A stretch of 64,000 bases of DNA from Clostridia bacterium (GTDB lineage: Bacteria; Bacillota; Clostridia; Oscillospirales; CAG-272): contig JAFQPI010000001.1 in assembly GCA_017411805.1 (NCBI GenBank), positions 1-64,000 on the forward strand, read 5' to 3'. The notes under the pieces are model-generated. The model was not told the origin of the DNA. It was given only the letters and a program-made list of their open reading frames with translations, and did not search any database. Positions 1-64,000 of this stretch are shown here, one piece after another (the first letter of the stretch is position 1; each line of letters opens with the position of its first letter). A program made the position numbers and the translations under genes.

Positions 1-12
1 GACTCCCGTACG

Positions 13-290
13 GCTAGAGTGACAAGAATAATCCAAACCAGCCCGTAAGCCATACTTTTTGATGCTTTTGGGCTTGTCGTCCTAGCAAGGTTGATACCTT
101 GCGTCGTTCTCCGCACCCAAAATCATCTAAAAATTAAGGCTTGCGGGTCGGAGATTTTTTGGCTGACAAATATTTGTCAGCGGCAGGAAAACGCCGAAGA
201 TTGTATATTAATACTATCAAGGTGTTTGACGAACCGATGGCGAATATTTGTCGCCAAAAAACTAGTTCGGATTATTCTTGTCACTCTAGC
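13..290. repeat. Inverted-repeat-bounded intergenic element (MITE-like)
   Basis: A 22-bp perfect inverted repeat bounds this stretch: the arm at 13-34 (GCTAGAGTGACAAGAATAAT, then CC) is the exact reverse complement of 269-290. Pairing continues imperfectly to about 41/262. Inside are an 18-bp perfect palindrome at 163-180, a 7-bp hairpin at 85-102 (GCAAGGT-TGAT-ACCTTGC), a GGCGA/TCGCC hairpin near 235-255, and the direct repeat AATATTTGTC at 169-178 and 242-251. No credible gene lies within. The form fits a non-autonomous mobile element or a repeated structured intergenic element. No clear target-site duplication is visible. Confidence 0.6.
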
Positions 291-313
291 TGCACGATGA
301 ATATCACAGTAAC

Positions 314-335
314 TTCTTAAGATTTTCTTAAGATT
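314..335 (+). promoter_or_regulatory. Tandem 11-bp direct repeat, possible OmpR/PhoB-type operator
   Basis: TTCTTAAGATT occurs twice head to tail (314-324 and 325-335), just upstream of the -35 box at 347. An 11-bp period on one helix face is the usual spacing for OmpR/PhoB-family response regulators. That a regulator binds here is inference. Confidence 0.4.
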
Positions 336-346
336 ATGAAAAACTA

Positions 347-375
347 TTGATTGTATCAAATTTAACTGTTATAAT
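347..375 (+). promoter_or_regulatory. Sigma-A promoter for the YwaF-like gene
   Basis: TTGATT (347-352), 17 bases, TATAAT (370-375). The start codon follows at 418 with AGAAAGG as ribosome site. Confidence 0.7.
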
Positions 376-417
376 GTACTTGTCGAATTATGTATTTATT
401 TCAGAAAGGTTTGACCA

Positions 418-1188
418 ATGAAAGAATTTTTCGGTTTTGGAGGATATACACGCGAGGCTGAAGGATATCTATCGTGGCAGCATCTTTTGTTTGTCACAAG
501 CCTTGTTGCGGTTATGATCGCGCTCGCTGTTGTTCTCGGTATGAAAAACAGAAGCAAGGAAGATAGAATAAAGAATAAGGTACTGATCATTGCCGCGTTA
601 TTGATAGATGGTATCGAACTTTTCAAGATAGTCATACTTTGTATCCGTCATGAAGACGCGTTCCATTGGATATATGAGCTTCCGCTGTTTCTCTGCAGTA
701 TCCAGCTGATCGCGCTTCCGTTGGCGGCATTCTCAAAGGGACGAATAAAGGAGGCGGCACTTGATTTCGTCTTCATTTTCGGCATTCTCGGCGCGATACT
801 CGGAACATACGGAGCGGGGAACAATTACGCAGCATATCCGGTTCTTTCTTTCGATAACGTAGCGTCGGGAATTACACATTCCATATCCGGATTTTCCTCG
901 CTTTATATAGCGATCTCGGGTATGGCGAGCATGAAAAAGAAGAATATCCCGATAACCTTTTCGATCCTCGGCGTTTTTTGCGTTTTGGCATACGTTTCCA
1001 ATATTATTATTGATTATAATTATATGTTCCTTATGCGCGCCGACGGCACTCCGTATCAGATACTCTACGATCTCCTGAGCGGCAATCCCATTGCTTACCC
1101 TCTGGGAGTTGTTGCTCTGTTCATAGTTTACATTGTACTGTATTACGGTATATACTACCTTTCAACAAAGAAAAAAGCTCACGCGTGA
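418..1188 (+). CDS. YwaF/TMEM164-like integral membrane protein
   Basis: A 256-residue multi-pass membrane protein with about six to seven hydrophobic segments, starting near residue 21, and a lysine-rich C-terminus. The central ELPLFLCSIQLIALP stretch matches the LPLHLC-type signature of the TIGR02206/YwaF family, which has no established reaction. It has its own promoter (347-375) and an AGAAAGG ribosome site, and it is transcribed alone. A hairpin over its stop codon separates it from the convergent transporter gene. Membrane location is clear from the sequence. The family assignment rests on the LPLFLC motif and length, and any function would be a guess. Confidence 0.7.
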   Translation: MKEFFGFGGYTREAEGYLSWQHLLFVTSLVAVMIALAVVLGMKNRSKEDRIKNKVLIIAALLIDGIELFKIVILCIRHEDAFHWIYELPLFLCSIQLIALPLAAFSKGRIKEAALDFVFIFGILGAILGTYGAGNNYAAYPVLSFDNVASGITHSISGFSSLYIAISGMASMKKKNIPITFSILGVFCVLAYVSNIIIDYNYMFLMRADGTPYQILYDLLSGNPIAYPLGVVALFIVYIVLYYGIYYLSTKKKAHA

Positions 1189-1202
1189 AGGCGTGGGCTT
1201 TT
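1173..1202. terminator. Bidirectional intrinsic terminator
   Basis: A 12-bp stem (AAAAGCTCACGC/GCGTGGGCTTTT, one G-T pair) with a six-base loop and A/T runs on both sides. It covers the stop codon of the gene ending at 1188 and the end of the convergent gene at 1201. Confidence 0.75.
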
Positions 1203-1881
1203 ATGATTTTTGTCTTCTCTCCATGCGTTTCCAACTGATAAAGCCGTAAAGATCGTTGATAAGGAATGTGAAAAAGCAGACCACGACCGAAATATACGAT
1301 GGATCGTGCAACGCCGCCATGACCCAAAGGAATATTAATACAACGTCGTTTGCGGCATAAGCAAGCGCAAAGTATGGGCTTCTGCGGAAGGAAAGATAAA
1401 CGGCAATGAAGCTCGTCGTGACCGAAAGCGTGCTCGGTAAGAGATTGGCGGTGTTAAAGAATTTCAGAATAAAATAGAAAATAAGCGTCACGATCGCGCT
1501 AAGTATCAGCATAAAAACAACTTCCATGCGCCCGATTATGTTTACTTTGACCTCGGATTTGTTGCCGTTGTAAGGATTTCTCAGCCAGGATATCAGCGCA
1601 AAGACCGCCATCGGGCAGGTCATACCGAGATAGGTAAGCATCTCGCCGTAATAAGCAAAGGAAAGCGATATAATGGCGTAGATTACGCTGAAAATGACCA
1701 TAAGCAGCTGACCGAACGGATTGCCCTTTGCGCAGAAGATCAGCGATGTTGCGCCTATCAGCGAGGCTATCAGAGTCAGCACTCCGGAACGGTCGAAGAT
1801 AAAGTAAAAGAGAGTGATAAGCAATATGGAAGAGCTCCATAGACCAAGCTCAAATTTGCTGAAATATTTCGTAAGCTTCAT
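1201..1881 (-). CDS. pnuC: PnuC-family nicotinamide-riboside/vitamin transporter
   Basis: A 226-residue membrane protein with seven to eight hydrophobic segments and the PnuC features: an N-terminal helix pair followed by GNPFGQLLMV, a central loop, and a C-terminal region ending in LINDLYGFISWKRM, close to the conserved NDxYGxxxW helix. PnuC proteins move nicotinamide riboside by facilitated diffusion; relatives PnuT and PnuX carry thiamine and riboflavin, so the substrate is not fixed by family alone. The start at 1881 is chosen because GGAGGAATA directly precedes the ATG; a longer frame to 1920 would begin inside the leader hairpin. A strong promoter and a structured leader lie upstream. 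No NAD or thiamine gene is nearby to settle the substrate. Confidence 0.8.
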   Translation of the reverse strand: MKLTKYFSKFELGLWSSSILLITLFYFIFDRSGVLTLIASLIGATSLIFCAKGNPFGQLLMVIFSVIYAIISLSFAYYGEMLTYLGMTCPMAVFALISWLRNPYNGNKSEVKVNIIGRMEVVFMLILSAIVTLIFYFILKFFNTANLLPSTLSVTTSFIAVYLSFRRSPYFALAYAANDVVLIFLWVMAALHDPSYISVVVCFFTFLINDLYGFISWKRMERRQKS

Positions 1882-1890
1882 TATTCCTCC

Positions 1891-1963
1891 AAAAAATAAG
1901 CATCCGAGACGCATCTTCAAAGACCTAACGATGCGCTCGAATGCTGATACTACCCGGTGGCAG
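1891..1963 (-). promoter_or_regulatory. Structured leader with attenuator-like hairpin before pnuC
   Basis: The transcript leader forms two hairpins. The first is 1963-1950 (CTGCC-ACCG-GGTAG). The second spans 1944-1900, with stacked GCAT/ATGC, TCGAG/CTCGG and CGCATC/GATGCG segments and a 14-base loop. A U-rich tract (UUAUUUUUU, complement of 1891-1899) follows, and then the ribosome site. Hairpin plus U-tract resembles a transcription attenuator. An ACC in loop 1 could pair with GGU in loop 2. I do not recognise it as a named riboswitch class. Confidence 0.45.
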
Positions 1964-1979
1964 ATATAAATTTTTATAT

Positions 1980-2008
1980 ATTATATCACAAATAATTGCA
2001 ATTGTCAA
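1980..2008 (-). promoter_or_regulatory. Sigma-A promoter of pnuC
   Basis: On the minus strand TTGACA (2008-2003), 17 bases, TATAAT (1985-1980): a consensus promoter. The -35 box overlaps the stop codon of the upstream gene (2005-3669), so read-through from that operon is also possible. Confidence 0.8.
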
Positions 2009-3669
2009 TCCTTCGGAATGATCTCGATCTCTAATTCAAGCTCGCCTTCCGATTCCGCGAAAAAGATCTTGTAATATCCGCTTCTGTTCTTTGCAACGAT
2101 ATTCGTCTCGCGGATCTCTCCGTTTGACTTGTATCGGCATACCCAACCGAGATAGGAAACCTCAATAACTCCGTTGCTTTCAGATATCTCGGTCTCGCGC
2201 TTGCCGTCAAAGGAGAAGATCGGAAGCATATGGATGACGGTACCCTCGCCCGTGATATTTATCGCAACGCCGTCCGCTGAAACGCGGTATTCACCCGTAA
2301 GACCTTCCGCGTATCCGAGAATCGCGTAAGCGTCGTGATCCCCGTGACCGTGCGAGATTATCTTTATCGGCTCGTCGGAATCGCAGGCAAAGAATATCTC
2401 GCCGTCGGATATTTTGCCGGGACAAAGAGAGGCGCGGTACTTTTCTTCGGAATCAACCTTGTAATTAGGATCGTCGGCGCAGGGAAGGGACATGCAGATC
2501 GCAGAGGGCGCGCCGTAGCGGTGAACTCTGCCAAGACCCGATGAGTCATAATGCGGATCAGCGTTTGTGTCAAACTCGAGAGAATAACCGCCCGCGCGGA
2601 GGAATAGCTTGTGGAAATGATCCGAGGTCACAAGATCCGACGGAGAATCGTCGAATTCCGTAGATCCGATCGAATCGTCGCAGATCATGAAAGCCGAGAA
2701 GATATGCGATGCTGTCGTGATCATATACTTATCAAAATAAGCATATTTCTCGCAACCGTACTTTGTTTCGGTCGGAAAACGGTTTTTGACGTGACGGATC
2801 GGCTCTTTTGAGAGCCAGTATTCGGTCATTTCCATAGCGCGAGCGATCGCCGCCTTGAATCTTCCCGCAAGCTTGAGATCTCCTTCGCGTGCGTATCTGT
2901 TTGCCTCATATTCAAATATCGTGGCAAGCAGACCCTCGTTGTGAACGAACTGATTGCTCCTTCCGCCAAAGGCTACCTCACCTGTGACCGACTGCATCTT
3001 GAGCGTCATAAGCGCGGCCTCCTTCAGAACCTTGTCGATCCGTTCACGGTAAGGTCCGTCGTAACCGAAATGCATAAGAATGCAGAAGAGATAACGCGGA
3101 ACAAGATCATAGATGATCGGCTGATGTGCGTAGTGCTTGATATTGTCGCGGTACATTCCGTTCGAGTCGAGTCTGCCAAGCTGATTTTCGATCTGAAGCT
3201 CGATGAATTCATCAGAATCGCACCCGATAAGCTTCTTACGTGCGAATTCACTCAAAGCAGAGAAGAGGGCCCAATTCCCGATCACTTGATCTGCTTTCTT
3301 CGCGTATTTATCATAACATTTATGCGGCTCGATCAAAGCCAGATCGCGCTTCCATCTTTCGATATCGGAGGAAAATTTCCCGAGTCTTTCAAGCTCCATA
3401 ATACAGAAAACGATCTCGCGGACGGAAAAATCGTTAGCCGCCTTAACACGGGGTATCTCGCGGCAGCAGAAATCCATCATCTTTATGAAGAGCGGCTCAA
3501 GCTCCGTGCGGTATCCGTGAGAGATGAGCACGCCGAGATTGACCGTAAGACGCGGAAAGCCGTGCTCAGACAATCCTTCTGCCTTAACGCGCTCAAAATA
3601 TTCGGTTATGTGCCCGTCGGTGTATGCGCCGAGGGCTTTTGACATCAATTCAAGATATTTCTTTTTCAT
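2005..3669 (-). CDS. Heparinase/alginate-lyase-like protein, uncharacterised
   Basis: A 554-residue protein with no signal peptide, so probably cytoplasmic. Residues 1-340 are almost all helical, including a GGRSNQFVHNEG segment. From about 350 on it is rich in beta strands and holds an HGHGDHDAYAILGYAEG stretch like the HxHxD region of heparinase II/III proteins. A helical toroid followed by a beta-sandwich is the usual polysaccharide-lyase layout, hence the call. I cannot identify catalytic residues or assign a lyase family. The TAA of the preceding dehydrogenase gene overlaps this ATG by one base (TAATG), so the two are translationally coupled. It is the last gene of the 8626-2005 operon. 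Alternatives are a non-catalytic glycan-binding protein or an unsaturated-sugar-processing enzyme. Confidence 0.4.
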   Translation of the reverse strand: MKKKYLELMSKALGAYTDGHITEYFERVKAEGLSEHGFPRLTVNLGVLISHGYRTELEPLFIKMMDFCCREIPRVKAANDFSVREIVFCIMELERLGKFSSDIERWKRDLALIEPHKCYDKYAKKADQVIGNWALFSALSEFARKKLIGCDSDEFIELQIENQLGRLDSNGMYRDNIKHYAHQPIIYDLVPRYLFCILMHFGYDGPYRERIDKVLKEAALMTLKMQSVTGEVAFGGRSNQFVHNEGLLATIFEYEANRYAREGDLKLAGRFKAAIARAMEMTEYWLSKEPIRHVKNRFPTETKYGCEKYAYFDKYMITTASHIFSAFMICDDSIGSTEFDDSPSDLVTSDHFHKLFLRAGGYSLEFDTNADPHYDSSGLGRVHRYGAPSAICMSLPCADDPNYKVDSEEKYRASLCPGKISDGEIFFACDSDEPIKIISHGHGDHDAYAILGYAEGLTGEYRVSADGVAINITGEGTVIHMLPIFSFDGKRETEISESNGVIEVSYLGWVCRYKSNGEIRETNIVAKNRSGYYKIFFAESEGELELEIEIIPKD

Positions 3670-4655
3670 TACGCCATCGTCTCAAGCATCTTTTCGCTGA
3701 CCTCGTAAAGACAAGGCTCACCCGAAATAAATCGCTCGTACTCCTCGATGATATATTCAGCCATACGGTGCGTCTCGCTCTCAAGACTTCCCGCGATATG
3801 CGGAGTCAGGAAACAGTTGGGGAGCGAATAGAAAGCGTGACCCTCTGCGGGCGGCTCGGGATATGTGACGTCAAGGATCGCCGTGACGTCGGGGCGCTCC
3901 TCAAGCAGCTTTACAAGATCCGGCTCGACAACCTGCGCGCCCCTGCCCGTGTTGATAAAGGTCGAGTAGGGAAGCATTCTCGAGAAGCAGGAATAATCAA
4001 GCATACCCTTAGTCTGCTCGTTGTTTGCCATATGATTTGTTACAACGCGGCAACGCTCGAAAAGCTCGCTGAGCGAGCATTTCTCGATGCCGAGAGCCGC
4101 GGCTCTTTCGTCCGAAAGGAAGGGATCGAACGCAAGAACGCCGAGCTTGTAATCCTTAAGTCTTTCCGCAACCTGCGAGCCTATCATACCAACTCCGATG
4201 ATTCCGACGTACTCGCCGTAGTTGCCGGGATAAGAAGCCTTCATGACCTTGCCCGCCTCGCGGTTGCCCTTCTTCATCTCGCGTGAATGAGCGAAAAATC
4301 CCTTGTTTGCAAGAATGATCTGCGCGAGAGTGTATTCAACTACGGGAACAGCATTAGCCGCCCATGCGCTGAAAACCTTGACTCCGCAATGAAGGAAGGG
4401 ACGCGCAAACGCCTGAACGCTTCCCGCTGCATAGAATACGCATTTGAGATTCGGAAAACACCGTTTGATCTCCTCCTCGCTCATTGCGGGCATTCCCCAG
4501 GTCGAAAAGACATATTCAACTTCGGCAAATGCATCGGGTTCGGCAATAACGTCGGTATAGGTATAAACTTTTTTGCCAATATTGAGCTTATCAAAGCTGT
4601 CGGCGTAGACCTTTTCTACGTTGCTTTTTTTATTACATAAGAAAATCGATTTCAT
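3669..4655 (-). CDS. D-isomer-specific 2-hydroxyacid dehydrogenase
   Basis: A 328-residue NAD-dependent dehydrogenase of the D-2-hydroxyacid family. It has the central Rossmann motif GVGMIGSQVA, a catalytic Arg in NTGRGAQV, the Glu in DVTYPEPP and the His in TPHIAGS, the usual Arg/Glu/His set. Such enzymes interconvert 2-keto and D-2-hydroxy acids (or glyoxylate-type substrates); the substrate cannot be read here. The start at 4655 is preferred because GAGAGG sits eight bases upstream; the in-frame ATG at 4670 would place that ribosome site inside the gene. It lies between the flavoprotein gene (ending at 4686) and the heparinase-like gene it overlaps, inside the AraC-associated operon. Confidence 0.85.
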   Translation of the reverse strand: MKSIFLCNKKSNVEKVYADSFDKLNIGKKVYTYTDVIAEPDAFAEVEYVFSTWGMPAMSEEEIKRCFPNLKCVFYAAGSVQAFARPFLHCGVKVFSAWAANAVPVVEYTLAQIILANKGFFAHSREMKKGNREAGKVMKASYPGNYGEYVGIIGVGMIGSQVAERLKDYKLGVLAFDPFLSDERAAALGIEKCSLSELFERCRVVTNHMANNEQTKGMLDYSCFSRMLPYSTFINTGRGAQVVEPDLVKLLEERPDVTAILDVTYPEPPAEGHAFYSLPNCFLTPHIAGSLESETHRMAEYIIEEYERFISGEPCLYEVSEKMLETMA

Positions 4656-4685
4656 TATAATACCTCTCAAATGAATGGTCAGCGG

Positions 4686-6575
4686 TCAAGTGTTGCTCGG
4701 GGTGCGTTCTCTGTATTCGCGCCAGACAGTCTCGAAGCTCTCGTCCTCGGGAGGCATCTTTCTGACGATCCTTCTTGCGCATATGAGATCGCCGCCGCAG
4801 AGTCTGACAGAGCGGATGATCTTTCTGTGCGCCTCACTCTCGGGCAGAGTGAAAGCGAAGATATCCTCAAGCCCGTCGGGAGCTTCGCCGTTCTCATCGG
4901 TATAAAGCGCAGAACCGCGCGAGATCTTCTGATTCTTTGCAAAATCAAGCATCGAAGTCAGCACGGCATACTGAACCGTCAGCGTGTCGATAAGAAGATA
5001 AAGCGAACGCATCTCCTCGATCGACGGAACAGCACGGATCCTTTGAATAAGCGGAAGTACGATCTTGATCTCATTCAGATATCTCTCCATTTCTGCGGGA
5101 TTTCTTATCGCTGCCGCGGATGCACTCATAGACTTCCGCGCCGTTCCGAGCCTCGCTTCAACGTCAATTATCGAAGGAGCGGAAGCGAGAACGATCAGAT
5201 CGCTGTAATCAGGGTTATCGATGACCACTTGGCTTGTACGTGAACTTCCGGATATCGCCTCAGCCGCACGAAGCGCGCCAACCTGTCCCGCATTTAGGGC
5301 GCTGCCGCCGGGACGGGTGATACCGTGGGTTCCCGCAGCCTCACCGACTGCGTAAAGTCCGCGCACGTTGCTTTCCCAGTTATCGTTTACAGCAACTCCG
5401 CCGTTGCAATGCTGTGCGCAGAGCGCGATCTCGAGGCGTTCGCATTCAAGATCAACTCCCTTCGAGCGGTAAAGCTCGTATGCGGGCTCGTTCATCTTTC
5501 GCAGACGTTCTATCGGACTGCCAAAGCAAGCATCCGCTTTTTTGAGATAAGCGCAAGCCTCATCGGAAAGCTTCTCAAATTCAATCGTCTCAAGTCCGAA
5601 AGGATTTTTTGTGTAATCAAGATATATTTTGCGCCCGCGCATAATGCTTTCGCGATACACGAGCAGATCGATCAATGAAGATCCATCTCGAGCCTTGTTT
5701 ACGTCAAAGGGCCATTGATAACCCTTCATAAAGAGCGCGGACATAGCTTCGTAAGCGTCAAAGAAGTATTCCCAAAGGAACTCGCGCTCTTTTCCGTTTT
5801 CATCGACAGAAACAAGCCTCGGGAGCACCTGCATATACGTACCCGAAACGTTCCATCTCGGCGAGACGGAAGCAAGACCGTATTGCCATTCTGTGAGATT
5901 CTGCAGAGCCGCACCGGCATTCAGTGCAAGCGAGGTCATACCGTGATGACACTCGGGATAAACGCTGTCCGAGTAAATCCCCGCGGGACCGCCCGTGGCA
6001 ATTACGACGTTTGGCGCGGAAAAGCTGACGTAATCTCCCGAATCAAGTTCAAGGCAGATAAGTCCGCAAACTCCCTCGTCATCCCTGAGTATCTTTACCG
6101 CAAGCAGACGGTCAAAAATCGGGACACCGAGCACTTGAGCCTTCTTCTCAAGAGCCTCGGTCATATATTTTGACGTCAGAGGCCCCGCGCTTGTCGCACG
6201 AGCCATAGGATCGTGATCGGTCTTGTATCCAACGAATTCGCCGTAACGGTTTGAAGGAAAAGGCACACCCGCCTCACAGAGATTCAGAAAGCATCTTGCA
6301 GAAAGCGAAGCCTCGCAAAGCGCAATGTCGCCGTCAACGCAACCGCCGCCATAAAGTGTTTCTGCCATATTCCGTACACTGTCGGTAGTACTGCCCGAAA
6401 GCGATAGCTTGTAATAAGTCTGCTTGTCGCTTCCCGTGTTTCGCGAAGTGCCGCAGTTGATACCCTCGGTGACGATACAAACGCTCTTTCTGCCGATCTC
6501 CGCGATCCTGCAAGCCGTGCCGAATCCCGCGGCACCGCTGCCGATGACCACGGAATCAAATGAATAATTCTTCAT
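4686..6575 (-). CDS. FrdA/SdhA-like FAD-dependent reductase, stand-alone
   Basis: A 629-residue soluble flavoprotein of the fumarate reductase/succinate dehydrogenase flavoprotein superfamily. It has an N-terminal dinucleotide fold GSGAAGFGTACRIAE (residues 12-26), and the C-terminal half holds the family block HCNGGVAV...GLYAVGEAAGTHGITRPGGSAL that holds FAD. No iron-sulfur or membrane-anchor subunit gene is nearby, so it is not a respiratory complex. It resembles single-subunit members that reduce C=C bonds or dehydrogenate varied substrates. The start codon follows directly on the TAA of the SDR gene (TAAATG). Together with the OYE-like and SDR genes it forms the same three-family set as the daidzein-to-equol enzymes. 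That parallel is by family only. Confidence 0.8.
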   Translation of the reverse strand: MKNYSFDSVVIGSGAAGFGTACRIAEIGRKSVCIVTEGINCGTSRNTGSDKQTYYKLSLSGSTTDSVRNMAETLYGGGCVDGDIALCEASLSARCFLNLCEAGVPFPSNRYGEFVGYKTDHDPMARATSAGPLTSKYMTEALEKKAQVLGVPIFDRLLAVKILRDDEGVCGLICLELDSGDYVSFSAPNVVIATGGPAGIYSDSVYPECHHGMTSLALNAGAALQNLTEWQYGLASVSPRWNVSGTYMQVLPRLVSVDENGKEREFLWEYFFDAYEAMSALFMKGYQWPFDVNKARDGSSLIDLLVYRESIMRGRKIYLDYTKNPFGLETIEFEKLSDEACAYLKKADACFGSPIERLRKMNEPAYELYRSKGVDLECERLEIALCAQHCNGGVAVNDNWESNVRGLYAVGEAAGTHGITRPGGSALNAGQVGALRAAEAISGSSRTSQVVIDNPDYSDLIVLASAPSIIDVEARLGTARKSMSASAAAIRNPAEMERYLNEIKIVLPLIQRIRAVPSIEEMRSLYLLIDTLTVQYAVLTSMLDFAKNQKISRGSALYTDENGEAPDGLEDIFAFTLPESEAHRKIIRSVRLCGGDLICARRIVRKMPPEDESFETVWREYRERTPSNT

Positions 6576-7313
6576 TTAAAGTCTCCTTAGATGGAATCCG
6601 CCGTCAACGTCGATCGACTGTCCCGTGACGTAGGGAAGAGCACCCGATACGAGGGAGTAGACCGCGTCGGCAATATCCTCCGGTTCACCCCAACGTGCGA
6701 TCGGAAGCAGACCGCCGCCGATCAGAGTGTCGTATTTCTCCTTGACCTTTGCGGTCATATCCGTGGCAATAATGCCGGGACGGACCTCGTTTACCGGAAT
6801 TCCGTATTCGGCAAGCCTGTCTGCGAAAAGCTTCGTGATCATCGAGACTCCTGCTTTGGAAATGCAGTATTCGCCGCGGCTCGTCGAGCTTGTGTATGCG
6901 GATAGGGAAGAAATATTGCAAATGCTGCCTCTCGTACCGCCGACTGTCTCGTTCTTTATCATCTCTCTGGCAACTGCCTGAGTCAGAAAGAGAGTGCCCT
7001 TCGTGTTTATATCCATAACGCGGTCGTAACTCTCCTCGGTCATCTCAAGCAGATCGCGTCTCTCAAGCGGAGCAACTCCCGCCACGTTCACAAGCGCGTC
7101 GATCCTGCCGAATTTTTCTAATGCAGAAGCAACAAGCCTCTGCCTGTCTTCTGAAGATGAGAGATCACCCGATACGTAGTTGAAATTATCAGATGAGAAA
7201 TCAGATTTCTCACTTCTTCCCATACCGGTTACAAGGTATCCCGCATCAAGAAATTTTCTGACACAAGCCGCACCTATACCTCGAGTACAGCCGCTGATAA
7301 TTACGTGCTTCAT
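6576..7313 (-). CDS. Short-chain dehydrogenase/reductase
   Basis: A 245-residue classical SDR. The cofactor motif SGCTRGIG is at 7-14, NVAGV near 76, catalytic Ser in NISSLS (about 135) and YCISK at 149-153 (Tyr149, Lys153). A C-terminal VTGQSIDVDGGF matches the FabG-like end. It should oxidise or reduce a secondary alcohol/ketone with NAD(P)H. The start codon overlaps the end of the OYE-like gene by four bases (ATGA), indicating tight coupling. FabG itself is unlikely because there is no fatty-acid context. The substrate is presumably the one handled by the flanking flavoenzymes. Confidence 0.88.
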   Translation of the reverse strand: MKHVIISGCTRGIGAACVRKFLDAGYLVTGMGRSEKSDFSSDNFNYVSGDLSSSEDRQRLVASALEKFGRIDALVNVAGVAPLERRDLLEMTEESYDRVMDINTKGTLFLTQAVAREMIKNETVGGTRGSICNISSLSAYTSSTSRGEYCISKAGVSMITKLFADRLAEYGIPVNEVRPGIIATDMTAKVKEKYDTLIGGGLLPIARWGEPEDIADAVYSLVSGALPYVTGQSIDVDGGFHLRRL

Positions 7314-8626
7314 TTGTGATTCTCCTTGAATTCGCGGTAGATATCTGTGTAAAGCTTATCGCGTACGACACAACCGGGAGTGCCTCCCGCACGCATCATC
7401 TCCGAGCATTTCGAGCAGCAGATGCAGATCTTTTCCTTCTTGAAGCCGCCCGAGAGAATATCCTTTGCAAAATCGGGATATGCAAGGATGGTTCTGCCGA
7501 AGCCGCAGAAATCAAATCCGCCGTCGCGTACAAATCCCGCGCAAACCTGGGGTGCCGTAACACCGAGATATGAGAGAGCAGAGGAAATGATCTTGATCTC
7601 GGGAACCTCGCGCTTAAGCTCCGCAATACCGTGAAGCATACGTGCAACGCCCTCGAGAGGATGCTCTTCGGGATCGTAACCGCCGAGAGCAAAGGGACGG
7701 TTTACGTGCGGATTGAAGTAGGGATTACCCATCGTAATATTCAGAAGCTCAACGCCGAGATCACGGAGCTCTTTGAGCAGCCAAACGGGCTCTTCCTTGT
7801 CAAATACAATGCCACCGTTTTTCGATACGCCGAATCCGTAAGGATAGGGAAAGCCGTCGTATACGTTGAGACGGGAGGAAACAATGAAATCCTTACCCGT
7901 AGATTTAATTGAACCTTCGATGCATTCGCGCAAAAGCCTCGTTCTGTTTTCAAGGGATCCGCCGTACTTACCCTCGCGCTCGTAAGCAGAAAGAAGCTCG
8001 GAGTTTATATATCTGTGACAGCATTTGATATCAACGCCGTCAAAGCCCGCTTCCTCTGCAAGCTTCGCGGAGTCTATCAAAGCCTCACCGATACGGTCAA
8101 GCTCATCGTCGGAAAGAATACGGCTCTTGTCGATAGGATTGTCACCCTCAAAGATCGGATTGTTGTAAGCAATCAGAGGCGCGGGAACACCTTCAGGCTT
8201 ACTGTATCTGCCGGAATGAGTCGCTTGCATAATGACAAGGGGTTCGTATCCGTTTGACTTAATTGCGTTTTCCTTGATCTCGCTTACAATAGTTTTGAAG
8301 CTGTTGAGATTATCCTTGGTTATCCAAAGCTGACGCGGATTAGCGCGGCCGTCCTCGCGGCAAGCCGTAGCCTCGAACCAGATAATACCCGCGCCGCCTT
8401 CTGCGATCCTCTTGTATCGTCTGATGGTAAGCTCGCCGGGGGTACCGTCGGCGTTTCCGTCGCATCCCTCCATCGCCTGGCAGGCAAGCCTGTTATGTAC
8501 CGTCTTGTTGCAGACGGTAACCGCCTCGCCGAGTACCGAAAGATCCTCGGAATAGGGCAGATTTGTTTTAAGTTCAGTATTCTGTGCCGAGAATTCCTCG
8601 GCGGAAGTATATACACGTCTGTTCAT
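7310..8626 (-). CDS. Old Yellow Enzyme-type NADH:flavin oxidoreductase with Fe-S cysteine cluster
   Basis: A 438-residue FMN TIM-barrel oxidoreductase. NRLACQAMEGCDG lies near the N-terminus, followed by GFDGVDIKCCHRYINSELLS and the RTRLLRE helix. Five cysteines near the end (401, 403, 404, 407, 419) match the Cx2CxxxCx11C-type 4Fe-4S site of 2,4-dienoyl-CoA reductase and BaiCD/BaiH relatives. Those proteins usually carry an extra C-terminal FAD/NAD(P) domain and run 640-670 residues. That domain is absent here, so electrons must come from another protein. The enzyme probably reduces an activated C=C bond. AGGAGGG precedes the start at 8626, making it first in the operon, divergent from the AraC gene. 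Confidence 0.82.
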   Translation of the reverse strand: MNRRVYTSAEEFSAQNTELKTNLPYSEDLSVLGEAVTVCNKTVHNRLACQAMEGCDGNADGTPGELTIRRYKRIAEGGAGIIWFEATACREDGRANPRQLWITKDNLNSFKTIVSEIKENAIKSNGYEPLVIMQATHSGRYSKPEGVPAPLIAYNNPIFEGDNPIDKSRILSDDELDRIGEALIDSAKLAEEAGFDGVDIKCCHRYINSELLSAYEREGKYGGSLENRTRLLRECIEGSIKSTGKDFIVSSRLNVYDGFPYPYGFGVSKNGGIVFDKEEPVWLLKELRDLGVELLNITMGNPYFNPHVNRPFALGGYDPEEHPLEGVARMLHGIAELKREVPEIKIISSALSYLGVTAPQVCAGFVRDGGFDFCGFGRTILAYPDFAKDILSGGFKKEKICICCSKCSEMMRAGGTPGCVVRDKLYTDIYREFKENHK

Positions 8627-8705
8627 TCTTTAACCCTCCTGCATTAATTATAATTCATTATATATATGGCATGTTATGAATATATTGCTTATTTTTATGT
8701 AAATC

Positions 8706-8734
8706 TTGCGAAATCAGATGAAATGTGCTATAAT
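8706..8734 (+). promoter_or_regulatory. Promoter of the AraC-family regulator
   Basis: TTGCGA (8706-8711), 17 bases, TATAAT (8729-8734). It lies in the 138-bp divergent region between starts at 8626 and 8765. No equally good promoter is visible for the leftward operon, which fits activator dependence. Confidence 0.65.
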
Positions 8735-8764
8735 GTATATGTAAATCAAGCAAGGAGGCAAAAG

Positions 8765-9577
8765 ATGCATATTCTCTCCGCAGGATACTCTGATATAATG
8801 GTGGGCTACTCGAAGCACGACCACGATGCCCATGAGCTGCTATACGTCGTTTCCGGCGAGATCGCTGTTCGCATCGGTGATGAGGAATACGTCGGCAGAC
8901 CGGGTTCGCTTTTGATATTCAGCCGCTTCGAGGAGCATTCGGTTCGCGTACTGACTAAGGAATACCGCCGCTACACTTTGCTCATATCTCCCGATATCTC
9001 GCGCGGAGCAGAGAACTATTTGCTCTCATCTGTGTTGATAAACCGATTCCGTGGATTCAGACACGTTATTGATTGCCGCATGTTGGATTCTGAAATCGAA
9101 CAGGTAATGAAGATGATGGCAGACGAATATTCACGCCGCGAGCCGATGTACGAAAGATTGCTCGATTCAATGCTTATGCGCCTTTTGATCATCATCTACC
9201 GCATAAGTCCCGAGCTTTTCCTGACCGACGAAAATCGTAACACCGAGATCGTCCGTGATATACAATCGCGATTTGAGCGCGAATTCGCGGAGCATTATAC
9301 GCTCTCTTCGCTTGCGTCGGAATACCATGTCAGCTCCTCGCATCTTGCCCATGCTTTCAAGGAGATAACAGGATATTCACCGATAGAGTATCTCATAAGC
9401 TGTCGCCTTTCTGCGGCAAAAACTCTGCTTGCGAAGAGTAATAAAAGCATCAAGGAAATAATCGACCTCTGCGGCTTTTCTGATGAAAGCAATTTCAGCC
9501 GTATGTTCCACTCGAGAGTTGGATGCACGCCAAGCAATTTCCGCAGGCAAAATTACTCCAAATCGCTTGACAAATGA
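8765..9577 (+). CDS. AraC-family transcriptional regulator with cupin sensor domain
   Basis: A 270-residue regulator. The N-terminal half is a cupin-type ligand domain (SKHDHDAHELLYVVSGE, then GRPGSLLIFSRFEEHSV). The C-terminal about 100 residues hold two helix-turn-helix units, ending in IIDLCGFSDESNFSRMFHSRVGCTPSNFRRQ, the typical AraC signature. The start at 8765 is chosen because AAGGAGG sits eight bases before it; the upstream in-frame ATG at 8666 would lie before the promoter's -10 box. It stands between two divergent metabolic operons and most likely controls both in response to their substrate, possibly a sugar or glycoside as is common in this family. Confidence 0.88.
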   Translation: MHILSAGYSDIMVGYSKHDHDAHELLYVVSGEIAVRIGDEEYVGRPGSLLIFSRFEEHSVRVLTKEYRRYTLLISPDISRGAENYLLSSVLINRFRGFRHVIDCRMLDSEIEQVMKMMADEYSRREPMYERLLDSMLMRLLIIIYRISPELFLTDENRNTEIVRDIQSRFEREFAEHYTLSSLASEYHVSSSHLAHAFKEITGYSPIEYLISCRLSAAKTLLAKSNKSIKEIIDLCGFSDESNFSRMFHSRVGCTPSNFRRQNYSKSLDK

Positions 9578-9595
9578 TATAAATAGTGGTATCAT
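9567..9595 (+). promoter_or_regulatory. Promoter of the rightward operon (9625-12602)
   Basis: TTGACA (9567-9572), 17 bases, TATCAT (9590-9595). The -35 box lies in the last codons of the AraC gene, so the operon has its own promoter as well as possible read-through. Confidence 0.7.
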
Positions 9596-9624
9596 TTTCT
9601 TGACCCTTTAAAGGAGGACGAATG

Positions 9625-10494
9625 ATGGCAAAGCTTATTCAATACAGAACAAACGCCTCTCTCTACGACGGTGCCTTCGACAGTACTGTTGGTTGGGCAG
9701 CCGCAGGAATGGCGGACGTTATAGTCACAGATAATAAAAAGCTGATCGTTATCGACGGAGGCTTCGGTGACGATGCGGAAGGAATTCTATCAATACTGCA
9801 ATCCAATACCGAATCGGAAATACCGCACGTTGACCTCTGGATAATCACTCATCCGCATCACGATCATTGCGGTGCGATAAGAGAGCTTGCGTGCAATGAA
9901 AATTTCCGATCAAAGCTGACCGTCGGCAAGATCTTATATTGGTTCCCGCCGGAGTTTTGCGGCAAGGACGGAAAAGCAGGCGCGCTCGTAAAAGCTAACG
10001 AGCGCATGGAAACGGTTCTCGAAGCCTTCGGCGCCGAGTATCACCGCCCCTCGCTTGACGAAAAAATATCCATCGACGGTATTGTTCTTCATTTTCTTTA
10101 TGTCCCGGACGATTGCACTATCCTCAATACGGGCGGCGGAAATTCTAACCTCTGTTCGCTGATCTTTACGGTAGAGAGCGAAAATAAAAAAGCGATGATC
10201 ACGGGAGACGCATATCACAGAAGTATGCAGATGACCGTCTGGCGCTATCATAAAAAACTGAAATGCGATATTCTGCAAATGCCGCACCACGGACTCTGCG
10301 ATTCTCATAATATCGAATTCTATCGCGAGGTAAACGCCGAAACCGTGCTGATACCAACCTCTGCCGCGGGATACAGAACGATGCATTCGGATATGTACGC
10401 CGACCGAGAGGGAAGAAACAATAATCTTTGGGCAGAAAACAACGCCGCGCAGGTCTTCAAGGCATTTGAAGGCACTGCTGAAATCGAACTGTAA
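9625..10494 (+). CDS. Metallo-beta-lactamase-fold hydrolase
   Basis: A 289-residue protein with the metal-binding motif THPHHDHCG near residue 76 and a later MITGDAYH and MPHHGL, which supply further zinc/iron ligands of the MBL fold. No signal peptide is present, so it acts in the cytoplasm. Family members hydrolyse esters, thioesters, lactones, phosphodiesters or C-P/S bonds. The second of two adjacent ATGs (9625 rather than 9622) is preferred because it sits seven bases from AGGAGG. It is first in an operon with an oxidoreductase-type glycosidase and a TIM-barrel enzyme, where opening a lactone formed by sugar oxidation would be plausible but unproven. Confidence 0.75.
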   Translation: MAKLIQYRTNASLYDGAFDSTVGWAAAGMADVIVTDNKKLIVIDGGFGDDAEGILSILQSNTESEIPHVDLWIITHPHHDHCGAIRELACNENFRSKLTVGKILYWFPPEFCGKDGKAGALVKANERMETVLEAFGAEYHRPSLDEKISIDGIVLHFLYVPDDCTILNTGGGNSNLCSLIFTVESENKKAMITGDAYHRSMQMTVWRYHKKLKCDILQMPHHGLCDSHNIEFYREVNAETVLIPTSAAGYRTMHSDMYADREGRNNNLWAENNAAQVFKAFEGTAEIEL

Positions 10495-10506
10495 AGGAGA
10501 AGAAAA

Positions 10507-11739
10507 ATGGATAAGATCAGACTTGGAGTCTTCGGACTCGGACGCGGTCGCTCGCTCTTTTCGAGTATGCTTGCCGCGGGTGCGGAGATCGTAGCCGTAT
10601 GCGAAAAGGATGAAAGTCGAATCGAGGAAGCGCAGAAGATCGCACCCGATATCGCCGTTTACCGCAATTTTGATGAATTTATCGAGCATCCGATGGATGC
10701 CGTGATGCTCTGCAATTATTTCAATGAACATGCTGAATACGCAGTCAGATGTCTTGAGAAGAATCTGCACGTTCTCAGCGAAACGACGAGCAACACCACT
10801 ATGGCTGACGGAGTCAAGCTCGTACGCGCGGCAGAGAAGAGTAAAGCGTTTTATATGCTCGCCGAAAACTATCCCTTTATGGTCTTCAATCAGGAAATGC
10901 GCCGCGTTTACCGCGAGGGAAGTCTCGGACACGTACTCTTTGCCGAGGGCGAATATAACCATCCTCTCAACCCGAATAATATGAAGGAAGTCGTCCATCT
11001 GCGACCCACGCCCGATCATTGGCGCAATAATATTCCGAGAAGCTACTATATTACACATTCGCTTGCTCCGCTGATGTATATCACAGGTCAGCGACCCGTC
11101 CGCGTATCGGCAATGCCGGTCTACGGCTACGAGGAGGACGTCACAAATCCTTTGAATACCCACGACCGCGCCGCTATCATCACGACAGTCAACGACGACA
11201 AGTCTGTCTTCCGCGTAACGGGATGTGCCGCATTCGGTGCGCACGAAAATTCCTACCGTATCTGCGGAGAGCTCGGTCAGATCGAAAACGTCCGCGGCAG
11301 CGGCAATATGGTAATGCTGAACTATAATAAATGGAATATCCCCGAGGGGCTCGAGGAGCATAATTTCTATAAGCCCGAGTTCCCCGAGGAGGATAAGCCT
11401 CTGATTGAAAAGGCGGGCCACGGAGGAAGTGATTTTTACGTATTCCGTGAGTTCGTTTCTTGCATCAAGGAGAATCGCCGCCCTGAGTTTGATGAGTATT
11501 TCTCAACGACAATGGCATCCGTAGCGATCCTCGCGCATAGAAGCATACTTGATGGCAACCGAGCATTCGACGTTCCCGATTTCCGCAAGGAAGAGGACAG
11601 AATTAAGTATGAAAACGACACGCTGACCCCTTTCCGTGGCAAAAACGGTGAGGAACCGACCCTCCCCGTTTGCTCGGATCCCGAATATTCACCGTCAGAG
11701 AAGAAGCTTGAAGCTTACGAAAACGCTCTAAATTCATAA
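10507..11739 (+). CDS. Gfo/Idh/MocA oxidoreductase, GH109-like
   Basis: A 410-residue protein with an N-terminal Rossmann fold (GVFGLGRGRS, residues 7-16) and the Gfo/Idh/MocA alpha/beta C-terminal domain. The usual EKP motif is replaced by SETT. YYITHSLAPL (180-189) and GHGGSDF (304-310) resemble the YPTHGLGP and GHGGxD blocks of GH109 enzymes, which cleave glycosides using a bound NAD through a 3-keto intermediate. The sequence therefore suggests a redox-assisted glycosidase or 3-keto-glycoside-forming dehydrogenase rather than an inositol dehydrogenase. It starts 13 bases after the hydrolase gene, with AAGGAG upstream, and is followed by a sugar-isomerase-like gene 17 bases on. Confidence 0.72.
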   Translation: MDKIRLGVFGLGRGRSLFSSMLAAGAEIVAVCEKDESRIEEAQKIAPDIAVYRNFDEFIEHPMDAVMLCNYFNEHAEYAVRCLEKNLHVLSETTSNTTMADGVKLVRAAEKSKAFYMLAENYPFMVFNQEMRRVYREGSLGHVLFAEGEYNHPLNPNNMKEVVHLRPTPDHWRNNIPRSYYITHSLAPLMYITGQRPVRVSAMPVYGYEEDVTNPLNTHDRAAIITTVNDDKSVFRVTGCAAFGAHENSYRICGELGQIENVRGSGNMVMLNYNKWNIPEGLEEHNFYKPEFPEEDKPLIEKAGHGGSDFYVFREFVSCIKENRRPEFDEYFSTTMASVAILAHRSILDGNRAFDVPDFRKEEDRIKYENDTLTPFRGKNGEEPTLPVCSDPEYSPSEKKLEAYENALNS

Positions 11740-11756
11740 AGATCGAGGTAGATAAA

Positions 11757-12602
11757 ATGAAAAAACACGCACTTCCGCTTTCAGCAACCTTTCCTCCTGC
11801 GGGAAAAATGCCCCCTCCCGAGGGCGTCAGATTCCTTCACGAGCACGGCTTTGATTCAATGGATTTTAATTTCGTCGCGGCACTCGACGATTACGGCGAC
11901 GATTGGCAGGATATGATCGCCGAGGTTAAAAAGGCGGCAGAAGAAACGGGAATACTTATTGTTTCGGGACACCTTCCTTTCAGAGGAAAAACGCCCGAGG
12001 AGCTCGAAAGCAAAGTGGCAAGGTCACTTGAAATGGCAGGCGCGCTCGGCGTAAAACGAGCGGTTCTTCATCCTCTCGGAGACGGTAAGGCGCCAGCGGG
12101 CGAGGAAAACAATAAATATTGGTATGAGAAAAATATTGAATTTTACAGCAAATTCCTCCCGAGAGCAAATGAGCTCGGTATCGCGCTTGTAACCGAGAAT
12201 ATGCGCGACGCACATCAGGCTGAAGGTTGCCATCGCTACGGTTCAACCGCAGACGAACTTATCGAGATGGCAGATGCACTCGGACTTGAGATCTGCTGGG
12301 ATTTTGGCCACGCTCATGAGGCAAAGCTTGATCACTACTCGGAGCTTCTCAAGATCGGCAAGCGACTTACGATGACCCACGTTAACGATAATTGGCAAGG
12401 TCCCTTTGACGAGCATCTCCCTCCGTTTTACGGAACAGGCGATTGGGAAGCCGCGTGCCGCGGTCTTCGTGGGATCGGCTACTCAAATCCGCTGAACTTT
12501 GAGCTCAAGTTCAAACAGCTCCCTGATCCTATTCTTCCTTATGCGGCAGATCTTACCCGCGCGATCGGCGAGCATATGCTTGATATGATATTTAGTGATT
12601 GA
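11757..12602 (+). CDS. Xylose-isomerase-like TIM barrel sugar epimerase/isomerase
   Basis: A 281-residue AP-endonuclease-2/xylose isomerase-like TIM barrel. The expected divalent-metal ligands are visible: Glu147 (VTENM), Asp182 (CWDFGHAHEAK), His208 (MTHVNDN) and Glu249 (NFELKF). Relatives include hexulose epimerases, inosose isomerases, and the DgpB/C-type partners of Gfo/Idh/MocA enzymes that cleave 3-keto C-glycosides. Pairing here with a GH109-like dehydrogenase fits the last possibility, but the exact substrate is unknown. It is the last gene of the right arm and is followed by a hairpin terminator. Confidence 0.75.
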   Translation: MKKHALPLSATFPPAGKMPPPEGVRFLHEHGFDSMDFNFVAALDDYGDDWQDMIAEVKKAAEETGILIVSGHLPFRGKTPEELESKVARSLEMAGALGVKRAVLHPLGDGKAPAGEENNKYWYEKNIEFYSKFLPRANELGIALVTENMRDAHQAEGCHRYGSTADELIEMADALGLEICWDFGHAHEAKLDHYSELLKIGKRLTMTHVNDNWQGPFDEHLPPFYGTGDWEAACRGLRGIGYSNPLNFELKFKQLPDPILPYAADLTRAIGEHMLDMIFSD

Positions 12603-12607
12603 TATAA

Positions 12608-12641
12608 CAATCCTCCGTACGCGTCTCGGTACGGAGGATTG
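12608..12641 (+). terminator. Hairpin terminator of the right arm
   Basis: A 13-bp perfect stem (CAATCCTCCGTAC/GTACGGAGGATTG) with an eight-base loop, six bases after the stop codon. The following U-tract is weak (CTGTATATATTG), so termination may be partial. Confidence 0.6.
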
Positions 12642-12745
12642 CTGTATATATTGCAAAACAATATTTGGAACAAATCATAATAAACAAATAAGATACAGCA
12701 TTTTTATGCATAAAGCAGAAATGAAATAACTAGGTAAAATACTTG

Positions 12746-12774
12746 TTGACAAGCGAAATATTATTTGATATAAT
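12746..12774 (+). promoter_or_regulatory. Strong sigma-A promoter of the lipoprotein gene
   Basis: TTGACA (12746-12751), 17 bases, TATAAT (12769-12774): a perfect consensus. A leader of about 100 bases follows, with a small hairpin at 12828-12844 (TTCGC/GCGAA) before the GGAGGTGA ribosome site. Confidence 0.8.
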
Positions 12775-12882
12775 ATGACTAAGGGGCATGCAATACTCAG
12801 TATGTCACATATATATGCGCTTTTTATTCGCTAGCATGGCGAATTTACGAATGATAAAGACGCAACACATGGAGGTGACGAG

Positions 12883-13545
12883 ATGAAACGATTATTTATA
12901 ATTTTATTGTTACTGTTCCTTTTCCTATCTTCATGTAATGCCGAGGATTCGGTTGATAGCGGATCGGATGCTTCGGGCAGCTCCGAGATCGTCGGTATTG
13001 ATTCCAAGTCTACATTTGAGCCGCTTGAAACAGAACCCGAATCGACCTGGCATTATGCGGCTCTGAGAGAATCCACTCCGGAGTTGTTTAAACCGGATAC
13101 AGGTGAATATCCGGATGATGTCAAGAATGCCTATTTGATATTTCCTTTGGTTTACGAAACAAGCGTAAACGGACTCGATTGCTTAATTGAATTCTACTGT
13201 GATACCGTATATATGCATAATTATATTTTTTCGCGCATAACGGTAACAAACTCGGGTGATTCAGATGTTTGCTTGGTAATGAGCCAATATGCTGCGGGAT
13301 ATTTCAAAAGAGATGATGGCGAGATTTATATCTCGAAGTATAATAACGACGGTTTTTCGGATATGTGCGACAGAATGATTCTCTCCGCTGGCAAATCGCA
13401 TACATTTGAAGTTGTATTTTATGTTTCTGATGAGTTCTTCAACGTACAAAACAGCTATACGTATATCCTGCCTTTGTATATCGAACAAGGATCTGCGGAA
13501 GATACCCAATTTATTGAAATCCCGATTCCAATAAAAACAAATTAA
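12883..13545 (+). CDS. Secreted lipoprotein of unknown function
   Basis: A 220-residue protein with a lipoprotein signal: a short basic start, a leucine-rich core and the lipobox LSSC at residues 15-18. A Ser/Asp/Gly-rich linker follows, and then a beta-rich domain of about 150 residues. The segment FSRITVTNSGDSDVCLVMSQ resembles an immunoglobulin-like or DUF4352-type extracellular fold. I cannot assign a family. It is transcribed alone from a consensus promoter and ends at a strong terminator. It should sit on the outer face of the membrane. Confidence 0.7.
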   Translation: MKRLFIILLLLFLFLSSCNAEDSVDSGSDASGSSEIVGIDSKSTFEPLETEPESTWHYAALRESTPELFKPDTGEYPDDVKNAYLIFPLVYETSVNGLDCLIEFYCDTVYMHNYIFSRITVTNSGDSDVCLVMSQYAAGYFKRDDGEIYISKYNNDGFSDMCDRMILSAGKSHTFEVVFYVSDEFFNVQNSYTYILPLYIEQGSAEDTQFIEIPIPIKTN

Positions 13546-13550
13546 TAAAT

Positions 13551-13582
13551 ACCGCTCCCGACCGAATTCGGTCGGGAGCGGT
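13551..13582. terminator. Bidirectional intrinsic terminator
   Basis: A 14-bp perfect stem (ACCGCTCCCGACCG/CGGTCGGGAGCGGT) with loop AATT, followed by TATTTTT on the plus strand and an A/T-rich flank on the other. It ends the lipoprotein gene (13545) and the convergent binding-protein gene (13597). Confidence 0.9.
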
Positions 13583-13596
13583 TATTTTTGATTGTG

Positions 13597-15105
13597 TTAT
13601 TGTGCTATTTCAGCAAATGAGTTGGTGATCTTTTCTAACTGAGTGCCAAGAGTTCTCATCATTGCTTTGCTCTTGGTTGCCCAGCTGCCGCCGTCAACGG
13701 CACAGTTATCCCACTGGTCGCTCATATTGGCAAGGCTGGAGTTGAAGAGTCTGCCGAAGTCGAATATGATTCCTGCACGGATAAGATCGTACATTTCGGA
13801 TTCAACCGATGTCTCGGAGTATCTGAGCTTCATGGTAGTTTCAAAGAGTGCGGGAGTGGTGAGACGGTAAGCCTCGGATGCCCAGCATTCAAGAACTGCG
13901 GCTGCACGGTTAAGATCCTTGGAAAGGGTGTAGATGGAATAGAAGGAAACGGGGTTGCCTACGCAAGTGATATGGTTTTCCTGTTCGGAGTTATACTTGG
14001 GGATCGGAACGATGCCGTATGAGAAGCCTGCGTCAACGATTTTTTCTGCAACGTCCTTGTGGCGAGCCATAACCATCAGAGCATTACCGCTGATGAAGGT
14101 GTTTGCATAGTTGCTGGAGTTAACGTAAACGTCGCCCTGCTTGATCCATTCGCCCATTCTGTCGCAGAGGTCGATAGCCTTGGTGGAGTAGTAGTCATCG
14201 GAGATCTTAAGGAGTTTCTCCTCGTCCTTCTCGGCCTGTCTCAGACCTGCGCCATAGTAGATAGCGTCAAGGTGCCAGGAAAGGGTTGTGAATCCGTAGA
14301 AGTCAAGCTCGTTTGCGGTATTGCTGCCGTCAAGATCCTTGTACATATCCTTTGTCATAAGGTGAAGAGTCTCGATAGTCCAGTTTTTGTTCTGAACATG
14401 TGTAGCGGGCTCAACGAGATCGGGAAATCTTTCAAGAACGTCCTTGTTGTAGAAGATAGCGTACATCTGGTGGATCGAGTTGATCGAAACGTCACCGGTT
14501 ACGAAATACATAGAGTCGCCGATAGTTGCGGTATCCTTCATAACGGTAGGCCACCAAGGCATACTGAAATCAAGATACTCGAGATCCATAAGGTCTGCGC
14601 AGTAGCCGTTCATAGCTGTAAGCGCGATGGTACGGGAGTGCGCGGACATAAGGTCGTATGTACTGTCGCCGGACTCATACATGTTACCAACGTGATCGGA
14701 GTAAGCCTTTCCGACGTTATTGTTGTACTGACCCTTGATGTCAACCCAGTCAAGCGTAACACCCATCTTGCTCTCTACGTTTGCGTTACGCTGATAGATA
14801 GCGTCGTTGACCATTTCTCCGTTCGTGTCTTCAACGTAGAACTCGGGTCTTTCTACGTCGTTCCACCAAAGAACTGTGATGGTTTCACCGCCGAAGTCGA
14901 GCTCATCCGGGAGATTGCTCTTTAAGTAACCGTTTTCATCGTAAAGATCTGCGGTCGTCTCAGCGTCGCTTCCCGAAGGTGCATTTGTAGTTGCGTTTTC
15001 TGTAGTAACGGGATTTTCTTTTCCTGTGTCAGCGCATGCAACAAAAGAAGCGAAAAGCATTACTAAAGCAAGTGCTAAAGAAATTAGCTTGATTGTCGAT
15101 TTCAT
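13597..15105 (-). CDS. Extracellular solute-binding lipoprotein (family 1, sugar type)
   Basis: A 502-residue lipoprotein. The hydrophobic signal ends in FVAC, so the mature Cys is near residue 24; an acidic Thr/Ser-rich linker follows, then a two-lobed binding-protein domain with YAIFYNKDVLERFPDL near the middle. Such proteins deliver oligosaccharides to ABC permeases, but no permease or ATPase gene adjoins, so it probably serves a transporter elsewhere. The start at 15105 is chosen because AGGAGG precedes it; the longer frame to 15246 runs through the promoter. It is monocistronic, between two terminators. Many codons end in C or G, consistent with high expression. Confidence 0.85.
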   Translation of the reverse strand: MKSTIKLISLALALVMLFASFVACADTGKENPVTTENATTNAPSGSDAETTADLYDENGYLKSNLPDELDFGGETITVLWWNDVERPEFYVEDTNGEMVNDAIYQRNANVESKMGVTLDWVDIKGQYNNNVGKAYSDHVGNMYESGDSTYDLMSAHSRTIALTAMNGYCADLMDLEYLDFSMPWWPTVMKDTATIGDSMYFVTGDVSINSIHQMYAIFYNKDVLERFPDLVEPATHVQNKNWTIETLHLMTKDMYKDLDGSNTANELDFYGFTTLSWHLDAIYYGAGLRQAEKDEEKLLKISDDYYSTKAIDLCDRMGEWIKQGDVYVNSSNYANTFISGNALMVMARHKDVAEKIVDAGFSYGIVPIPKYNSEQENHITCVGNPVSFYSIYTLSKDLNRAAAVLECWASEAYRLTTPALFETTMKLRYSETSVESEMYDLIRAGIIFDFGRLFNSSLANMSDQWDNCAVDGGSWATKSKAMMRTLGTQLEKITNSFAEIAQ

Positions 15106-15145
15106 TTGAATCCTCCTATAGTTGCTCTTATGAGCGTATAGTATA

Positions 15146-15174
15146 ATATTATCACAAAAAATGAATTTTGTCAA
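15146..15174 (-). promoter_or_regulatory. Promoter of the solute-binding protein gene
   Basis: Minus strand TTGACA (15174-15169), 17 bases, TAATAT (15151-15146). Confidence 0.75.
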
Positions 15175-15209
15175 TAGCTTTTTGTGCAATCTTATGGAGA
15201 TAATAGGAA

Positions 15210-15238
15210 AATCCGCCCGATTTGCCATCGGGCGGATT
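15210..15238 (-). terminator. Intrinsic terminator of gdhA
   Basis: A 12-bp perfect stem (AATCCGCCCGAT/ATCGGGCGGATT) with a five-base loop. On the minus strand it follows the gdhA stop by seven bases and is followed by TTTTCC. Confidence 0.85.
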
Positions 15239-15245
15239 GTATTCA

Positions 15246-16682
<1,437 letters not shown>

Positions 16683-16702
16683 CTATAGCTAAACGATATT
16701 TT

Positions 16703-19147
16703 TTAGTAATGAACAGTAAGCTTCAAATTATCTCCGCCGTCGCCTGCCGAAAAGCAGACGTGTGCTCCCTTTTGAAGCTCTCCGGAAACTATCTTTTCCG
16801 ATAAAGGACGTTCGCAAAGCCGTGCAATTACGCGCCTTAAATGCCGAGCACCTCCCGCTCCTTTGTCTGAGTTGCAGATCAGATCGATCGTCCCATCGTC
16901 GTAGGACAATAATATCCCGTTTTCAGATGCGCGATTTGCAAGCTCATCGAGTTGCCTCTTGCAAATTAGTCGCACACTTTCTGCCGAAAGCGGCTCGAAG
17001 TAAACGCATTCGTCAACTCTGTCGAGAAATTCGAGCTTGAATGCCTCGCGAAGCGCACGCATAACGCGCTCCTCTGAGGACCTGTTCTCGCTTTTTGGAT
17101 CTGCGGAAAAACCAAGTGATCTGCTTTTCCCATATTGTGCACCGATATTTGATGTCATTATGATAACGGCGTTTTTAAAGTCTACCCGCCGCCCCTGTGA
17201 ATCGGTCAATACGCCGTCTTCAAGTATCTGCAAAAGAATATTGAAGATATCGGGATGGGCTTTTTCGATCTCGTCAAAAAGTATAAGTGAATACGGACGC
17301 CGCCTTACCTGCTCCGTAAGCTGACCGCCCTCGCCGTATCCGACGTAACCAGGAGGTGATCCGATCAGGCGTGAAACGGAGTGCTTTTCCATATATTCGG
17401 ACATGTCAAAACGTACAAGGAATTTCTGCGAACCGAAGAGAAGCTCGCAAAGCACGCGGCAAAGCTCGGTCTTTCCGACACCGCTCTGCCCGAGAAATAT
17501 GAAAGAGCCGATAGGGCCGTTCTTTCTGTCGAGCCCCGTCCGACCTCTTATTATCGCAGAGCTTACCGCGTCGCATGCTTTTTCCTGACCTATAACGCGT
17601 TCGCAAAGCTTTTCGTAAAGGCTCGCAAGCTTTGTGCTTTCATCCGCGGTCAGATCGGATATCGGTATTCCCGTCCATTTTGTCAAGGTTCTTGCTATAT
17701 CCTCTGCATCAAGCTTACCGTCATCATGTCCGAGACTGCGAGATTCAATGTTTTTTTGGAGCTCGGTATATTCGTCGCGAAGACGACGTTCATCGTCGCG
17801 AAGAGAAGCTGCACGCTCGAATTGCTGATTACCGATAGCCTCCTCCTTATCATGGATAACTGCTTTGAGCTTTGATTCGATCTCACGAAGCTCGGTGGGC
17901 GCAATATGAGCCGCGATACGTTTCCCGCTTGCCGCTTCGTCGATGAGATCGATCGCCTTGTCGGGGAGATAGCGGTCGTTCAGATACCTTGCCGAAAGCC
18001 TGACAGCCGCCTCTATAGCAGAATCTGTTATGCGTATACCATGATGAGCCTCGTATTTGTCCCGCAAGCCGAGAAGAATCGATACTGCGTCCTCCTCCGA
18101 CGGCTCACCGATAGATATAGGTTGAAATCTTCGCTCAAGTGCCGCGTCCTTTTCTATATTTTTTCGGTACTCAGAAAGAGTAGTTGCTCCTATAACCTGA
18201 AGCTCGCCTCTTGCAAGCGCGGGCTTTAGTATATTGGCTGCGTCGACCGCACCCTCCGCCGCACCCGCACCGACGATCGTGTGGATCTCGTCAATAAACA
18301 GGATGATCTCGCGATTCTTGCGCGCCTCTTCCATGACAGCTTTCATACGTTCCTCGAATTCACCGCGGTATTTTGCGCCCGCGATCATGCCGGGAATATC
18401 GAGGGTTATGATCCTTTTGTCAGCGAGAAGATCCGGAATATTGCCGTCAGCGATCCTTTGCGCAAGCCCCTCGACAACTGCAGTCTTGCCAACTCCGGGC
18501 TCACCGACAAGACAGGGATTGTTTTTGCCTCTTCTGCAAAGGATCTGAATGACGCGCTCGCTCTCGCTGTCTCTTCCGATGATAGGGTCTATCTTGCCCG
18601 TCTCTGCCGCCGCTGTCAGATCTCTTCCGTATTTGGCAATAGTCGGGGCACTTTTAAGAATGGCTTTGGTCTCACTGTCACCCTCTTCGCGAGTGACTGG
18701 CGAAAGCTCGGAAAGACTTTCTAAAAAAGCCACAATATCCTGCTTGATATCTGCTGTTTTTATGCCGAGTGACTCAAGCATCTTAACGGCAACGCAATCA
18801 CGTTCTTCAAGTATTGCAAGAAGCATGTGCTCTGTGCCAATATAACTCTGACCGTATTTTTGCGAGATCACAGCCGAGTTTTCAAGTATTTTCTTCGTTT
18901 TCGGCGTCATATCCGAAGGAAGCAGAGATACGGGAGGCGATGTACCCGCAATACGGCATATGACCTCTCGCAGCCTATCGGTATTAACGCCTTGTGCACC
19001 GAGGAATCTTGCGGCAGAGGACTCTCCAACGGAAAGGAGTCCGAGAAGCAGATGCTCGGATCCGATATATGTGTGTCCGAAATCACGCGCAAAGGCAAGA
19101 GCGTTCCCAAGCGTGCTTTGCGCTATCTGAGTGAATTTGCTTTTCAT
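16703..19147 (-). CDS. clpC: ClpC-type AAA+ unfoldase
   Basis: A 814-residue Hsp100 ATPase. Two Clp-N repeats fill residues 1-145. The first AAA+ domain has GEPGVGKT at 215-222 and ILFIDEIHT at 282-290. A UVR-like coiled segment at about 433-468 ([23 protein letters not shown]) marks ClpC rather than ClpB. The second AAA+ domain has GQSGVGKT at 553-560, and SLGF after it matches the LGF loop that docks onto ClpP. It unfolds proteins for the ClpP protease. No mcsA/mcsB/ctsR genes precede it, unlike the usual Firmicute operon. Instead it follows three cell-wall-binding genes 60 bases downstream of the last one. The ribosome site is weak. Confidence 0.9.
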
Positions 19148-19207
19148 TGATTTACCGTCCGTTTTCGTTTTACTTTATTTTATAACCAAAGCCGCGGTCT
19201 TTATGCG

Positions 19208-19732
19208 TTATTGATAAAGATGTGCCGAATCGTAAAGACGGACAAGTGCATTCCAGGTGAGCTTATCGACCTCGCCCGTAACGGGCAGAAGATACCTTGC
19301 CTGAAGCTCACTTATCGCATCGCGGGTTGCTTCGTCATATTTTCCGCTTACGGCCATCTCGGCAATCGGAAAGAACACAGAGATCTCACCGAGCATGTGC
19401 TGAACCGCCGAGACGGGAAATCCCTCGTCACCGACACGTAATGCATAATCACGCGGCTCTGACGGAAAGGGCGAAAATCCCGAAGGAGGAGCTTCTTTTT
19501 CGAGTGAGATAAGGTATTCATCGTATATTGCTTCCCATGTTTCCTGATCGGCAACGCCCGTTGCCGGCAATCCGCGGCTCGACTGAAAAGCGCGTATCGC
19601 TGCCGTAGTATCGCTTCCCTTGTTTCCGTCGATCGGAACGAAAGGAATGTCTTCATCAAAATACGCAAGCTGACGCAAATACCGCTGAAGGTTCTTGCGT
19701 GCGTTGGATTCTGTTATTTCGTTAATTGCCAT
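19208..19732 (-). CDS. Protein with two peptidoglycan-binding domains
   Basis: A 174-residue protein holding two PG_binding_1-type repeats: about 10-70 (FVPIDGNKGSDTTAAIRAFQSSRGLPATGVAD) and about 95-165 (FFPIAEMAVSGKYDEATRDAISELQARYLL). There is no signal peptide and no catalytic domain. The ribosome site GAGG lies upstream of ATG 19732, nine bases after the SpoIID-like gene. The repeats match those of its neighbour, so the two probably bind the same wall or cortex polymer. Confidence 0.8.
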   Translation of the reverse strand: MAINEITESNARKNLQRYLRQLAYFDEDIPFVPIDGNKGSDTTAAIRAFQSSRGLPATGVADQETWEAIYDEYLISLEKEAPPSGFSPFPSEPRDYALRVGDEGFPVSAVQHMLGEISVFFPIAEMAVSGKYDEATRDAISELQARYLLPVTGEVDKLTWNALVRLYDSAHLYQ

Positions 19733-19741
19733 ACAAATACC

Positions 19742-21148
19742 TCACTCAACCGGATAACCGGGATATTGCCCCTCGTGAACACTGTCCGCTCCCGTAACGT
19801 CATCAAAGATATCAACTATTGCATCCCACGTAACTGCGTCAACTATCCCGTTCTGCGCGCTTGTACCGAAGAACTGCTGAAAGGCAAGAACAGCAGCCTC
19901 TGTCTGATTACCGAAATATCCCGTTACGTTGACTGCGGGGATCTCGGGATAGTTTTGCGATATCCGGTTCAGATATCTCTGCAGTAAAACAACGTCTTCT
20001 CCTTCGCTTCCGACACGAAGGATGACACCCGGGAAGGGAACGCCCGAAGCCTCTGTGTATTCAAGCGGTATAGTTGATACAATTCCGAGATAGGCGTTGT
20101 AGAGTGCATTCCATGTCCTTGCGCCGACAACACCGTCCGGAGTGAGTCCAAAGGTCAGCTGGACCTGCCGCACCGCGTCTGCCGTCGACGGACCGTATAT
20201 TCCGTCACGCTCCACAGACGGTATGGAGGGATAGAAATTTGATATATAATTTATATAAAACTGTAGATTCTCGACCGCGTTTCCGCTCGAACCCGAGCTG
20301 AGAACACCCGGAAACTGTTGCGTTACCTCTTGCAATGCTATGCCCTCTGAATCAAGCTCATTCAGACGCTTGACTGCGTTGTAAAAAAACAGAATAGCGT
20401 ACCAAGTAGCCTTTCCGACAACACCGTCAGTGTCAATTCCGACTATCTCTTGAAACGCACGCACAGCCGCCTCGGTATCATCTCCGAATCTGCCGTCCGT
20501 ACGCACGATCTTAGGTATCGCGGGATAGTTTTTCGAGATGCGGTTGAGCCGTATCTGGATGGTGCGAACGTCGTTGTTTGCCGCACCTTGCCGAAGCGGT
20601 ATCTCTGGCGCGGAGGGAGAAAGATTTGCAATCGGAACGTCGGAGCGTATGCCAATATCGTCACCGTAATAATATTGCAGGATCTCGTATGGCGTCAACC
20701 CTTGCTCGGCGAGAGGGACCGTGCCCCATTGCGAAAGACCTTCGCATTGAACTCTGTCTCCGTCGCAATATTGAGTAAAGTAAGGCTCAATACTCCCGCC
20801 GCGCGTTACGTAGCTGTCGAACAGCTCGCTTGCAAGCTCTCTGATATTCTGAAATACCTCGCGCCCCTCAACGAATGCCTGATCGATGGCGGTCGAGTTC
20901 GTTATGTCAAAATCATAACCTCGCGAACGGTAAAATTCGGTGTAAATACGGTTGAGCGCGAAGGAGACCTGAGCGTAAATATTAGCCCTGAGCGCGTTTT
21001 CCGGCCACGTGGGATAGATCTCACTTGATGCTACGTTCGCAACGTAGTCAAGGAAGGGAATCGTCACGTTCCGCGCGGGCTCGGTAGGTCGCCCAAGATG
21101 AACGGTTATATATTCGGGAATTACCGGCAGAACAGCGGGATTATTCAT
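19742..21148 (-). CDS. SpoIID-like domain protein with three peptidoglycan-binding repeats
   Basis: A 468-residue protein. Residues 1-175 resemble the SpoIID/LytB amidase-enhancer domain: YPTWPENALRANIYAQVSFAL, GYDITNST-like GYDFDITNST, and an end in LTPYEILQYYYG. SpoIID itself is a lytic transglycosylase of engulfment. Three PG_binding_1 repeats follow (about 185-260, 285-360, 385-460), each with a variant of LNRISxNYPxIP. No signal peptide or transmembrane helix is seen, which is unusual for a wall enzyme and suggests action from the mother-cell cytoplasm or release by lysis. The start at 21148 is preferred: it overlaps the previous stop by eight bases (ATGAATAA) and gives the conserved NNPAVLPVIPEYITVHLG beginning. 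Confidence 0.72.
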   Translation of the reverse strand: MNNPAVLPVIPEYITVHLGRPTEPARNVTIPFLDYVANVASSEIYPTWPENALRANIYAQVSFALNRIYTEFYRSRGYDFDITNSTAIDQAFVEGREVFQNIRELASELFDSYVTRGGSIEPYFTQYCDGDRVQCEGLSQWGTVPLAEQGLTPYEILQYYYGDDIGIRSDVPIANLSPSAPEIPLRQGAANNDVRTIQIRLNRISKNYPAIPKIVRTDGRFGDDTEAAVRAFQEIVGIDTDGVVGKATWYAILFFYNAVKRLNELDSEGIALQEVTQQFPGVLSSGSSGNAVENLQFYINYISNFYPSIPSVERDGIYGPSTADAVRQVQLTFGLTPDGVVGARTWNALYNAYLGIVSTIPLEYTEASGVPFPGVILRVGSEGEDVVLLQRYLNRISQNYPEIPAVNVTGYFGNQTEAAVLAFQQFFGTSAQNGIVDAVTWDAIVDIFDDVTGADSVHEGQYPGYPVE

Positions 21149-21581
21149 CACTCTCACCCCGAAGCCTTTCACCGGTGCGCGCGTCAAAGACAAATTCCAC
21201 GTCCTCCTCGCGTCCTCCGTCCTCGGGAAGCGGGATCAGATAAGCGGTCTGAACCGAAGTTATGGTATCGAATATCGGTATGTTCGTATAAAGGTTGCTG
21301 TAGTAACCGTCAAGCGAGATGTCGGCACTGTAGCTCGCATATGGCTTGCCGCCTTCCGGTGACTCTGAATTGATCCTGGGCGGCGCGGGGAGAGTGATCC
21401 TCGGTGTGTTGCCGCTCTGATCTGTGATAAAAGACGCGATGGCGTTGCCCTCGATAGCCTCGTCGCCGCGCAGAGTCACGAGCGCACCTTCGAGCGGGAT
21501 CGCGCCCGAACCCGTGCGCACGGATACGATTAAAAAACCGCGGCCGGGCATTAGCTCGCGGCTGTCAGAACTTTTTTCCAT
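21141..21581 (-). CDS. Carboxypeptidase-regulatory/transthyretin-like domain protein
   Basis: A 146-residue protein. GFLIVSVRTGSGAIPLEGALVTL begins a beta-sandwich like the carboxypeptidase regulatory-like domain, and later SADISLDGYYSNLYTNIPIFDTITS continues it. The C-terminus is acidic. There is no signal peptide. It is first of the wall-binding operon, with GGAGG before ATG 21581 and its own promoter at 21614-21642. The role is probably structural or adaptor, inferred from the neighbours. Confidence 0.65.
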   Translation of the reverse strand: MEKSSDSRELMPGRGFLIVSVRTGSGAIPLEGALVTLRGDEAIEGNAIASFITDQSGNTPRITLPAPPRINSESPEGGKPYASYSADISLDGYYSNLYTNIPIFDTITSVQTAYLIPLPEDGGREEDVEFVFDARTGERLRGESDE

Positions 21582-21613
21582 AAAAAAGACCTCCGTGAAA
21601 TGATGTCAATTTT

Positions 21614-21642
21614 ATCATATGCGGAATTATGGAAAATGCCAA
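21614..21642 (-). promoter_or_regulatory. Promoter of the wall-binding operon
   Basis: Minus strand TTGGCA (21642-21637), 17 bases, TATGAT (21619-21614), a moderate sigma-A match. No convincing sporulation sigma site could be placed at a usable distance. Confidence 0.5.
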
Positions 21643-21735
21643 ATGAAATCAGGGAAGAGGAAAGAGGTAATAGTGGGAAAGCGTTTGATTTACGCTTTTC
21701 CTCTAATTTCAATTTTTACTTCTTAGTTGAAAATA

Positions 21736-21763
21736 TCCCCGAGCATCGCTTGACGCTCGGGGA
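21736..21763 (-). terminator. Intrinsic terminator after the sigma/partner operon
   Basis: Minus-strand stem TCCCCGAGCGTC/GATGCTCGGGGA (one G-T pair) with loop AAGC, then TATTTTC. It lies 26 bases past the stop at 21789. Confidence 0.8.
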
Positions 21764-21788
21764 AATTACTTATTCGGTTAAAAGCTCA

Positions 21789-22565
21789 TCATCCAAATCT
21801 GTTTTCACCGTAAAGATGTTCGTGATGTATTTCGGATAGCTCCTTGATATCTTCTTCATCAAGAATTTCCAATTCATAAGCTTGACCTAACGAATAAAAT
21901 TCATTGTTCTTATATACCCATATTTCTTCCATAGAGGGGAGCTTAAATAAATAACCAGCAATCGTCATTTCTCCATACCAGCATGTAGCACTGTGTTTGC
22001 AAAATACAACAACATCCGCTTCTTTTTTGTAAACACACACAATGTATTGGCATGGATAATAATATGAAAATTCTTCATAAGTCTTTGTGATATAAGCACT
22101 TTCTCTGTTACGAAAGATCTTCCATGCAGCAGTCATTTCATCAAATTCTTCACGTGACACTACATACTGAAAAGGTAGCTGTGTGTGTTCAGCAGTTGTA
22201 TCAATCGGTTGCTCCGTTTTGATGGATTCAGTAGTAAATGACTGTTCAGTTTCAATAGGGTCTGTCAAATTAGAATTCAACATTTCCGACGATTCAATCG
22301 TCCCAACACCCGCGGCGGCGCCCCAGTTGCCGATCACTTTTGAAAAGTAACTGAATATCGGTGCCGAAAAGGCGAGCAAGACCATGCATGCCGCGAGGGC
22401 GGTGAATTGCTTCCAATACTTGAAGGGAGTTTTATTTCCGGGAACGTGTTCCACTGCAATATCCGGCTCCTTGATGATGCTGAAAACGTCATCAATGTAT
22501 TTCTGATCGATATAGTCGAGCGCCGCAATCAGACGGCGGTCGGTTATTACTCTTTCGTTGCTCAT
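21789..22565 (-). CDS. Single-pass membrane protein, likely partner of the ECF sigma factor
   Basis: A 258-residue protein. Cytoplasmic N-terminus of about 45 residues (TDRRLIAALDYIDQKYIDDVF), one transmembrane helix near 50-72 (FTALAACMVLLAFSAPIFSYF), a Thr/Ser/Glu-rich spacer, and an extracellular domain of about 120 residues of no family I recognise. The layout and the four-base overlap with the sigma gene are typical of anti-sigma factors, although no zinc-binding ZAS motif is visible. It is probably a signal-sensing negative regulator. Confidence 0.6.
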   Translation of the reverse strand: MSNERVITDRRLIAALDYIDQKYIDDVFSIIKEPDIAVEHVPGNKTPFKYWKQFTALAACMVLLAFSAPIFSYFSKVIGNWGAAAGVGTIESSEMLNSNLTDPIETEQSFTTESIKTEQPIDTTAEHTQLPFQYVVSREEFDEMTAAWKIFRNRESAYITKTYEEFSYYYPCQYIVCVYKKEADVVVFCKHSATCWYGEMTIAGYLFKLPSMEEIWVYKNNEFYSLGQAYELEILDEEDIKELSEIHHEHLYGENRFG

Positions 22566-23119
22566 AATGTAATGCCCTCCTTACTCAGCATTTCCGCAAG
22601 CCTTTTACGGCTGCGATGGATCGAGACCTTGATCTTGCTTTCGCCAAAGCCCGTGTGCTTTGAAATCTTGGAGTATTCAAAGCCGAGCCAGAAGCGCATG
22701 ATGAAGATCCTTCGGTCATCAGTTTTCAGTGTTTCAAGAAATTTGTTGATGATCCCGCCCGCTCGCTTTGCTTCAAAGCCCTCGGCAAGATCGTGTCCGT
22801 CCGCAACGGTAGCCAAAAACTCGTCTCCGACGATCTGATAATTCTTGCCCCTCTTCCAAGCATTCGCCTCCTTGGAACGATTAAGGGCATGATTTCTTGT
22901 CGCCGTTCCTATGTAGGAACGCAGATTTTGCGGTTTCTCGGGCGGAATGTTGTTCCAGAGCGACAGAAGAACGTCATTGAGACATTCTTCGCAGTCTTCC
23001 TTTTGTGCCAAAATATTCGAGGCTACGTAAAGGCAAAGACTGCGGTATTTTTTCTCCGTCTCATTGATCGCTCTCTCGTCCCGCGCCCAGAATAATTCGA
23101 TTATCTTTTCATCCGTCAT
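22562..23119 (-). CDS. ECF-type RNA polymerase sigma factor
   Basis: A 185-residue sigma-70-family protein. Region 2 is about 15-85 (CEECLNDVLLSLWNNIPPEKPQNLRSYIGTATRNHALN, split across the DCEE/LRSY motifs). Region 4 is about 125-180 (DRRIFIMRFWLGFEYSKISKH...SKIKVSIHRSRKRL). There is no region 1.1 or 3, as expected for an ECF factor. AAGGAGG precedes ATG 23119. Its upstream region carries an ECF-like promoter (23156-23184), so it probably activates its own transcription. Regulon and signal are unknown. Confidence 0.88.
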   Translation of the reverse strand: MTDEKIIELFWARDERAINETEKKYRSLCLYVASNILAQKEDCEECLNDVLLSLWNNIPPEKPQNLRSYIGTATRNHALNRSKEANAWKRGKNYQIVGDEFLATVADGHDLAEGFEAKRAGGIINKFLETLKTDDRRIFIMRFWLGFEYSKISKHTGFGESKIKVSIHRSRKRLAEMLSKEGITL

Positions 23120-23155
23120 ATCGTTTCCTCCTTTTCGAGTTGTCCCTTCACTTAC

Positions 23156-23184
23156 ATAGACAACTTTTGCTAAAAAAGGTTACA
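23156..23184 (-). promoter_or_regulatory. Putative ECF-type autoregulatory promoter
   Basis: Minus strand TGTAACC (23184-23178), 16 bases, GTCTAT (23161-23156). The AAC in the -35 and GTC in the -10 are hallmarks of ECF promoters, and a T-tract follows the -35 box. It sits 37 bases before the sigma start codon. Confidence 0.6.
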
Positions 23185-23267
23185 GGATTTTGGAAAGATT
23201 TTTATTATTTATATTAACACAAAAGCTATCGGTTTGTCAATCGAAAAGAAAAAATTTGTAAAAGCTA

Positions 23268-23296
23268 TTGATTTTCTCTTTGAACTGTGGTATAAT
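23268..23296 (+). promoter_or_regulatory. Promoter of tRNA-Leu
   Basis: TTGATT (23268-23273), 17 bases, TATAAT (23291-23296), ten bases before the tRNA 5' end. Confidence 0.75.
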
Positions 23297-23306
23297 ATTG
23301 CAGAAC

Positions 23307-23393
23307 GCCGGTGTGGCGGAATCGGCAGACGCGACGGACTCAAAATCCGTTGGTAGCGATATCGTGCGGGTTCAAGTCCCGCCACCGGCACCA
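23307..23393 (+). tRNA. tRNA-Leu, anticodon CAA
   Basis: An 87-base class II tRNA. Acceptor GCCGGTG/CACCGGC, discriminator A, encoded CCA at 23391-23393. The anticodon stem ACGGA/TCCGT encloses loop CTCAAAA, giving anticodon CAA (reads UUG). A long variable arm and T arm GCGGG-TTCAAGT-CCCGC are present. Confidence 0.97.
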
Positions 23394-23432
23394 AAGAAAG
23401 CGCATAGCCACATGTGGCTATGCGCTTTCTTT
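23393..23432 (+). terminator. Perfect 40-bp palindrome terminating tRNA-Leu
   Basis: A loopless perfect palindrome, 20 + 20 bases (left arm AAAGAAAGCGCATAGCCACA), starting at the last base of CCA and ending in CTTTCTTT. Palindrome and tail act as terminator. Confidence 0.75.
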
Positions 23433-23533
23433 CGTACAGATCGCTCGCTTGAACCTACTTTGTGTTGCTGGCAACACAAACAATTTGCGCTTTGCCCAAT
23501 CAGAGATGAATACAGCATAAAACGCGCAAATAT

Positions 23534-23608
23534 GGGTTCGTAAGTCCCGCCAAAATCAAGCCACATGTGGCTATGCGCTTTCTTTCGTACAGATCGCTCG
23601 CTTGAACC
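23534..23608 (+). repeat. Duplicate of tRNA-Leu 3' end and terminator arm
   Basis: 23559-23608 is an exact 50-bp copy of 23406-23455. Just upstream, 23534-23552 (GGGTTCGTAAGTCCCGCCA) copies the tRNA T arm at 23368-23384 with a two-base change. The copy lacks the anticodon half and cannot form the full terminator. The 78 bases between the copies hold an 8-bp hairpin at 23461-23478 (TGTGTTGC/GCAACACA) and nothing coding. It looks like an att-type or slippage duplication at a tRNA 3' end. Confidence 0.8.
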
Positions 23609-23637
23609 CATGATTTTCAACAATTCTTGACTTTTAA

Positions 23638-23666
23638 TTGACCTTCAGTTTATCACTCCATAGTAT
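23638..23666 (+). promoter_or_regulatory. Promoter of the two-component operon
   Basis: TTGACC (23638-23643), 17 bases, TAGTAT (23661-23666). The ribosome site CGGAGGAAG is at 23694-23702. Confidence 0.55.
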
Positions 23667-23706
23667 AATATAAAGTATAACTATCCAAATTATCGGAGGA
23701 AGAAAA

Positions 23707-24378
23707 ATGTTTCGTATTCTTATAGCCGAGGACGATCGCGAGCTTCGCCAGCTTTTTTCACACGTTTTGGCAAAGAACGGCTATAGCGTAGTAGGTGTTT
23801 CAAACGGCAAGGAGGCTCTCTCGGAGATCGAGGCGGGCTATTTTGATCTTATAATTTCTGATATCATGATGCCTGTCATGGATGGCTATGAGTTCGTCCG
23901 CGCTCTTCGCGACGCCGAAAACCATACTCCCGTGCTTATGATAACCGCCAAGGATGCGTTTGACGCCATGCAGCTCGGATTCATGTCGGGAACCGACGAT
24001 TATATGGTAAAGCCGATCAACGTAAACGAAATGATCCTCCGCGTCGGTGCGCTGCTTCGCCGCGCTCAGCTAATAAGCGAACGCAGGTTAACTATAGGCG
24101 AGACGACTATGGAATGCGATTCGCTTACGGTTACGGCCTCGGGTGAACGTATGATCCTTCCGCAGAAGGAATTCATGCTTCTTTTCAAAATGGCGTCCTT
24201 CCCGGGCAAGATATTTACAAGGCAACAGCTTATGGACGATATTTGGGGCTATGATTCCGGAACGGATACACATACTGTTGACGTACATATCGGAAGACTC
24301 CGCGATCGTTTCCGCGATTGCGAGGATTTCAAGATCGTGACAATGCGCGGCGTCGGATATAAGGTGGTGAAAGCGTGA
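23707..24378 (+). CDS. OmpR-family response regulator
   Basis: A 223-residue regulator. Receiver domain 1-120 with the acidic pair ED at 8-9, phosphoacceptor Asp52 (LIISDIMMPVMDG) and Lys102 (DDYMVKPI). Winged-helix OmpR/PhoB DNA-binding domain about 125-221, ending in IVTMRGVGYKVVK. It is coupled to the kinase gene by a GTGA overlap. Family knowledge predicts binding to direct repeats with about 11-bp period; one such repeat lies at 314-335, but a link to this regulator is speculation. Confidence 0.93.
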   Translation: MFRILIAEDDRELRQLFSHVLAKNGYSVVGVSNGKEALSEIEAGYFDLIISDIMMPVMDGYEFVRALRDAENHTPVLMITAKDAFDAMQLGFMSGTDDYMVKPINVNEMILRVGALLRRAQLISERRLTIGETTMECDSLTVTASGERMILPQKEFMLLFKMASFPGKIFTRQQLMDDIWGYDSGTDTHTVDVHIGRLRDRFRDCEDFKIVTMRGVGYKVVKA

Positions 24379-25412
24379 GATTTCTCAAAAAGCTTAAAGA
24401 ATTCTTTCGTAATTTTTTGAGCCTGAATTTCTATTTTACCGTCTTTACGGCGGGCGAGATCGTCATAGCTCTTGCGCTTGCCAGGCTTATTGCGGGTTGG
24501 GTCGGTATCGACCTCAATGATTCGCCCTTTGCTTATTTTGCGCTTTGCTCAGTGTGCATTGCCGCGGGACTTGCGATATTGATAAACTCATTCTTTCTGA
24601 AGCCAATCTCAATGCTTTCCGAATCGATGAAAAAGGTCTCGGGCGGCGATTTTTCGATCAGACTAAAAGAGAACAGCAAAATTAAGGAGATAGGCGAGCT
24701 CAACCACAGCTTCAATGCTATGACCGATGAGCTCGGCGCCACGGAGGTTCTTCAATCAGATTTCGTATCTAACGTTTCACACGAGATCAAAACTCCGCTT
24801 AGCGCGATCGAGGGATATGCAACTCTTCTTCAGGACAGCGACTGTACCGATGAGGAACGCAAAAGATATACTGATAAGATCCTTTTTAATACGAAAAGAC
24901 TCTCTGAGCTCGTCGGCAACGTACTTATAATCTCAAAGATCGAGAGCGGAACCGTGGATATCTGCGCTGATACGTTCCGTCTCGACGAGCAGATCAGGCA
25001 ATCGATCATGCTTCTTGAAGCAAAGTGGGTGGAGAAGGATATCGAGTTTGATATCGAACTCGACGATATCATCTTCACGGGCGACCGCAGCCTTCTGCTC
25101 CATGTCTGGAATAATATAATCGGCAACGCTATCAAATTCAGTCCCGTCGGCGGACTTGTAACTATCAGGCTTGAAAATTGCACGAATTTCGTCCGATTCC
25201 GCGTAGACGATTGCGGACCCGGCATCAGCGAGACCGCAAAAAAGCATATCTTCGATAAGTTTTATCAAGAGGACAGCTCGCATAAGCAGGAGGGTAACGG
25301 GCTCGGGCTTGCGCTTGTTAAGCGCATAGTGGACATGTCGGGCGGTGCCATAAAGGTTGAGAATTTGCCCGAATCGGGTTGCAGATTCACGGTTGAACTG
25401 AAAAATCAATAA
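24375..25412 (+). CDS. Membrane sensor histidine kinase
   Basis: A 345-residue kinase starting with GTG that overlaps the regulator stop by four bases. Two membrane helices (about 22-42 and 52-74) enclose only about ten residues, so it senses membrane or intracellular cues rather than a large ligand. HAMP domain about 74-125, phosphoacceptor His136 in SHEIKTP, HATPase_c domain with NIIGNAIKFS, DDCGPGI and GNGLGLALVK. It phosphorylates the partner regulator encoded upstream. Confidence 0.92.
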   Translation: MRFLKKLKEFFRNFLSLNFYFTVFTAGEIVIALALARLIAGWVGIDLNDSPFAYFALCSVCIAAGLAILINSFFLKPISMLSESMKKVSGGDFSIRLKENSKIKEIGELNHSFNAMTDELGATEVLQSDFVSNVSHEIKTPLSAIEGYATLLQDSDCTDEERKRYTDKILFNTKRLSELVGNVLIISKIESGTVDICADTFRLDEQIRQSIMLLEAKWVEKDIEFDIELDDIIFTGDRSLLLHVWNNIIGNAIKFSPVGGLVTIRLENCTNFVRFRVDDCGPGISETAKKHIFDKFYQEDSSHKQEGNGLGLALVKRIVDMSGGAIKVENLPESGCRFTVELKNQ

Positions 25413-25450
25413 AAATATCGTAAAAACACAAAAAATATTTGCAAAAGGTA

Positions 25451-25479
25451 TTGCAATTTTTTCTAACTTGTGGTATAAT
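25451..25479 (+). promoter_or_regulatory. Promoter of rplS
   Basis: TTGCAA (25451-25456), 17 bases, TATAAT (25474-25479). Confidence 0.75.
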
Positions 25480-25485
25480 ATTCAA

Positions 25486-25569
25486 GTGTGTGACAAACAC
25501 ACGGGGAGCGGTCCTCTGCATGCTCGGTATGAACGCTCTTACATCACTTCTATAAAGGAGGAATAGGTA
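25486..25569 (+). promoter_or_regulatory. Possible ribosomal protein L19 leader
   Basis: The leader starts with hairpin GTGTGTG-ACAAA-like-CACAC (25486-25502). GAGCG and CGCTC can pair around 25505-25540. A ribosomal L19 leader is a known Firmicute family; the match here is by position and hairpins only. Confidence 0.4.
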
Positions 25570-25911
25570 ATGGATTACATTGCAGCTATTACCAAGGAGC
25601 ATCTTAAGTCTGAACTTCCCGTAGTTAATGTCGGTGATACCGTTCGTATTCACAACCGCATTAAAGAGGGAGCACGTGAGAGAATCCAGCTTTTCGAAGG
25701 CGTTGTCATCGCAAAGCACGGCGGCGGAATCTCCGAGACCTTCACTGTAAGACGCGTTTCTTACTCTGTTGGTGTTGAGAAGACATTCCCCATCCATTCT
25801 CCCAACGTAGTTAAGGTCGACGTCGTTCGTTCCGGTGTGGTCAGACGTGCAAAGCTCTACTATCTGCGTGACAGAGTGGGCAAGGCTTCCAAGGTTAAAG
25901 AGAAGATCTAA
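25570..25911 (+). CDS. rplS: 50S ribosomal protein L19
   Basis: A 113-residue protein of normal L19 length. [43 protein letters not shown] and the end [20 protein letters not shown] are clear L19 sequence. It binds 23S rRNA at the 30S-50S interface. Ribosome site AAGGAGGAATAGGTA precedes the ATG. It is monocistronic here, apart from its usual trmD/rimM partners, with its own promoter, leader and terminator. Confidence 0.98.
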
Positions 25912-25928
25912 GCTTACTTGGCATCAAT

Positions 25929-25957
25929 AAAAGACACCTCGTTTCGGGGTGTCTTTT
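25929..25957 (+). terminator. Intrinsic terminator of rplS
   Basis: Stem AAAAGACACCTC/GGGGTGTCTTTT with a GTTTC loop, followed by ATTGTTTTT. Confidence 0.9.
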
Positions 25958-25968
25958 ATTGTTTTTAC

Positions 25969-25997
25969 TTGATTTGCGCTCAAGTTTGTGCTATAAT
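25969..25997 (+). promoter_or_regulatory. Promoter of the FAD oxidoreductase gene
   Basis: TTGATT (25969-25974), 17 bases, TATAAT (25992-25997); AAAGGAG precedes the start at 26027. Confidence 0.75.
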
Positions 25998-26026
25998 GAT
26001 CATACAAAAAACAAAGGAGAATCATC

Positions 26027-27298
26027 ATGGCTCTGAAAAATAAATATGATATAATCGTCGTAGGCGGAGGATTTGCCGGTGCATCTGCGGCAATTTCCGC
26101 GGGCAGACTCGGAAAGAGCGTTCTGCTTATCGAAAAATATAATTGTATGGGAGGCGCGGCGTGCTATGATCTCGTCAACCCCTTCATGCCTTATGCAACG
26201 ACCAATCCCGAAAGCGGCGAGAGGATCGACCTCAGCTGCGGACTTTTCAGCGAGATCGTCGATCGTCTCCGTACACTCGGAGGAGCCAACCAATCAAAGA
26301 GGAGTCTTCCGTTCAACGAGGAGGTGCTGAAATACCTTCTTAATACCATGGCAATCGAAAGCGGTGTCGATCTTCTTTATCAGACGTACGTTACAGGCGT
26401 GCGTAAGGAAGGGGATAGAATAAAAGCTGTCAAGATCTCAAACGTTTCGGGGAATTCGGAGATCGAAGGAGAGAGCTTTATAGATGCCACGGGAGACGCA
26501 AATCTCGCGGTAATGGCTGATTGCCCCTTTATGCTTGGCAGAGAATCGGATAACCTCTGCCAGCCTATGACGCTTTGCTTCCGCCTTGCGGGAGTCAGAT
26601 CATTCGATGCTGACTTAAAAGCGCGTATAAACTCTCTCTACAGCGAGTATCAGGCGGCAGGCAAGATCAAGAACCCCCGCGAGAACGTGCTCATATTCAG
26701 AACTCTTGTTGACGATATCCTTCATTTCAACACTACCCGAGTAATCAAACTCGACCCGACGAACGCCGAGGACGTTACTCGCGCCGAGATAATCGCCCGC
26801 GAGCAAGTTTTCGAGATGTATGATTTCCTCCGCGCGAATTTCGAGGAATTCAAGGATTCAACTCTTATCTCGACGGGTATTCAGATCGGCGTGCGCGAAA
26901 GCCGTATGATCGACGGTGACTATACGCTGACAAAGGAGGATCTCCTTTCATGCAAGCTTTTCGATGACACTATCGCGGTCTGCAATTACGATATCGACAT
27001 CCACAGCCCCGACGGCAGCGGAACGAGCCATTATTATTTCCCGAGCGGAAAATATTACGGCATACCATACCGTTGTATGATCCCGAAGAATGCGGAAAAT
27101 CTGCTTGTCGCGGGCAGATGTGTTTCGGCGGATCACGATGCACAGGCTTCGCTTCGTATCATGCCGACCTGCTCGAATCTTGGCGAAGCCGCGGGAATTG
27201 CCGCCGCGCTTTCGCTTGAGAACAACTCCCTCGTGCGCGAGGTGAACGTCGATCGCCTCAGAGAGATACTCAGAGAAAAGAGTGCAAAAGTGGATTAA
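26027..27298 (+). CDS. FAD-dependent oxidoreductase (FAD_oxidored family)
   Basis: A 423-residue flavoprotein. N-terminal VVGGGFAGASAAISAGRLGKSVLLIEK binds the ADP part of FAD; EKYNCMGGAACYDLV, FIDATGDANLAV and the late NLLVAGRCVSADHDAQASLRIMPTCSNLGEAAGIAAAL are typical of the PF12831 family, whose substrates are mostly unknown. No signal peptide is seen. It is monocistronic or read through into sigG 86 bases later. It is not related in detail to the FrdA-like protein at 4686-6575. Confidence 0.8.
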   Translation: MALKNKYDIIVVGGGFAGASAAISAGRLGKSVLLIEKYNCMGGAACYDLVNPFMPYATTNPESGERIDLSCGLFSEIVDRLRTLGGANQSKRSLPFNEEVLKYLLNTMAIESGVDLLYQTYVTGVRKEGDRIKAVKISNVSGNSEIEGESFIDATGDANLAVMADCPFMLGRESDNLCQPMTLCFRLAGVRSFDADLKARINSLYSEYQAAGKIKNPRENVLIFRTLVDDILHFNTTRVIKLDPTNAEDVTRAEIIAREQVFEMYDFLRANFEEFKDSTLISTGIQIGVRESRMIDGDYTLTKEDLLSCKLFDDTIAVCNYDIDIHSPDGSGTSHYYFPSGKYYGIPYRCMIPKNAENLLVAGRCVSADHDAQASLRIMPTCSNLGEAAGIAAALSLENNSLVREVNVDRLREILREKSAKVD

Positions 27299-27384
27299 GT
27301 GCCAAAATATGCATAGGGTCGATGGTTGAATAATAGCCTCCGATGCCTGCCGATACTAATGTCAGCAAGGTAACGGAGGCTCTT

Positions 27385-28161
27385 ATGTATTGCGGAAAAG
27401 TAGAAATTAGCGGTATAGATACCTCGAAACTTAAGGTTCTTACCGATGAAGAAAAAGAAGAGCTTTTGAGAAAGACAAAAGCGGGCGACATGGCAGCCCG
27501 AGAGGAACTGATCTGCGGAAATCTGCGATTGGTCCTAAGCATAATTCAACGATTCGGCGGAAGGCGCGAATCCCCCGATGATCTCTTTCAGGTGGGATGC
27601 ATAGGCCTGATAAAGGCGGTTGATAACTTCAATATCGATCTCAACGTCAAATTTTCGACCTACGCCGTCCCGATGATAATTGGCGAGATCCGCCGCTATC
27701 TCAGAGATAATAATGCAATAAGAATAAGCCGTTCGATGCGTGATCTGGCTTATCGTGCGCTTTCCGTGCGCGAGGAGATCTCTCGTGAGAAGCAGACCGA
27801 GCCGACGCCGGACGAGATAGCGGCAAGACTTGGTGAGAGCAGAGAAGCGGTCGTCAGAGCAATGGAAGCCATCATTGAACCGATTTCGCTCTATGAGCCT
27901 GTCTTCACAGAAAACGGCGATTCGCTGTATGTTATAGATCAGCTTGCCGATATCGGCGCAAGCGACGAGGCTTGGCTTGAAAATATCGCGCTCGCCGAGG
28001 CGTTGGGACGGCTTGGCGAGCGCGAAAGAAAGATAATTGATATGAGATTTTATAAAAACAAGACCCAAATGGAGATAGCCGAAGAGATAGGGATCTCGCA
28101 GGCGCAGGTTTCAAGGCTTGAAAAGGGCGCGCTTGAGCGTATGCGCAGTCAGATCATATGA
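27385..28161 (+). CDS. sigG: Sporulation sigma factor SigG
   Basis: A 258-residue sigma-70 factor. The N-terminus KVEISGIDTSKLKVL matches the SigG-specific start (KVEICGVxTSKLPVL). NLRLVLSIIQRF, DDLFQVGCIGLIKAVDNF and FSTYAVPMIIGEIRRYLRDNN form region 2, and MEIAEEIGISQAQVSRLEKGAL is the region 4 helix-turn-helix. It drives late forespore gene expression during sporulation. The start at 27385 is chosen for GGAGG five bases upstream and for agreement with the family; the longer frame from 27343 has no ribosome site. It is not next to sigE/spoIIGA, the common arrangement. Its 3' end overlaps the convergent ABC gene by eight bases. Confidence 0.93.
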   Translation: MYCGKVEISGIDTSKLKVLTDEEKEELLRKTKAGDMAAREELICGNLRLVLSIIQRFGGRRESPDDLFQVGCIGLIKAVDNFNIDLNVKFSTYAVPMIIGEIRRYLRDNNAIRISRSMRDLAYRALSVREEISREKQTEPTPDEIAARLGESREAVVRAMEAIIEPISLYEPVFTENGDSLYVIDQLADIGASDEAWLENIALAEALGRLGERERKIIDMRFYKNKTQMEIAEEIGISQAQVSRLEKGALERMRSQII

Positions 28162-28759
28162 TATATTCTCCCGTGATCGGTGTTTCATCAAAGTAGATTA
28201 CCCGATCCGCTATTCTCACGGCAAATTCTTTGTCGTGGATCACGGCTATAACAAGGACCCCTTCCGTGTGTTTTTTTATGGCCGCCGCGGTCATCTCTGC
28301 TGTTTCCATGTCAAGATTTGCAAATGGCTCGTCGAAAAGATAGATGTCTGCATCTTTGGCAAGTGCTCTTGCTATGGAAACTCTCGCTTTCATGCCGCCC
28401 GAAAGCTCGTCGGGATAAAGCCCCACATCGGTAATACCGACTTCAAAAAGCAACTTCTCAGCTCTGCTGAGGGTTGCTTTTTTGTCTCCGAGCACAAAAT
28501 TGACGTTTTGCAGAGCCGTTCTTTCGGCCAGAAGACGAGAATCCTGGAAAGACATTGAGATGGAGCACTTCTCTCCGGAAAAGCATATCTCTCCCTCGCT
28601 TGGCTTTTCGATTCCGGCAATCAAATGCAGAAGCGTGCTTTTGCCGCATCCGGAAGGGCCGCAAATTGCAATAAAACCGCTATCGGGTAGGGATAAAGAC
28701 AGATTCTTGATGACGTCTTTATTATTAAAGCTCTTGGAGAGATCATTTATCCGAAGCAT
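28154..28759 (-). CDS. ABC transporter ATPase, SsuB/TauB/ThiZ type
   Basis: A 201-residue ATPase, slightly short for the family. Walker A GPSGCGKST (34-42), Q-loop SFQDSRLL, signature LSGGM (119-123), Walker B IYLFDEP (139-145), switch His in VIHDKEFA. It powers uptake with the permease and lipoprotein upstream. AAGGAGG precedes the ATG inside the permease gene, which it overlaps by 17 bases. Proteins of this type import sulfonates, nitrate or thiamine precursors; the substrate cannot be decided here. Confidence 0.88.
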   Translation of the reverse strand: MLRINDLSKSFNNKDVIKNLSLSLPDSGFIAICGPSGCGKSTLLHLIAGIEKPSEGEICFSGEKCSISMSFQDSRLLAERTALQNVNFVLGDKKATLSRAEKLLFEVGITDVGLYPDELSGGMKARVSIARALAKDADIYLFDEPFANLDMETAEMTAAAIKKHTEGVLVIAVIHDKEFAVRIADRVIYFDETPITGEYII

Positions 28760-29507
28760 GCTTGCTCCTCCTTCCGGATGATTTTGTCATAGCACGGACA
28801 GCTTTTTCAATCAGAAGACTGATGATTATTATCACGACAGTCCAGGCAAGCAGATCGGCGGGCTCCATGAAGCTCTTGGCATCCGAAAGCTTTTTGCCGA
28901 TAGAATCGGGGATGTAAGCCACGACCTCTGCCGCCACTCCCGCCTTTACCGCAAGCCCGACGGAAGTCGATAAAGCGGAAAGGAAAAAAGGCTTGATCGC
29001 GGGAAAATATATTCTTTTGACCTTCAAAACCCACGATATACCGAAAGTGTTAGCCATCTGCAAAAGCTCATCCGGTGTTTGATTGATGCCCTCTTGAATA
29101 TTTTCAAAAAGAACGGGATAAACCATCATAAAAGTGATCAGGGAGGGGATGATTTGTCGGTCGACAAGGAATATAGCAATGAGAATGAAGGAGACTACGG
29201 GAGTCGATTTCATAATGGTTATTGCGGGTGATAAGAGAGAGCTTAAGACTTTACTCTTTGAACACAAAGCCGCGGTGAACCAAGCCACGGGGATTGAAAT
29301 AAGTATTCCGATGAAAATTCTCAGAATCGATAAAGCGGTAAACTTCCGGAATTCATTATCTGCAGTAAGCTCAAGAAGACGCTTGAGCGTTTCAAGCGGA
29401 GTCGGCAGAATCAGTGAGTTGTTAAGTATCATTGCCGCCGCTTGCCAAAGTACGAGCCAAAACAGCGCGACGCTGAGAGGCAAAGCAACCTTTTTGAATA
29501 TTTTCAT
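28743..29507 (-). CDS. ABC transporter permease, SsuC/TauC/ThiX type
   Basis: A 254-residue BPD_transp_1 permease with six membrane helices. The cytoplasmic EAA-like loop is ELLQMANTFGISWVLKVKRIYFPAIKPFFLSAL, and GLAVKAGVAAEVVAYIPDSIGKKL is characteristic of the sulfonate/nitrate/thiamine-precursor branch. The start codon follows the TAA of the binding-protein gene without a gap and without a clear ribosome site, so it is translationally coupled. Confidence 0.88.
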   Translation of the reverse strand: MKIFKKVALPLSVALFWLVLWQAAAMILNNSLILPTPLETLKRLLELTADNEFRKFTALSILRIFIGILISIPVAWFTAALCSKSKVLSSLLSPAITIMKSTPVVSFILIAIFLVDRQIIPSLITFMMVYPVLFENIQEGINQTPDELLQMANTFGISWVLKVKRIYFPAIKPFFLSALSTSVGLAVKAGVAAEVVAYIPDSIGKKLSDAKSFMEPADLLAWTVVIIIISLLIEKAVRAMTKSSGRRSKHASDK

Positions 29508-30509
29508 TTATCCGAAGATCTTTTCGTCGGGGATCGCACCGCCTATAGAAGACGGAACCTGTGCAAAGAGCGCGCCCCAGAATTCATTGAGTGAGCTCTT
29601 CATTCCGTCTCCGACGAGGTAGGTGATATTGCATCTCGGGAGTGCGTTTTTGACAAGGCTTTCGTTAGCCGCAATACCTGCCTCGACTACTGCTTTAGCT
29701 GCAGCCTCTGCATTGGAATTGAGAGTATTGACTGATCCTTCGTATGCCTTAAGAAAATTTGCAACAGCAACCGGGTGCGCATCTATGAATTCTTTCCTGC
29801 CGATAAGGCAGCCCTGAACGAGCTCGGTGCCGGTAAGAGCCTTCCATTCCTTTGAAAAATCAAGAGCTATGCGGAGTGAGGAATTCTTTGTCGTAGCCGC
29901 GGTCACCTTGGGCTCGGGGATTACGCCGATGCCCGCCTTGCCCGATGCAAGTGCCGCAGTAAGCTCGTCGGGCGTTGCATATGTGTAATCAAGAGTAACC
30001 TTGTCCGAAAGCCCGGAAAGCTCAAGAAGCGTCTTGAGGACGTATTCGGGATTAGAACCGCTTCCGGGGAGGTAAACAGTCTTGCCTTCAAGATCGGCGA
30101 GGGATGTTACACTCTCTCCGTTTTCGATCAAATAAAGAACACCGAGCGTATTGACCGCAAGAACCTCGATCGCGCCCTTTGTTTTGTTGTAAAGGACAGC
30201 CGCAAGATTGGTTGGAACTGCGGCGATATCAACGCTTTCGCCGATAACGAGAGGTGCAACGAGCGTCGCATCTGCATAAAAATCTATTTTTGCCGAGAAA
30301 TTCAGCTCTTTACCGTTTTTTATGTCGCAGAAAAGAGGAGCGATTCCGAATCCCGTTGTACCGTTCAGCACAGCAACGCGGATTTCGGTATAATCAGCGG
30401 GAGTTGTGTCCTCGTGAGGTATCGTTTCCTCTGATTCGCCGCCGTTTTGGCAAGAGCAGAGAGAAAAGAGAAGAATGAGCGAAAGAATGAATGAGATGAT
30501 TTTTTTCAT
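29508..30509 (-). CDS. ABC transporter substrate-binding lipoprotein (NMT1/SsuA-like)
   Basis: A 333-residue lipoprotein with signal sequence and lipobox LCSC (about 17-20). A two-lobed domain follows: VAVLNGTTGFGIAPLF, then GESVDIAAVPTNLAAVLYNKTKG, ADLEGKTVYLPGSGSNPEYVLKTLLELSGL and ALASGKAGIGVIPEPKVTAAT, the pattern of NMT1/SsuA/ThiY-like binding proteins. It sits outside the membrane and feeds the permease. AAGGAAGG precedes the ATG. It is 38 bases downstream of the Crp/Fnr-like gene, so probably co-transcribed with it. Confidence 0.87.
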   Translation of the reverse strand: MKKIISFILSLILLFSLCSCQNGGESEETIPHEDTTPADYTEIRVAVLNGTTGFGIAPLFCDIKNGKELNFSAKIDFYADATLVAPLVIGESVDIAAVPTNLAAVLYNKTKGAIEVLAVNTLGVLYLIENGESVTSLADLEGKTVYLPGSGSNPEYVLKTLLELSGLSDKVTLDYTYATPDELTAALASGKAGIGVIPEPKVTAATTKNSSLRIALDFSKEWKALTGTELVQGCLIGRKEFIDAHPVAVANFLKAYEGSVNTLNSNAEAAAKAVVEAGIAANESLVKNALPRCNITYLVGDGMKSSLNEFWGALFAQVPSSIGGAIPDEKIFG

Positions 30510-30547
30510 GGAAAATACCTTCCTTTAAATGAATGTATAATAATGCC

Positions 30548-31219
30548 TCAGCATATTTCATCAAGTGATTCGCGCGACAGAAGAAAGACGACGTTTCCGT
30601 TTCTCTTGATAACGCCCGATCGTTCAAGCGACTCAAAAGCGCGATAAAGAGAAGCTCTTCCGATGTCAAGCGCGTGTGCAAGTGCCGTCATTGACATACC
30701 GAGTTCTATCTCGCCTCTACCGCCAATCGGAGAGTTTTTTATAAACAGAGCGAGCTTCCTCTCGGAGCTCCCGGCGGTTACCGTATCAATTCTCGAATTG
30801 AGAAATGAAACTCTGTCTGCGAGGAAACATATCAGATTTGTTCTGAATCTGCCGTCGGTTTCGGAGGAAAGAAGCTTTTCGAAGGTTTCTCGGGCGATGA
30901 AAAAAATATCGCTTTTTCCGTCTCCGCAGGCATAGATCCTTGTAGCCGGAGGCTTAGCGGCGAAAAGACTTGCAACTCCCACTGCGTTTCCCGGAGAGAT
31001 GAATCGCAGGATCGTATGCCGATCCTTATCAGCGGAATATATGACTCCGCGCCCCGAAAGAAGTATTCCGACTGCCGGCGGGGAGGGCGGAGTCATTTCT
31101 TCTCCGGAGCGAAAGCTGATAAGAGTTCCTTCCGATAAAACGATATTCTCGACCATCCCCTCGTCACAGCCGTCGAAAAGTTTTTGAGAAATTAAAAGTT
31201 TTTTATAATCAGATTTCAT
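30548..31219 (-). CDS. Crp/Fnr-family transcriptional regulator
   Basis: A 223-residue regulator. Residues 1-130 form a cyclic-nucleotide-binding-like beta barrel (GILLSGRGVIYSADKDRHTILRFISPGNAVGVASLF). A long dimerisation helix and a C-terminal winged helix follow (SMTALAHALDIGRASLYRAFESLERSGVIKRNGNVVFL). The cAMP-contact RxS motif is not evident and there is no Fnr-type N-terminal cysteine cluster, so the ligand is unknown. A palindrome overlapping its own transcription start (31235-31250) suggests autoregulation and control of the transporter operon that follows. Confidence 0.85.
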   Translation of the reverse strand: MKSDYKKLLISQKLFDGCDEGMVENIVLSEGTLISFRSGEEMTPPSPPAVGILLSGRGVIYSADKDRHTILRFISPGNAVGVASLFAAKPPATRIYACGDGKSDIFFIARETFEKLLSSETDGRFRTNLICFLADRVSFLNSRIDTVTAGSSERKLALFIKNSPIGGRGEIELGMSMTALAHALDIGRASLYRAFESLERSGVIKRNGNVVFLLSRESLDEIC

Positions 31220-31234
31220 ACAAGATCTCCAAAC

Positions 31235-31250
31235 TGTCTCAAATGATACA
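31235..31250. promoter_or_regulatory. Putative Crp/Fnr-like operator
   Basis: TGTCTCAAATGATACA is a 16-bp near-perfect palindrome (TGTnTCA-N2-TGAnACA). It lies just downstream of the -10 box, where binding would repress. Assignment to the adjacent regulator is inferred from symmetry and position. Confidence 0.5.
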
Positions 31251-31261
31251 ACATTGGCTAT

Positions 31262-31290
31262 ATTATATCACATCCGCATATCAATTTCAA
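31262..31290 (-). promoter_or_regulatory. Promoter of the regulator/ABC transporter operon
   Basis: Minus strand TTGAAA (31290-31285), 17 bases, TATAAT (31267-31262). Confidence 0.75.
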
Positions 31291-31343
31291 TACAAAATGA
31301 GACGAAAAAGCAAAGATTGAGGATATATTTTTTGCCGTTTGTA

Positions 31344-31372
31344 TTGACATGTTTCTTGTTTTGTTATATAAT
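31344..31372 (+). promoter_or_regulatory. Promoter of the amino-sugar/galactose operon
   Basis: TTGACA (31344-31349), 17 bases, TATAAT (31367-31372): consensus. Confidence 0.82.
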
Positions 31373-31408
31373 ATAATAGTATTAAAATGCGAAAGTGTGG
31401 TTAATTGC

Positions 31409-32305
31409 ATGACATTGGTAATTTTAGCTGCAGGTATGGGATCGCGCTTTGGAGGGATGAAGCAGATCACTCCTGTCGGTCCGTGCGGCGAATTTATTAT
31501 CGATTATTCCTGCTATGATGCGATCAAAGCGGGCTTTGATAAAATAGTATTTGTGATCAAGAAAGAAAATCTTGATATCTTCCGAGAAACCGTTGGCAAG
31601 CGTGTTGAAAAATACGTAAAGGTCGAATATGCTTTCCAGGAGATGGCAGATATTCCTTCTCCTTTCTTCGTCCCGGAAGGAAGAGTGAAACCTTGGGGAA
31701 CAGGTCACGCGATGCTTTCAGCGAGACGTTGCGTCAGCGATCATTTTGCAACGATCAACGCAGATGACTTTTACGGTGCCGAATCCTATAGGATCATGGC
31801 AGATTTTCTTAAGAATACGAAACCCATGCAGTTTGCTATGGCAGGCTATAAGCTTTCAAATACACTTACAGAAAACGGAACCGTTTCAAGAGGTATTTGT
31901 AATGCCGATGAAAACGGTATGCTCATCGATATTACTGAACGCGTTGCTATCCGTCCTGCGGGCGACGATGCGGAATTTGAGGAAGACGGTGCTTGGATAC
32001 CCGTTTCGGGCGACAGCATCTCGTCAATGAACTTTTTCGGATTCACCCCCGAGGTATTCGATTTTGCGGAGAAGGAATTCAAAAACTTCCTCGACACTAT
32101 AAAGGATCCGATGAAGAGCGAATTCTATCTTCCCACTATCGCGTCTCTCGCCATGCGGGCAGGTATCGCAACTGTCAAAGTTTGCCCCACTCCCTCACGC
32201 TGGTACGGCGTAACCTATGCCGCAGACAGAGAGGGTCTTGAGGGAAAGATCCGCGATATGATAGAGGGCGGAACCTATTCAGCAGATTTATGGAGGTCAA
32301 TATAA
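31409..32305 (+). CDS. NDP-sugar pyrophosphorylase family nucleotidyltransferase
   Basis: A 298-residue nucleotidyltransferase. LVILAAGMGSRFGGMKQ is the NTP-binding signature, and ATINADDFYGAESYRIM carries the metal-binding Asp pair. It transfers a nucleotide to a sugar 1-phosphate, giving NDP-sugar. Only the ATG at 31409 is downstream of the promoter; its ribosome site is weak. It is six bases upstream of a NahK-like kinase gene and then galE/galM, so the likely substrate is N-acetylhexosamine-1-P or galactose-1-P with UTP. It would take the place of the GalT-type uridylyltransferase used in bifidobacterial lnp operons. Confidence 0.8.
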   Translation: MTLVILAAGMGSRFGGMKQITPVGPCGEFIIDYSCYDAIKAGFDKIVFVIKKENLDIFRETVGKRVEKYVKVEYAFQEMADIPSPFFVPEGRVKPWGTGHAMLSARRCVSDHFATINADDFYGAESYRIMADFLKNTKPMQFAMAGYKLSNTLTENGTVSRGICNADENGMLIDITERVAIRPAGDDAEFEEDGAWIPVSGDSISSMNFFGFTPEVFDFAEKEFKNFLDTIKDPMKSEFYLPTIASLAMRAGIATVKVCPTPSRWYGVTYAADREGLEGKIRDMIEGGTYSADLWRSI

Positions 32306-32311
32306 ACTCAT

Positions 32312-33397
32312 ATGAAAGAAATTCTCGAAATAGCCAAGAAATTTAATATCACTTCAGTGCCCGCAGATCTTTGCGAGTGCAAGGTTGGACATATCAATTC
32401 GACGTATTTTATTTATTGCACCGACGGAGAAAAGTATGTTCTTCAGAATATCAATACAGGAGTTTTTAAGGACCCCGATATTCTTATGAACAATATCGTA
32501 GGAGTAACAGCACATATCCGCAAGAAGCTTGAAGCCGAGGGCAAGGATCCTCTGCGCGGCACTCTGAAGTTTTATTGCGCAGAAACAGGACTTTACTACT
32601 ATAAAGATCCCGAAGGCAGATGCTGGAGGCTTTATAAGTACGTCGATCACGTTGACTGCTTCCAGAGCGCGGATTCTACGGAGCTTCTTGAGCGCGTCGG
32701 CAGTGCGTTCGGACATTTCCAAATGCAGCTTGCCGATTACGATGCGGGCGCACTCAAGGAAACGATCCCGAATTTCCACAATACCCCCTCGAGACTGAAC
32801 GACTTTAAGATCTCACTTGAGAAGGACACTGCAGGCCGTGCGGCTTCCATCAAGGAAGATATCGCGTTCGTGCTGGATCATAGCGAGGTATGTTCATATA
32901 TTATGGACAAAATTGCGGAAGGAACGCTTCCTCTCCGCGTAACGCATAATGACACAAAACTCAACAATATTCTCATGGATTCCAAAACCGGCGAACCCGT
33001 TTGCGTAATCGACCTTGATACCATCATGCCGGGCTCGGTTCTCTTTGACTTTGGCGATGCAATCAGATTCGGCGCATCGAGTGCAGCTGAGGACGAGACC
33101 GATCTCTCAAAGGTCTATATGAGAGAAGATGCGTTTGACGCTTTCGCCAAGGGTTTTGTCGGCGGACTTGAAGGCTCTCTTTCCGAGGATGAGATCCTTG
33201 AGCTCCCCATGGGCGCGCTCGTTATCACGTTGGAAACGGGTATCCGCTTCCTTACGGATTATCTCAATGGCGATACCTATTTCAGAATTCATTATCCGCA
33301 GCATAATCTTGACCGCGCGCGCAATCAGTTTGCTCTCGTCCGTGATATGGAAGAGAAGATGCCCCGCATGCGCGAGATCGTAAAAAAATATATTTAA
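32312..33397 (+). CDS. nahK: NahK-like anomeric sugar kinase (aminoglycoside phosphotransferase fold)
   Basis: A 361-residue kinase of the N-acetylhexosamine 1-kinase type. VTHNDTKLNNILMD is the catalytic loop, and VIDLDTIMPGSVLFDFGDAIRFG supplies the metal-binding Asp and the NahK-specific stretch. The N-terminus GHINSTYFI...KYVLQNINTGVFKD matches as well. NahK phosphorylates GlcNAc/GalNAc at C1. Next to a pyrophosphorylase, galE and galM it would feed UDP-amino-sugar formation. No lacto-N-biose phosphorylase gene is present in the window. Confidence 0.85.
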   Translation: MKEILEIAKKFNITSVPADLCECKVGHINSTYFIYCTDGEKYVLQNINTGVFKDPDILMNNIVGVTAHIRKKLEAEGKDPLRGTLKFYCAETGLYYYKDPEGRCWRLYKYVDHVDCFQSADSTELLERVGSAFGHFQMQLADYDAGALKETIPNFHNTPSRLNDFKISLEKDTAGRAASIKEDIAFVLDHSEVCSYIMDKIAEGTLPLRVTHNDTKLNNILMDSKTGEPVCVIDLDTIMPGSVLFDFGDAIRFGASSAAEDETDLSKVYMREDAFDAFAKGFVGGLEGSLSEDEILELPMGALVITLETGIRFLTDYLNGDTYFRIHYPQHNLDRARNQFALVRDMEEKMPRMREIVKKYI

Positions 33398-33420
33398 ATT
33401 TATATACAGAGGTAAGTAAA

Positions 33421-34434
33421 ATGGCTGTTCTTGTTACCGGTGGAGCCGGATATATCGGCTCACATACTGTAGTTGAGCTTATCGAGGCTCATCGCGACGT
33501 TATTATTATCGACAACTTCTCAAACAGCAAGCCCGAGGTTCTGAACAGAATTGAAAAGATCACGGGTATCCGTCCTAAGCTTTATGCCGTTGACCTTCTC
33601 GATCTTGAGGCTACACGCAAGGTGTTTGCCGAAAACGAGATAGATTCGGTTATCCATTTTGCGGGGCTTAAGGCAGTAGGCGAGTCCTGCGCGCAACCCC
33701 TTCGTTACTATAGCCACAATTTCAACGCGACCTTCAATCTCCTCCGCGCTATGATCGAATATGGCGTTGGTACAATAGTATTTTCTTCGTCCGCTACAGT
33801 CTACGGTTCTCCGAAGACTGTTCCGATCCGCGAGGATTTCCCCCTTTCAACAACCAATCCTTACGGCGAGACCAAACTCGTTATCGAAAGAATGCTCAAG
33901 GATATCTGTGATGCAGGTGAGCTTAAGAGCGTTTCGATCCTCCGTTACTTCAATCCCATCGGCGCTCATGAATCGGGACTTATCGGAGAGGATCCCAAGG
34001 GTATTCCGAATAATCTTCTGCCCTATATAAGCCAGACTGCGATCGGTAAGCTTGAAAAGCTTCATGTTTTCGGAAACGATTATCCGACTCACGATGGCAC
34101 CGGCATCCGTGATTACATCCACGTAGTTGACCTCGCTAAGGCTCATCTTGCGGCTCTTGACCGTGCGGTCGCTGTTACCGGTACGGAATATTATAATGTA
34201 GGAACAGGCGTGGGCTATTCGGTTCTCGACATCGTGAAGGCTTTCGAAAAGGCAAGCGGCAAGAAGGTCCCCTACGTTATCGACGATAGACGCCCCGGCG
34301 ATATTGCCGAGTGCTATGCAGATCCCACTCTCGCGCGCGAGGTTCTTGGCTGGGAGGCTAAGTACGATATTGAGCGTATGTGCAAGGACGCCGACCGTTG
34401 GCAGTCAATGAATCCTGACGGCTATCCCGACTAA
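33421..34434 (+). CDS. galE: UDP-glucose/UDP-GlcNAc 4-epimerase
   Basis: A 337-residue extended SDR. N-terminal VTGGAGYIGSHTVVEL binds NAD. FSSSATVYGSP supplies the catalytic Ser, and NPYGETKLVIE the Tyr/Lys pair. VFGNDYPTHDGTGIRDYIHVVDLAKAH and the end MNPDGYPD are typical of GalE. It interconverts UDP-Glc and UDP-Gal, and in many Firmicutes UDP-GlcNAc and UDP-GalNAc too, which would suit the NahK context. AGAGGTAAGTAAA precedes the ATG. Confidence 0.95.
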   Translation: MAVLVTGGAGYIGSHTVVELIEAHRDVIIIDNFSNSKPEVLNRIEKITGIRPKLYAVDLLDLEATRKVFAENEIDSVIHFAGLKAVGESCAQPLRYYSHNFNATFNLLRAMIEYGVGTIVFSSSATVYGSPKTVPIREDFPLSTTNPYGETKLVIERMLKDICDAGELKSVSILRYFNPIGAHESGLIGEDPKGIPNNLLPYISQTAIGKLEKLHVFGNDYPTHDGTGIRDYIHVVDLAKAHLAALDRAVAVTGTEYYNVGTGVGYSVLDIVKAFEKASGKKVPYVIDDRRPGDIAECYADPTLAREVLGWEAKYDIERMCKDADRWQSMNPDGYPD

Positions 34435-34444
34435 GGTGATGATC

Positions 34445-35476
34445 ATGATCGAAAAAAAGCTCTTCGGCGAAATCGATGGCAGAGAAGTTTCTCTCTACAT
34501 ACTTAAAAACGATAAGCTTGAGGTCACGCTTTCGGATTACGGTGCAACGATCATCCGCATCCGCCTCTGCCTCAGAAACGGCGAGGTGCGCGATCTTGTC
34601 CGCGGATACGACACGCTTGAGTCTTATATGAATGCGGACGGCTATCTCGGCGCGGTCGTTGGACGTGTAGGAAACCGTATCTGCAAGGGTAAATTCACTC
34701 TTGATGGCAAGGATTACGAGCTTTATTGCAACAACGGAGTAAACCATCTGCATGGCGGTAAGATAGGATTTGATAAAAAGATCTATGATACCGTCCTCGA
34801 GGAGGACAGCGTTCTGTTTTCGGCTGTATCTCCCGACGGCGAAGAGGGCTATCCCGGCAAACTCGAGTATTCTGTAAAATATACATTGAGTGATTCCGCG
34901 TTGACTCTCTCATATTATGCCGCGGCCGATAAGGCAACCCCCGTGAACCTCACCAATCACGTATATTTCAATCTTATGGGAAGCGGTACTGTCTATACGC
35001 ACCGAGTGAAGCTCGATGCCGACAGATATATCCCCACCGACGATACCCTTATCCCCACGGGTGAGATCGCATCCGTAGAAGGAACTCCCTTTGATTTCAG
35101 AGAGGAAAAGTATCTGAGCGCAGGAATTCTCGGCACGCATAAGGATATCACACTCGGCGGCGGACTCGATCATTGCGTTGTATTCACCGACCGCGGAGAG
35201 GGTGTTCACGAAAGAGTCTGCGTAACGTCGCCGGACGGCCTCGTAACTCTCAAGACCTATACCGATATGCCCGCCGTACAGCTATACAGCGGCAACTTCC
35301 TCGGAAACAAGGAATTCCCCTTCAGAGGAGGCGAGCGTCAGATCAGGCGCGCGGCATTTTGCCTTGAGACCGAGGCTATGCCCGACTCTGTAAATCACGA
35401 AAACTTCACCAATACCGTTCTCCGTCCCGGAGAAGAATACAAGACCGAGACGGTCTATGAGTTCATTGCAAACTAA
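34445..35476 (+). CDS. galM: Aldose 1-epimerase (galactose mutarotase)
   Basis: A 343-residue galactose mutarotase. GVNHLHGGKIGFDKK holds the first conserved His, NLTNHVYFNLMG the second, and LETEAMPDSVNHENF the catalytic Glu region. It interconverts alpha and beta anomers of hexoses so that C1 kinases can act. The third of three near starts (34445) is best placed behind AAGG. It follows galE by ten bases and abuts the protease gene. Confidence 0.93.
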   Translation: MIEKKLFGEIDGREVSLYILKNDKLEVTLSDYGATIIRIRLCLRNGEVRDLVRGYDTLESYMNADGYLGAVVGRVGNRICKGKFTLDGKDYELYCNNGVNHLHGGKIGFDKKIYDTVLEEDSVLFSAVSPDGEEGYPGKLEYSVKYTLSDSALTLSYYAAADKATPVNLTNHVYFNLMGSGTVYTHRVKLDADRYIPTDDTLIPTGEIASVEGTPFDFREEKYLSAGILGTHKDITLGGGLDHCVVFTDRGEGVHERVCVTSPDGLVTLKTYTDMPAVQLYSGNFLGNKEFPFRGGERQIRRAAFCLETEAMPDSVNHENFTNTVLRPGEEYKTETVYEFIAN

Positions 35477-36178
35477 ATGAAGAAATATTCTGATACCAAA
35501 GCTACGGGAAAACTTCCCGTAGCTTTGCCATATATGATCGCTCTCGCCTTCTGCTGTATTGCTATGTCGGCGATCGAGCTTATATTCGCACCAACGTACT
35601 TTGTCAAAGCCGCTATAAAGCTCGCGCTTTTTGTAATAATTCCGATGTCGCTCGTTCTTGCTCGCAAGGAAACAGCGATGCTTCGTTTTTTCAAGCCGAA
35701 TAAGAAAACGCTTCTTCCGATGCTTCTCTTCGGCGTAATCATGTACGCCTTTATTCTCGGTGCGTATTTTTTGCTCGGCAAGTATTTTGATCTTTCGGGA
35801 ATAACAGGATCGCTTGACGAGATCGGCGTAACGAAGCAGAATTTCATATTTGTCGCTCTCTATATCGCCGTCTGCAATTCATTCCTCGAGGAATTTATCT
35901 TCCGCGGCTTCGGATTCATCGGGCTTTCCGATAAGATCGGAGAGAAGTGGGCGTGCGTTTTCAGCGCGATATGTTTTGCGCTCTATCATATTACGATGAT
36001 GATAGGATGGTATTCCTTTGGACTTACCGCTCTCATCATTTTCGCTCTCTTTGTAGGCGGAGTAATACTGAATCTTCTTGATTTTAAGTGCAAAACTGTC
36101 TACCCCGCCTGGATCGTACATATCTTTGCCAACCTTGCAATCAATACGATCGGTATGATCCTTTTCGGGATCTTTTAA
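35477..36178 (+). CDS. CPBP-family intramembrane metalloprotease
   Basis: A 233-residue membrane protein with about seven helices. The conserved CPBP motifs are present: FLEEFIFRGFG (EExxxR), a His in FALYHITMM, and VHIFANLAIN. Members are glutamic or metallo-proteases related to the CAAX enzyme Rce1 and often occur with bacteriocin or signalling genes. It starts on the base after the galM stop (TAAATG) and so is coupled to it, although a metabolic link is not evident. A strong terminator follows. Confidence 0.85.
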   Translation: MKKYSDTKATGKLPVALPYMIALAFCCIAMSAIELIFAPTYFVKAAIKLALFVIIPMSLVLARKETAMLRFFKPNKKTLLPMLLFGVIMYAFILGAYFLLGKYFDLSGITGSLDEIGVTKQNFIFVALYIAVCNSFLEEFIFRGFGFIGLSDKIGEKWACVFSAICFALYHITMMIGWYSFGLTALIIFALFVGGVILNLLDFKCKTVYPAWIVHIFANLAINTIGMILFGIF

Positions 36179-36215
36179 AAATATGAAGCTTGCTTTCGGC
36201 AAGCTTCATATTTTT
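36177..36215 (+). terminator. Intrinsic terminator of the gal/nah operon
   Basis: A 17-bp perfect stem (left arm AAAAATATGAAGCTTGC) with a TTTCG loop, ending in a run of seven T. Confidence 0.93.
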
Positions 36216-36259
36216 TTGTCTCCGAGCATATAATCATATGCAAAGGAAGGAGAATACTA

Positions 36260-37477
36260 ATGAAGGTACTTGAAGTTTTATCGCGCATTTATAATAACCT
36301 TGACCGCAGAAAGCTCTGGATACTGTGGTTAGCCAATATACTATGGATCGTAATGCTTTTCTCATACGTCTGTTGCCTTGCTTCGTACGCGGCACCGCAG
36401 GAGAATAGTGTTCCCGATCTTGCACCCCTTGATTGCAAAAGTGCTCTGTTGATGGAAGCCGAAACGGGAAAGGTACTTTATGAGCAGAATGCCGACGAAT
36501 CACTTCCTCCCGCATCGGTAACAAAAGTTATGACACTCTTGCTTACAATGGAAGCGATCGAGAAGGGAACTATCGCTCTTGATCAGCTGCTTACGGCATC
36601 AGAGCACGCTGCTTCAATGGGCGGAACGCAGATTTTTCTCGAGGTTGACGAGCAGATGAGTGTAGAAGATCTCCTTAAATCTGTAATTATTGCGTCGGCG
36701 AACGACGCTGCCGTCGTTTTAGCTGAGGCAATAGCCGGCAGCGAAGAATCCTTCGTTTCAATGATGAACAAGCGCGCATCAGAGCTCGGTATGAAGAATA
36801 CCCATTTTGAGAATACCAACGGACTTGACGATAGCGTTACGAATCATGTAACGTCTGCACGCGATATTGCAATCATGTCACGCGAGCTTATCAGACATGA
36901 AAAGATCCTTGAATACAGCTCGATCTGGATGGATACGGTAAGGGACGGCGAATTCGGTCTGACTAATACAAATCGCCTCGTCCGCTTTTATAAAGGAGCA
37001 ACCGGACTTAAGACGGGGTCGACTTCGAAGGCAAAATTCTGTATCAGTGCAACGGCAAAGCGTGACGGAATGCATCTGATCGCTGTTATCATGGGAGCAC
37101 CCACCCGTGATGTCAGAAACGCGGAAGCCGCAAAGTTGCTTGATTGGGGATTTGCAAATTATTCGCTCTACACATATGAATCCGGCGATCTCGGCGAGAT
37201 CGAATTATTGGGCGGAAATACGGAAAAGCTTCCTTGTATGACAAATGGGATATCCCTGCTTGTTCCCAAGGGAACTGCGGGAAAAGTCACGGCAGAGGTG
37301 AATATGCCCAAGAGTGTCAGTGCGCCCGTAACTGAAGGAGAGAAGATCGGACGGATAGTTTTTTCTCTCGAAGGCGACACTATAGGTGAGGCGGATATAC
37401 TGTCAGCAGCAGCATTTGATCGCATTACTTTCCTTGAATTATTGAATTTTTTGTTTCAAAAATTTATTTTGTGCTAA
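36260..37477 (+). CDS. dacF: D-alanyl-D-alanine carboxypeptidase (PBP5/DacF type)
   Basis: A 405-residue penicillin-binding protein. An N-terminal helix (about 20-45) serves as signal or anchor. Catalytic motifs are complete: SVTK (Ser86, Lys89), SAN (146-148) and KTG (252-254). A PBP5_C-like domain at about 300-380 precedes the hydrophobic tail FLELLNFLFQKF. It trims terminal D-Ala from peptidoglycan stem peptides outside the membrane; DacF-type enzymes can act in spore cortex assembly. GGAAGGAG precedes the ATG. A possible promoter with TATAAT near 36227 overlaps the preceding terminator. Confidence 0.9.
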   Translation: MKVLEVLSRIYNNLDRRKLWILWLANILWIVMLFSYVCCLASYAAPQENSVPDLAPLDCKSALLMEAETGKVLYEQNADESLPPASVTKVMTLLLTMEAIEKGTIALDQLLTASEHAASMGGTQIFLEVDEQMSVEDLLKSVIIASANDAAVVLAEAIAGSEESFVSMMNKRASELGMKNTHFENTNGLDDSVTNHVTSARDIAIMSRELIRHEKILEYSSIWMDTVRDGEFGLTNTNRLVRFYKGATGLKTGSTSKAKFCISATAKRDGMHLIAVIMGAPTRDVRNAEAAKLLDWGFANYSLYTYESGDLGEIELLGGNTEKLPCMTNGISLLVPKGTAGKVTAEVNMPKSVSAPVTEGEKIGRIVFSLEGDTIGEADILSAAAFDRITFLELLNFLFQKFILC

Positions 37478-37504
37478 AAAAATGACGAATAACGAAAAAT
37501 GGTG

Positions 37505-37533
37505 TTGAAATATCGGAAATTTTGTGATACAAT
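37505..37533 (+). promoter_or_regulatory. Promoter of pgi
   Basis: TTGAAA (37505-37510), 17 bases, TACAAT (37528-37533). Confidence 0.75.
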
Positions 37534-37570
37534 ATATAAGCAAAAATATTTTCCAAGGATGGACATTAAA

Positions 37571-38905
37571 ATGGCACTTAAACTTGATGATAAATTTATC
37601 AAGCCCTTTATTACAGACGAAGAAATAGCAGCGATCGCCCCCGAGGTCGACGCAGCTGCGGCTTCACTCAGAGCGGGAACCGGCAAGGGCTCCGAAATGC
37701 TCGGATGGCTCACGCTTCCCGAAAATTATGACAAAGAAGAATTCGCAAGAATCAAGGCGGCGGCAGAGAAGATCAAGAAGTCTTGCGACGTCTTTATCGT
37801 GATCGGTATCGGCGGTTCCTACCTCGGATCGCGCGCTGTCGTCGAGTTCCTGCGTTCTCCCAGATATAATCTTCTTAAGAAGGACACTCCCGATATTTAC
37901 TTCTCGGGATGCAATATCAGCGGCAGCGACCTCGACGAGCTTCTTGCTATCTGTGAGGGACGCGACGTATGCATCAACGTAATTTCCAAGTCGGGCACCA
38001 CAACCGAGCCCGCAGTTGCCTTCAGATATTTCCGCGCTTGGCTCGAGAATAAGTACGGTAAGGAAGGCGCAAAGGAACGTATTTTCGTAACCACCGATAA
38101 GGCTCGCGGAACACTCAAGTCCTTCTCGACCGATGCAGGCTATGAGACCTTCGTGGTTCCGGATGACGTCGGCGGACGCTTCTCGGTTCTCTCCGCCGTG
38201 GGTCTTCTTCCCATCGCTGTATCGGGTATTGATATTGACGAGCTTATGGGCGGTGCTGCTGACGCTATGACCGCACTTTCTTCCGGCGACGTTTATACCA
38301 ATGATGCATATAGATACTCGGCTCTCCGCAATATCCTTTATCGCAAGGGCAAGGTCACCGAGATCCTTGTTGGATATGAACCCTACGAGCAGATGTTCTG
38401 TGAGTGGTGGAAGCAGCTTTACGGCGAAAGCGAAGGCAAGGACGGCAAGGGTCTTTACCCCTCGTCTGTTATCTTCTCGACAGATCTTCACTCTCTCGGA
38501 CAGTACGTTCAGTCGGGTCTTCGCACAATTTTCGAGACAGTACTTTCTGTCGAGACTCCCGATAGCGATGCAAAGGTTCCTAACGATCCCGCGAATATCG
38601 ACGGTCTGAATTTCCTCTCCGGTATGCCGATGGCTGAGGTAAACCGTACGGCAATGAACGGCACTCTCCTTGCTCACGTCGATGGCGGTGTACCCAATAT
38701 CGTTCTCAGACTTGCGGATAGAAGCACGCGTTCGCTTGGATATATGATCTATTTCTTTGAGCTCGCATGCGCTGTTTCCGGTTACGTTCTCGACGTCAAC
38801 CCCTTCGATCAGCCCGGCGTTGAAGCTTATAAGAAGAACATGTTTGCTCTTCTCGGAAAGCCCGGATACGAGGAAATGACCGCTTCCCTCCGCGCAAGAC
38901 TCTAA
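37571..38905 (+). CDS. pgi: Glucose-6-phosphate isomerase
   Basis: A 444-residue Pgi of the short Firmicute type. [13 protein letters not shown] binds the sugar phosphate, [16 protein letters not shown] is the SIS-domain motif, and [19 protein letters not shown] is the Pgi signature. It interconverts glucose-6-P and fructose-6-P in glycolysis. The start at 37571 (MALKLDDK) follows AAGGATGG; upstream in-frame ATGs lie in or near the promoter. It is monocistronic. Confidence 0.96.
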
Positions 38906-38942
38906 TTTTTTAAAAATTGTGCGGTTTTCGTCAAAAATAGTC

Positions 38943-38971
38943 TTGATTTTATCGAAAAACTATTGTATAAT
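38943..38971 (+). promoter_or_regulatory. Promoter of the P-loop gene
   Basis: TTGATT (38943-38948), 17 bases, TATAAT (38966-38971). Confidence 0.78.
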
Positions 38972-39012
38972 AATATAAAGATTTATAATCACCCAACTTC
39001 CAGGAGGTTAAA

Positions 39013-39420
39013 ATGCTCAAATTAATTGTCGGAAAAAAAGGTTCCGGAAAGACAAAGGCTCTTATCAATATGATCAATGAGACTCTTGAAACATCCAACG
39101 GCTGCGTTGTATGTCTTGAGAAGGGTATCAAGCTTCGCTATGACGTAAACTATCGCTGCAGACTCATCAACGTTGATGAGTATTATCTCTACGGCGCATC
39201 TCAGCTTTACGGCTTTGTTGCAGGCATTCTTTCGGGCAACCATGACGTTACCGATCTTTACATCGACGGAACTCTCCGTATCTGCAACGGCGACCTTGAA
39301 TCTTTCGAGAAGTGCGCTCATCATCTCGACGAGCTTGCTGACCGCTATAAGATGAATATTGTTGTAACCGTTTCTCTCGCAGAAGAAGAGATTCCCGAAT
39401 CTCTTAAAAAGTATATCTGA
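39013..39420 (+). CDS. Small P-loop ATP-binding protein
   Basis: A 135-residue protein starting MLKLIVGKKGSGKTKAL, a clear Walker A motif (7-14), with a hydrophobic strand and acidic LYIDGTL at about 78-84 as possible Walker B. The end, VVTVSLAEEEIPESLKKYI, is strand then helix. It is a single short P-loop domain with no transmembrane or DNA-binding part. Similar small ATP-binding proteins are common in Clostridia, without known function. CCAGGAGG precedes the ATG, and it has its own promoter. Confidence 0.7.
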   Translation: MLKLIVGKKGSGKTKALINMINETLETSNGCVVCLEKGIKLRYDVNYRCRLINVDEYYLYGASQLYGFVAGILSGNHDVTDLYIDGTLRICNGDLESFEKCAHHLDELADRYKMNIVVTVSLAEEEIPESLKKYI

Positions 39421-39439
39421 GTTATCGGATAGTATAGGT

Positions 39440-39468
39440 ATAGCCGGGTCTTTTTGAGGTCCGGCTAT
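39440..39468 (+). terminator. Weak hairpin between the P-loop gene and guaB
   Basis: An 8-bp stem ATAGCCGG/CCGGCTAT with a T-rich 13-base loop and no U-tract after it. It may attenuate rather than end transcription, since no clear separate guaB promoter was found. Confidence 0.4.
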
Positions 39469-39502
39469 TGCAAAATTCTAAAGTTCTTAAGGATGTGAAA
39501 TA

Positions 39503-41005
39503 ATGGCATATTATTACAAGGAACCCTCGCGTACATTCAGCGAGTATCTTCTTATTCCGGGTTATACCTCTCCCGATTGCATTCCCGCAAACGTATCTCT
39601 CAAAACTCCTCTTGTAAAGTTCCGCAAAGGCGAGGAGCCCGCTATTTCTCTCAATATTCCTATGGTTTCTGCAATCATGCAGTCAGTATCCGATGATAAG
39701 ATGGCTATCGCGCTTGCGAGAGAAGGCGGTATGTCCTTTATATACGGCGCGCAGACCATTGAGAATGAGGCTGCAATGGTTGCAAGAGTCAAAAACTATA
39801 AGGCGGGCTTTGTTGTAAGCGATTCAAATCTTACCCCCGATAATACACTTGCAGACGTTCTCGAGCTCGTTCGCCTTAACGGTCATAATACTATAGCCGT
39901 AACTGCGGACGGAACCGGAAACGGCAAGCTTCTCGGTATCGTAACCGGAAGAGATTACCGTGTTTCGCGTATGTCTACTGATATAAAGGTCTCTGAGTTT
40001 ATGACTCCTCTTGAGAAGCTTATCACAGCACCCGCCGAGACCACTCTTAAGGAAGCAAACGATATTATCTGGGAAAACAAGCTGAATTCGCTTCCCATCG
40101 TTGATGCCTCCGGTAATTTGCTTTACTTTGTTTTCCGCAAGGACTACTCTGCGCATAAGGATCATCCGCTTGAGCTTCTTGACGGCGAAAAGAGATTTAT
40201 GGTCGGCGCGGGTATCAATACGCGCGACTATAAGGATAGAGTTCCCGCCCTTGTTGAGGCAGGAGCTGACGTTCTTTGTATAGACGCATCAGAGGGCTTT
40301 ACCTGCTGGCAGAAGATGACACTTGACTTTATCCGCGAGCGTTACGGAGATACCGTTAAGGTTGGCGCAGGTAACGTCGTTGACCGCGAGGGATTCCGTT
40401 TCCTTGCTGAAGCAGGCGCGGACTTTGTTAAGGTCGGTATCGGCGGCGGTTCTATCTGTATCACGCGTGAGCAGAAGGGTATCGGACGCGGACAGGCTAC
40501 CGCACTTATCGAAGTAGCTGCCGCTCGCGACGAATATTATGAGGAAACGGGTATCTACGTTCCTATCTGCTCGGATGGCGGTATCGTTCATGACTATCAT
40601 ATGACTCTCGCTCTTGCCATGGGCGCGGATTTCATGATGCTCGGAAGATATTTTGCTCGTTTCGACGAGAGCCCCACAAACAAGCTTTTTGTTAACGGTC
40701 AGTATGTTAAGGAATATTGGGGCGAGGGCTCCAACCGTGCGCGCAACTGGCAGAGATACGATCTTGGCGGAGCTTCAGGTCTCGGCTTTGAGGAAGGCGT
40801 TGATTCCTACGTTGTTTATGCCGGCTCTCTCAAGGATAACGTTGCAAAAAGCCTTTATAAGGTAAAATCCACTATGTGCAACTGTGGCGTGATAACGATC
40901 CCGGATCTTCAGAAGAACGCTAAGATCACGCTCGTATCATCAACGAGTATCGTCGAGGGCGGATCTCACGACGTAATTCTGAAAACTGCCAACACTAAGT
41001 TATGA
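39503..41005 (+). CDS. guaB: Inosine-5'-monophosphate dehydrogenase
   Basis: A 500-residue IMPDH that oxidises IMP to XMP with NAD in GTP synthesis. [26 protein letters not shown] opens the barrel. Two CBS domains occupy about 105-215, and [21 protein letters not shown] carries catalytic Cys319. [29 protein letters not shown] is the phosphate-binding region. The protein departs from the common bacterial form (VSAIMQ instead of MSAAMD), as do other long Clostridial GuaB proteins. AAGGATG precedes the ATG. The radC-like gene overlaps its end by four bases. Confidence 0.92.
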
Positions 41006-41802
41006 GTACAGGTAGCGGTGTTCATGCAGGTCACCGTCAGCGCATGAAGGATAGGTTTCTCGCGGGTGGTTTGGATGGATTCAGCGACCATGAAGTATTT
41101 GAACTGATTCTGTTTTACGCCATTCCTCGAAGAGACGTAAATGAACTTTCGCATAGACTGATTGAAAGATTCGGCTCATATCAAGCAGTATTTGATGCCG
41201 ATTTTGAAGATATCTGTACTGTCGAGGGTATCGGCGAAAATGCCGCAACCCTGATAAAGATCATGTCTTCCGCTTGGCGCAGATATGCTCTTGGAGATGA
41301 TAAGGTTACTTTTGTATACGATACTCTTGAAAAGGTCGGAGAATATGCTGTAAAGCTATACGTTGGTGTTTCTGTTGAAAAAGTATATGCGATGCTGTTT
41401 GATAACAAAATGAAGCTGCTCGACACGATTATGCTCGCGGAAGGCGCGGTCAATTCCGTCCGCGTCTCTGCGCGCACGATCATCGACAAAGCCATCAAGA
41501 AAAACGCAGCCGCGGTTATATTGATTCATAACCATCCAAACGGCAATCCCTATCCTTCTTCAGAGGATGAACGTTTTTCTTCATATCTTAAGGAACTGTT
41601 TTCCACTCTGGATATTAATCTGATAGATCACGTAATTGTCAGCGGACGTTTTTACAGACCGGTATTCGAGGGAGAACTCGGCGAGAATAAATTAGCTTCC
41701 AAGAATACTTTCTCTTACGGAAAAGCTTCGCTTGCAAACGGTGTCAGAGTGTTCGAACTCAAGGTCGCTTCGAACATTCCGTATGAGACTGACGTAAAAT
41801 AA
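41002..41802 (+). CDS. radC: RadC family JAB-domain protein
   Basis: A 266-residue protein. An N-terminal helix-hairpin-helix-like region ([19 protein letters not shown]) precedes a JAMM/MPN+ metalloprotease-like domain with the complete motif [14 protein letters not shown] and the upstream Glu in MLAEGAVNS. The family is named for DNA repair, but its real activity is unsettled, and RadC-like proteins are also carried by mobile elements. It overlaps guaB (ATGA) and shares one base of its stop with the next gene. Confidence 0.88.
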
Positions 41803-42395
41803 TGATACTCCTTTATTGTGATGATATCGCCGTAAGACAGACAGTACACGACTATTTCAAAAGGAATGGCATCTTGCTTGACGCCGTGCCTCTTTGTGAA
41901 TTTAGTATTCGGACTTATGCGGCAGAAACCGAAGCGTTGCTTATAGTCGGCGATACGCCGCCCGGGATGCTTTCTTCATTGAATCCCCAAGTGCCCGTCT
42001 TTTGCGTTGCGAAATATCGGTTGGGAAATTCATTCCATTTCAGAGAGTATACGGACCCCGAGTTGCTCCAAATGCTCGGCGTCTATTCCTCGTCCGAACA
42101 GTATTTTTCGTATAACGACGTGCTTTTCGGAAAACTCGGCGCGGTTTTGTTTCTTGGATATGATTTGAAGCTCAGCGATGCGGAAAGAGCTATCCTCGGG
42201 CATCTTGCTTTGAATTCGGAAAGAGACGTTCCGTCGGAAGAGATCTATGAAGTCTGCTTTGGAGACCCGCACGGAAAGACCGGAAGGCTTGCAAATTACG
42301 TGTCGAGCATCAATCGTAAGGCGATCAACATTGGCGGCAGAAAGATGATCTGTTCTCCGGCTTCAGGCTTCTACAGAATTAAAAAGTATATATAA
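41802..42395 (+). CDS. Atypical response-regulator-like DNA-binding protein
   Basis: A 197-residue protein. The N-terminal about 95 residues look like a worn receiver domain (ILLYCDD at the start in place of ILIVDDD; LLIVGDTPPG where the phospho-Asp strand should end). The C-terminal about 85 residues (LKLSDAERAILGHLALNSERDVPSEEIYEV...GRLANYVSSINRKAINIGGRKMI) read as an OmpR-type winged helix. The conserved receiver Lys is not evident, so phosphorylation is doubtful. No kinase gene is near. It starts on the last base of the radC stop (TAATG), so the two proteins are made together. Confidence 0.6.
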   Translation: MILLYCDDIAVRQTVHDYFKRNGILLDAVPLCEFSIRTYAAETEALLIVGDTPPGMLSSLNPQVPVFCVAKYRLGNSFHFREYTDPELLQMLGVYSSSEQYFSYNDVLFGKLGAVLFLGYDLKLSDAERAILGHLALNSERDVPSEEIYEVCFGDPHGKTGRLANYVSSINRKAINIGGRKMICSPASGFYRIKKYI

Positions 42396-42438
42396 AAAAC
42401 AATCAGGTTTTCCGGTCAAAGGAAAACCTGATTGTTTT
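42396..42438. terminator. Bidirectional intrinsic terminator
   Basis: An 18-bp perfect stem (AAAACAATCAGGTTTTCC and complement) with a seven-base loop and A/T tails on both sides. It ends the guaB-radC operon and the convergent trmO gene, whose stop codon it touches. Confidence 0.92.
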
Positions 42439-43124
42439 TATGATATGTTTATAACTGTGATTACACCGTCGGAGGCTTTGAAAGATACTTCCTTATCGGC
42501 ATAATTGAATGTGTAGATCCGCTCGGGATCATCCTGGTACCCGGGACGAGGATCTTCAGACAGAATGTCGGTCAAAAACACGCGAAGATGCGAAGGAATA
42601 CTATCAGAAATTGCAGCATCAAAAACGACTGCGATCTTGGGAGCATCCGAGGTGAGAGCAAAGCCGCTTGAAGCCTCGGGATGTGAGTCTGTGTATGCAA
42701 GATAGGGCTTGATATCGTAAATAGGAGTTCCGTCAAGCAGATCAGCTCCGGAAACCGTAAGAATGGGACCTCGAGGTGTATCGAGCTCTATGGATATCAG
42801 CTTTACCGAGGAGAGACCCAGAGGGTTGGGTCTGAAAGGAGAACGGCTTGCAAATACGCCCATTCTCGTGTTTCCGCCGAGGCGAGGAGGACGGACAGTC
42901 GGCGACCACGTTTCTCGAACAGCCTTTGAAAATTGCCAGATAATCCATAGGTGTGAGTAACCCTCAAGTCCTCTGAAGGCGTCGGGGTTTCTGTACTCGG
43001 GCAGAAATACGATCTTAGCTTGAACGGAACGAACAAGCCCGCTCTGCCTGGGAATACCGAATTTTTCCTTGTAACCGCAGTGTATATGCGCTATCGGTTT
43101 GATAAGCATCTCTTCGGGATTCAT
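42438..43124 (-). CDS. trmO: tRNA (t6A37)-methyltransferase TrmO
   Basis: A 228-residue protein of the TsaA/TrmO family, which N6-methylates threonylcarbamoyladenosine 37 in some tRNAs using SAM. RPPRLGGNTRMGVFASRSPFRPNPLGLSSVKL is the family signature, and SGADLLDGTPIYDIKPYLAYTDS the second block. The C-terminal about 60 residues form the extra domain seen in longer members. It overlaps radA by four bases and ends the yfcE-radA-trmO operon. Confidence 0.93.
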   Translation of the reverse strand: MNPEEMLIKPIAHIHCGYKEKFGIPRQSGLVRSVQAKIVFLPEYRNPDAFRGLEGYSHLWIIWQFSKAVRETWSPTVRPPRLGGNTRMGVFASRSPFRPNPLGLSSVKLISIELDTPRGPILTVSGADLLDGTPIYDIKPYLAYTDSHPEASSGFALTSDAPKIAVVFDAAISDSIPSHLRVFLTDILSEDPRPGYQDDPERIYTFNYADKEVSFKASDGVITVINIS

Positions 43125-44521
43125 TGTTTATCCTCCTTGGCATTGTTGTTTGCCAGAAAAGACAGCATTTCGTATACACTCTTAATAGGTATAAGGCTTA
43201 CAGAAGTCTCTATGGGACGCTTTTCAATGTTTCTGAATGGAATTATGATGCGCTTGAATCCGAGCCTCTCAGCCTCTTTAACGCGGCTCTCGAGGTTGGA
43301 TACGGCGCGGCATTCTCCCGCAAGTCCTATCTCGCTGATGGCGAGAAGATCGTCGGGAACTGCCTTGTCTGTTATAGAGGAAATGAGCGCGAGCGCAGCT
43401 GCGGCATCGGAAGCGGGCTCGTCAAGACGCATACCGCCGATAACGTTAATATATACGTCGTTTGCAGAAAACTTTAGTCCGAGTCTTTTTTCGAGCACCG
43501 CAAGGATCAGGTATATTCTGTTATAGTCCATGCCGTTTATCGTTCTGCGCGGAGAGGGGAAGGAGGTGGTAGTAACAAGTGCCTGAACTTCTGCTATGAG
43601 CGGACGCGTGCCTTCAATGGTGCAGACGGCGCAGTTGCCCGAGACCTTTTTCGGCCTTCCCGCAAGCAATACCTCGGAAGGGTTGGGGACCTCGCAAAGA
43701 CCCTTATCCGTCATCTCAAAGACACCGATCTCATTGGTTGAACCGAAACGATTCTTTACGGATCGGATTATTCTATACGCTTGCTGATGCTCACCCTCAA
43801 AGCAAAGCACCGCGTCGACCATATGCTCGAGAAGCTTGGGACCCGCAATCGAGCCTTCTTTGTTGACGTGACCGACGAGAATTACGGAAATGCCGTCGTT
43901 TTTTGCCTTTGAAATAAAGGAAAGTGCGCTTTCACGTACTTGAGAAACGCTTCCGGGAGAGGATGCGGATTGGGGTGTGAACATAGTTTGTATCGAGTCA
44001 ACGATCAAAACGTCGGGCTTTACGTGATCGCATTCTTTTAGGATCTTATCAATGTTTGTTTCGGTCAGAACAAGCAGATTGCTGCCCCTGACACCGAGAC
44101 GCGCAGCACGGAGTTTGAGCTGACCGCTCGATTCCTCTCCCGAAATGTAAAGAACGCGTCTCGTTTCACCGAGAATACCGCTTATCTGCAATAAAAGTGT
44201 AGATTTGCCTATTCCGGGCTCGCCGGTCAGAAGGACAACTGAGCCCTTTACAAGTCCGCCGCCCAAAACTCGGTCAAGTTCTCCGAGGCCTGTCAGAGAG
44301 CGTATGCAAGTATCGGCTTCAAGATGATCGATCGGAGTTGCGTGTCCGTCGCCGCCGACACTATATCCGCGCTTGCTGTCTGCGGCTTTGGATTGCGCTG
44401 ACGAGTCGATAACGTCCTCGACAAAAGAATTCCATGCTCCGCATTTCGGGCATTTTCCCATCCATTTTGGGCTTTCGTATTCGCAAGTCGAGCAAATGTA
44501 AACTGTTTTCAAGCCTTTCAT
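43121..44521 (-). CDS. radA: DNA repair protein RadA
   Basis: A 466-residue RadA (Sms) protein. An N-terminal four-Cys zinc finger (Cys10, 13, 24, 27), Walker A GEPGIGKST (100-108), Walker B DVLIVDSIQT, the RadA-specific VKNRFGSTNE, and a Lon-like C-terminal domain (NVIGGMRLDEPASDAAAALALIS). It is a RecA-like helicase that moves branches during recombination. It starts 10 bases after yfcE and overlaps trmO. Confidence 0.97.
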   Translation of the reverse strand: MKGLKTVYICSTCEYESPKWMGKCPKCGAWNSFVEDVIDSSAQSKAADSKRGYSVGGDGHATPIDHLEADTCIRSLTGLGELDRVLGGGLVKGSVVLLTGEPGIGKSTLLLQISGILGETRRVLYISGEESSGQLKLRAARLGVRGSNLLVLTETNIDKILKECDHVKPDVLIVDSIQTMFTPQSASSPGSVSQVRESALSFISKAKNDGISVILVGHVNKEGSIAGPKLLEHMVDAVLCFEGEHQQAYRIIRSVKNRFGSTNEIGVFEMTDKGLCEVPNPSEVLLAGRPKKVSGNCAVCTIEGTRPLIAEVQALVTTTSFPSPRRTINGMDYNRIYLILAVLEKRLGLKFSANDVYINVIGGMRLDEPASDAAAALALISSITDKAVPDDLLAISEIGLAGECRAVSNLESRVKEAERLGFKRIIIPFRNIEKRPIETSVSLIPIKSVYEMLSFLANNNAKEDKQ

Positions 44522-44531
44522 TTTTCGCTCC

Positions 44532-45083
44532 TTATACCTTATGTATTGAAATGGATCGGCTGTCGAGATCCTTTCTTTCGAAAACAGAGTTTTCGAAGAT
44601 CATGTATGAATGCTCGCTGTCGGCTTTGGGGATTGAGATCGATCCGGGGTTGACTACCCAAACACTGCCGACGTTTTCAAAGCAGGGAATATGCGTATGT
44701 CCGTGAAGAAGAATGTCGCCCGCCTTCAGCTTTGGCATATTATTCGAATTGTAATGGTGGCCGTGCGTGGCAAAAATTATGTTCGATCCGATGCCGGAAT
44801 CCGAAATAATTGCGTATTCTGCAAGAATCGGGAAATCAAGAACCATGTCGTCAACCTCGCCGTCGCAGTTGCCTCTGACGCATATGATCTCGGATGCGAG
44901 TGCGTTTAACATGGAAATTACCGATTTTGGATCGTATTCGCGCGGCAGATCGTTCCTCGGGCCGTGGTAGAGAATATCGCCGAGCAGCAATAATCTCTCT
45001 GCGCCTTCTCTTTTATATGCTTCTATAAGCTTTTTGCAATAATATGAAGATCCGTGAATATCGGATGCAATGAGCCATTTCAT
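44532..45083 (-). CDS. yfcE: YfcE/MJ0936-family metallophosphoesterase
   Basis: A 183-residue calcineurin-like phosphodiesterase. All metal motifs are present: SDIHG (8-12), LLGDILYHGPRN, VRGNCDGE, FATHGHHYN and LLHGHTHIP. YfcE relatives hydrolyse phosphodiesters in vitro; the natural substrate is unclear. It is first in the yfcE-radA-trmO operon, with a good promoter upstream. Confidence 0.92.
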   Translation of the reverse strand: MKWLIASDIHGSSYYCKKLIEAYKREGAERLLLLGDILYHGPRNDLPREYDPKSVISMLNALASEIICVRGNCDGEVDDMVLDFPILAEYAIISDSGIGSNIIFATHGHHYNSNNMPKLKAGDILLHGHTHIPCFENVGSVWVVNPGSISIPKADSEHSYMIFENSVFERKDLDSRSISIHKV

Positions 45084-45117
45084 CGAAATTTTCCTTTTGT
45101 TGTTATTCTTTCTTTTT

Positions 45118-45146
45118 ATTATACAATATTTTTATCTGTTTTTCAA
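45118..45146 (-). promoter_or_regulatory. Promoter of the yfcE-radA-trmO operon
   Basis: Minus strand TTGAAA (45146-45141), 17 bases, TATAAT (45123-45118). Confidence 0.78.
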
Positions 45147-45164
45147 GCAATAATTAAAAAAGGT

Positions 45165-45902
45165 TTATGATTCTTCAAGAAAAGATGAAAGAGAGTAGAA
45201 TATAACGAAAGAGAGTAAATGTCTGTAATCATCCCTGCAAAGCTTTTCGCATTCCTCGGGATTTGATAAAAATCCGCATTCAATCAGAATCGCCGGACAC
45301 TTTATCCTGTCAAGCAGATAAATGTTGGTGCCCGCCTCCTTTAGCTCTCTGTTATTTTGAGGTTGCAAAAGCTCTATCACATTATGCCTGAGTAAAGAAC
45401 CCGCGTCTTGGCTTAACCGGTGATTGGGAGAATAGTAGACGGTAAGTCCCGAGTATTTTTGTTGCGGAAAGGCATTCATATGTATACCTACGAAAATATC
45501 GGGATCAACTTCGTTCGCGATTTTTAGTCTGGCAGCGAGGTCAAGCACCTTTTTCCTGCCCTTGAAATCGACGTTGCGATCATAGAGTAAAACGTCTTCA
45601 ACTCTTGTGGGAATGACTTCGTATCCGCAAAAGCGAAGGATAACGCAAAGCGTATCTGAAATTATCAGATTCAGTTCCTTTTCTGTTATTCCGTTTATGC
45701 CGACGGTCCCGCTGTCCTCCCCGCCGTGACCGGGATCGAGTACAATGACCTTTTTATCGGTTTCATTGGCAGATACGGGGCTCGTTTTGCCTAAACCGAT
45801 AAAAATGTTTGACATCAGTACGCAATATACGATAAATATTAGTGCAAACGCCGCTGTAAATATAGTGTTCGCGAGTATTTGCCTTTTAAGTGAATAATTC
45901 AT
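45165..45902 (-). CDS. cwlD: N-acetylmuramoyl-L-alanine amidase, CwlD type
   Basis: A 245-residue amidase_3 protein. One N-terminal helix (about 12-34) anchors or exports it. VIVLDPGHGGEDSG, KELNLIISD, GIHMNAFPQQ and ILIECGFLSNPEE give the zinc ligands and catalytic Glu. Length and layout match CwlD, which removes stem peptides for muramic-delta-lactam formation in spore cortex. The start at 45902 is chosen for GGAGGTGG upstream. A possible sporulation promoter (GTCATATT, 45949-45942) lies before it, but the -10 match is poor. Confidence 0.85.
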   Translation of the reverse strand: MNYSLKRQILANTIFTAAFALIFIVYCVLMSNIFIGLGKTSPVSANETDKKVIVLDPGHGGEDSGTVGINGITEKELNLIISDTLCVILRFCGYEVIPTRVEDVLLYDRNVDFKGRKKVLDLAARLKIANEVDPDIFVGIHMNAFPQQKYSGLTVYYSPNHRLSQDAGSLLRHNVIELLQPQNNRELKEAGTNIYLLDRIKCPAILIECGFLSNPEECEKLCRDDYRHLLSFVIFYSLSSFLEES

Positions 45903-45952
45903 AATAACCACCTCCATACAGATTATTTCGGTGATCAAAATAATATGACAAT

Positions 45953-45989
45953 AAAAAACGTCAAGGCAACTTAAGCCTTGACGTTTTTT
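45953..45989 (-). terminator. Intrinsic terminator of acpP
   Basis: A 15-bp perfect stem (AAAAAACGTCAAGGC/GCCTTGACGTTTTTT) with a seven-base loop, 16 bases beyond the acpP stop. Confidence 0.9.
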
Positions 45990-46004
45990 AAACAAAGCAG
46001 ATTA

Positions 46005-46229
46005 TTATTTGAGAGTATTGAGAAACTCAACTACGTCGCCGACGGTTACGAATTTGTTTGCCTGATCTTCAGGAATCTCAATATCGAACTTTTCCTCGCA
46101 CTGGAACAGAAGCTCAGCAAGCTCGATGGAATTGATTGCAAGATCGCCGGAAAGCTCAGCATCGAGAGTGATCTTTTCCTCTTCGACCTGAAATTCGTCG
46201 ATAAGCAGTTCTTTGAACTTTTCAAACAT
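46005..46229 (-). CDS. acpP: Acyl carrier protein
   Basis: A 74-residue acidic protein with the four-helix ACP pattern. The phosphopantetheine Ser is Ser34 in DLAINSIELAELL; the common DSL triad reads NSI here, a variant seen in Clostridial ACPs. GGAGG lies ten bases before the ATG at 46229; the longer frame to 46277 has no ribosome site. It is monocistronic, away from fab genes, with a consensus promoter and its own terminator. It carries acyl chains for fatty-acid or other synthesis. Confidence 0.92.
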   Translation of the reverse strand: MFEKFKELLIDEFQVEEEKITLDAELSGDLAINSIELAELLFQCEEKFDIEIPEDQANKFVTVGDVVEFLNTLK

Positions 46230-46288
46230 AATGAATTTGCCTCCAAATAAGTATATGGGGAATCCCCTTTGACACAATTGCCGAAGAT

Positions 46289-46317
46289 ATTATACAATAT
46301 TTCAAACTGTTTGTCAA
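46289..46317 (-). promoter_or_regulatory. Promoter of acpP
   Basis: Minus strand TTGACA (46317-46312), 17 bases, TATAAT (46294-46289): perfect consensus. Confidence 0.85.
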
Positions 46318-46370
46318 TACAAAATTTGTAAATTATACTCGCTTTCAGCAAAATACAACAATTGTTGAGC

Positions 46371-47714
46371 TTATTTGTGATATCTGTATCGCTTGTTTGA
46401 AGCAGTACCGCGTATAACAGCTTTAATGATTATATACAACAAAGTAAAAGCTACCGCAAAAATTACAGAAGCAATGAAAATTCTGCTTTGAGAGATCTCC
46501 TTGATCCGCATAAGAGCGTATAGGACCTCGCTTTGAGCAACCGCGGTCTTTGTAACGAGATCAACCGTAGCAATCTCTCGTCCGTCGCTGTATGCAGTTA
46601 TCAATCCAACGTGAGCACCTTCGGCAACGGGAGCCTGCAAGGATTCGGAATTGAGGGTGTAGCTGTAGGTGATATCGCTGCCGAGAACCGTGCTCTTGGG
46701 TAGATACGCGCTGACGCTTTCGCTCGGAACTACCAGAACGTTGTCAACGTCCATCGACATTGTAACCGGAATTTCGCAGACGGTTGTACCCGAAGAAATA
46801 ACTTCGATATATCCCCATGCGTCATAAGCCCAACGGACAAGGTCATTAATGAGAGAATATGACATAAGAGTTCCGTCCTCGTCCGTGCCGGCACCCATAA
46901 CGATGCAAATGTAGGAAAGATCTCCGTTATCGGCAACGGTTGCTGCGCAATAACCGCTTTCAAGCGTGCTTCCCGCGGCAAGTCCGTGGCATAGAGAATT
47001 GAAATACTTAGGAGTATAGCCCGTTCCGACGAGATAATTTCTGTTTTCGAATGTGAAGTTCTTATCTCCGAGCTTTTCCGTAGTGTAGTCGCTTGCGGTT
47101 GTTATCTGCATAAGCAGGGCGTTTTCGGAAGCGGCACGGCAAAGCTTTGATATGTCGTTTACGGTCGTATACATTGAATTATGATGCATTCCCGTGGCGT
47201 TGGCATAATAGGTGTCTGCCATGCCAAGCTCGGACGCCTTTGCGTTCATCAAAGCTATAAAATTCGGGAGATTACCCGATATTACATGCGCCAGAACGTT
47301 GATGGATTTGTGGCATCCGCCGCAGAAAGCAAGATACAGCAGATCCTTGATAGAAAGATTATGCCCGGGCATAATATTGTAATGCTGGCCTGTTACGCCC
47401 TCAAGCATTCCTGCAGTAACTACAACGACCTCGTCGAGCCTGCCTCCGAGCGTTTCTGCTGATATCAGTCCGGCCATGATCTTAACGGTTGAAACGGGTT
47501 GGATCTTTTTGTCTGTATTTTGGCTTATCAAAACACGGTCGTTTTCGCTATTGTATAGATAAACCGCGTCAGCGGCGGAAAGAGGGATCTCATCAAGTGA
47601 TTTTGCCGACGAGGGGAATACTATCAGAGAAAAAGAAAAAATTACTGAAATTAATATCGCCGCGGAGAGTAGCAAAGCCGCCCCGCGGCGGAAGAATAAA
47701 TATTTTTGATTCAT
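46371..47714 (-). CDS. Divergent D-alanyl-D-alanine carboxypeptidase-like membrane protein
   Basis: A 447-residue PBP5-family protein with signal/anchor helix (about 11-35) and a C-terminal membrane helix (about 408-432) followed by a basic tail. SxxK is intact (STVK, 75-78) and SxN is intact (SIN, 137-139). The KTG box is AAG (246-248, in HGLAAGSTLESGYC), so the conserved Lys that contacts substrate is missing. It may be weakly active or a structural or sensor relative. It is 18 bases downstream of ribF and last in the ireB-ribF operon. The ribosome site is weak. Confidence 0.8.
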   Translation of the reverse strand: MNQKYLFFRRGAALLLSAAILISVIFSFSLIVFPSSAKSLDEIPLSAADAVYLYNSENDRVLISQNTDKKIQPVSTVKIMAGLISAETLGGRLDEVVVVTAGMLEGVTGQHYNIMPGHNLSIKDLLYLAFCGGCHKSINVLAHVISGNLPNFIALMNAKASELGMADTYYANATGMHHNSMYTTVNDISKLCRAASENALLMQITTASDYTTEKLGDKNFTFENRNYLVGTGYTPKYFNSLCHGLAAGSTLESGYCAATVADNGDLSYICIVMGAGTDEDGTLMSYSLINDLVRWAYDAWGYIEVISSGTTVCEIPVTMSMDVDNVLVVPSESVSAYLPKSTVLGSDITYSYTLNSESLQAPVAEGAHVGLITAYSDGREIATVDLVTKTAVAQSEVLYALMRIKEISQSRIFIASVIFAVAFTLLYIIIKAVIRGTASNKRYRYHK

Positions 47715-47732
47715 ATTACAACAAAAAGAATT

Positions 47733-48662
47733 CTATATATTTTTAGTATCAAAAAATCTTCGAGCGGCATTCGCGTCGGAGGTTATCTGGGCCTTAAGAT
47801 CATCAAGGGAACCGAAAACTATCTCTCCGCGCAAATACTTAAGGAACTCTACCTTAATCTTTTTTGGAGTGTCATCGAGATATTCGTCAAGAATATGAGT
47901 CTCAATGCGAACCCTTCCGCTTGAGTCAAGCGTTGGGGCAAGTCCGATGTCGGTTACGGAATTGAATACTCTTCCGTCATCAAGAGTCGTGCGGGTAACG
48001 TAAACGCCGAATGCGGGAACGGCCCTGAGCGGATCGGGAAATTGATTGAGAGTGGGGAAGCCGAGCTTGCGTCCGTCGTGTCTTCCTTCAGAGACAGGAG
48101 CTGCGATAGCATATTTTCTGCCAAGCATCGCGCTTGCTTGTTCGATTTCACCGTCGGCGATCGCCGCGCGTATCCTGCTGGAGCTTACGGGATAGTCTCC
48201 GTAATAGATCGGATCGAGCGTGATAACGCGATCTCTGAAATAGTCGCGAAGTAAAGCCGGAGTACCTGCGCGATTTTTTCCGAAGGCAAAATTAAAGCCG
48301 CAAACGACCCCGATCGCACCGCATTTCTTCATAAGAATTTCGGTGATGAAATCTCTTGCATCAAGACCGCGAAGCTCAGAAAAGCCGGCAACAAAAAGCG
48401 ATGAAATGCCTCTGGCTTCAAACAGGTCTTTGCGTTCTTCCGGGTCTCCGAGAACCTTGATATTGCTTCCGGGCGCAAAGCAGGCTGGCGGAATATCAAA
48501 GCAAAACACTGCGGGCTCGGCGTTCAGCTCGGAGGCGAGTGAAACAGCCGCGTCGATTACCGCTCTGTGTCCGATATGAAATCCGTCAAAGCTGCCAAGA
48601 GCAAGCACTCTGCCGGACGTGCCGGCGGTAACGTGCTCTTTTGATAGAAAAAAATGATTCAT
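47733..48662 (-). CDS. ribF: Bifunctional riboflavin kinase/FMN adenylyltransferase
   Basis: A 309-residue RibF. The N-terminal adenylyltransferase has GSFDGFHIGHRAVI, VCGFNFAFGKNRAGTP and VSSSRIR; the C-terminal riboflavin kinase domain has GRKLGFPTLN and VEFLKYLRGE. It makes FMN and FAD from riboflavin, which several flavoproteins in this window need. It lies five bases after ireB. Confidence 0.95.
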   Translation of the reverse strand: MNHFFLSKEHVTAGTSGRVLALGSFDGFHIGHRAVIDAAVSLASELNAEPAVFCFDIPPACFAPGSNIKVLGDPEERKDLFEARGISSLFVAGFSELRGLDARDFITEILMKKCGAIGVVCGFNFAFGKNRAGTPALLRDYFRDRVITLDPIYYGDYPVSSSRIRAAIADGEIEQASAMLGRKYAIAAPVSEGRHDGRKLGFPTLNQFPDPLRAVPAFGVYVTRTTLDDGRVFNSVTDIGLAPTLDSSGRVRIETHILDEYLDDTPKKIKVEFLKYLRGEIVFGSLDDLKAQITSDANAARRFFDTKNI

Positions 48663-48667
48663 AAAGC

Positions 48668-48952
48668 TTATTTCTTTACAATGTCTGAAAAATAGAATTT
48701 TGCGAGTGCGTCAAGAAGCTCATCTCTGTCGAGCCTCGAGATCAAGCCTCTGGCGTTTCTGTAGCTTGTGATGTAAGTAGGATCCTCGGAAAGAATATAA
48801 CCGACTATCTGGCTTATCGGATTGTAGCCCTTTTCTTCGAGTGCTTCATAAACGGCGAACAGGATCTCGCGTATCGTAGCATCTCTGTCGGACATTGAAG
48901 GGAATTTTCGTGTGCTATAATTTGTATCATGATGGGCGTTCTTGCTCAGCAT
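48668..48952 (-). CDS. ireB: IreB-family regulatory phosphoprotein
   Basis: A 94-residue UPF0297 protein. KFPSMSDRDATIREILFAVYEALEEKGYNPISQIVGYILSEDPTYITSYRNARGLI is near the family consensus, and the N-terminal Thr residues in HDTNYST lie where IreK kinase phosphorylates enterococcal IreB. The start at 48952 has AAGGAGG upstream. The usual ruvX partner is absent; ribF follows instead. Confidence 0.93.
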   Translation of the reverse strand: MLSKNAHHDTNYSTRKFPSMSDRDATIREILFAVYEALEEKGYNPISQIVGYILSEDPTYITSYRNARGLISRLDRDELLDALAKFYFSDIVKK

Positions 48953-48989
48953 ATCGGTTACCTCCTTTTGGATACAAATACTCATTTAT

Positions 48990-49018
48990 ATTATACCCCA
49001 AAAAATACCGAATTTCAA
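48990..49018 (-). promoter_or_regulatory. Promoter of the ireB-ribF operon
   Basis: Minus strand TTGAAA (49018-49013), 17 bases, TATAAT (48995-48990). Confidence 0.78.
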
Positions 49019-49122
49019 TACCTTTTAGCAATGAAAATCAAAAATAATTCATTTTTATTTAATTTATTTTATTGATGAGAAGGAAAATTATTTGTTATAA
49101 ATAAAAATAAATTAAAAAATAT

Positions 49123-49151
49123 TGACAGGACTAAAAAAATAAGTTATAATG
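49123..49151 (+). promoter_or_regulatory. Promoter of the TerB-BrxD-BrxHI operon
   Basis: TTGACA (49123-49128), 17 bases, TATAAT (49146-49151), preceded by an extremely A/T-rich tract (about 49040-49122) that could act as an UP element. AAAGGAG precedes the start at 49185. Confidence 0.82.
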
Positions 49152-49184
49152 ATATGATACCTGATCGGAAAGGAGAATGCTTTA

Positions 49185-50828
49185 ATGGATAAAAATAATA
49201 AAAACGATATAATTGACGATTTTTGGAATATAGATGCCCTCGTGCCCAAAAAGCGTTCTCCTGCGGTGTTTGACGATAAGCATACTGAAGCTGCCGAGAT
49301 AGAGGTCCCGATCCCCGGAGGAACGGAATCGTCCTATTTCGCAAAAAGCGAAAAAATACCGGAAAGCAGTGTGATCAAACGCTATATCCACCCCCATTCA
49401 GCAGAAAGCGAAAAGCAAAAAGCACCTGATGAGGAATATCATCCTGAAAATTCGCTTATACATTCCGTACGCCTTTATTCATGGAGCAGTGTTTATCCTT
49501 ATTACGAGCAGTTCAGGAAGGCTGCCATCTATTATTACGGAAAAACTTCTCCAAAGGTTGATGCAGAACCATATTTCTCATATATGCCTCAGTATTCTCA
49601 GCTGAACAACCGTCAGCTTGCGTATTATCTTTGGTTCAGAAGCGAAATCAGAGCGGAGCGTTATCCCTCGGTCGAATACAGTTATATTTTATTGCTCATT
49701 TATGAGATCATAAATCTTTCGGATAAGCTGCCTCGGGAGCGTTCTATAGACGTCCTTGAGGCAATCTGGCTCAATTACAGAGACGAATATCCTCGCCTGG
49801 ACGTTCAGCTTTCGGAATGGATATTCGATATGTGCTTGTTGAACAAGACACATCCTCCGCGCGATATTCTCGGGGTTGTCGGCAATGCGCTCCCTGCGAC
49901 GGCGGGACTTCGGGAGTTTTATGCGGACGCAGTCGGAGATTCGGAAGCCTTTGCATCGTTGCTTTTGCGGCATTGCTCGAATTATAACTATAAAAAGAGT
50001 AAATTTGCCGTCGGAGAAAACCGGCAGCTTTATAAAAAGCACATGCGCGGGGTTCTGTCGTACATTATTTCAAAATGTAACGACCCGTCGCATCCGTTTG
50101 AGCTTGCCGGTCTGAAGCTTCAGGACAGCCGTACGCAGCGCGATTCATATACGGGCGCACTCTGCAGTCCAAAGGTGAAGAAGCGCATAGAGATCGAATT
50201 CTGCTCGTTCTCGCATTCGCACGAATTGAGATTCATTGTTACCGATATTCTCAAATACGCGGAGAATCGGATCCGCGCCCACATAGGCGTAAAATCGCGC
50301 CTGTCGGTAAATCCTCTTCCAAGCGAAATCAAAGCACTTGCCGACGAATATTTTGGCAGAGAATTGCCGATAAAAACGCTTCATCCGAGTATCGAAAACG
50401 AGATACCGGAATATGAAAAACTGTATGAACCGACGTCGCACGGACTCTCCTTCGAGTCCGCCGCAAAGATCGAACAGCTTTCATGGGAGACTACGGGCAG
50501 ACTTGTCGAGGCTTTCGAGGATACCGAAGACCCCATTGTAATCGAAGAATCGATCCCCGAACCCATACCCGAAGAATCCGGATCTCTCTTCGACAGCCTC
50601 AGCACGGATGAGAAGAGCTTCATAATTGCCGCGCTTGACGGAGATATCTCCGCACAAGCCGCTATTGCCGCACGATCGGGATCACTGCCCGATATAATCG
50701 CAGACCGCATAAATACCCTCGCCGCCGATCTCATGGGCGATATACTGCTCGAGGACGTCGGAGGCGGATATGCCGTGATCGAGGATTACGAGGAAGAAAC
50801 GAGAGGAGCACTTAGCCATGACGGATAA
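49185..50828 (+). CDS. TerB-N/TerB-C domain protein
   Basis: A 547-residue soluble protein. A low-complexity charged N-terminus of about 85 residues precedes a TerB-N-like domain (about 88-300; WSSVYPYYEQFRKAA, PYFSYMPQYSQLNNRQLAYYLWFR, YSYILLLIYEIINL). The C-terminal half, including the acidic linker IPEPIPEESG and FDSLSTDEKSFIIAALDG, fits a TerB-C-like region. TerB-N/C proteins have been linked by comparative genomics to tellurium-resistance-related stress and phage-defence systems, often with AAA ATPases and helicases, as here. No catalytic motif is visible. It overlaps the ATPase gene by 11 bases. Confidence 0.75.
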   Translation: MDKNNKNDIIDDFWNIDALVPKKRSPAVFDDKHTEAAEIEVPIPGGTESSYFAKSEKIPESSVIKRYIHPHSAESEKQKAPDEEYHPENSLIHSVRLYSWSSVYPYYEQFRKAAIYYYGKTSPKVDAEPYFSYMPQYSQLNNRQLAYYLWFRSEIRAERYPSVEYSYILLLIYEIINLSDKLPRERSIDVLEAIWLNYRDEYPRLDVQLSEWIFDMCLLNKTHPPRDILGVVGNALPATAGLREFYADAVGDSEAFASLLLRHCSNYNYKKSKFAVGENRQLYKKHMRGVLSYIISKCNDPSHPFELAGLKLQDSRTQRDSYTGALCSPKVKKRIEIEFCSFSHSHELRFIVTDILKYAENRIRAHIGVKSRLSVNPLPSEIKALADEYFGRELPIKTLHPSIENEIPEYEKLYEPTSHGLSFESAAKIEQLSWETTGRLVEAFEDTEDPIVIEESIPEPIPEESGSLFDSLSTDEKSFIIAALDGDISAQAAIAARSGSLPDIIADRINTLAADLMGDILLEDVGGGYAVIEDYEEETRGALSHDG

Positions 50829-52176
50829 CAAAAATCAAAAGATACCGAAGAGAATACTTGCCTCGCTGATCGCATCTGTTTCCGCGGGCGTAGTACCGCG
50901 CTCGGGCGCACCCTACATCGCAATAGGCAGACACGATGAGATCGAAGCCCTCCTTTTCGATCTTGAGCTTATGAATGAGGGCGGCGGAAGCATGCGCTTT
51001 CTCGTCGGACGCTACGGAAGCGGTAAAAGCTTCTTGATGCAGCTTATCAGAGGCTATGCGATTGAACGCGATTTCTTGACGGCGGATTGCGACCTTTCTC
51101 CCGAACGTAGACTTTACGGAAGCGGCGGCGCAGGTGTCGCTACTTACCGTGAGCTTATGAAAAATCTTGCTTCCAAGGCGGCTCCCGACGGAGGTGCAAT
51201 GCCCAAGATCATTGCAAAATGGGTGTTCTCTCTTCAAGGGGAACTGATCTCGGATGGCATAACTCCCGATTCTCCCGTGTTTTCCGCAAAGCTTGACGCC
51301 AAGCTTTTTGAGAGCCTTCGGGAGATCGAATTCCTCGTCGGAGGATTTGATTTTTCGCGCGTTATCGGAGAATATTACAGGGCAACCCAGCGCGGTGACG
51401 ATATCCGCGCCGCCGCGTGTCTGCGTTGGCTCCGCGGTGAGTTTGCAACCAAGACCGAAGCGCGCCGCGAGCTCGGATTTGACGTCTCCGCAATCATCGG
51501 AGATAATAACTGGTATGATTTTCTCAAGCTATGGGCGGCTCTTTCTCGCTCAATGGGCTATCGCGGATTGCTCGTCTTCATCGACGAATGCGTGAATCTG
51601 TATAAGATCCCGCACCGTGTATCGCGTGAAAATAACTACGAAAAGATCCTTTCGATGTTTAATGACACATTACAGGGAAGAGCACCTTATCTCGGTCTCG
51701 TCCTCGGAGGCACGCCACAGTTCCTCGAGGATTCCCGACGCGGACTTTTCAGTTATGAGGCACTCCGCAGCCGCCTCTGCGACAGCCGGTTTGCATCGGA
51801 ACAGCATAAAAACTTCGTCGGTCCCGTTATCAGACTGACAAGACTTTCTGACGACGAGCTTCTTGCGCTTGTTGTGCGTATGACATCGCTTCACGGACAG
51901 AATTTCTCCTGGGAGCCCAGAATCACACGTGAGGAACAGGTGAAATTCGTACAGATCTGCCTCGATCGCGCGGGCGCGAATTTGATGATCACACCGCGTG
52001 AAATGCTCCGCGACTATATGACCCTGCTCAATATCCTTATGCAGAACCCGAACGTAGATTTCAATGCCGTCGTTGGCTCTGCGGTTACTCTCAAAACTGA
52101 TGCTGACGAAGCGCCTGCTCCTAAGGAACAGGAATCCACCCGATCAAAATTCGATCCCGCAGACATTGATTTTTAA
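50818..52176 (+). CDS. brxD: BrxD-like ATP-binding protein (DUF2791)
   Basis: A 452-residue P-loop ATPase. IPKRILASLIASVSAGVVPRSGAPYIAIGR at the start, Walker A GRYGSGKS (64-71), Walker B LLVFIDE (251-257), then LVLGGTPQFLED and RLTRLSDDELLALVVRM match the BREX-associated BrxD/DUF2791 family. BrxD is part of type-2 BREX. Here the methyltransferase PglX, PglZ, PglW and PglY are absent. The start codon lies inside the TerB gene and GAGGAG precedes it by nine bases. The C-terminal tail is acidic and the helicase gene follows at 12 bases. Confidence 0.8.
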   Translation: MTDNKNQKIPKRILASLIASVSAGVVPRSGAPYIAIGRHDEIEALLFDLELMNEGGGSMRFLVGRYGSGKSFLMQLIRGYAIERDFLTADCDLSPERRLYGSGGAGVATYRELMKNLASKAAPDGGAMPKIIAKWVFSLQGELISDGITPDSPVFSAKLDAKLFESLREIEFLVGGFDFSRVIGEYYRATQRGDDIRAAACLRWLRGEFATKTEARRELGFDVSAIIGDNNWYDFLKLWAALSRSMGYRGLLVFIDECVNLYKIPHRVSRENNYEKILSMFNDTLQGRAPYLGLVLGGTPQFLEDSRRGLFSYEALRSRLCDSRFASEQHKNFVGPVIRLTRLSDDELLALVVRMTSLHGQNFSWEPRITREEQVKFVQICLDRAGANLMITPREMLRDYMTLLNILMQNPNVDFNAVVGSAVTLKTDADEAPAPKEQESTRSKFDPADIDF

Positions 52177-52187
52177 GGGGGGGCAGC

Positions 52188-54431
52188 ATGAACAGAAACG
52201 ACAGCGTTTTTGAACGCTTTCCCGATTATATCCGCGAGTATATCTATCAACATTCCTGGGATTCTTTACGTGAGATCCAACTTCTTGCCGCGGAATCGCT
52301 TTTTAACACACAGAATAATTTGCTTTTAACGTCGTCCACGGCATCGGGGAAGACCGAAGCTGCTTTCTTCCCGATACTGACGATGCTTGAGGGCAACCTT
52401 CCCGATAGTGTTGCCGTACTCTATATCGCACCGCTCAAAAGCCTTATAAACGATCAGTTCGGACGTATCGAGGAACTGCTCGATATCTCGGGAATACCCG
52501 TGACGCATTGGCACGGAGACGTCGCGCAATCGCATAAGAAAAAGCTTCTCGAAAAGCCGAGAGGGATACTGCAGATCACGCCGGAGTCACTCGAATCAAT
52601 GCTTATGAACCGCTCGAATGACCTCATCCGCCTCTTCTCGGGACTTGAATTCGTGATAATCGATGAGATCCATACACTCACGGGCTCGGACAGAGGAAAT
52701 CAGATCATCTGTCAGTTATCAAGACTCGGCAGACTCATCGGACACCACCCGCGAAGAGTCGGACTTTCCGCAACCGTCGGTGATACCGCGCTTGCAGCCG
52801 CTTGGCTCGGTGCAGGAAGCGGAAGGGATACCGATGTTCCCGAGCCGACGCCTGAAAAATTGCGTTGGCGCGTCGGAATGGAGCATTTTTATATTCAGAA
52901 CGACGACCATCTCCAGTCGGACAGTGCGAAGAAGAACAGAGAAGAGCCGGGCTCTCCAAAGCGCGCGCAGATAGACGCAGGATACGAATATATCTACGAT
53001 TGCGTACGCGATAAGAAATCTCTCGTTTTTTCAAATTCGCGCGAGGAGACCGAATACGTAACGGCAACCCTCCGTCAGATCGCCAAGAACCGCGGTGATA
53101 AGGATATCTTCCTTATCCACCACGGAAATCTTTCCGCATCCATACGCGAGGAAGCCGAGCAAAAGATGAAGGACGAGGATATCCACGCAGTCACTTGCGC
53201 AACTGTTACGATGGAGCTCGGAATCGACATTGGCAGACTCGAAAGAGTCGTTCAGAATTCTTCGCCAAACTCTGTTTCAAGTCTTCTTCAAAGACTTGGA
53301 CGTTCCGGCAGACGGGGACAGCCTCCCGAGATGATGCTTGTCTTCCGCGAGGAAAATCCGCTCCCGAATACGCCCCTGCCGCAGCTTTTTCCTTGGGAAT
53401 TGCTCCGCGCCATCGCAATTATTCAGCTTTATATTGAGGAACGCTTTATCGAGCCTCCGAGAATCAAGAATCTTCCCTTTAGCCTTGCGTTCCATCAGAC
53501 TCTCAGCGTCCTTGCATCAAGCGGCGAGCTGACACCTAGAGCTCTTGCCGAGCGCATACTGTCTTTGCCTCCGCTTTCGGGGATCTCGAAGGAGGATTAC
53601 AAGACCCTTATGATCTCAATGATCGAAAACGATTATATCGAGATGACGGAGGAAAAGGGACTGATCGTCGGACTCGCGGGCGAGAGACTTATCTCAAGCT
53701 TCAAATTCTACGCCGTCTTCAAGGACAGCGAGGACTATACCGTCCGCCACGAATCCGAGGAGATCGGCACGATAACAACACCTCCTCCCGTCGGGGACCG
53801 ATTTGCGCTCGCAGGCAGAGTATGGGAGGTTGAAGAGCTTGACGTTGCGCGTAAGCTGATCTACGTCAAGCCCGTCGAGGGTAAAATGGAGGTCTCGTGG
53901 CCCGGTGACTACGGCGAGATCCACACAAAGATACTGCAGAGAATGCGCCGCGTGCTCGAGGAGGATACGGTATATCCATATCTCAAGCCAAACGCAGCTC
54001 ACCGCCTTGAGGTTGCGCGCCATCTTGCAAGAAATACGGGAATGCTTGAGCATTCGATCGTCCACCTCGGCGGATATTCATGGTGCATTTTCCCGTGGCT
54101 CGGAACGCGCTCCTTCAGAACCTTCCGCAAATTCCTTGCCGCACATGCATACGAATATCGCATCAGCGGCATCGAACATGAGGCTGGTGCTTATATCACC
54201 TTCAAAATGGAGCAGGGAAACGACTATGCTCTCGCCCGCGGTCTTGCGTCCGAGGTCATGAAAAAAGGAATCGACCCTATGTCGCTTATCAAGCCGAGTG
54301 AAAATCCCGTCTTCGATAAATACGACGAATACATCCCGAATTCACTCCTGCAAAAGGCATATGCTGCTGATAAACTTGCACCGGACGAGGCTGAAAAGAG
54401 AGTTCTTGAGATTCTCAAAGAGTTGGAATAA
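52188..54431 (+). CDS. brxHI: BrxHI/Lhr-like superfamily II helicase
   Basis: A 747-residue DEAD/DEAH helicase. Motif I TASGKTEA (51-58), Ia YIAPLKSLIND, motif II DEIH (159-162), motif III LSATVGD, motif IV/V region LVFSNSREETE and TMELGIDIGR, motif VI QRLGRSGRRGQ. A C-terminal Lhr-like region follows (PPPVGDRFALAGRVWEVEELDVARKLIYVKPVEGK). Such helicases translocate on nucleic acid with ATP. BrxHI is the helicase of type-2 BREX, and this one follows the BrxD gene in the same order. AGGGGGG precedes the ATG. It ends the operon at a strong terminator. Confidence 0.85.
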   Translation: MNRNDSVFERFPDYIREYIYQHSWDSLREIQLLAAESLFNTQNNLLLTSSTASGKTEAAFFPILTMLEGNLPDSVAVLYIAPLKSLINDQFGRIEELLDISGIPVTHWHGDVAQSHKKKLLEKPRGILQITPESLESMLMNRSNDLIRLFSGLEFVIIDEIHTLTGSDRGNQIICQLSRLGRLIGHHPRRVGLSATVGDTALAAAWLGAGSGRDTDVPEPTPEKLRWRVGMEHFYIQNDDHLQSDSAKKNREEPGSPKRAQIDAGYEYIYDCVRDKKSLVFSNSREETEYVTATLRQIAKNRGDKDIFLIHHGNLSASIREEAEQKMKDEDIHAVTCATVTMELGIDIGRLERVVQNSSPNSVSSLLQRLGRSGRRGQPPEMMLVFREENPLPNTPLPQLFPWELLRAIAIIQLYIEERFIEPPRIKNLPFSLAFHQTLSVLASSGELTPRALAERILSLPPLSGISKEDYKTLMISMIENDYIEMTEEKGLIVGLAGERLISSFKFYAVFKDSEDYTVRHESEEIGTITTPPPVGDRFALAGRVWEVEELDVARKLIYVKPVEGKMEVSWPGDYGEIHTKILQRMRRVLEEDTVYPYLKPNAAHRLEVARHLARNTGMLEHSIVHLGGYSWCIFPWLGTRSFRTFRKFLAAHAYEYRISGIEHEAGAYITFKMEQGNDYALARGLASEVMKKGIDPMSLIKPSENPVFDKYDEYIPNSLLQKAYAADKLAPDEAEKRVLEILKELE

Positions 54432-54439
54432 AATAACCG

Positions 54440-54470
54440 AAAAGCACTCGCGATTTTGCGAGTGCTTTTT
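54440..54470 (+). terminator. Intrinsic terminator of the TerB-BrxD-BrxHI operon
   Basis: A 12-bp stem AAAAGCACTCGC/GCGAGTGCTTTT with a six-base loop and T-run. It touches the stop codon of the convergent small membrane gene. Confidence 0.9.
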
Positions 54471-54729
54471 ACGTGTCTTTGCGTTTTTGCGCGTCTTTAT
54501 CAACAAGATCAAGCAAGAGTGTCCCTGCCCAGAAAATGATGAAAGTCATTAATATGTAGTCAAGCATTGGCGCGTAATAAAACTCTACTCCCACTCCGCC
54601 CGCACTGACCTCACTCTCGCAAAGAAAATATATTCCCGCAAGCGCAAGTATGACAAGCGTGCTTCCTCCCTTATAAACCGCGATCGGTATCTTACCGATT
54701 CGGGATACGGCTGATAGAAATCTTTTCAT
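54469..54729 (-). CDS. Small two-helix membrane protein
   Basis: An 86-residue protein with a basic N-terminus and two hydrophobic segments (about 22-40, IAVYKGGSTLVILALAGIYFL; and 55-76, LDYILMTFIIFWAGTLLLDL), then a charged tail. GAGGAG seven bases before the ATG supports it as a real gene. No family is recognised. It is convergent with the helicase gene and may be unrelated to it. Confidence 0.6.
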   Translation of the reverse strand: MKRFLSAVSRIGKIPIAVYKGGSTLVILALAGIYFLCESEVSAGGVGVEFYYAPMLDYILMTFIIFWAGTLLLDLVDKDAQKRKDT

Positions 54730-55103
54730 AAATCGCTCCTCAAAGTTTTCATGAATATTTCACAAATATACAAAATACAATTGGTATAAACACCTTATTT
54801 AACATTATAACATAATATTTATACAGAATCAAGCGGTATTATTTTCTATATAATATTCATAGAGCATATTAATTTCTAAATCGAATCACGCTTTTGGCAA
54901 ATTTGATTGTGAGAATACGGCAAAAAGAGAAGCAATAATGATTTAATGTCATACCTAATGTCGTTCAATTCTCGGAAAAATGAAGAAAAAGCAGGATTTT
55001 TGTCGAATATGCATGAAAACTAAAGGACTTTTTTCTACAAAAATCGCGCAGTACGGTATGGTATGATTATATAAAAAATCGCCGAGAGGCATGGAGGTTC
55101 GAT
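54730..55103. other. A/T-rich gene-free stretch
   Basis: No gene is visible. It should hold the promoters of the divergent genes at 54729 and 55104, but no clear 17-bp-spaced pair was found. TGTCGAA at 55001-55007 matches the core of a Spo0A box, and TATGAT (55062-55067) could be a -10 for the gene at 55104. Confidence 0.4.
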
Positions 55104-55412
55104 ATGAATGACCGTTCAAATAAGACAGTACGCCGAGGAATACAGCTCAGAGGTGATATAATTAATATCATCGGAGATGAGATTTATTACAGATTATATC
55201 TGATCCGCCGCGCCGGCATTCGTTTTTATGCGATCAATATCACAAGTGCAAAGGAAAGCGTTAGCCGCACCTTCGGCAGAGATAAACGCAAAGCATATGA
55301 GATATATGAGAAAATAGTCAGAAACACTGTGACTCCTTGCTCGCTTGCTGATATCGCAGAGGATTTTGCGGCTGAATCGGTAAATAAGAGAAATATTGTT
55401 TTGTTTCGTTGA
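55104..55412 (+). CDS. DUF6514-like small protein
   Basis: A 102-residue cytoplasmic protein. YRLYLIRRAGIRFYAINITSAKESVSRTFGRDKRKAYEIYEKIVRNTVTPCSLADIAEDF has the strand-turn-helix order and the final VTPxSLxDIxEDF end of DUF6514-like Clostridial proteins. Function is unknown. GGAGG lies six bases before the ATG. It is monocistronic, 106 bases upstream of nrdR, which has a promoter of its own. Confidence 0.55.
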   Translation: MNDRSNKTVRRGIQLRGDIINIIGDEIYYRLYLIRRAGIRFYAINITSAKESVSRTFGRDKRKAYEIYEKIVRNTVTPCSLADIAEDFAAESVNKRNIVLFR

Positions 55413-55441
55413 ATGAAAATGGCGAATTTTTACTTTTTCTA

Positions 55442-55470
55442 TTTACAAATCGCGAAAAATATGGTATCAT
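55442..55470 (+). promoter_or_regulatory. Promoter of nrdR-pyk
   Basis: TTTACA (55442-55447), 17 bases, TATCAT (55465-55470). Confidence 0.6.
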
Positions 55471-55518
55471 ATATACTGTAGTATTATTGCATATCTTTGA
55501 AAGGATAGGTGATTGTAT

Positions 55519-55971
55519 ATGAAATGTCCACATTGCGGTTGTCTTGAAAGCAAGGTAATTGATTCCCGCCAGAATATTGAAAGTAACAATATCCGCCGCC
55601 GCCGTGAATGTATGGCGTGCCAGAAGAGATTTACGACCTTCGAGGTCGTCGAATCGGTTCAGACTATAGTTATAAAGAAGAACGGCTCAAAGCAGTTGTT
55701 TGACCGCCAGAAGCTTCTCACGGGACTTATGAAGGCGTGCGAAAAACGCCCCGTGAACGCGGAAACGATCGCGTCAGAGATTGAGGCTGAGCTTCATAAT
55801 TCGCTTCGCCAAGAGGTAACCTCGGGCGATCTCGGAGAGATGGTAATGCGCAAGCTTAAGGATATTGATGACGTAGCTTACGTTCGTTTTGCAAGCGTTT
55901 ACAGAGAGTTCAAGGATATTGAGACCTTTATCAAGGAGCTCAATGAAATCAAAAAGACCAGCGCAGAATGA
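55519..55971 (+). CDS. nrdR: Transcriptional repressor NrdR
   Basis: A 150-residue NrdR. A zinc ribbon ([18 protein letters not shown]...[12 protein letters not shown], four Cys) precedes an ATP-cone ([30 protein letters not shown]). It represses ribonucleotide reductase genes according to ATP/dATP level. The start at 55519 gives the conserved MKCPHCG beginning. No nrd genes are nearby; pyk follows and nearly overlaps. Confidence 0.96.
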
Positions 55972-55982
55972 GGCGGTACAAA

Positions 55983-57401
55983 ATGAGAAAAACAAAAATA
56001 GTATGTTCGATAGGTCCCGCAAGCGAGAGCGAAGAGGTGCTTCGCGGGCTTTGCCTTGCAGGAATGAACGTCGCGAGGCTGAATTTCTCGCACGGTACTT
56101 ATGAAGAGCACACGAGAAGGATAAACGCTATCAAAAAGGTGCGTGCGGAGCTCAATCTTCCCATAGCAATTATGCTTGATACCAAGGGTCCGGAATTTCG
56201 TATCAAGACGTTTGAAAACGGAAAGATATTCCTCGGCGACGGCGATAAATTCACTTTCACTACAGAAGATATAATCGGCGATCAGAGAAGAGTGGCTGTA
56301 ACTTATCAGGGACTTCCGGAGGAGCTGGATGCAGGCGATAGAATCCTGCTCAACAACGGTCTGCTTATCTTTGAAATAGATTCCATCATCGGTAACGATA
56401 TCAACTGTACGGTAATCTGCGGCGGTGAGCTTTCCGACAGAAAGAGTATGAGCTTCCCCGGAAAGCATCTGAAGCAGAAATACCTTTCCGAGCAGGACAA
56501 GGCTGACTTGCTCTTCGGTGTACAACACGGCGTTGATTACGTTGCTTGCTCCTTCGTATCCTGCAAGCAGGATATGATAGATATTAGAAGCTATCTTGAA
56601 GAGATCGGCGGCGGATATCTTGACCTTATTGCAAAGATCGAGAATCAGTCGGGATACGATAATATCGAGGAGATCTGCGAGCATTGCGACGGTATCATGG
56701 TCGCGCGAGGTGATATGGGCGTCGAGGTAGCATTTGAGAAGCTTCCCGCGATCCAAAAGCATTTGATCACAAAGTGCCGACTCCTTGGTAAGCGCGTGAT
56801 AACCGCAACCGAAATGCTCGAATCGATGATACACAATCCCCGTCCTACAAGAGCGGAGATTTCAGACGTTGCAAATGCTGTATACGACGGCACAAGTGCG
56901 ATTATGCTCTCGGGCGAGACAGCCGTCGGCGCGTATCCTGTACTCACGGTCCAGACCATGGCTAAGATCGCGGAAACGGCAGAAAGCGATATCGACTATG
57001 CAACGAAGTTTTATTCTTCCGAGTTCAAGATCAAAAATTCCGTTGATGCTATCTCGCATGCAACCTGCGCAATGGCTATAGATATAGACGCAAAGGCGAT
57101 CGTCGCCTGCTCGCTTTCCGGTATGACTGCAAGACTTGTCTCGAGATTCCGTGCTCCCGTGCCGATAATAGGACTTACCACTAATGAGATCACGTGGCGA
57201 AAGCTCGCACTTTCATGGGGAGTTACACCGGTTATATGCGATAAATATTCTTCGATCGACGTTCTGTTCTATATTGCAAAGAATACCGCTGCGGAGGTCT
57301 TTTCGCTGAAAAAGGGCGATAAGATAGTAGTAACCGGCGGCGATATTACAGGAAAATCAGGAAATACCAATCTTATCAAGGTTGAAGAAATAACCAAATA
57401 A
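55983..57401 (+). CDS. pyk: Pyruvate kinase
   Basis: A 472-residue pyruvate kinase without the extra C-terminal PEP-utiliser domain of some Firmicutes. KIVCSIGPAS, LNFSHGTYEEH, DTKGPEFR, the B domain about 70-165, IAKIENQSGYDNIEEI and MVARGDMGVE are typical. In the signature helix ITATQMLESM the Gln is Glu here (ITATEMLESM). It makes pyruvate and ATP from PEP and ADP. The start at 55983 has GAGGCGG upstream; an in-frame ATG at 55968 overlaps the nrdR stop. Confidence 0.96.
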   Translation: MRKTKIVCSIGPASESEEVLRGLCLAGMNVARLNFSHGTYEEHTRRINAIKKVRAELNLPIAIMLDTKGPEFRIKTFENGKIFLGDGDKFTFTTEDIIGDQRRVAVTYQGLPEELDAGDRILLNNGLLIFEIDSIIGNDINCTVICGGELSDRKSMSFPGKHLKQKYLSEQDKADLLFGVQHGVDYVACSFVSCKQDMIDIRSYLEEIGGGYLDLIAKIENQSGYDNIEEICEHCDGIMVARGDMGVEVAFEKLPAIQKHLITKCRLLGKRVITATEMLESMIHNPRPTRAEISDVANAVYDGTSAIMLSGETAVGAYPVLTVQTMAKIAETAESDIDYATKFYSSEFKIKNSVDAISHATCAMAIDIDAKAIVACSLSGMTARLVSRFRAPVPIIGLTTNEITWRKLALSWGVTPVICDKYSSIDVLFYIAKNTAAEVFSLKKGDKIVVTGGDITGKSGNTNLIKVEEITK

Positions 57402-57435
57402 AAATAATCCCGACCGAATCGGTCGGGATTATTTT
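57401..57435. terminator. Bidirectional intrinsic terminator
   Basis: A 16-bp stem (AAAATAATCCCGACCG and complement) with loop AAT, followed by T-rich sequence on both strands. It ends pyk and the convergent pckG gene. Confidence 0.93.
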
Positions 57436-57446
57436 TATGAAAATGA

Positions 57447-59237
57447 TTAAGCGTTGAGTCTTGCCTCGAGAGCAGCAAGCTCTTCGTACATCTCTGCGGG
57501 AACGCGGTCGCCGACGAGAGCGTAAAATTCCTTGATGTTCTGAACGTCCTCGAGCCAGGAAGCCTTATCAACGGTGAGAAGCTCCTTGATGGTATCAAGA
57601 GTGATATCCTCAAGACCCTCGATGTTGATGTCCTCAGCCTTCGGAACGTAACCGATAGCGGTCTCAACAGCGTCAACCTTATCTTCGCAGCGAGCGAGGA
57701 TCCAGTCAAGAACGCGGAGGTTGTCGCCGAATCCGGGCCAAATGAAGTGGCCTTCGTCATCGGTACGGAACCAGTTAACGTGGAAGATCTTGGGAGCGTT
57801 GGGGATAACCTTGCCCATCTCAACCCAGTGCTTCCAGTAGTCGCCCATGTTGTAGCCAACGAAGGGACGCATAGCCATCGGGTCGCGGCGAACTACGCCG
57901 ACTGCGCCTGCAGCTGCTGCAGTGGTCTCAGAAGCCATGATGGAACCAACGAAGGAACCGTGCTTCCAGTCGAAGGACTGGTAAACCAGGGGAGCTGTCT
58001 TTGCGCGGCGACCGCCGAATACGATCGCGGATACGGGAACACCCTTAAGGGAGTTGAACTCGGAAGAAATGCAGGGGCAGTTCTTTGCGAGAGCGGTGAA
58101 ACGGCTGTTGGGATGAGCGCCGCAGGTGGACTTATCCTTCTTATCGAACTTGGTGCAGTCCCAAGGTCTGCCCTGCCAGTCGATAGCGTTGCCGGGTGTG
58201 GGAGGATTGTTATCAAGACCTTCCCACCAAACGGTATTGTTCTCGGTGTTGTGAACGACGTTGGTGAAGATGGTGTCACGCATACAGGTGTGAAGAGCGT
58301 TGGGGTTGGACTTCTCGTTGGTACCGGGAGCAACGCCGAAGAAGCCGTTCTCGGGGTTAACTGCATAAAGCTTGCCGTCTTCCTTGTTAACGCGGAGCCA
58401 AGCAATATCGTCGCCTACGCACCAAACCTTGTAGCCCTTCTCGCGGTAGATTGCGGGAGGAATGAGCATTGCGAGGTTGGTCTTACCGCAAGCAGAGGGG
58501 AATGCAGCGGTGATGTATTTGATGTCGCCGTTAGGATACTCAACGCCGAGGATGAGCATATGCTCAGCCATCCAGCCTTCCTTGCGTCCGAGGTAGGAAG
58601 CAATACGGAGAGCGAAGCACTTCTTACCGAGAAGTACGTTTCCTCCGTAACCGGAGTTAACAGACATGATCTCGTTGGTCTCGGGGAAGTGAGTGATGTA
58701 ACGGTTCTCCTCGTCGATATCAGCGCGAGCATGAAGACCCTTGATATAGTCGGGGCTGTCGCCGAGAGCCTCGAGGACGTTTACGCCTACGCGTGTCATA
58801 ATGAGCATGTTGAGAACGACGTAGATAGAGTCGGTAAGCTCGATTCCGTACTTAGCAAAGTCGGAGCCTACAACGCCCATGGAGTAGGGAATAACGTACA
58901 TGGTACGTCCCTTCATGGAGCCGCGGTAGAGCTTGAAGAGCTTTTCCTTCATCTCTGCGGGAGCCATCCAGTTGTTGATGTTACCTGCATCCTCTTTCTT
59001 TTCTGTGCAGATATAGGTTCTGCCCTCTACACGTGCAACGTCGTTTACAGCGGTGCGGTGCAGGTAGCAGTTGGGAAGGAGCTCCTGATTCAGCTTGATC
59101 ATCTCGCCTGTGGAGCAAGCCTCTGCTCTGAGAGCCTCAGCCTGTTCCTCGGTGCCGTCGATCCATACGATCTTATCGGGCTTGGTCATGGCTGCCATCT
59201 CTTCGATCCAGTTAAGGACATACTTGTTGTTGGTCAT
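57447..59237 (-). CDS. pckG: Phosphoenolpyruvate carboxykinase (GTP)
   Basis: A 596-residue GTP-type PEPCK. SVNSGYGGNVLLGKKCFALR, the kinase P-loop FPSACGKTN (246-254) with active-site Cys250, WCVGDDIAWLR and the guanine-contact region (FDWKHGSFVGSIMASETTAAA) are clear. It interconverts oxaloacetate and PEP; in fermenters it often fixes CO2 toward succinate. The length and P-loop Cys separate it from the ATP-type enzyme more common in Bacilli. AAGGAG sits 11 bases before the ATG. It is monocistronic. A long open frame on the other strand is a codon-bias shadow. Confidence 0.96.
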   Translation of the reverse strand: MTNNKYVLNWIEEMAAMTKPDKIVWIDGTEEQAEALRAEACSTGEMIKLNQELLPNCYLHRTAVNDVARVEGRTYICTEKKEDAGNINNWMAPAEMKEKLFKLYRGSMKGRTMYVIPYSMGVVGSDFAKYGIELTDSIYVVLNMLIMTRVGVNVLEALGDSPDYIKGLHARADIDEENRYITHFPETNEIMSVNSGYGGNVLLGKKCFALRIASYLGRKEGWMAEHMLILGVEYPNGDIKYITAAFPSACGKTNLAMLIPPAIYREKGYKVWCVGDDIAWLRVNKEDGKLYAVNPENGFFGVAPGTNEKSNPNALHTCMRDTIFTNVVHNTENNTVWWEGLDNNPPTPGNAIDWQGRPWDCTKFDKKDKSTCGAHPNSRFTALAKNCPCISSEFNSLKGVPVSAIVFGGRRAKTAPLVYQSFDWKHGSFVGSIMASETTAAAAGAVGVVRRDPMAMRPFVGYNMGDYWKHWVEMGKVIPNAPKIFHVNWFRTDDEGHFIWPGFGDNLRVLDWILARCEDKVDAVETAIGYVPKAEDINIEGLEDITLDTIKELLTVDKASWLEDVQNIKEFYALVGDRVPAEMYEELAALEARLNA

Positions 59238-59299
59238 TCTTTTTTATTCTCCTTGAATAAGATTTACAAAAATTAATGGTAATATCATACCCACACATT

Positions 59300-59328
59300 A
59301 TTTTACAATATTATAACTCAAAATGCAA
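59300..59328 (-). promoter_or_regulatory. Promoter of pckG
   Basis: Minus strand TTGCAT (59328-59323), 17 bases, TAAAAT (59305-59300). Confidence 0.55.
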
Positions 59329-59412
59329 TAGACAGTTTCAAATGTTACATTTTTTTAACATGTTGCCCAAAGTGTGAACGGAAATTTTATACACTTTGTA
59401 CAGTGAAAATTG

Positions 59413-59426
59413 CGAACAAATGTTTG
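59413..59426. promoter_or_regulatory. LexA (SOS) box
   Basis: CGAACAAATGTTTG fits the Firmicute SOS box CGAAC-N4-GTTYG and overlaps the -35 box of the lexA promoter, so LexA should repress its own gene. Confidence 0.85.
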
Positions 59427-59452
59427 CATTTTTTGCAAAAATTTGATATAAT
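59424..59452 (+). promoter_or_regulatory. Promoter of lexA
   Basis: TTGCAT (59424-59429), 17 bases, TATAAT (59447-59452). Confidence 0.78.
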
Positions 59453-59520
59453 ATAATCAAGAAAAATTATCACCTCGGTAATAACCAAAAAATGGAATCA
59501 TTATATGGAGAAATACAAAG

Positions 59521-60117
59521 ATGAAAGAGCTAACAGCAAGAGAACGCTCGGTATATGAGTATATTAAAAACTCGCTCAGCGAGCACGGTTTTGCCCCGAG
59601 TGTCCGGGATATCCGAGATGCACTCGGCTTCAAGAGCACGTCAACGGTACATATGTATCTGACCCGACTGTCTGATATGGGACTGATCAACCGCGAGGGC
59701 GGTAAGAGCCGCGCTATCCATATGGACGGCGTTGCAGCTTCGAATCAAGTGCCTCTTATCGGACGAGTAACCGCAGGAAAACCCATACTCGCAGAGGAGG
59801 ATTTTGAGGGCTATATCAACTTCTGTGCATCGTCGGTCGGATGCAGGCCCGAAAATCTTTTCGCCCTCAACGTAAAGGGCGAGAGTATGATTGAAGCTGG
59901 CATACTCGACGGCGACGTCGTGATCGTCGATAAACGCACTTATGCCGAAAACGGAGAGATCGTCGTTGCGCTTATCGGAGACGAGGCAACAGTCAAAACC
60001 TTCTATAAGGAAGACGGACATTACCGTCTTCAACCCGAGAACAAGACCATGGAGCCCATCATCGAGGAGAGCGTTGATATTCTCGGTAAGGTCGTTGCCT
60101 CGCTGAGATTATACTGA
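59521..60117 (+). CDS. lexA: LexA repressor
   Basis: A 198-residue LexA. The winged helix is residues 1-65 (PSVRDIRDALGFKSTSTVHMYLTRL). The self-cleavage site is Ala85-Gly86 (RVTAGKP), with catalytic Ser122 (GESM) and Lys159 (EATVKTF). After DNA damage RecA stimulates cleavage and derepression. An SOS box lies in its promoter. Only 14 bases separate it from the ABC permease gene, so the exporter is probably in the same transcript. Confidence 0.97.
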   Translation: MKELTARERSVYEYIKNSLSEHGFAPSVRDIRDALGFKSTSTVHMYLTRLSDMGLINREGGKSRAIHMDGVAASNQVPLIGRVTAGKPILAEEDFEGYINFCASSVGCRPENLFALNVKGESMIEAGILDGDVVIVDKRTYAENGEIVVALIGDEATVKTFYKEDGHYRLQPENKTMEPIIEESVDILGKVVASLRLY

Positions 60118-60131
60118 TCAAGGAGACTTTG

Positions 60132-62441
60132 ATGGCACACAGAAAAGACAAATACGTAGATCATGAACTTGTCAGATATACGCCGCGCCAAGCGATAAAG
60201 GATGCGGTAGGTTTTGTCGTGCGTTTTTTCTCTCCCGCCAATTTTAAGCACGGAATCAGAAGCGTAACGGGCGGCTTCCGCGAGTTTTCCGTATTCTTCT
60301 TTGCCATGCTGCTTGTCCAGCTGATGTTCTGGTTCCCGATGCTTGCCATGGAAGCGAGAGTTGCAACTATCAAGAAAGAAGCATACGCGGCAGCCGATTA
60401 TCATTTGAAGATCGAAGGCTTTTCGAGTGACGAATGGACTGCGTACTTCAACGAGACCTTCATTATAACCGATACTTACGATATAGAAGACCGTATGTAT
60501 GAGTCTTATGAATACTCAACTTACCAAAACGGCAGCGGACGGCTTATGTACGAGCTTAAGGTGCTTATGAATTCGGACGATGAGTCACACACGCGTCTTT
60601 TCCTTTTGAAGTATCCGGTAAGCGGTGAGAATATCAAGATAGAATACAGCCCGAGAACTTCATATCTTGCGGAAGTATCAAGGATCCGCGCAATATTTAT
60701 CCCGATAATAATAGTTCTCGGACTCCTGTCATCGGTGATACTTTTGATACTGTATAACATACGTATCAATCATTATAAATTCCGCTACGGAGTATATATG
60801 TCCTTCGGAGCGGATTTCGAAAAGCTGTTTCATACTGCAGCGTGGGAGCTCTTTTCTATAGCAATGATAACGTTTGTTCCGTCGCTCATCATTGCATTGC
60901 TTGTCAGAATAATCATTTCCGCAAGCCTCGGCGGCGGAATTGGGTTTGGGATTTTTTCGATCCTTTGGTCATTTTTGTGGCTGTTCTTGGTTATTTTGCT
61001 TGCGGTATTTCCATCGGTCAAGTTTTTGTCAACGAGAACGCCGACCTCGCTTATCGTCGCAGGCGACAATTCAAACTACGTCTCCTCGCCAAAGACTTCA
61101 TTCAGAATATTCCGCAAGAGCTTCCCGAAGCATTATGAACTTTTCGGCTTCTGGCGATTCAGAAGGTACTATGCGACTCTGCTTGTTTCCGCAATAATCT
61201 TTTCCTCGTTTTTCCTCTGCGGTTTTTTCATCAACAGCATGGTCACGGCTTCGGAAACTACACGTTTACCGGATATCACTTTGAGATCAAATTCTCCGGA
61301 CGGTATCGACGTAATGCTCGTCGAAGAATTTTCCGAGATTAAAGGCGTGAAATATATCAATTGGGAAAATTCGATCGACGCAACTGCAATTAACGCGTAT
61401 CTTGTTCTTGACAGAAGCCAAAGATCCGGTATTGCGTCAAAAACAGTAAAAACGGATATAGGTTTTGCCGACAATAATTATAAATACAGCAGAATTGATG
61501 AGACTCTGTACGATCAGATCACACGCGAGGGAGGCTGGAAAATCGAAGGTGATCTCTCAAGAGTAATGAGCGAAGATAATTGCATTGCCGTATCGGAATA
61601 TATAAATAACTCCAAGGTCTTGAATTTCAAAGTGGGCGATAAGCTGACGCTTGCGGTTTTTGAAAGCACGGAAAAGCCGATCGATTACGACGTTCCGGAT
61701 AATAAATACATTTTGAACCAGCTTATCAATAATGCGAAATTCAGATTCGTAGAAGTGGAAATCGCCGCGATAGTTGATACGGGCGATACCGACGACAGAT
61801 ATATGATCGCAATGTCTGATGCTTTATTCAATAACGTCGTTCCCAAAGAGGTCAACGCAAGTAAAGCGGATATCTACGTTTCGGAAGGTATGTCGTATAA
61901 AGATCTTGATCTGATCTACGATACAATCCGTTCGGGGATTTCAACTTTTGACGGCATTCAGCTGATAAACAACAGAAACAGCTTGCGTTATAATATAGCG
62001 GAAAAGAGCAGTATTACACCGGTCATTCTCCTTTGCGCGGTCTTCGTTTTGCTGGTGTCGCCACCCGTATGGTTCTTCTCGCAGTCCATGTTCGGTTCAA
62101 AGAGAAAAACAGAGAATTATATGCTTTCCGCATTTGGCGCAACCGATTCGGAGCTCGGACGGCTGTATCTTTTCTCAGGATGCTCGCTTACGATTCCGGC
62201 AACGGTAGCAACGGTCCTTCTCGGATGGGGCGTTACCGAATTGATATATACCTTTATAAATCAATTCCTCACCTCTCTTGGCATGGGCGCTGATTTCAGA
62301 TATAGCTACGAGTTTTCCTTCGTAGGATTGATAATTTGCGTAATGCTCTCGTCAGCAAGCGCGATTATATCAACTTATATGCCCTTTGCAAGATGGAAAA
62401 AGGAACGGGACAGAATCGCCAGAAGGCATCTCGGAGAATAA
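60132..62441 (+). CDS. FtsX/MacB-type ABC transporter permease
   Basis: A 769-residue membrane protein with about eight to ten helices. One lies near 55, followed by a first extracellular loop; a cluster lies at 190-300, one near 360, a large extracellular domain at about 375-630, and a second FtsX block at 635-760 (MLSAFGATDSELGRLYLFSG). Two FtsX-like blocks in one chain resemble MacB/BceB-type exporters or mechanotransmitters rather than importers. The start at 60132 has AAGGAG six bases upstream. It pairs with the ATPase gene 14 bases on. The substrate is unknown; antimicrobial peptides or lipoproteins are usual for the group. Confidence 0.8.
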   Translation: MAHRKDKYVDHELVRYTPRQAIKDAVGFVVRFFSPANFKHGIRSVTGGFREFSVFFFAMLLVQLMFWFPMLAMEARVATIKKEAYAAADYHLKIEGFSSDEWTAYFNETFIITDTYDIEDRMYESYEYSTYQNGSGRLMYELKVLMNSDDESHTRLFLLKYPVSGENIKIEYSPRTSYLAEVSRIRAIFIPIIIVLGLLSSVILLILYNIRINHYKFRYGVYMSFGADFEKLFHTAAWELFSIAMITFVPSLIIALLVRIIISASLGGGIGFGIFSILWSFLWLFLVILLAVFPSVKFLSTRTPTSLIVAGDNSNYVSSPKTSFRIFRKSFPKHYELFGFWRFRRYYATLLVSAIIFSSFFLCGFFINSMVTASETTRLPDITLRSNSPDGIDVMLVEEFSEIKGVKYINWENSIDATAINAYLVLDRSQRSGIASKTVKTDIGFADNNYKYSRIDETLYDQITREGGWKIEGDLSRVMSEDNCIAVSEYINNSKVLNFKVGDKLTLAVFESTEKPIDYDVPDNKYILNQLINNAKFRFVEVEIAAIVDTGDTDDRYMIAMSDALFNNVVPKEVNASKADIYVSEGMSYKDLDLIYDTIRSGISTFDGIQLINNRNSLRYNIAEKSSITPVILLCAVFVLLVSPPVWFFSQSMFGSKRKTENYMLSAFGATDSELGRLYLFSGCSLTIPATVATVLLGWGVTELIYTFINQFLTSLGMGADFRYSYEFSFVGLIICVMLSSASAIISTYMPFARWKKERDRIARRHLGE

Positions 62442-62455
62442 CGGAGGTTTGAATT

Positions 62456-63157
62456 ATGGAAGATAGAAAAGTAATACTAAAGGCTGAAAACGTAATAAAG
62501 CAATATAAGCAGTACGATACGACGGTGACTGCCGTAAACCGCGCAAACGTCGAGATCTACGACGGAGAAATGGTGGCAATAATCGGTTCATCCGGCTCGG
62601 GTAAGAGTACCTTCCTGCATATATGCGCCGGACTTGACAGACCAAACTCCGGAAGGATTTTTATCCGAGGAAACGATATCACAGCGATGTCCTCGGATGA
62701 GCTCGGAGTCTTCCGCGGCAATTATATGGGAATGGTTTTTCAGAATCATAATCTCATCCCGCAGTTCACGGCAATGGAAAATATCCTTATCCCGACTCTG
62801 ATGTGCAATAAACCCGACCATAGCTACGAGGAACATTTCAAGAAACTCGTGGCAACGCTTAATATCCACGACAGACTCCATCATCTGCCGAGCGAGCTTT
62901 CGGGCGGTCAGCAGCAAAGAGTTTCGATAGCGCGTGCGCTTATCAACCGTCCGCAGGTCGTCTTTGCCGATGAACCCACGGGCAACCTCGACCGCGCAAA
63001 CGCCGATGAGGTGCTCGAGTTGCTTATCAAAACCAAGGAGGAGCTTGGACAAACGCTTCTGATCGTAACGCACGATATGAAGATTGCCGAGCGAGCGGAT
63101 AGGATACTCGTTATGGATAACGGCGTGCTTTCGCCCTACAGAAAGAAATCCGAATGA
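62456..63157 (+). CDS. MacB/LolD-type ABC transporter ATPase
   Basis: A 233-residue ATPase. Walker A GSSGSGKST (44-52), Q-loop VFQNHNLIP, signature LSGGQ (148-152), Walker B VVFADEPTGNLD and switch His in VTHDMKIAE are typical of the LolD/MacB/BceA branch. It energises the preceding permease. GGAGG precedes the ATG, and a terminator follows nine bases after the stop. Confidence 0.93.
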   Translation: MEDRKVILKAENVIKQYKQYDTTVTAVNRANVEIYDGEMVAIIGSSGSGKSTFLHICAGLDRPNSGRIFIRGNDITAMSSDELGVFRGNYMGMVFQNHNLIPQFTAMENILIPTLMCNKPDHSYEEHFKKLVATLNIHDRLHHLPSELSGGQQQRVSIARALINRPQVVFADEPTGNLDRANADEVLELLIKTKEELGQTLLIVTHDMKIAERADRILVMDNGVLSPYRKKSE

Positions 63158-64000
63158 TCATTCGCCAACCCGACCGCTGAGGTCGGGTTGCTTTTTTAAT
63201 CCGATAGAGCAGGAAAGCCATTGCCTGAGCTCCTTGTCACAAACACCGAAAAGTGTAAGTAAGATAATGAAAACCGCAATGATGATCAATATGTGAATAG
63301 TCAGCATCAGCCAATCGATTCCGATATGCGGAAGCATTGAAAACAAGAGTTTGCATACCTGTGAGGTAATGATAAGCAGCAAAAGCGGAAGGAAAAACCA
63401 TCTTCCGATTTTAAACCCGAATCTGCATCTTCCGATCAGCCTTGCCGCCGAAAAAGCAAAATTTACAAGCTCTGCAATATACAGAACGGCAATATAACCG
63501 ATTATTCCAAAGCGCGGAACAAGCAAACGAACCAGAATTACAGAAATTGCCGCGTCAGCAATGTTCACGTTCATTGTATAGATCTGTTCCCCCATGCCCT
63601 TGAGGAGTGAATCTGTTACCGTGTCAAGGTACATAAGCGGCATCAGCGGGGCAAGAGTGAGTATGAATTTTCCCGCATCTGCATTTGAATATAAGACGTA
63701 TCCGAACTCTCGCGAGCAAACAGCAAGAACCCCGGCGCCGCAAAGCCCAAAGAGTATCGTAAGCCGCCATACTCGTGATGCTATATATTCAATATGCCGC
63801 TTTTCGCCCGACGCGATGCCGCCGGAAACCTCGGGAACAAGCAGTCCGGTGAAGGAATGTATCAGAGCATATGGAAAGAGAACAACGGGGAGCACCATCC
63901 CCGAAAGTATCCCGTAGCTTTCAAGTGCCGCCGCGGCATCAAGACCGGATTCACGAAGTCCGAGAGGGATGAGAACGTGCTCAACTGTTGTCAATCCCGA
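63158..64000 (-). CDS. SpoVB-like polysaccharide flippase, 5' end beyond the window
   Basis: The C-terminal about 280 residues of a multi-pass protein; the frame is open through the window edge, so the start is missing. TTVEHVLIPLGLRESG, ALESYGILSGMVLPVVLFPYALIHSFTGLLVPEVS and SLLKGMGEQIYTMNVNIADAAISVILVRLLVPRFGIIGYIAVLYI match the SpoVB/MurJ-type MOP flippases. SpoVB is needed for spore cortex precursor export in Bacillus. A role in sporulation or lipid-linked sugar export is inferred. Confidence 0.8.
   Translation of the reverse strand, partial: SGLTTVEHVLIPLGLRESGLDAAAALESYGILSGMVLPVVLFPYALIHSFTGLLVPEVSGGIASGEKRHIEYIASRVWRLTILFGLCGAGVLAVCSREFGYVLYSNADAGKFILTLAPLMPLMYLDTVTDSLLKGMGEQIYTMNVNIADAAISVILVRLLVPRFGIIGYIAVLYIAELVNFAFSAARLIGRCRFGFKIGRWFFLPLLLLIITSQVCKLLFSMLPHIGIDWLMLTIHILIIIAVFIILLTLFGVCDKELRQWLSCSIGLKKQPDLSGRVGE
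63166..63197 (+). terminator. Intrinsic terminator after the ABC exporter
   Basis: A 10-bp perfect stem CAACCCGACC/GGTCGGGTTG with a five-base loop, then CTTTTTT. It overlaps the 3' end of the convergent gene. Confidence 0.88.

Follow-up and report, generated by a model that had tools for sequence, protein, structure and literature searches.

The window analysed here, a stretch of 64,000 nucleotides from a Clostridia bacterium, contains at positions 49185–54431 three genes on the forward strand, sngA, sngB and sngC, each with an ATG start in the open reading frame calls (Table 1). The first two genes overlap by 11 nt, a gap of 11 nt separates sngB from sngC, and an AGGAG-type ribosome site lies upstream of the sngA start codon. 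An earlier note on this DNA had described three overlapping or closely spaced genes under one strong promoter, and this description agrees with the reading frames, the overlap, the gap and a promoter matching the consensus throughout. Promoter-like sites number 9 across the region against a shuffle mean of 7.3 (sd 2.9), and terminator-like sites 11 against 7.2 (sd 3.2), both about the shuffle level; the weight of the promoter evidence is in the perfect match at the expected position, not in the region-wide number of sites. An Rfam search of positions 42000–62000 gave no match.

Table 1. Features of the sng operon and its flanking control signals (positions in the window)
Feature	Position	Strand	Description and evidence
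sigma-70-type promoter	49122-49150	+	TTGACA-17-TATAAT; 12/12 consensus matches; upstream of sngA
sngA	49185-50828	+	TerB_N/TerB_C protein, 547 aa; PADLOC SngA 2e-42, residues 70-541
sngB	50818-52176	+	BrxC/BrxD-superfamily P-loop ATPase, 452 aa; PADLOC SngB 4.9e-158; Pfam BrxC_BrxD (PF10923) 502 bits
sngC	52188-54431	+	SF2 DEAD/DEAH helicase, BrxHI/Lhr-like, 747 aa; PADLOC SngC 3.3e-241
intrinsic-terminator-like hairpin	54439-54470	+	14 pairs + T-run, 3' of the sngC stop; ends the transcription unit

The TerB_N domain of SngA scores above the Pfam cut-off (31.9 versus 25 bits, E-value 1.5e-7), whilst TerB_C lies slightly below it (22.7 versus 26.3 bits, 1.2e-4), which makes the window protein a weak member of its family; the PADLOC SngA profile gives 145 bits. 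Residues Y148, Y167, E174, D215, R364 and E430 of SngA are invariant. SngB has an intact Walker A motif (GRYGSGKS, with lysine K70) starting at residue 64, and SngC, which matches Pfam DEAD and Helicase_C, retains helicase motifs I (STASGKT), II (DEIH), III (SAT) and VI (QRLGRSGR). The profile searches bore out the earlier reading of a TerB protein, a BrxD-like ATPase and a BrxHI-like helicase, but the dedicated profiles match the latter two far better, at 525 bits for SngB versus 156 bits for BrxD (5.1e-46), and at 801 bits for SngC versus 411 bits for BrxHI (2e-123). Since the best PADLOC profiles of the three proteins are SngA, SngB and SngC, the operon is, judged by profile matching, Shango (SngABC), a published three-gene anti-phage system and therefore one already known, rather than the undescribed BREX type 2-derived module that had been suggested; the same profiles support the suggestion that an ATPase–helicase pair with a TerB protein forms a defence-type set. 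A TerB-type SngA, a SngB with Walker A and a motif-intact SngC thus lie in adjacent A–B–C order, as in Shango.

SngB was found in 204 of the 295 genomes of the window's family, with a single match in 199 of these positives, and in 110 of the 151 good genomes, SngC being present in 113 of the 151. As yardsticks in the family, HsdR occurs in 29 of 103, Cas1 in 20 of 103 and PglZ in 6 of 103. About one quarter of the good genomes lack SngB, so the system is dispensable. The two genes occur together: among the 295 genomes 193 have both, 11 SngB only, 8 SngC only and 83 neither, and among the good genomes the corresponding numbers are 109, 1 (G051), 4 (G032, G137, G235 and G291) and 37, Fisher values for this association ignoring shared ancestry. 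SngC matches were called at a threshold of 1e-80, whose specificity is incomplete (3 of the 14 control genomes match, all archaea), and 191 of the 201 matches in the family are below 1e-200. In three families (f6, f16 and f17) SngC accompanies SngB in 26 of 26 SngB-positive genomes, with a weakest E-value of 1.9e-147.

Co-occurrence does not entail adjacency. For the comparison of loci and trees, 80 genomes for which SngB positions were listed were hand-picked at one to five per genus, and 75 were used, after dropping G084 and G162 (no rpoB), G003 and G043 (fragments) and G112 (stops). The sngA gene is immediately upstream of sngB in 70 of these 75, whereas in 25 of the 75 the stretch around sngB contains no sngC although at least 3 kb of downstream sequence is present; 24 of the 25 have a SngC match elsewhere in the genome (position listed for 19). 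Restricted to the 64 comparable genomes, which exclude six with mobile-type copies, four with less than 3 kb downstream and G051, which is without SngC, sngC lies away from sngB in 24, spanning 15 genera, and SngC is present in all 24. Groups g67, g41 and g54 are among those with unlinked sngC. In one genome (G290) sngB and sngC lie 105 kb apart on a single 384-kb contig, and in 34 genomes, among the 116 of the 193 with both genes for which positions of the best matches were listed, they are on different contigs. Some of these different-contig cases, for example G068, G116 and G256, sit at contig ends. The 24 unlinked cases mostly follow genera. The conserved trio envisaged in the earlier note thus stands as a set of co-occurring genes, but not as a fixed cluster, sngC often being unlinked from sngAB. 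SngA and SngB evolve together in linkage, and sngC is separately encodable; in these gut bacteria the helicase gene seems to have been relocated often, yet retained.

Among the 80 named loci, 25 had no sngC match in the stretch examined, several of these loci being incomplete. Ten downstream proteins from seven such loci included alaS, eutH, bacA, ftsK, a glycosidase and two without a family, and because other genes follow sngB in these loci, alternative third components were first suspected. The idea of helicase-free systems consisting of SngA and SngB only was dropped, given that 24 of the 25 comparable genomes carry SngC elsewhere, a count that refers to the genome sample and not to the 25 named loci traced one by one.

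The agreement of the SngB tree with that of rpoB is nearly equal to the agreement between two halves of rpoB. At between-genera splits supported by SH-aLRT ≥ 80, SngB and rpoB are compatible in 4 of 16 and the rpoB halves in 6 of 21; since the halves conflict to a similar extent, the between-genera conflicts say little either way. The window-type SngB forms a clade separate from mobile-type copies found in ten genomes of the family, to which it is 44–49% identical, and is about 41% identical to an Aeromonas plasmid copy. The mobile-type copies sampled belong to a different Shango clade and intermingle between families in the manner of mobile genes. SngB-like genes were found on 692 plasmid records; a search of phage records gave no SngB match. 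The patchy, horizontal spread of a mobile island is therefore seen in the sampled mobile-type copies but not in the resident lineage, which looks like a chromosomal lineage inherited mainly vertically within the family; the same probably holds for its sister families within the order. Whether a missing central TerB domain (PF05099) distinguishes this lineage was considered, but the idea was abandoned, as Aeromonas and Paenibacillus plasmid SngA proteins are also without a match.

In different genera the operon adjoins alaS, bacA-ftsK or ribF-ireB. By Pfam, the representatives of eight clusters of recurrent neighbours are ordinary genes, one being without a family, and PADLOC hits among them arise solely via ABC, sigma-factor and HIT domains. 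High prevalence and ordinary recurrent neighbours fit genome maintenance as well as defence. The identities of the operon proteins to four genus relatives resemble those of the neighbours radA, ribF and dacA, with no visible acceleration: SngA is 79, 68, 44 and 39% identical, ribF 77, 70, 42 and 41%, and dacA 75, 68, 39 and 45%. With identities so similar to those of ribF and dacA, we do not claim SngA as an arms-race protein; dN/dS was not used because dS was saturated or not computable.

We consider it likely, with a probability of roughly two in three, that the operon belongs to a resident, vertically inherited Shango lineage in which a SngA–SngB unit licenses a separately encodable SngC helicase. 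In such a mechanism the AAA+-type ATPase SngB and the TerB-domain protein SngA would together form a unit that may recognise foreign or abnormally replicating DNA and load or license SngC, whose unwinding or translocation would disturb replication of the invader; an anti-phage effect in the host would follow. Because SngA and SngB are linked and SngC can be encoded elsewhere, SngC is seen here as an enzyme presumably recruited in trans by the A–B unit. Helicase loading by a BrxD-type ATPase has been proposed for BREX in the available text of PMC12839542, whilst in the parts of the literature available to our search no mechanism for Shango was found.

The strongest competing account, which we judge unlikely although worth weighing, is that SngABC is a standing genome-maintenance machine in this lineage, for example one that clears stalled forks, rather than primarily an anti-phage system, and that mobile Shango took on its role against phages secondarily. 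The presence of SngB in 110 of the 151 good genomes, its single match in 199 of the 204 positives, its inheritance largely with the species, the position beside alaS, bacA-ftsK or ribF-ireB in different genera and the radA-, ribF- and dacA-like identity are all consistent with such a role. Its absence from about a quarter of the good genomes, the anti-phage activity of related copies (as described in the accessible part of PMC10250203) and the many plasmid-borne relatives of SngB speak against this account. We also entertain, as a possible but doubtful extension, that the resident form of Shango represents an ancestral complex for genome surveillance, persistently inherited and non-mobile throughout whole families, its TerB–AAA+ unit controlling SngC in trans, with the mobile forms being derived or parallel offshoots.

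It is very improbable that repeated horizontal transfer and assembly error account for the pattern, with prevalence reflecting recent spread, and unlinked sngC reflecting binning and contig-end artefacts. The named relatives are metagenome bins, between-genera nodes are poorly resolved and some of the 34 different-contig cases are at contig ends, but the agreement between SngB and rpoB comes close to that between the rpoB halves, the 24 counted cases have at least 3 kb downstream of sngB and mostly follow genera, and the G290 genes share one contig.

Least probable of all is that the operon is a BREX type 2 derivative left after loss of the methylase and PglZ: homology links SngB to BrxD and SngC to BrxHI, and a deep shared ancestry of the two pairs is likely, but the Shango profiles fit much better and SngB reaches only 152.8 bits against the NCBIfam BREX_BrxD cut-off of 350. 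In line with the noted absence of PglZ and PglY, a search of the window's own genome gave no PglZ match and no second BrxC/BrxD-family (BrxC/PglY) ATPase, the single PF10923 match being sngB; these absences are soft because the assembly is in 73 contigs and 84.7% complete. By Pfam scan the three flanking ORFs are not PglX or PglW genes. Since, within the family, 6 of 146 genomes have PglZ (4 above cut-off) whereas 204 of 295 have SngB, the operon is, by these gene counts, not a BREX locus with a recent loss of pgl genes, and a BREX type 2 remnant was rejected.

What is new here is the inheritance pattern, the system itself being known. As sngC is repeatedly unlinked, yet seldom present or absent without the TerB–ATPase pair, the system splits into two functional units, which indicates the contacts that deserve testing first. 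The scoring of every Shango hit as mobile defence is called into question; in this family such a hit is more like a lasting feature of the chromosome, a point of consequence when defence load is surveyed in gut and rumen genomes.

Among related systems, SngC resembles Lhr/YprA-type SF2 helicases over the helicase core (YprA 3.9e-26). These are not known as a defence family, and no TerB- or BrxD-type partner is known for them. The available portion of PMC12278908 groups SngC, BrxHI, DruE and DpdJ as helicases that may form a clade of their own. BREX type 2 shares a homologous ATPase and helicase travelling together (the BrxD–BrxHI dyad), but here PglZ was not found, the BrxD cut-off is missed and a TerB protein replaces the BREX core. 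Hachiman (HamAB) also employs an SF2 helicase, as a DNA sensor, but with a nuclease partner, of which none is seen in the window operon. The accessible text of PMC10250203 describes Shango in the order TerB–ATPase–helicase, from a P. aeruginosa defence hotspot, with a 10–100-fold reduction of plaques in PAO1 for many but not all phages, and cites an earlier report in E. coli. The window operon has the same three-gene order, the best profile for each protein and no nuclease or methylase seen; it differs in that its SngB belongs to a clade separate from the mobile-type and plasmid copies compared, is inherited mainly vertically, and is unlinked from sngC in many relatives.

All three proteins of the window's operon (table below) find their best PADLOC matches in the Shango models SngA, SngB and SngC (E-values of 2e-42, 4.9e-158 and 3.3e-241, respectively), and BREX models match much more weakly: the ATPase scores 525 bits with SngB against 156 with BrxD, and the helicase 801 with SngC against 411 with BrxHI. 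The NCBIfam BrxD model gives the ATPase 152.8 bits, where 350 are needed, and PglZ has no match in the window's own genome. The operon, which the earlier note had derived from BREX type 2, is therefore firmly identified as Shango. Its genes form a single transcription unit, flanked by divergent ireB-ribF-dacA on one side and DUF6514-nrdR-pyk on the other; IreB and DUF6514 were named by Pfam match, and the others we take to be ribF, dacA, nrdR and pyk from reading of the sequence.

Features of the Shango operon in the window
Feature	Position	Strand	Source
promoter, 12/12 matches	49122-49150	+	sequence scan
sngA	49185-50828	+	ORF reading
sngB	50818-52176	+	ORF reading
sngC	52188-54431	+	ORF reading
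terminator hairpin	54439-54470	+	sequence scan

SngB is present in 12 of the 13 genomes of the window's genus and, in the family sample, in 204/295 genomes, 55/71 genera and 110/151 good genomes (at least 90% complete, at most 5% contaminated). SngC occurs there in 201/295 genomes, 54/71 genera and 113/151 good genomes, counted at E up to 1e-80, a threshold not fully specific (three of the 14 controls, all archaea, pass it too), with 191 of the 201 family matches below 1e-200. As yardsticks, drawn from 146 genomes of the family, HsdR, Cas1 and PglZ are found in 29, 20 and 6 of 103 good genomes. In the order sample only 69 of 295 genomes have SngB, so that high prevalence is a feature of certain families; f17 carries SngB in 12/22 genomes (7/11 good).

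Within the limits of metagenome bins, inheritance of Shango in the window's family is mainly vertical. Trees of 75 genomes, built by a quick IQ-TREE search with SH-aLRT support, recover all 21 genera represented more than once as monophyletic for rpoB, and 20 of the 21 for SngB. For the 69 resident copies (the window-type clade), SngB has 24 splits supported at 95 or more, many of them within genera, and 23 are compatible with all equally supported rpoB splits (label-shuffled mean 0.56, maximum 2), and the distance correlation is 0.66 (best of 999 permutations, 0.21). For genus-spanning splits the figures are 4/5 at support 95 and 4/16 at support 80 (shuffled genus labels give on average 1.02 and at most 3 at support 95, and on average 0.19 and at most 2 at support 80). 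The benchmark of one rpoB half against the other gives 3/3, 6/21 and a correlation of 0.76, SngB correlating somewhat less with the two halves (0.68 and 0.59). SngC behaves much like SngB, with 24/25 splits compatible at support 95 and 26/34 at 80 (50 resident copies, ten unlinked). Identities of the window operon to four genus relatives resemble those of ordinary genes.

A wider SngB tree, to which nine other families contribute 20 genomes and plasmids three copies, places the resident copies in one clade, nearest to f6 (two genomes) and then f17 (six), each family-pure; f16 (four genomes) forms a separate clade. The six mobile-type copies of the window's family (genera g7, g9, g11 and g36) are intermixed with those of f7, f10, f14, f20, f23 and f26, near a Paenibacillus plasmid. 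Among plasmid records, 692 contain an SngB-like gene, every one below 60% identity to the window's SngB, and SngB has no match in the phage records searched. On contig C58 of genome G367 the SngB match contains two in-frame TAG codons.

The surroundings of sngB were read in 75 genomes of 44 genera, mostly about 7.5 kb each side and less at contig ends. sngA lies directly upstream in 70; the exceptions are two g18 genomes (G029 and G091; loci L144 and L145), with no sngA seen beside sngB, and three of g54, of which G065 (L176) carries sngA about 2.7 kb away on the opposite strand and the other two have none in the stretch read.

sngC, within the same limits of metagenome bins, is separable from sngAB. 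SngB and SngC occur together in 193 of the 295 family genomes (SngB only 11, SngC only 8, neither 83) and in 109 of 151 good genomes (1, 4 and 37; derived from the same tables), co-occurrence tests ignoring shared ancestry. Among the 116 genomes with both positions among the matches listed, the genes lie within 8 kb in 81 and on different contigs, some at contig ends, in 34; in G290 alone they are 105 kb apart on one contig. The stretch read contains sngC in 46 of the 75 genomes, lacks it despite at least 3 kb downstream of sngB in 25, and is too short in four. Twenty-four of these 25 (15 genera) have an SngC match elsewhere in the genome, with the position listed for 19; G051 has sngB and no SngC match anywhere. 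On the rpoB tree the arrangement requires at least four changes (40 linked, 24 unlinked, mobile-type copies excluded). Nine unlinked genomes of six genera (G026, G052, G227, G109, G024, G021, G165, G064 and G123) carry an alaS-cluster gene directly behind sngB, its identity checked by Pfam in one of them; we label this a shared rearrangement, worth dating. G064 also has SngC at full length on two separate contigs and a second SngB match, through either a duplication or a mixed bin. At L048, L054, L060, L078 and L102 the gap from sngB to the sngC match is roughly 1.2-2.4 kb; these loci are possible intermediates on the way from linked to unlinked sngC or back. In the order sample, all 26 SngB-positive genomes of f6, f16 and f17 have SngC at a threshold of 1e-60, where 6/14 controls match, yet none of the 26 has an E-value above 1.9e-147; genomes such as G326, G352, G392, G533 and G381 carry the two genes on separate contigs.

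Besides sngA and sngC, the neighbour cluster found in most genera across the 75 stretches is an ABC transporter family (11 genera, scattered positions); alaS occurs in six and ribF in four, none of the remaining clusters exceeds six genera and one consists of antisense reading frames. For eight recurrent clusters, representatives were assigned by Pfam to ABC, alaS, leucine-rich repeat, AMP-binding, SpoU methylase, sigma-70 and HIT, with one lacking a family. Three match PADLOC models (ABC: mad3, mad8 and, weakly, AriA; sigma factor: MzaA, 5.7e-70; HIT: ThsC), which we read as shared domains. Judged by Pfam, the scanned neighbours are ordinary genes; this concerns recurring clusters only, and single nearby defence genes are possible. 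Elsewhere in the window, 23307-23608 holds a tRNA-Leu(caa) gene followed by a long terminator-like hairpin, and 50 bases starting within that hairpin (23406-23455) recur exactly 153 bases on (23559-23608).

The best explanation as a whole, to which we give a probability of about two in three, lowered slightly since the neighbours scanned were the recurring ones and the threshold for SngC is of limited specificity, is a resident Shango in which, as gene linkage suggests, SngA and SngB form one unit that recruits the SngC helicase. We found no statement of vertically inherited Shango or an unlinked helicase gene in the portions of the open-access literature consulted; other papers may have one. 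The consulted part of a 2026 review gives the mechanism of Shango as unknown (PMC12926258), and that of PMC12278908 groups SngC with BrxHI, DruE and DpdJ as a potentially distinct helicase clade. By analogy with BrxD-BrxHI, for which helicase loading is proposed in the portion consulted of PMC12839542, SngA-SngB may load SngC. According to the sections consulted of PMC10250203, which refers to an earlier E. coli report, Shango of P. aeruginosa PA14 cuts plaques modestly (10-100-fold) for many phages but not all, and likewise comprises a TerB-like protein, an ATPase and a DEAD/DEAH helicase.
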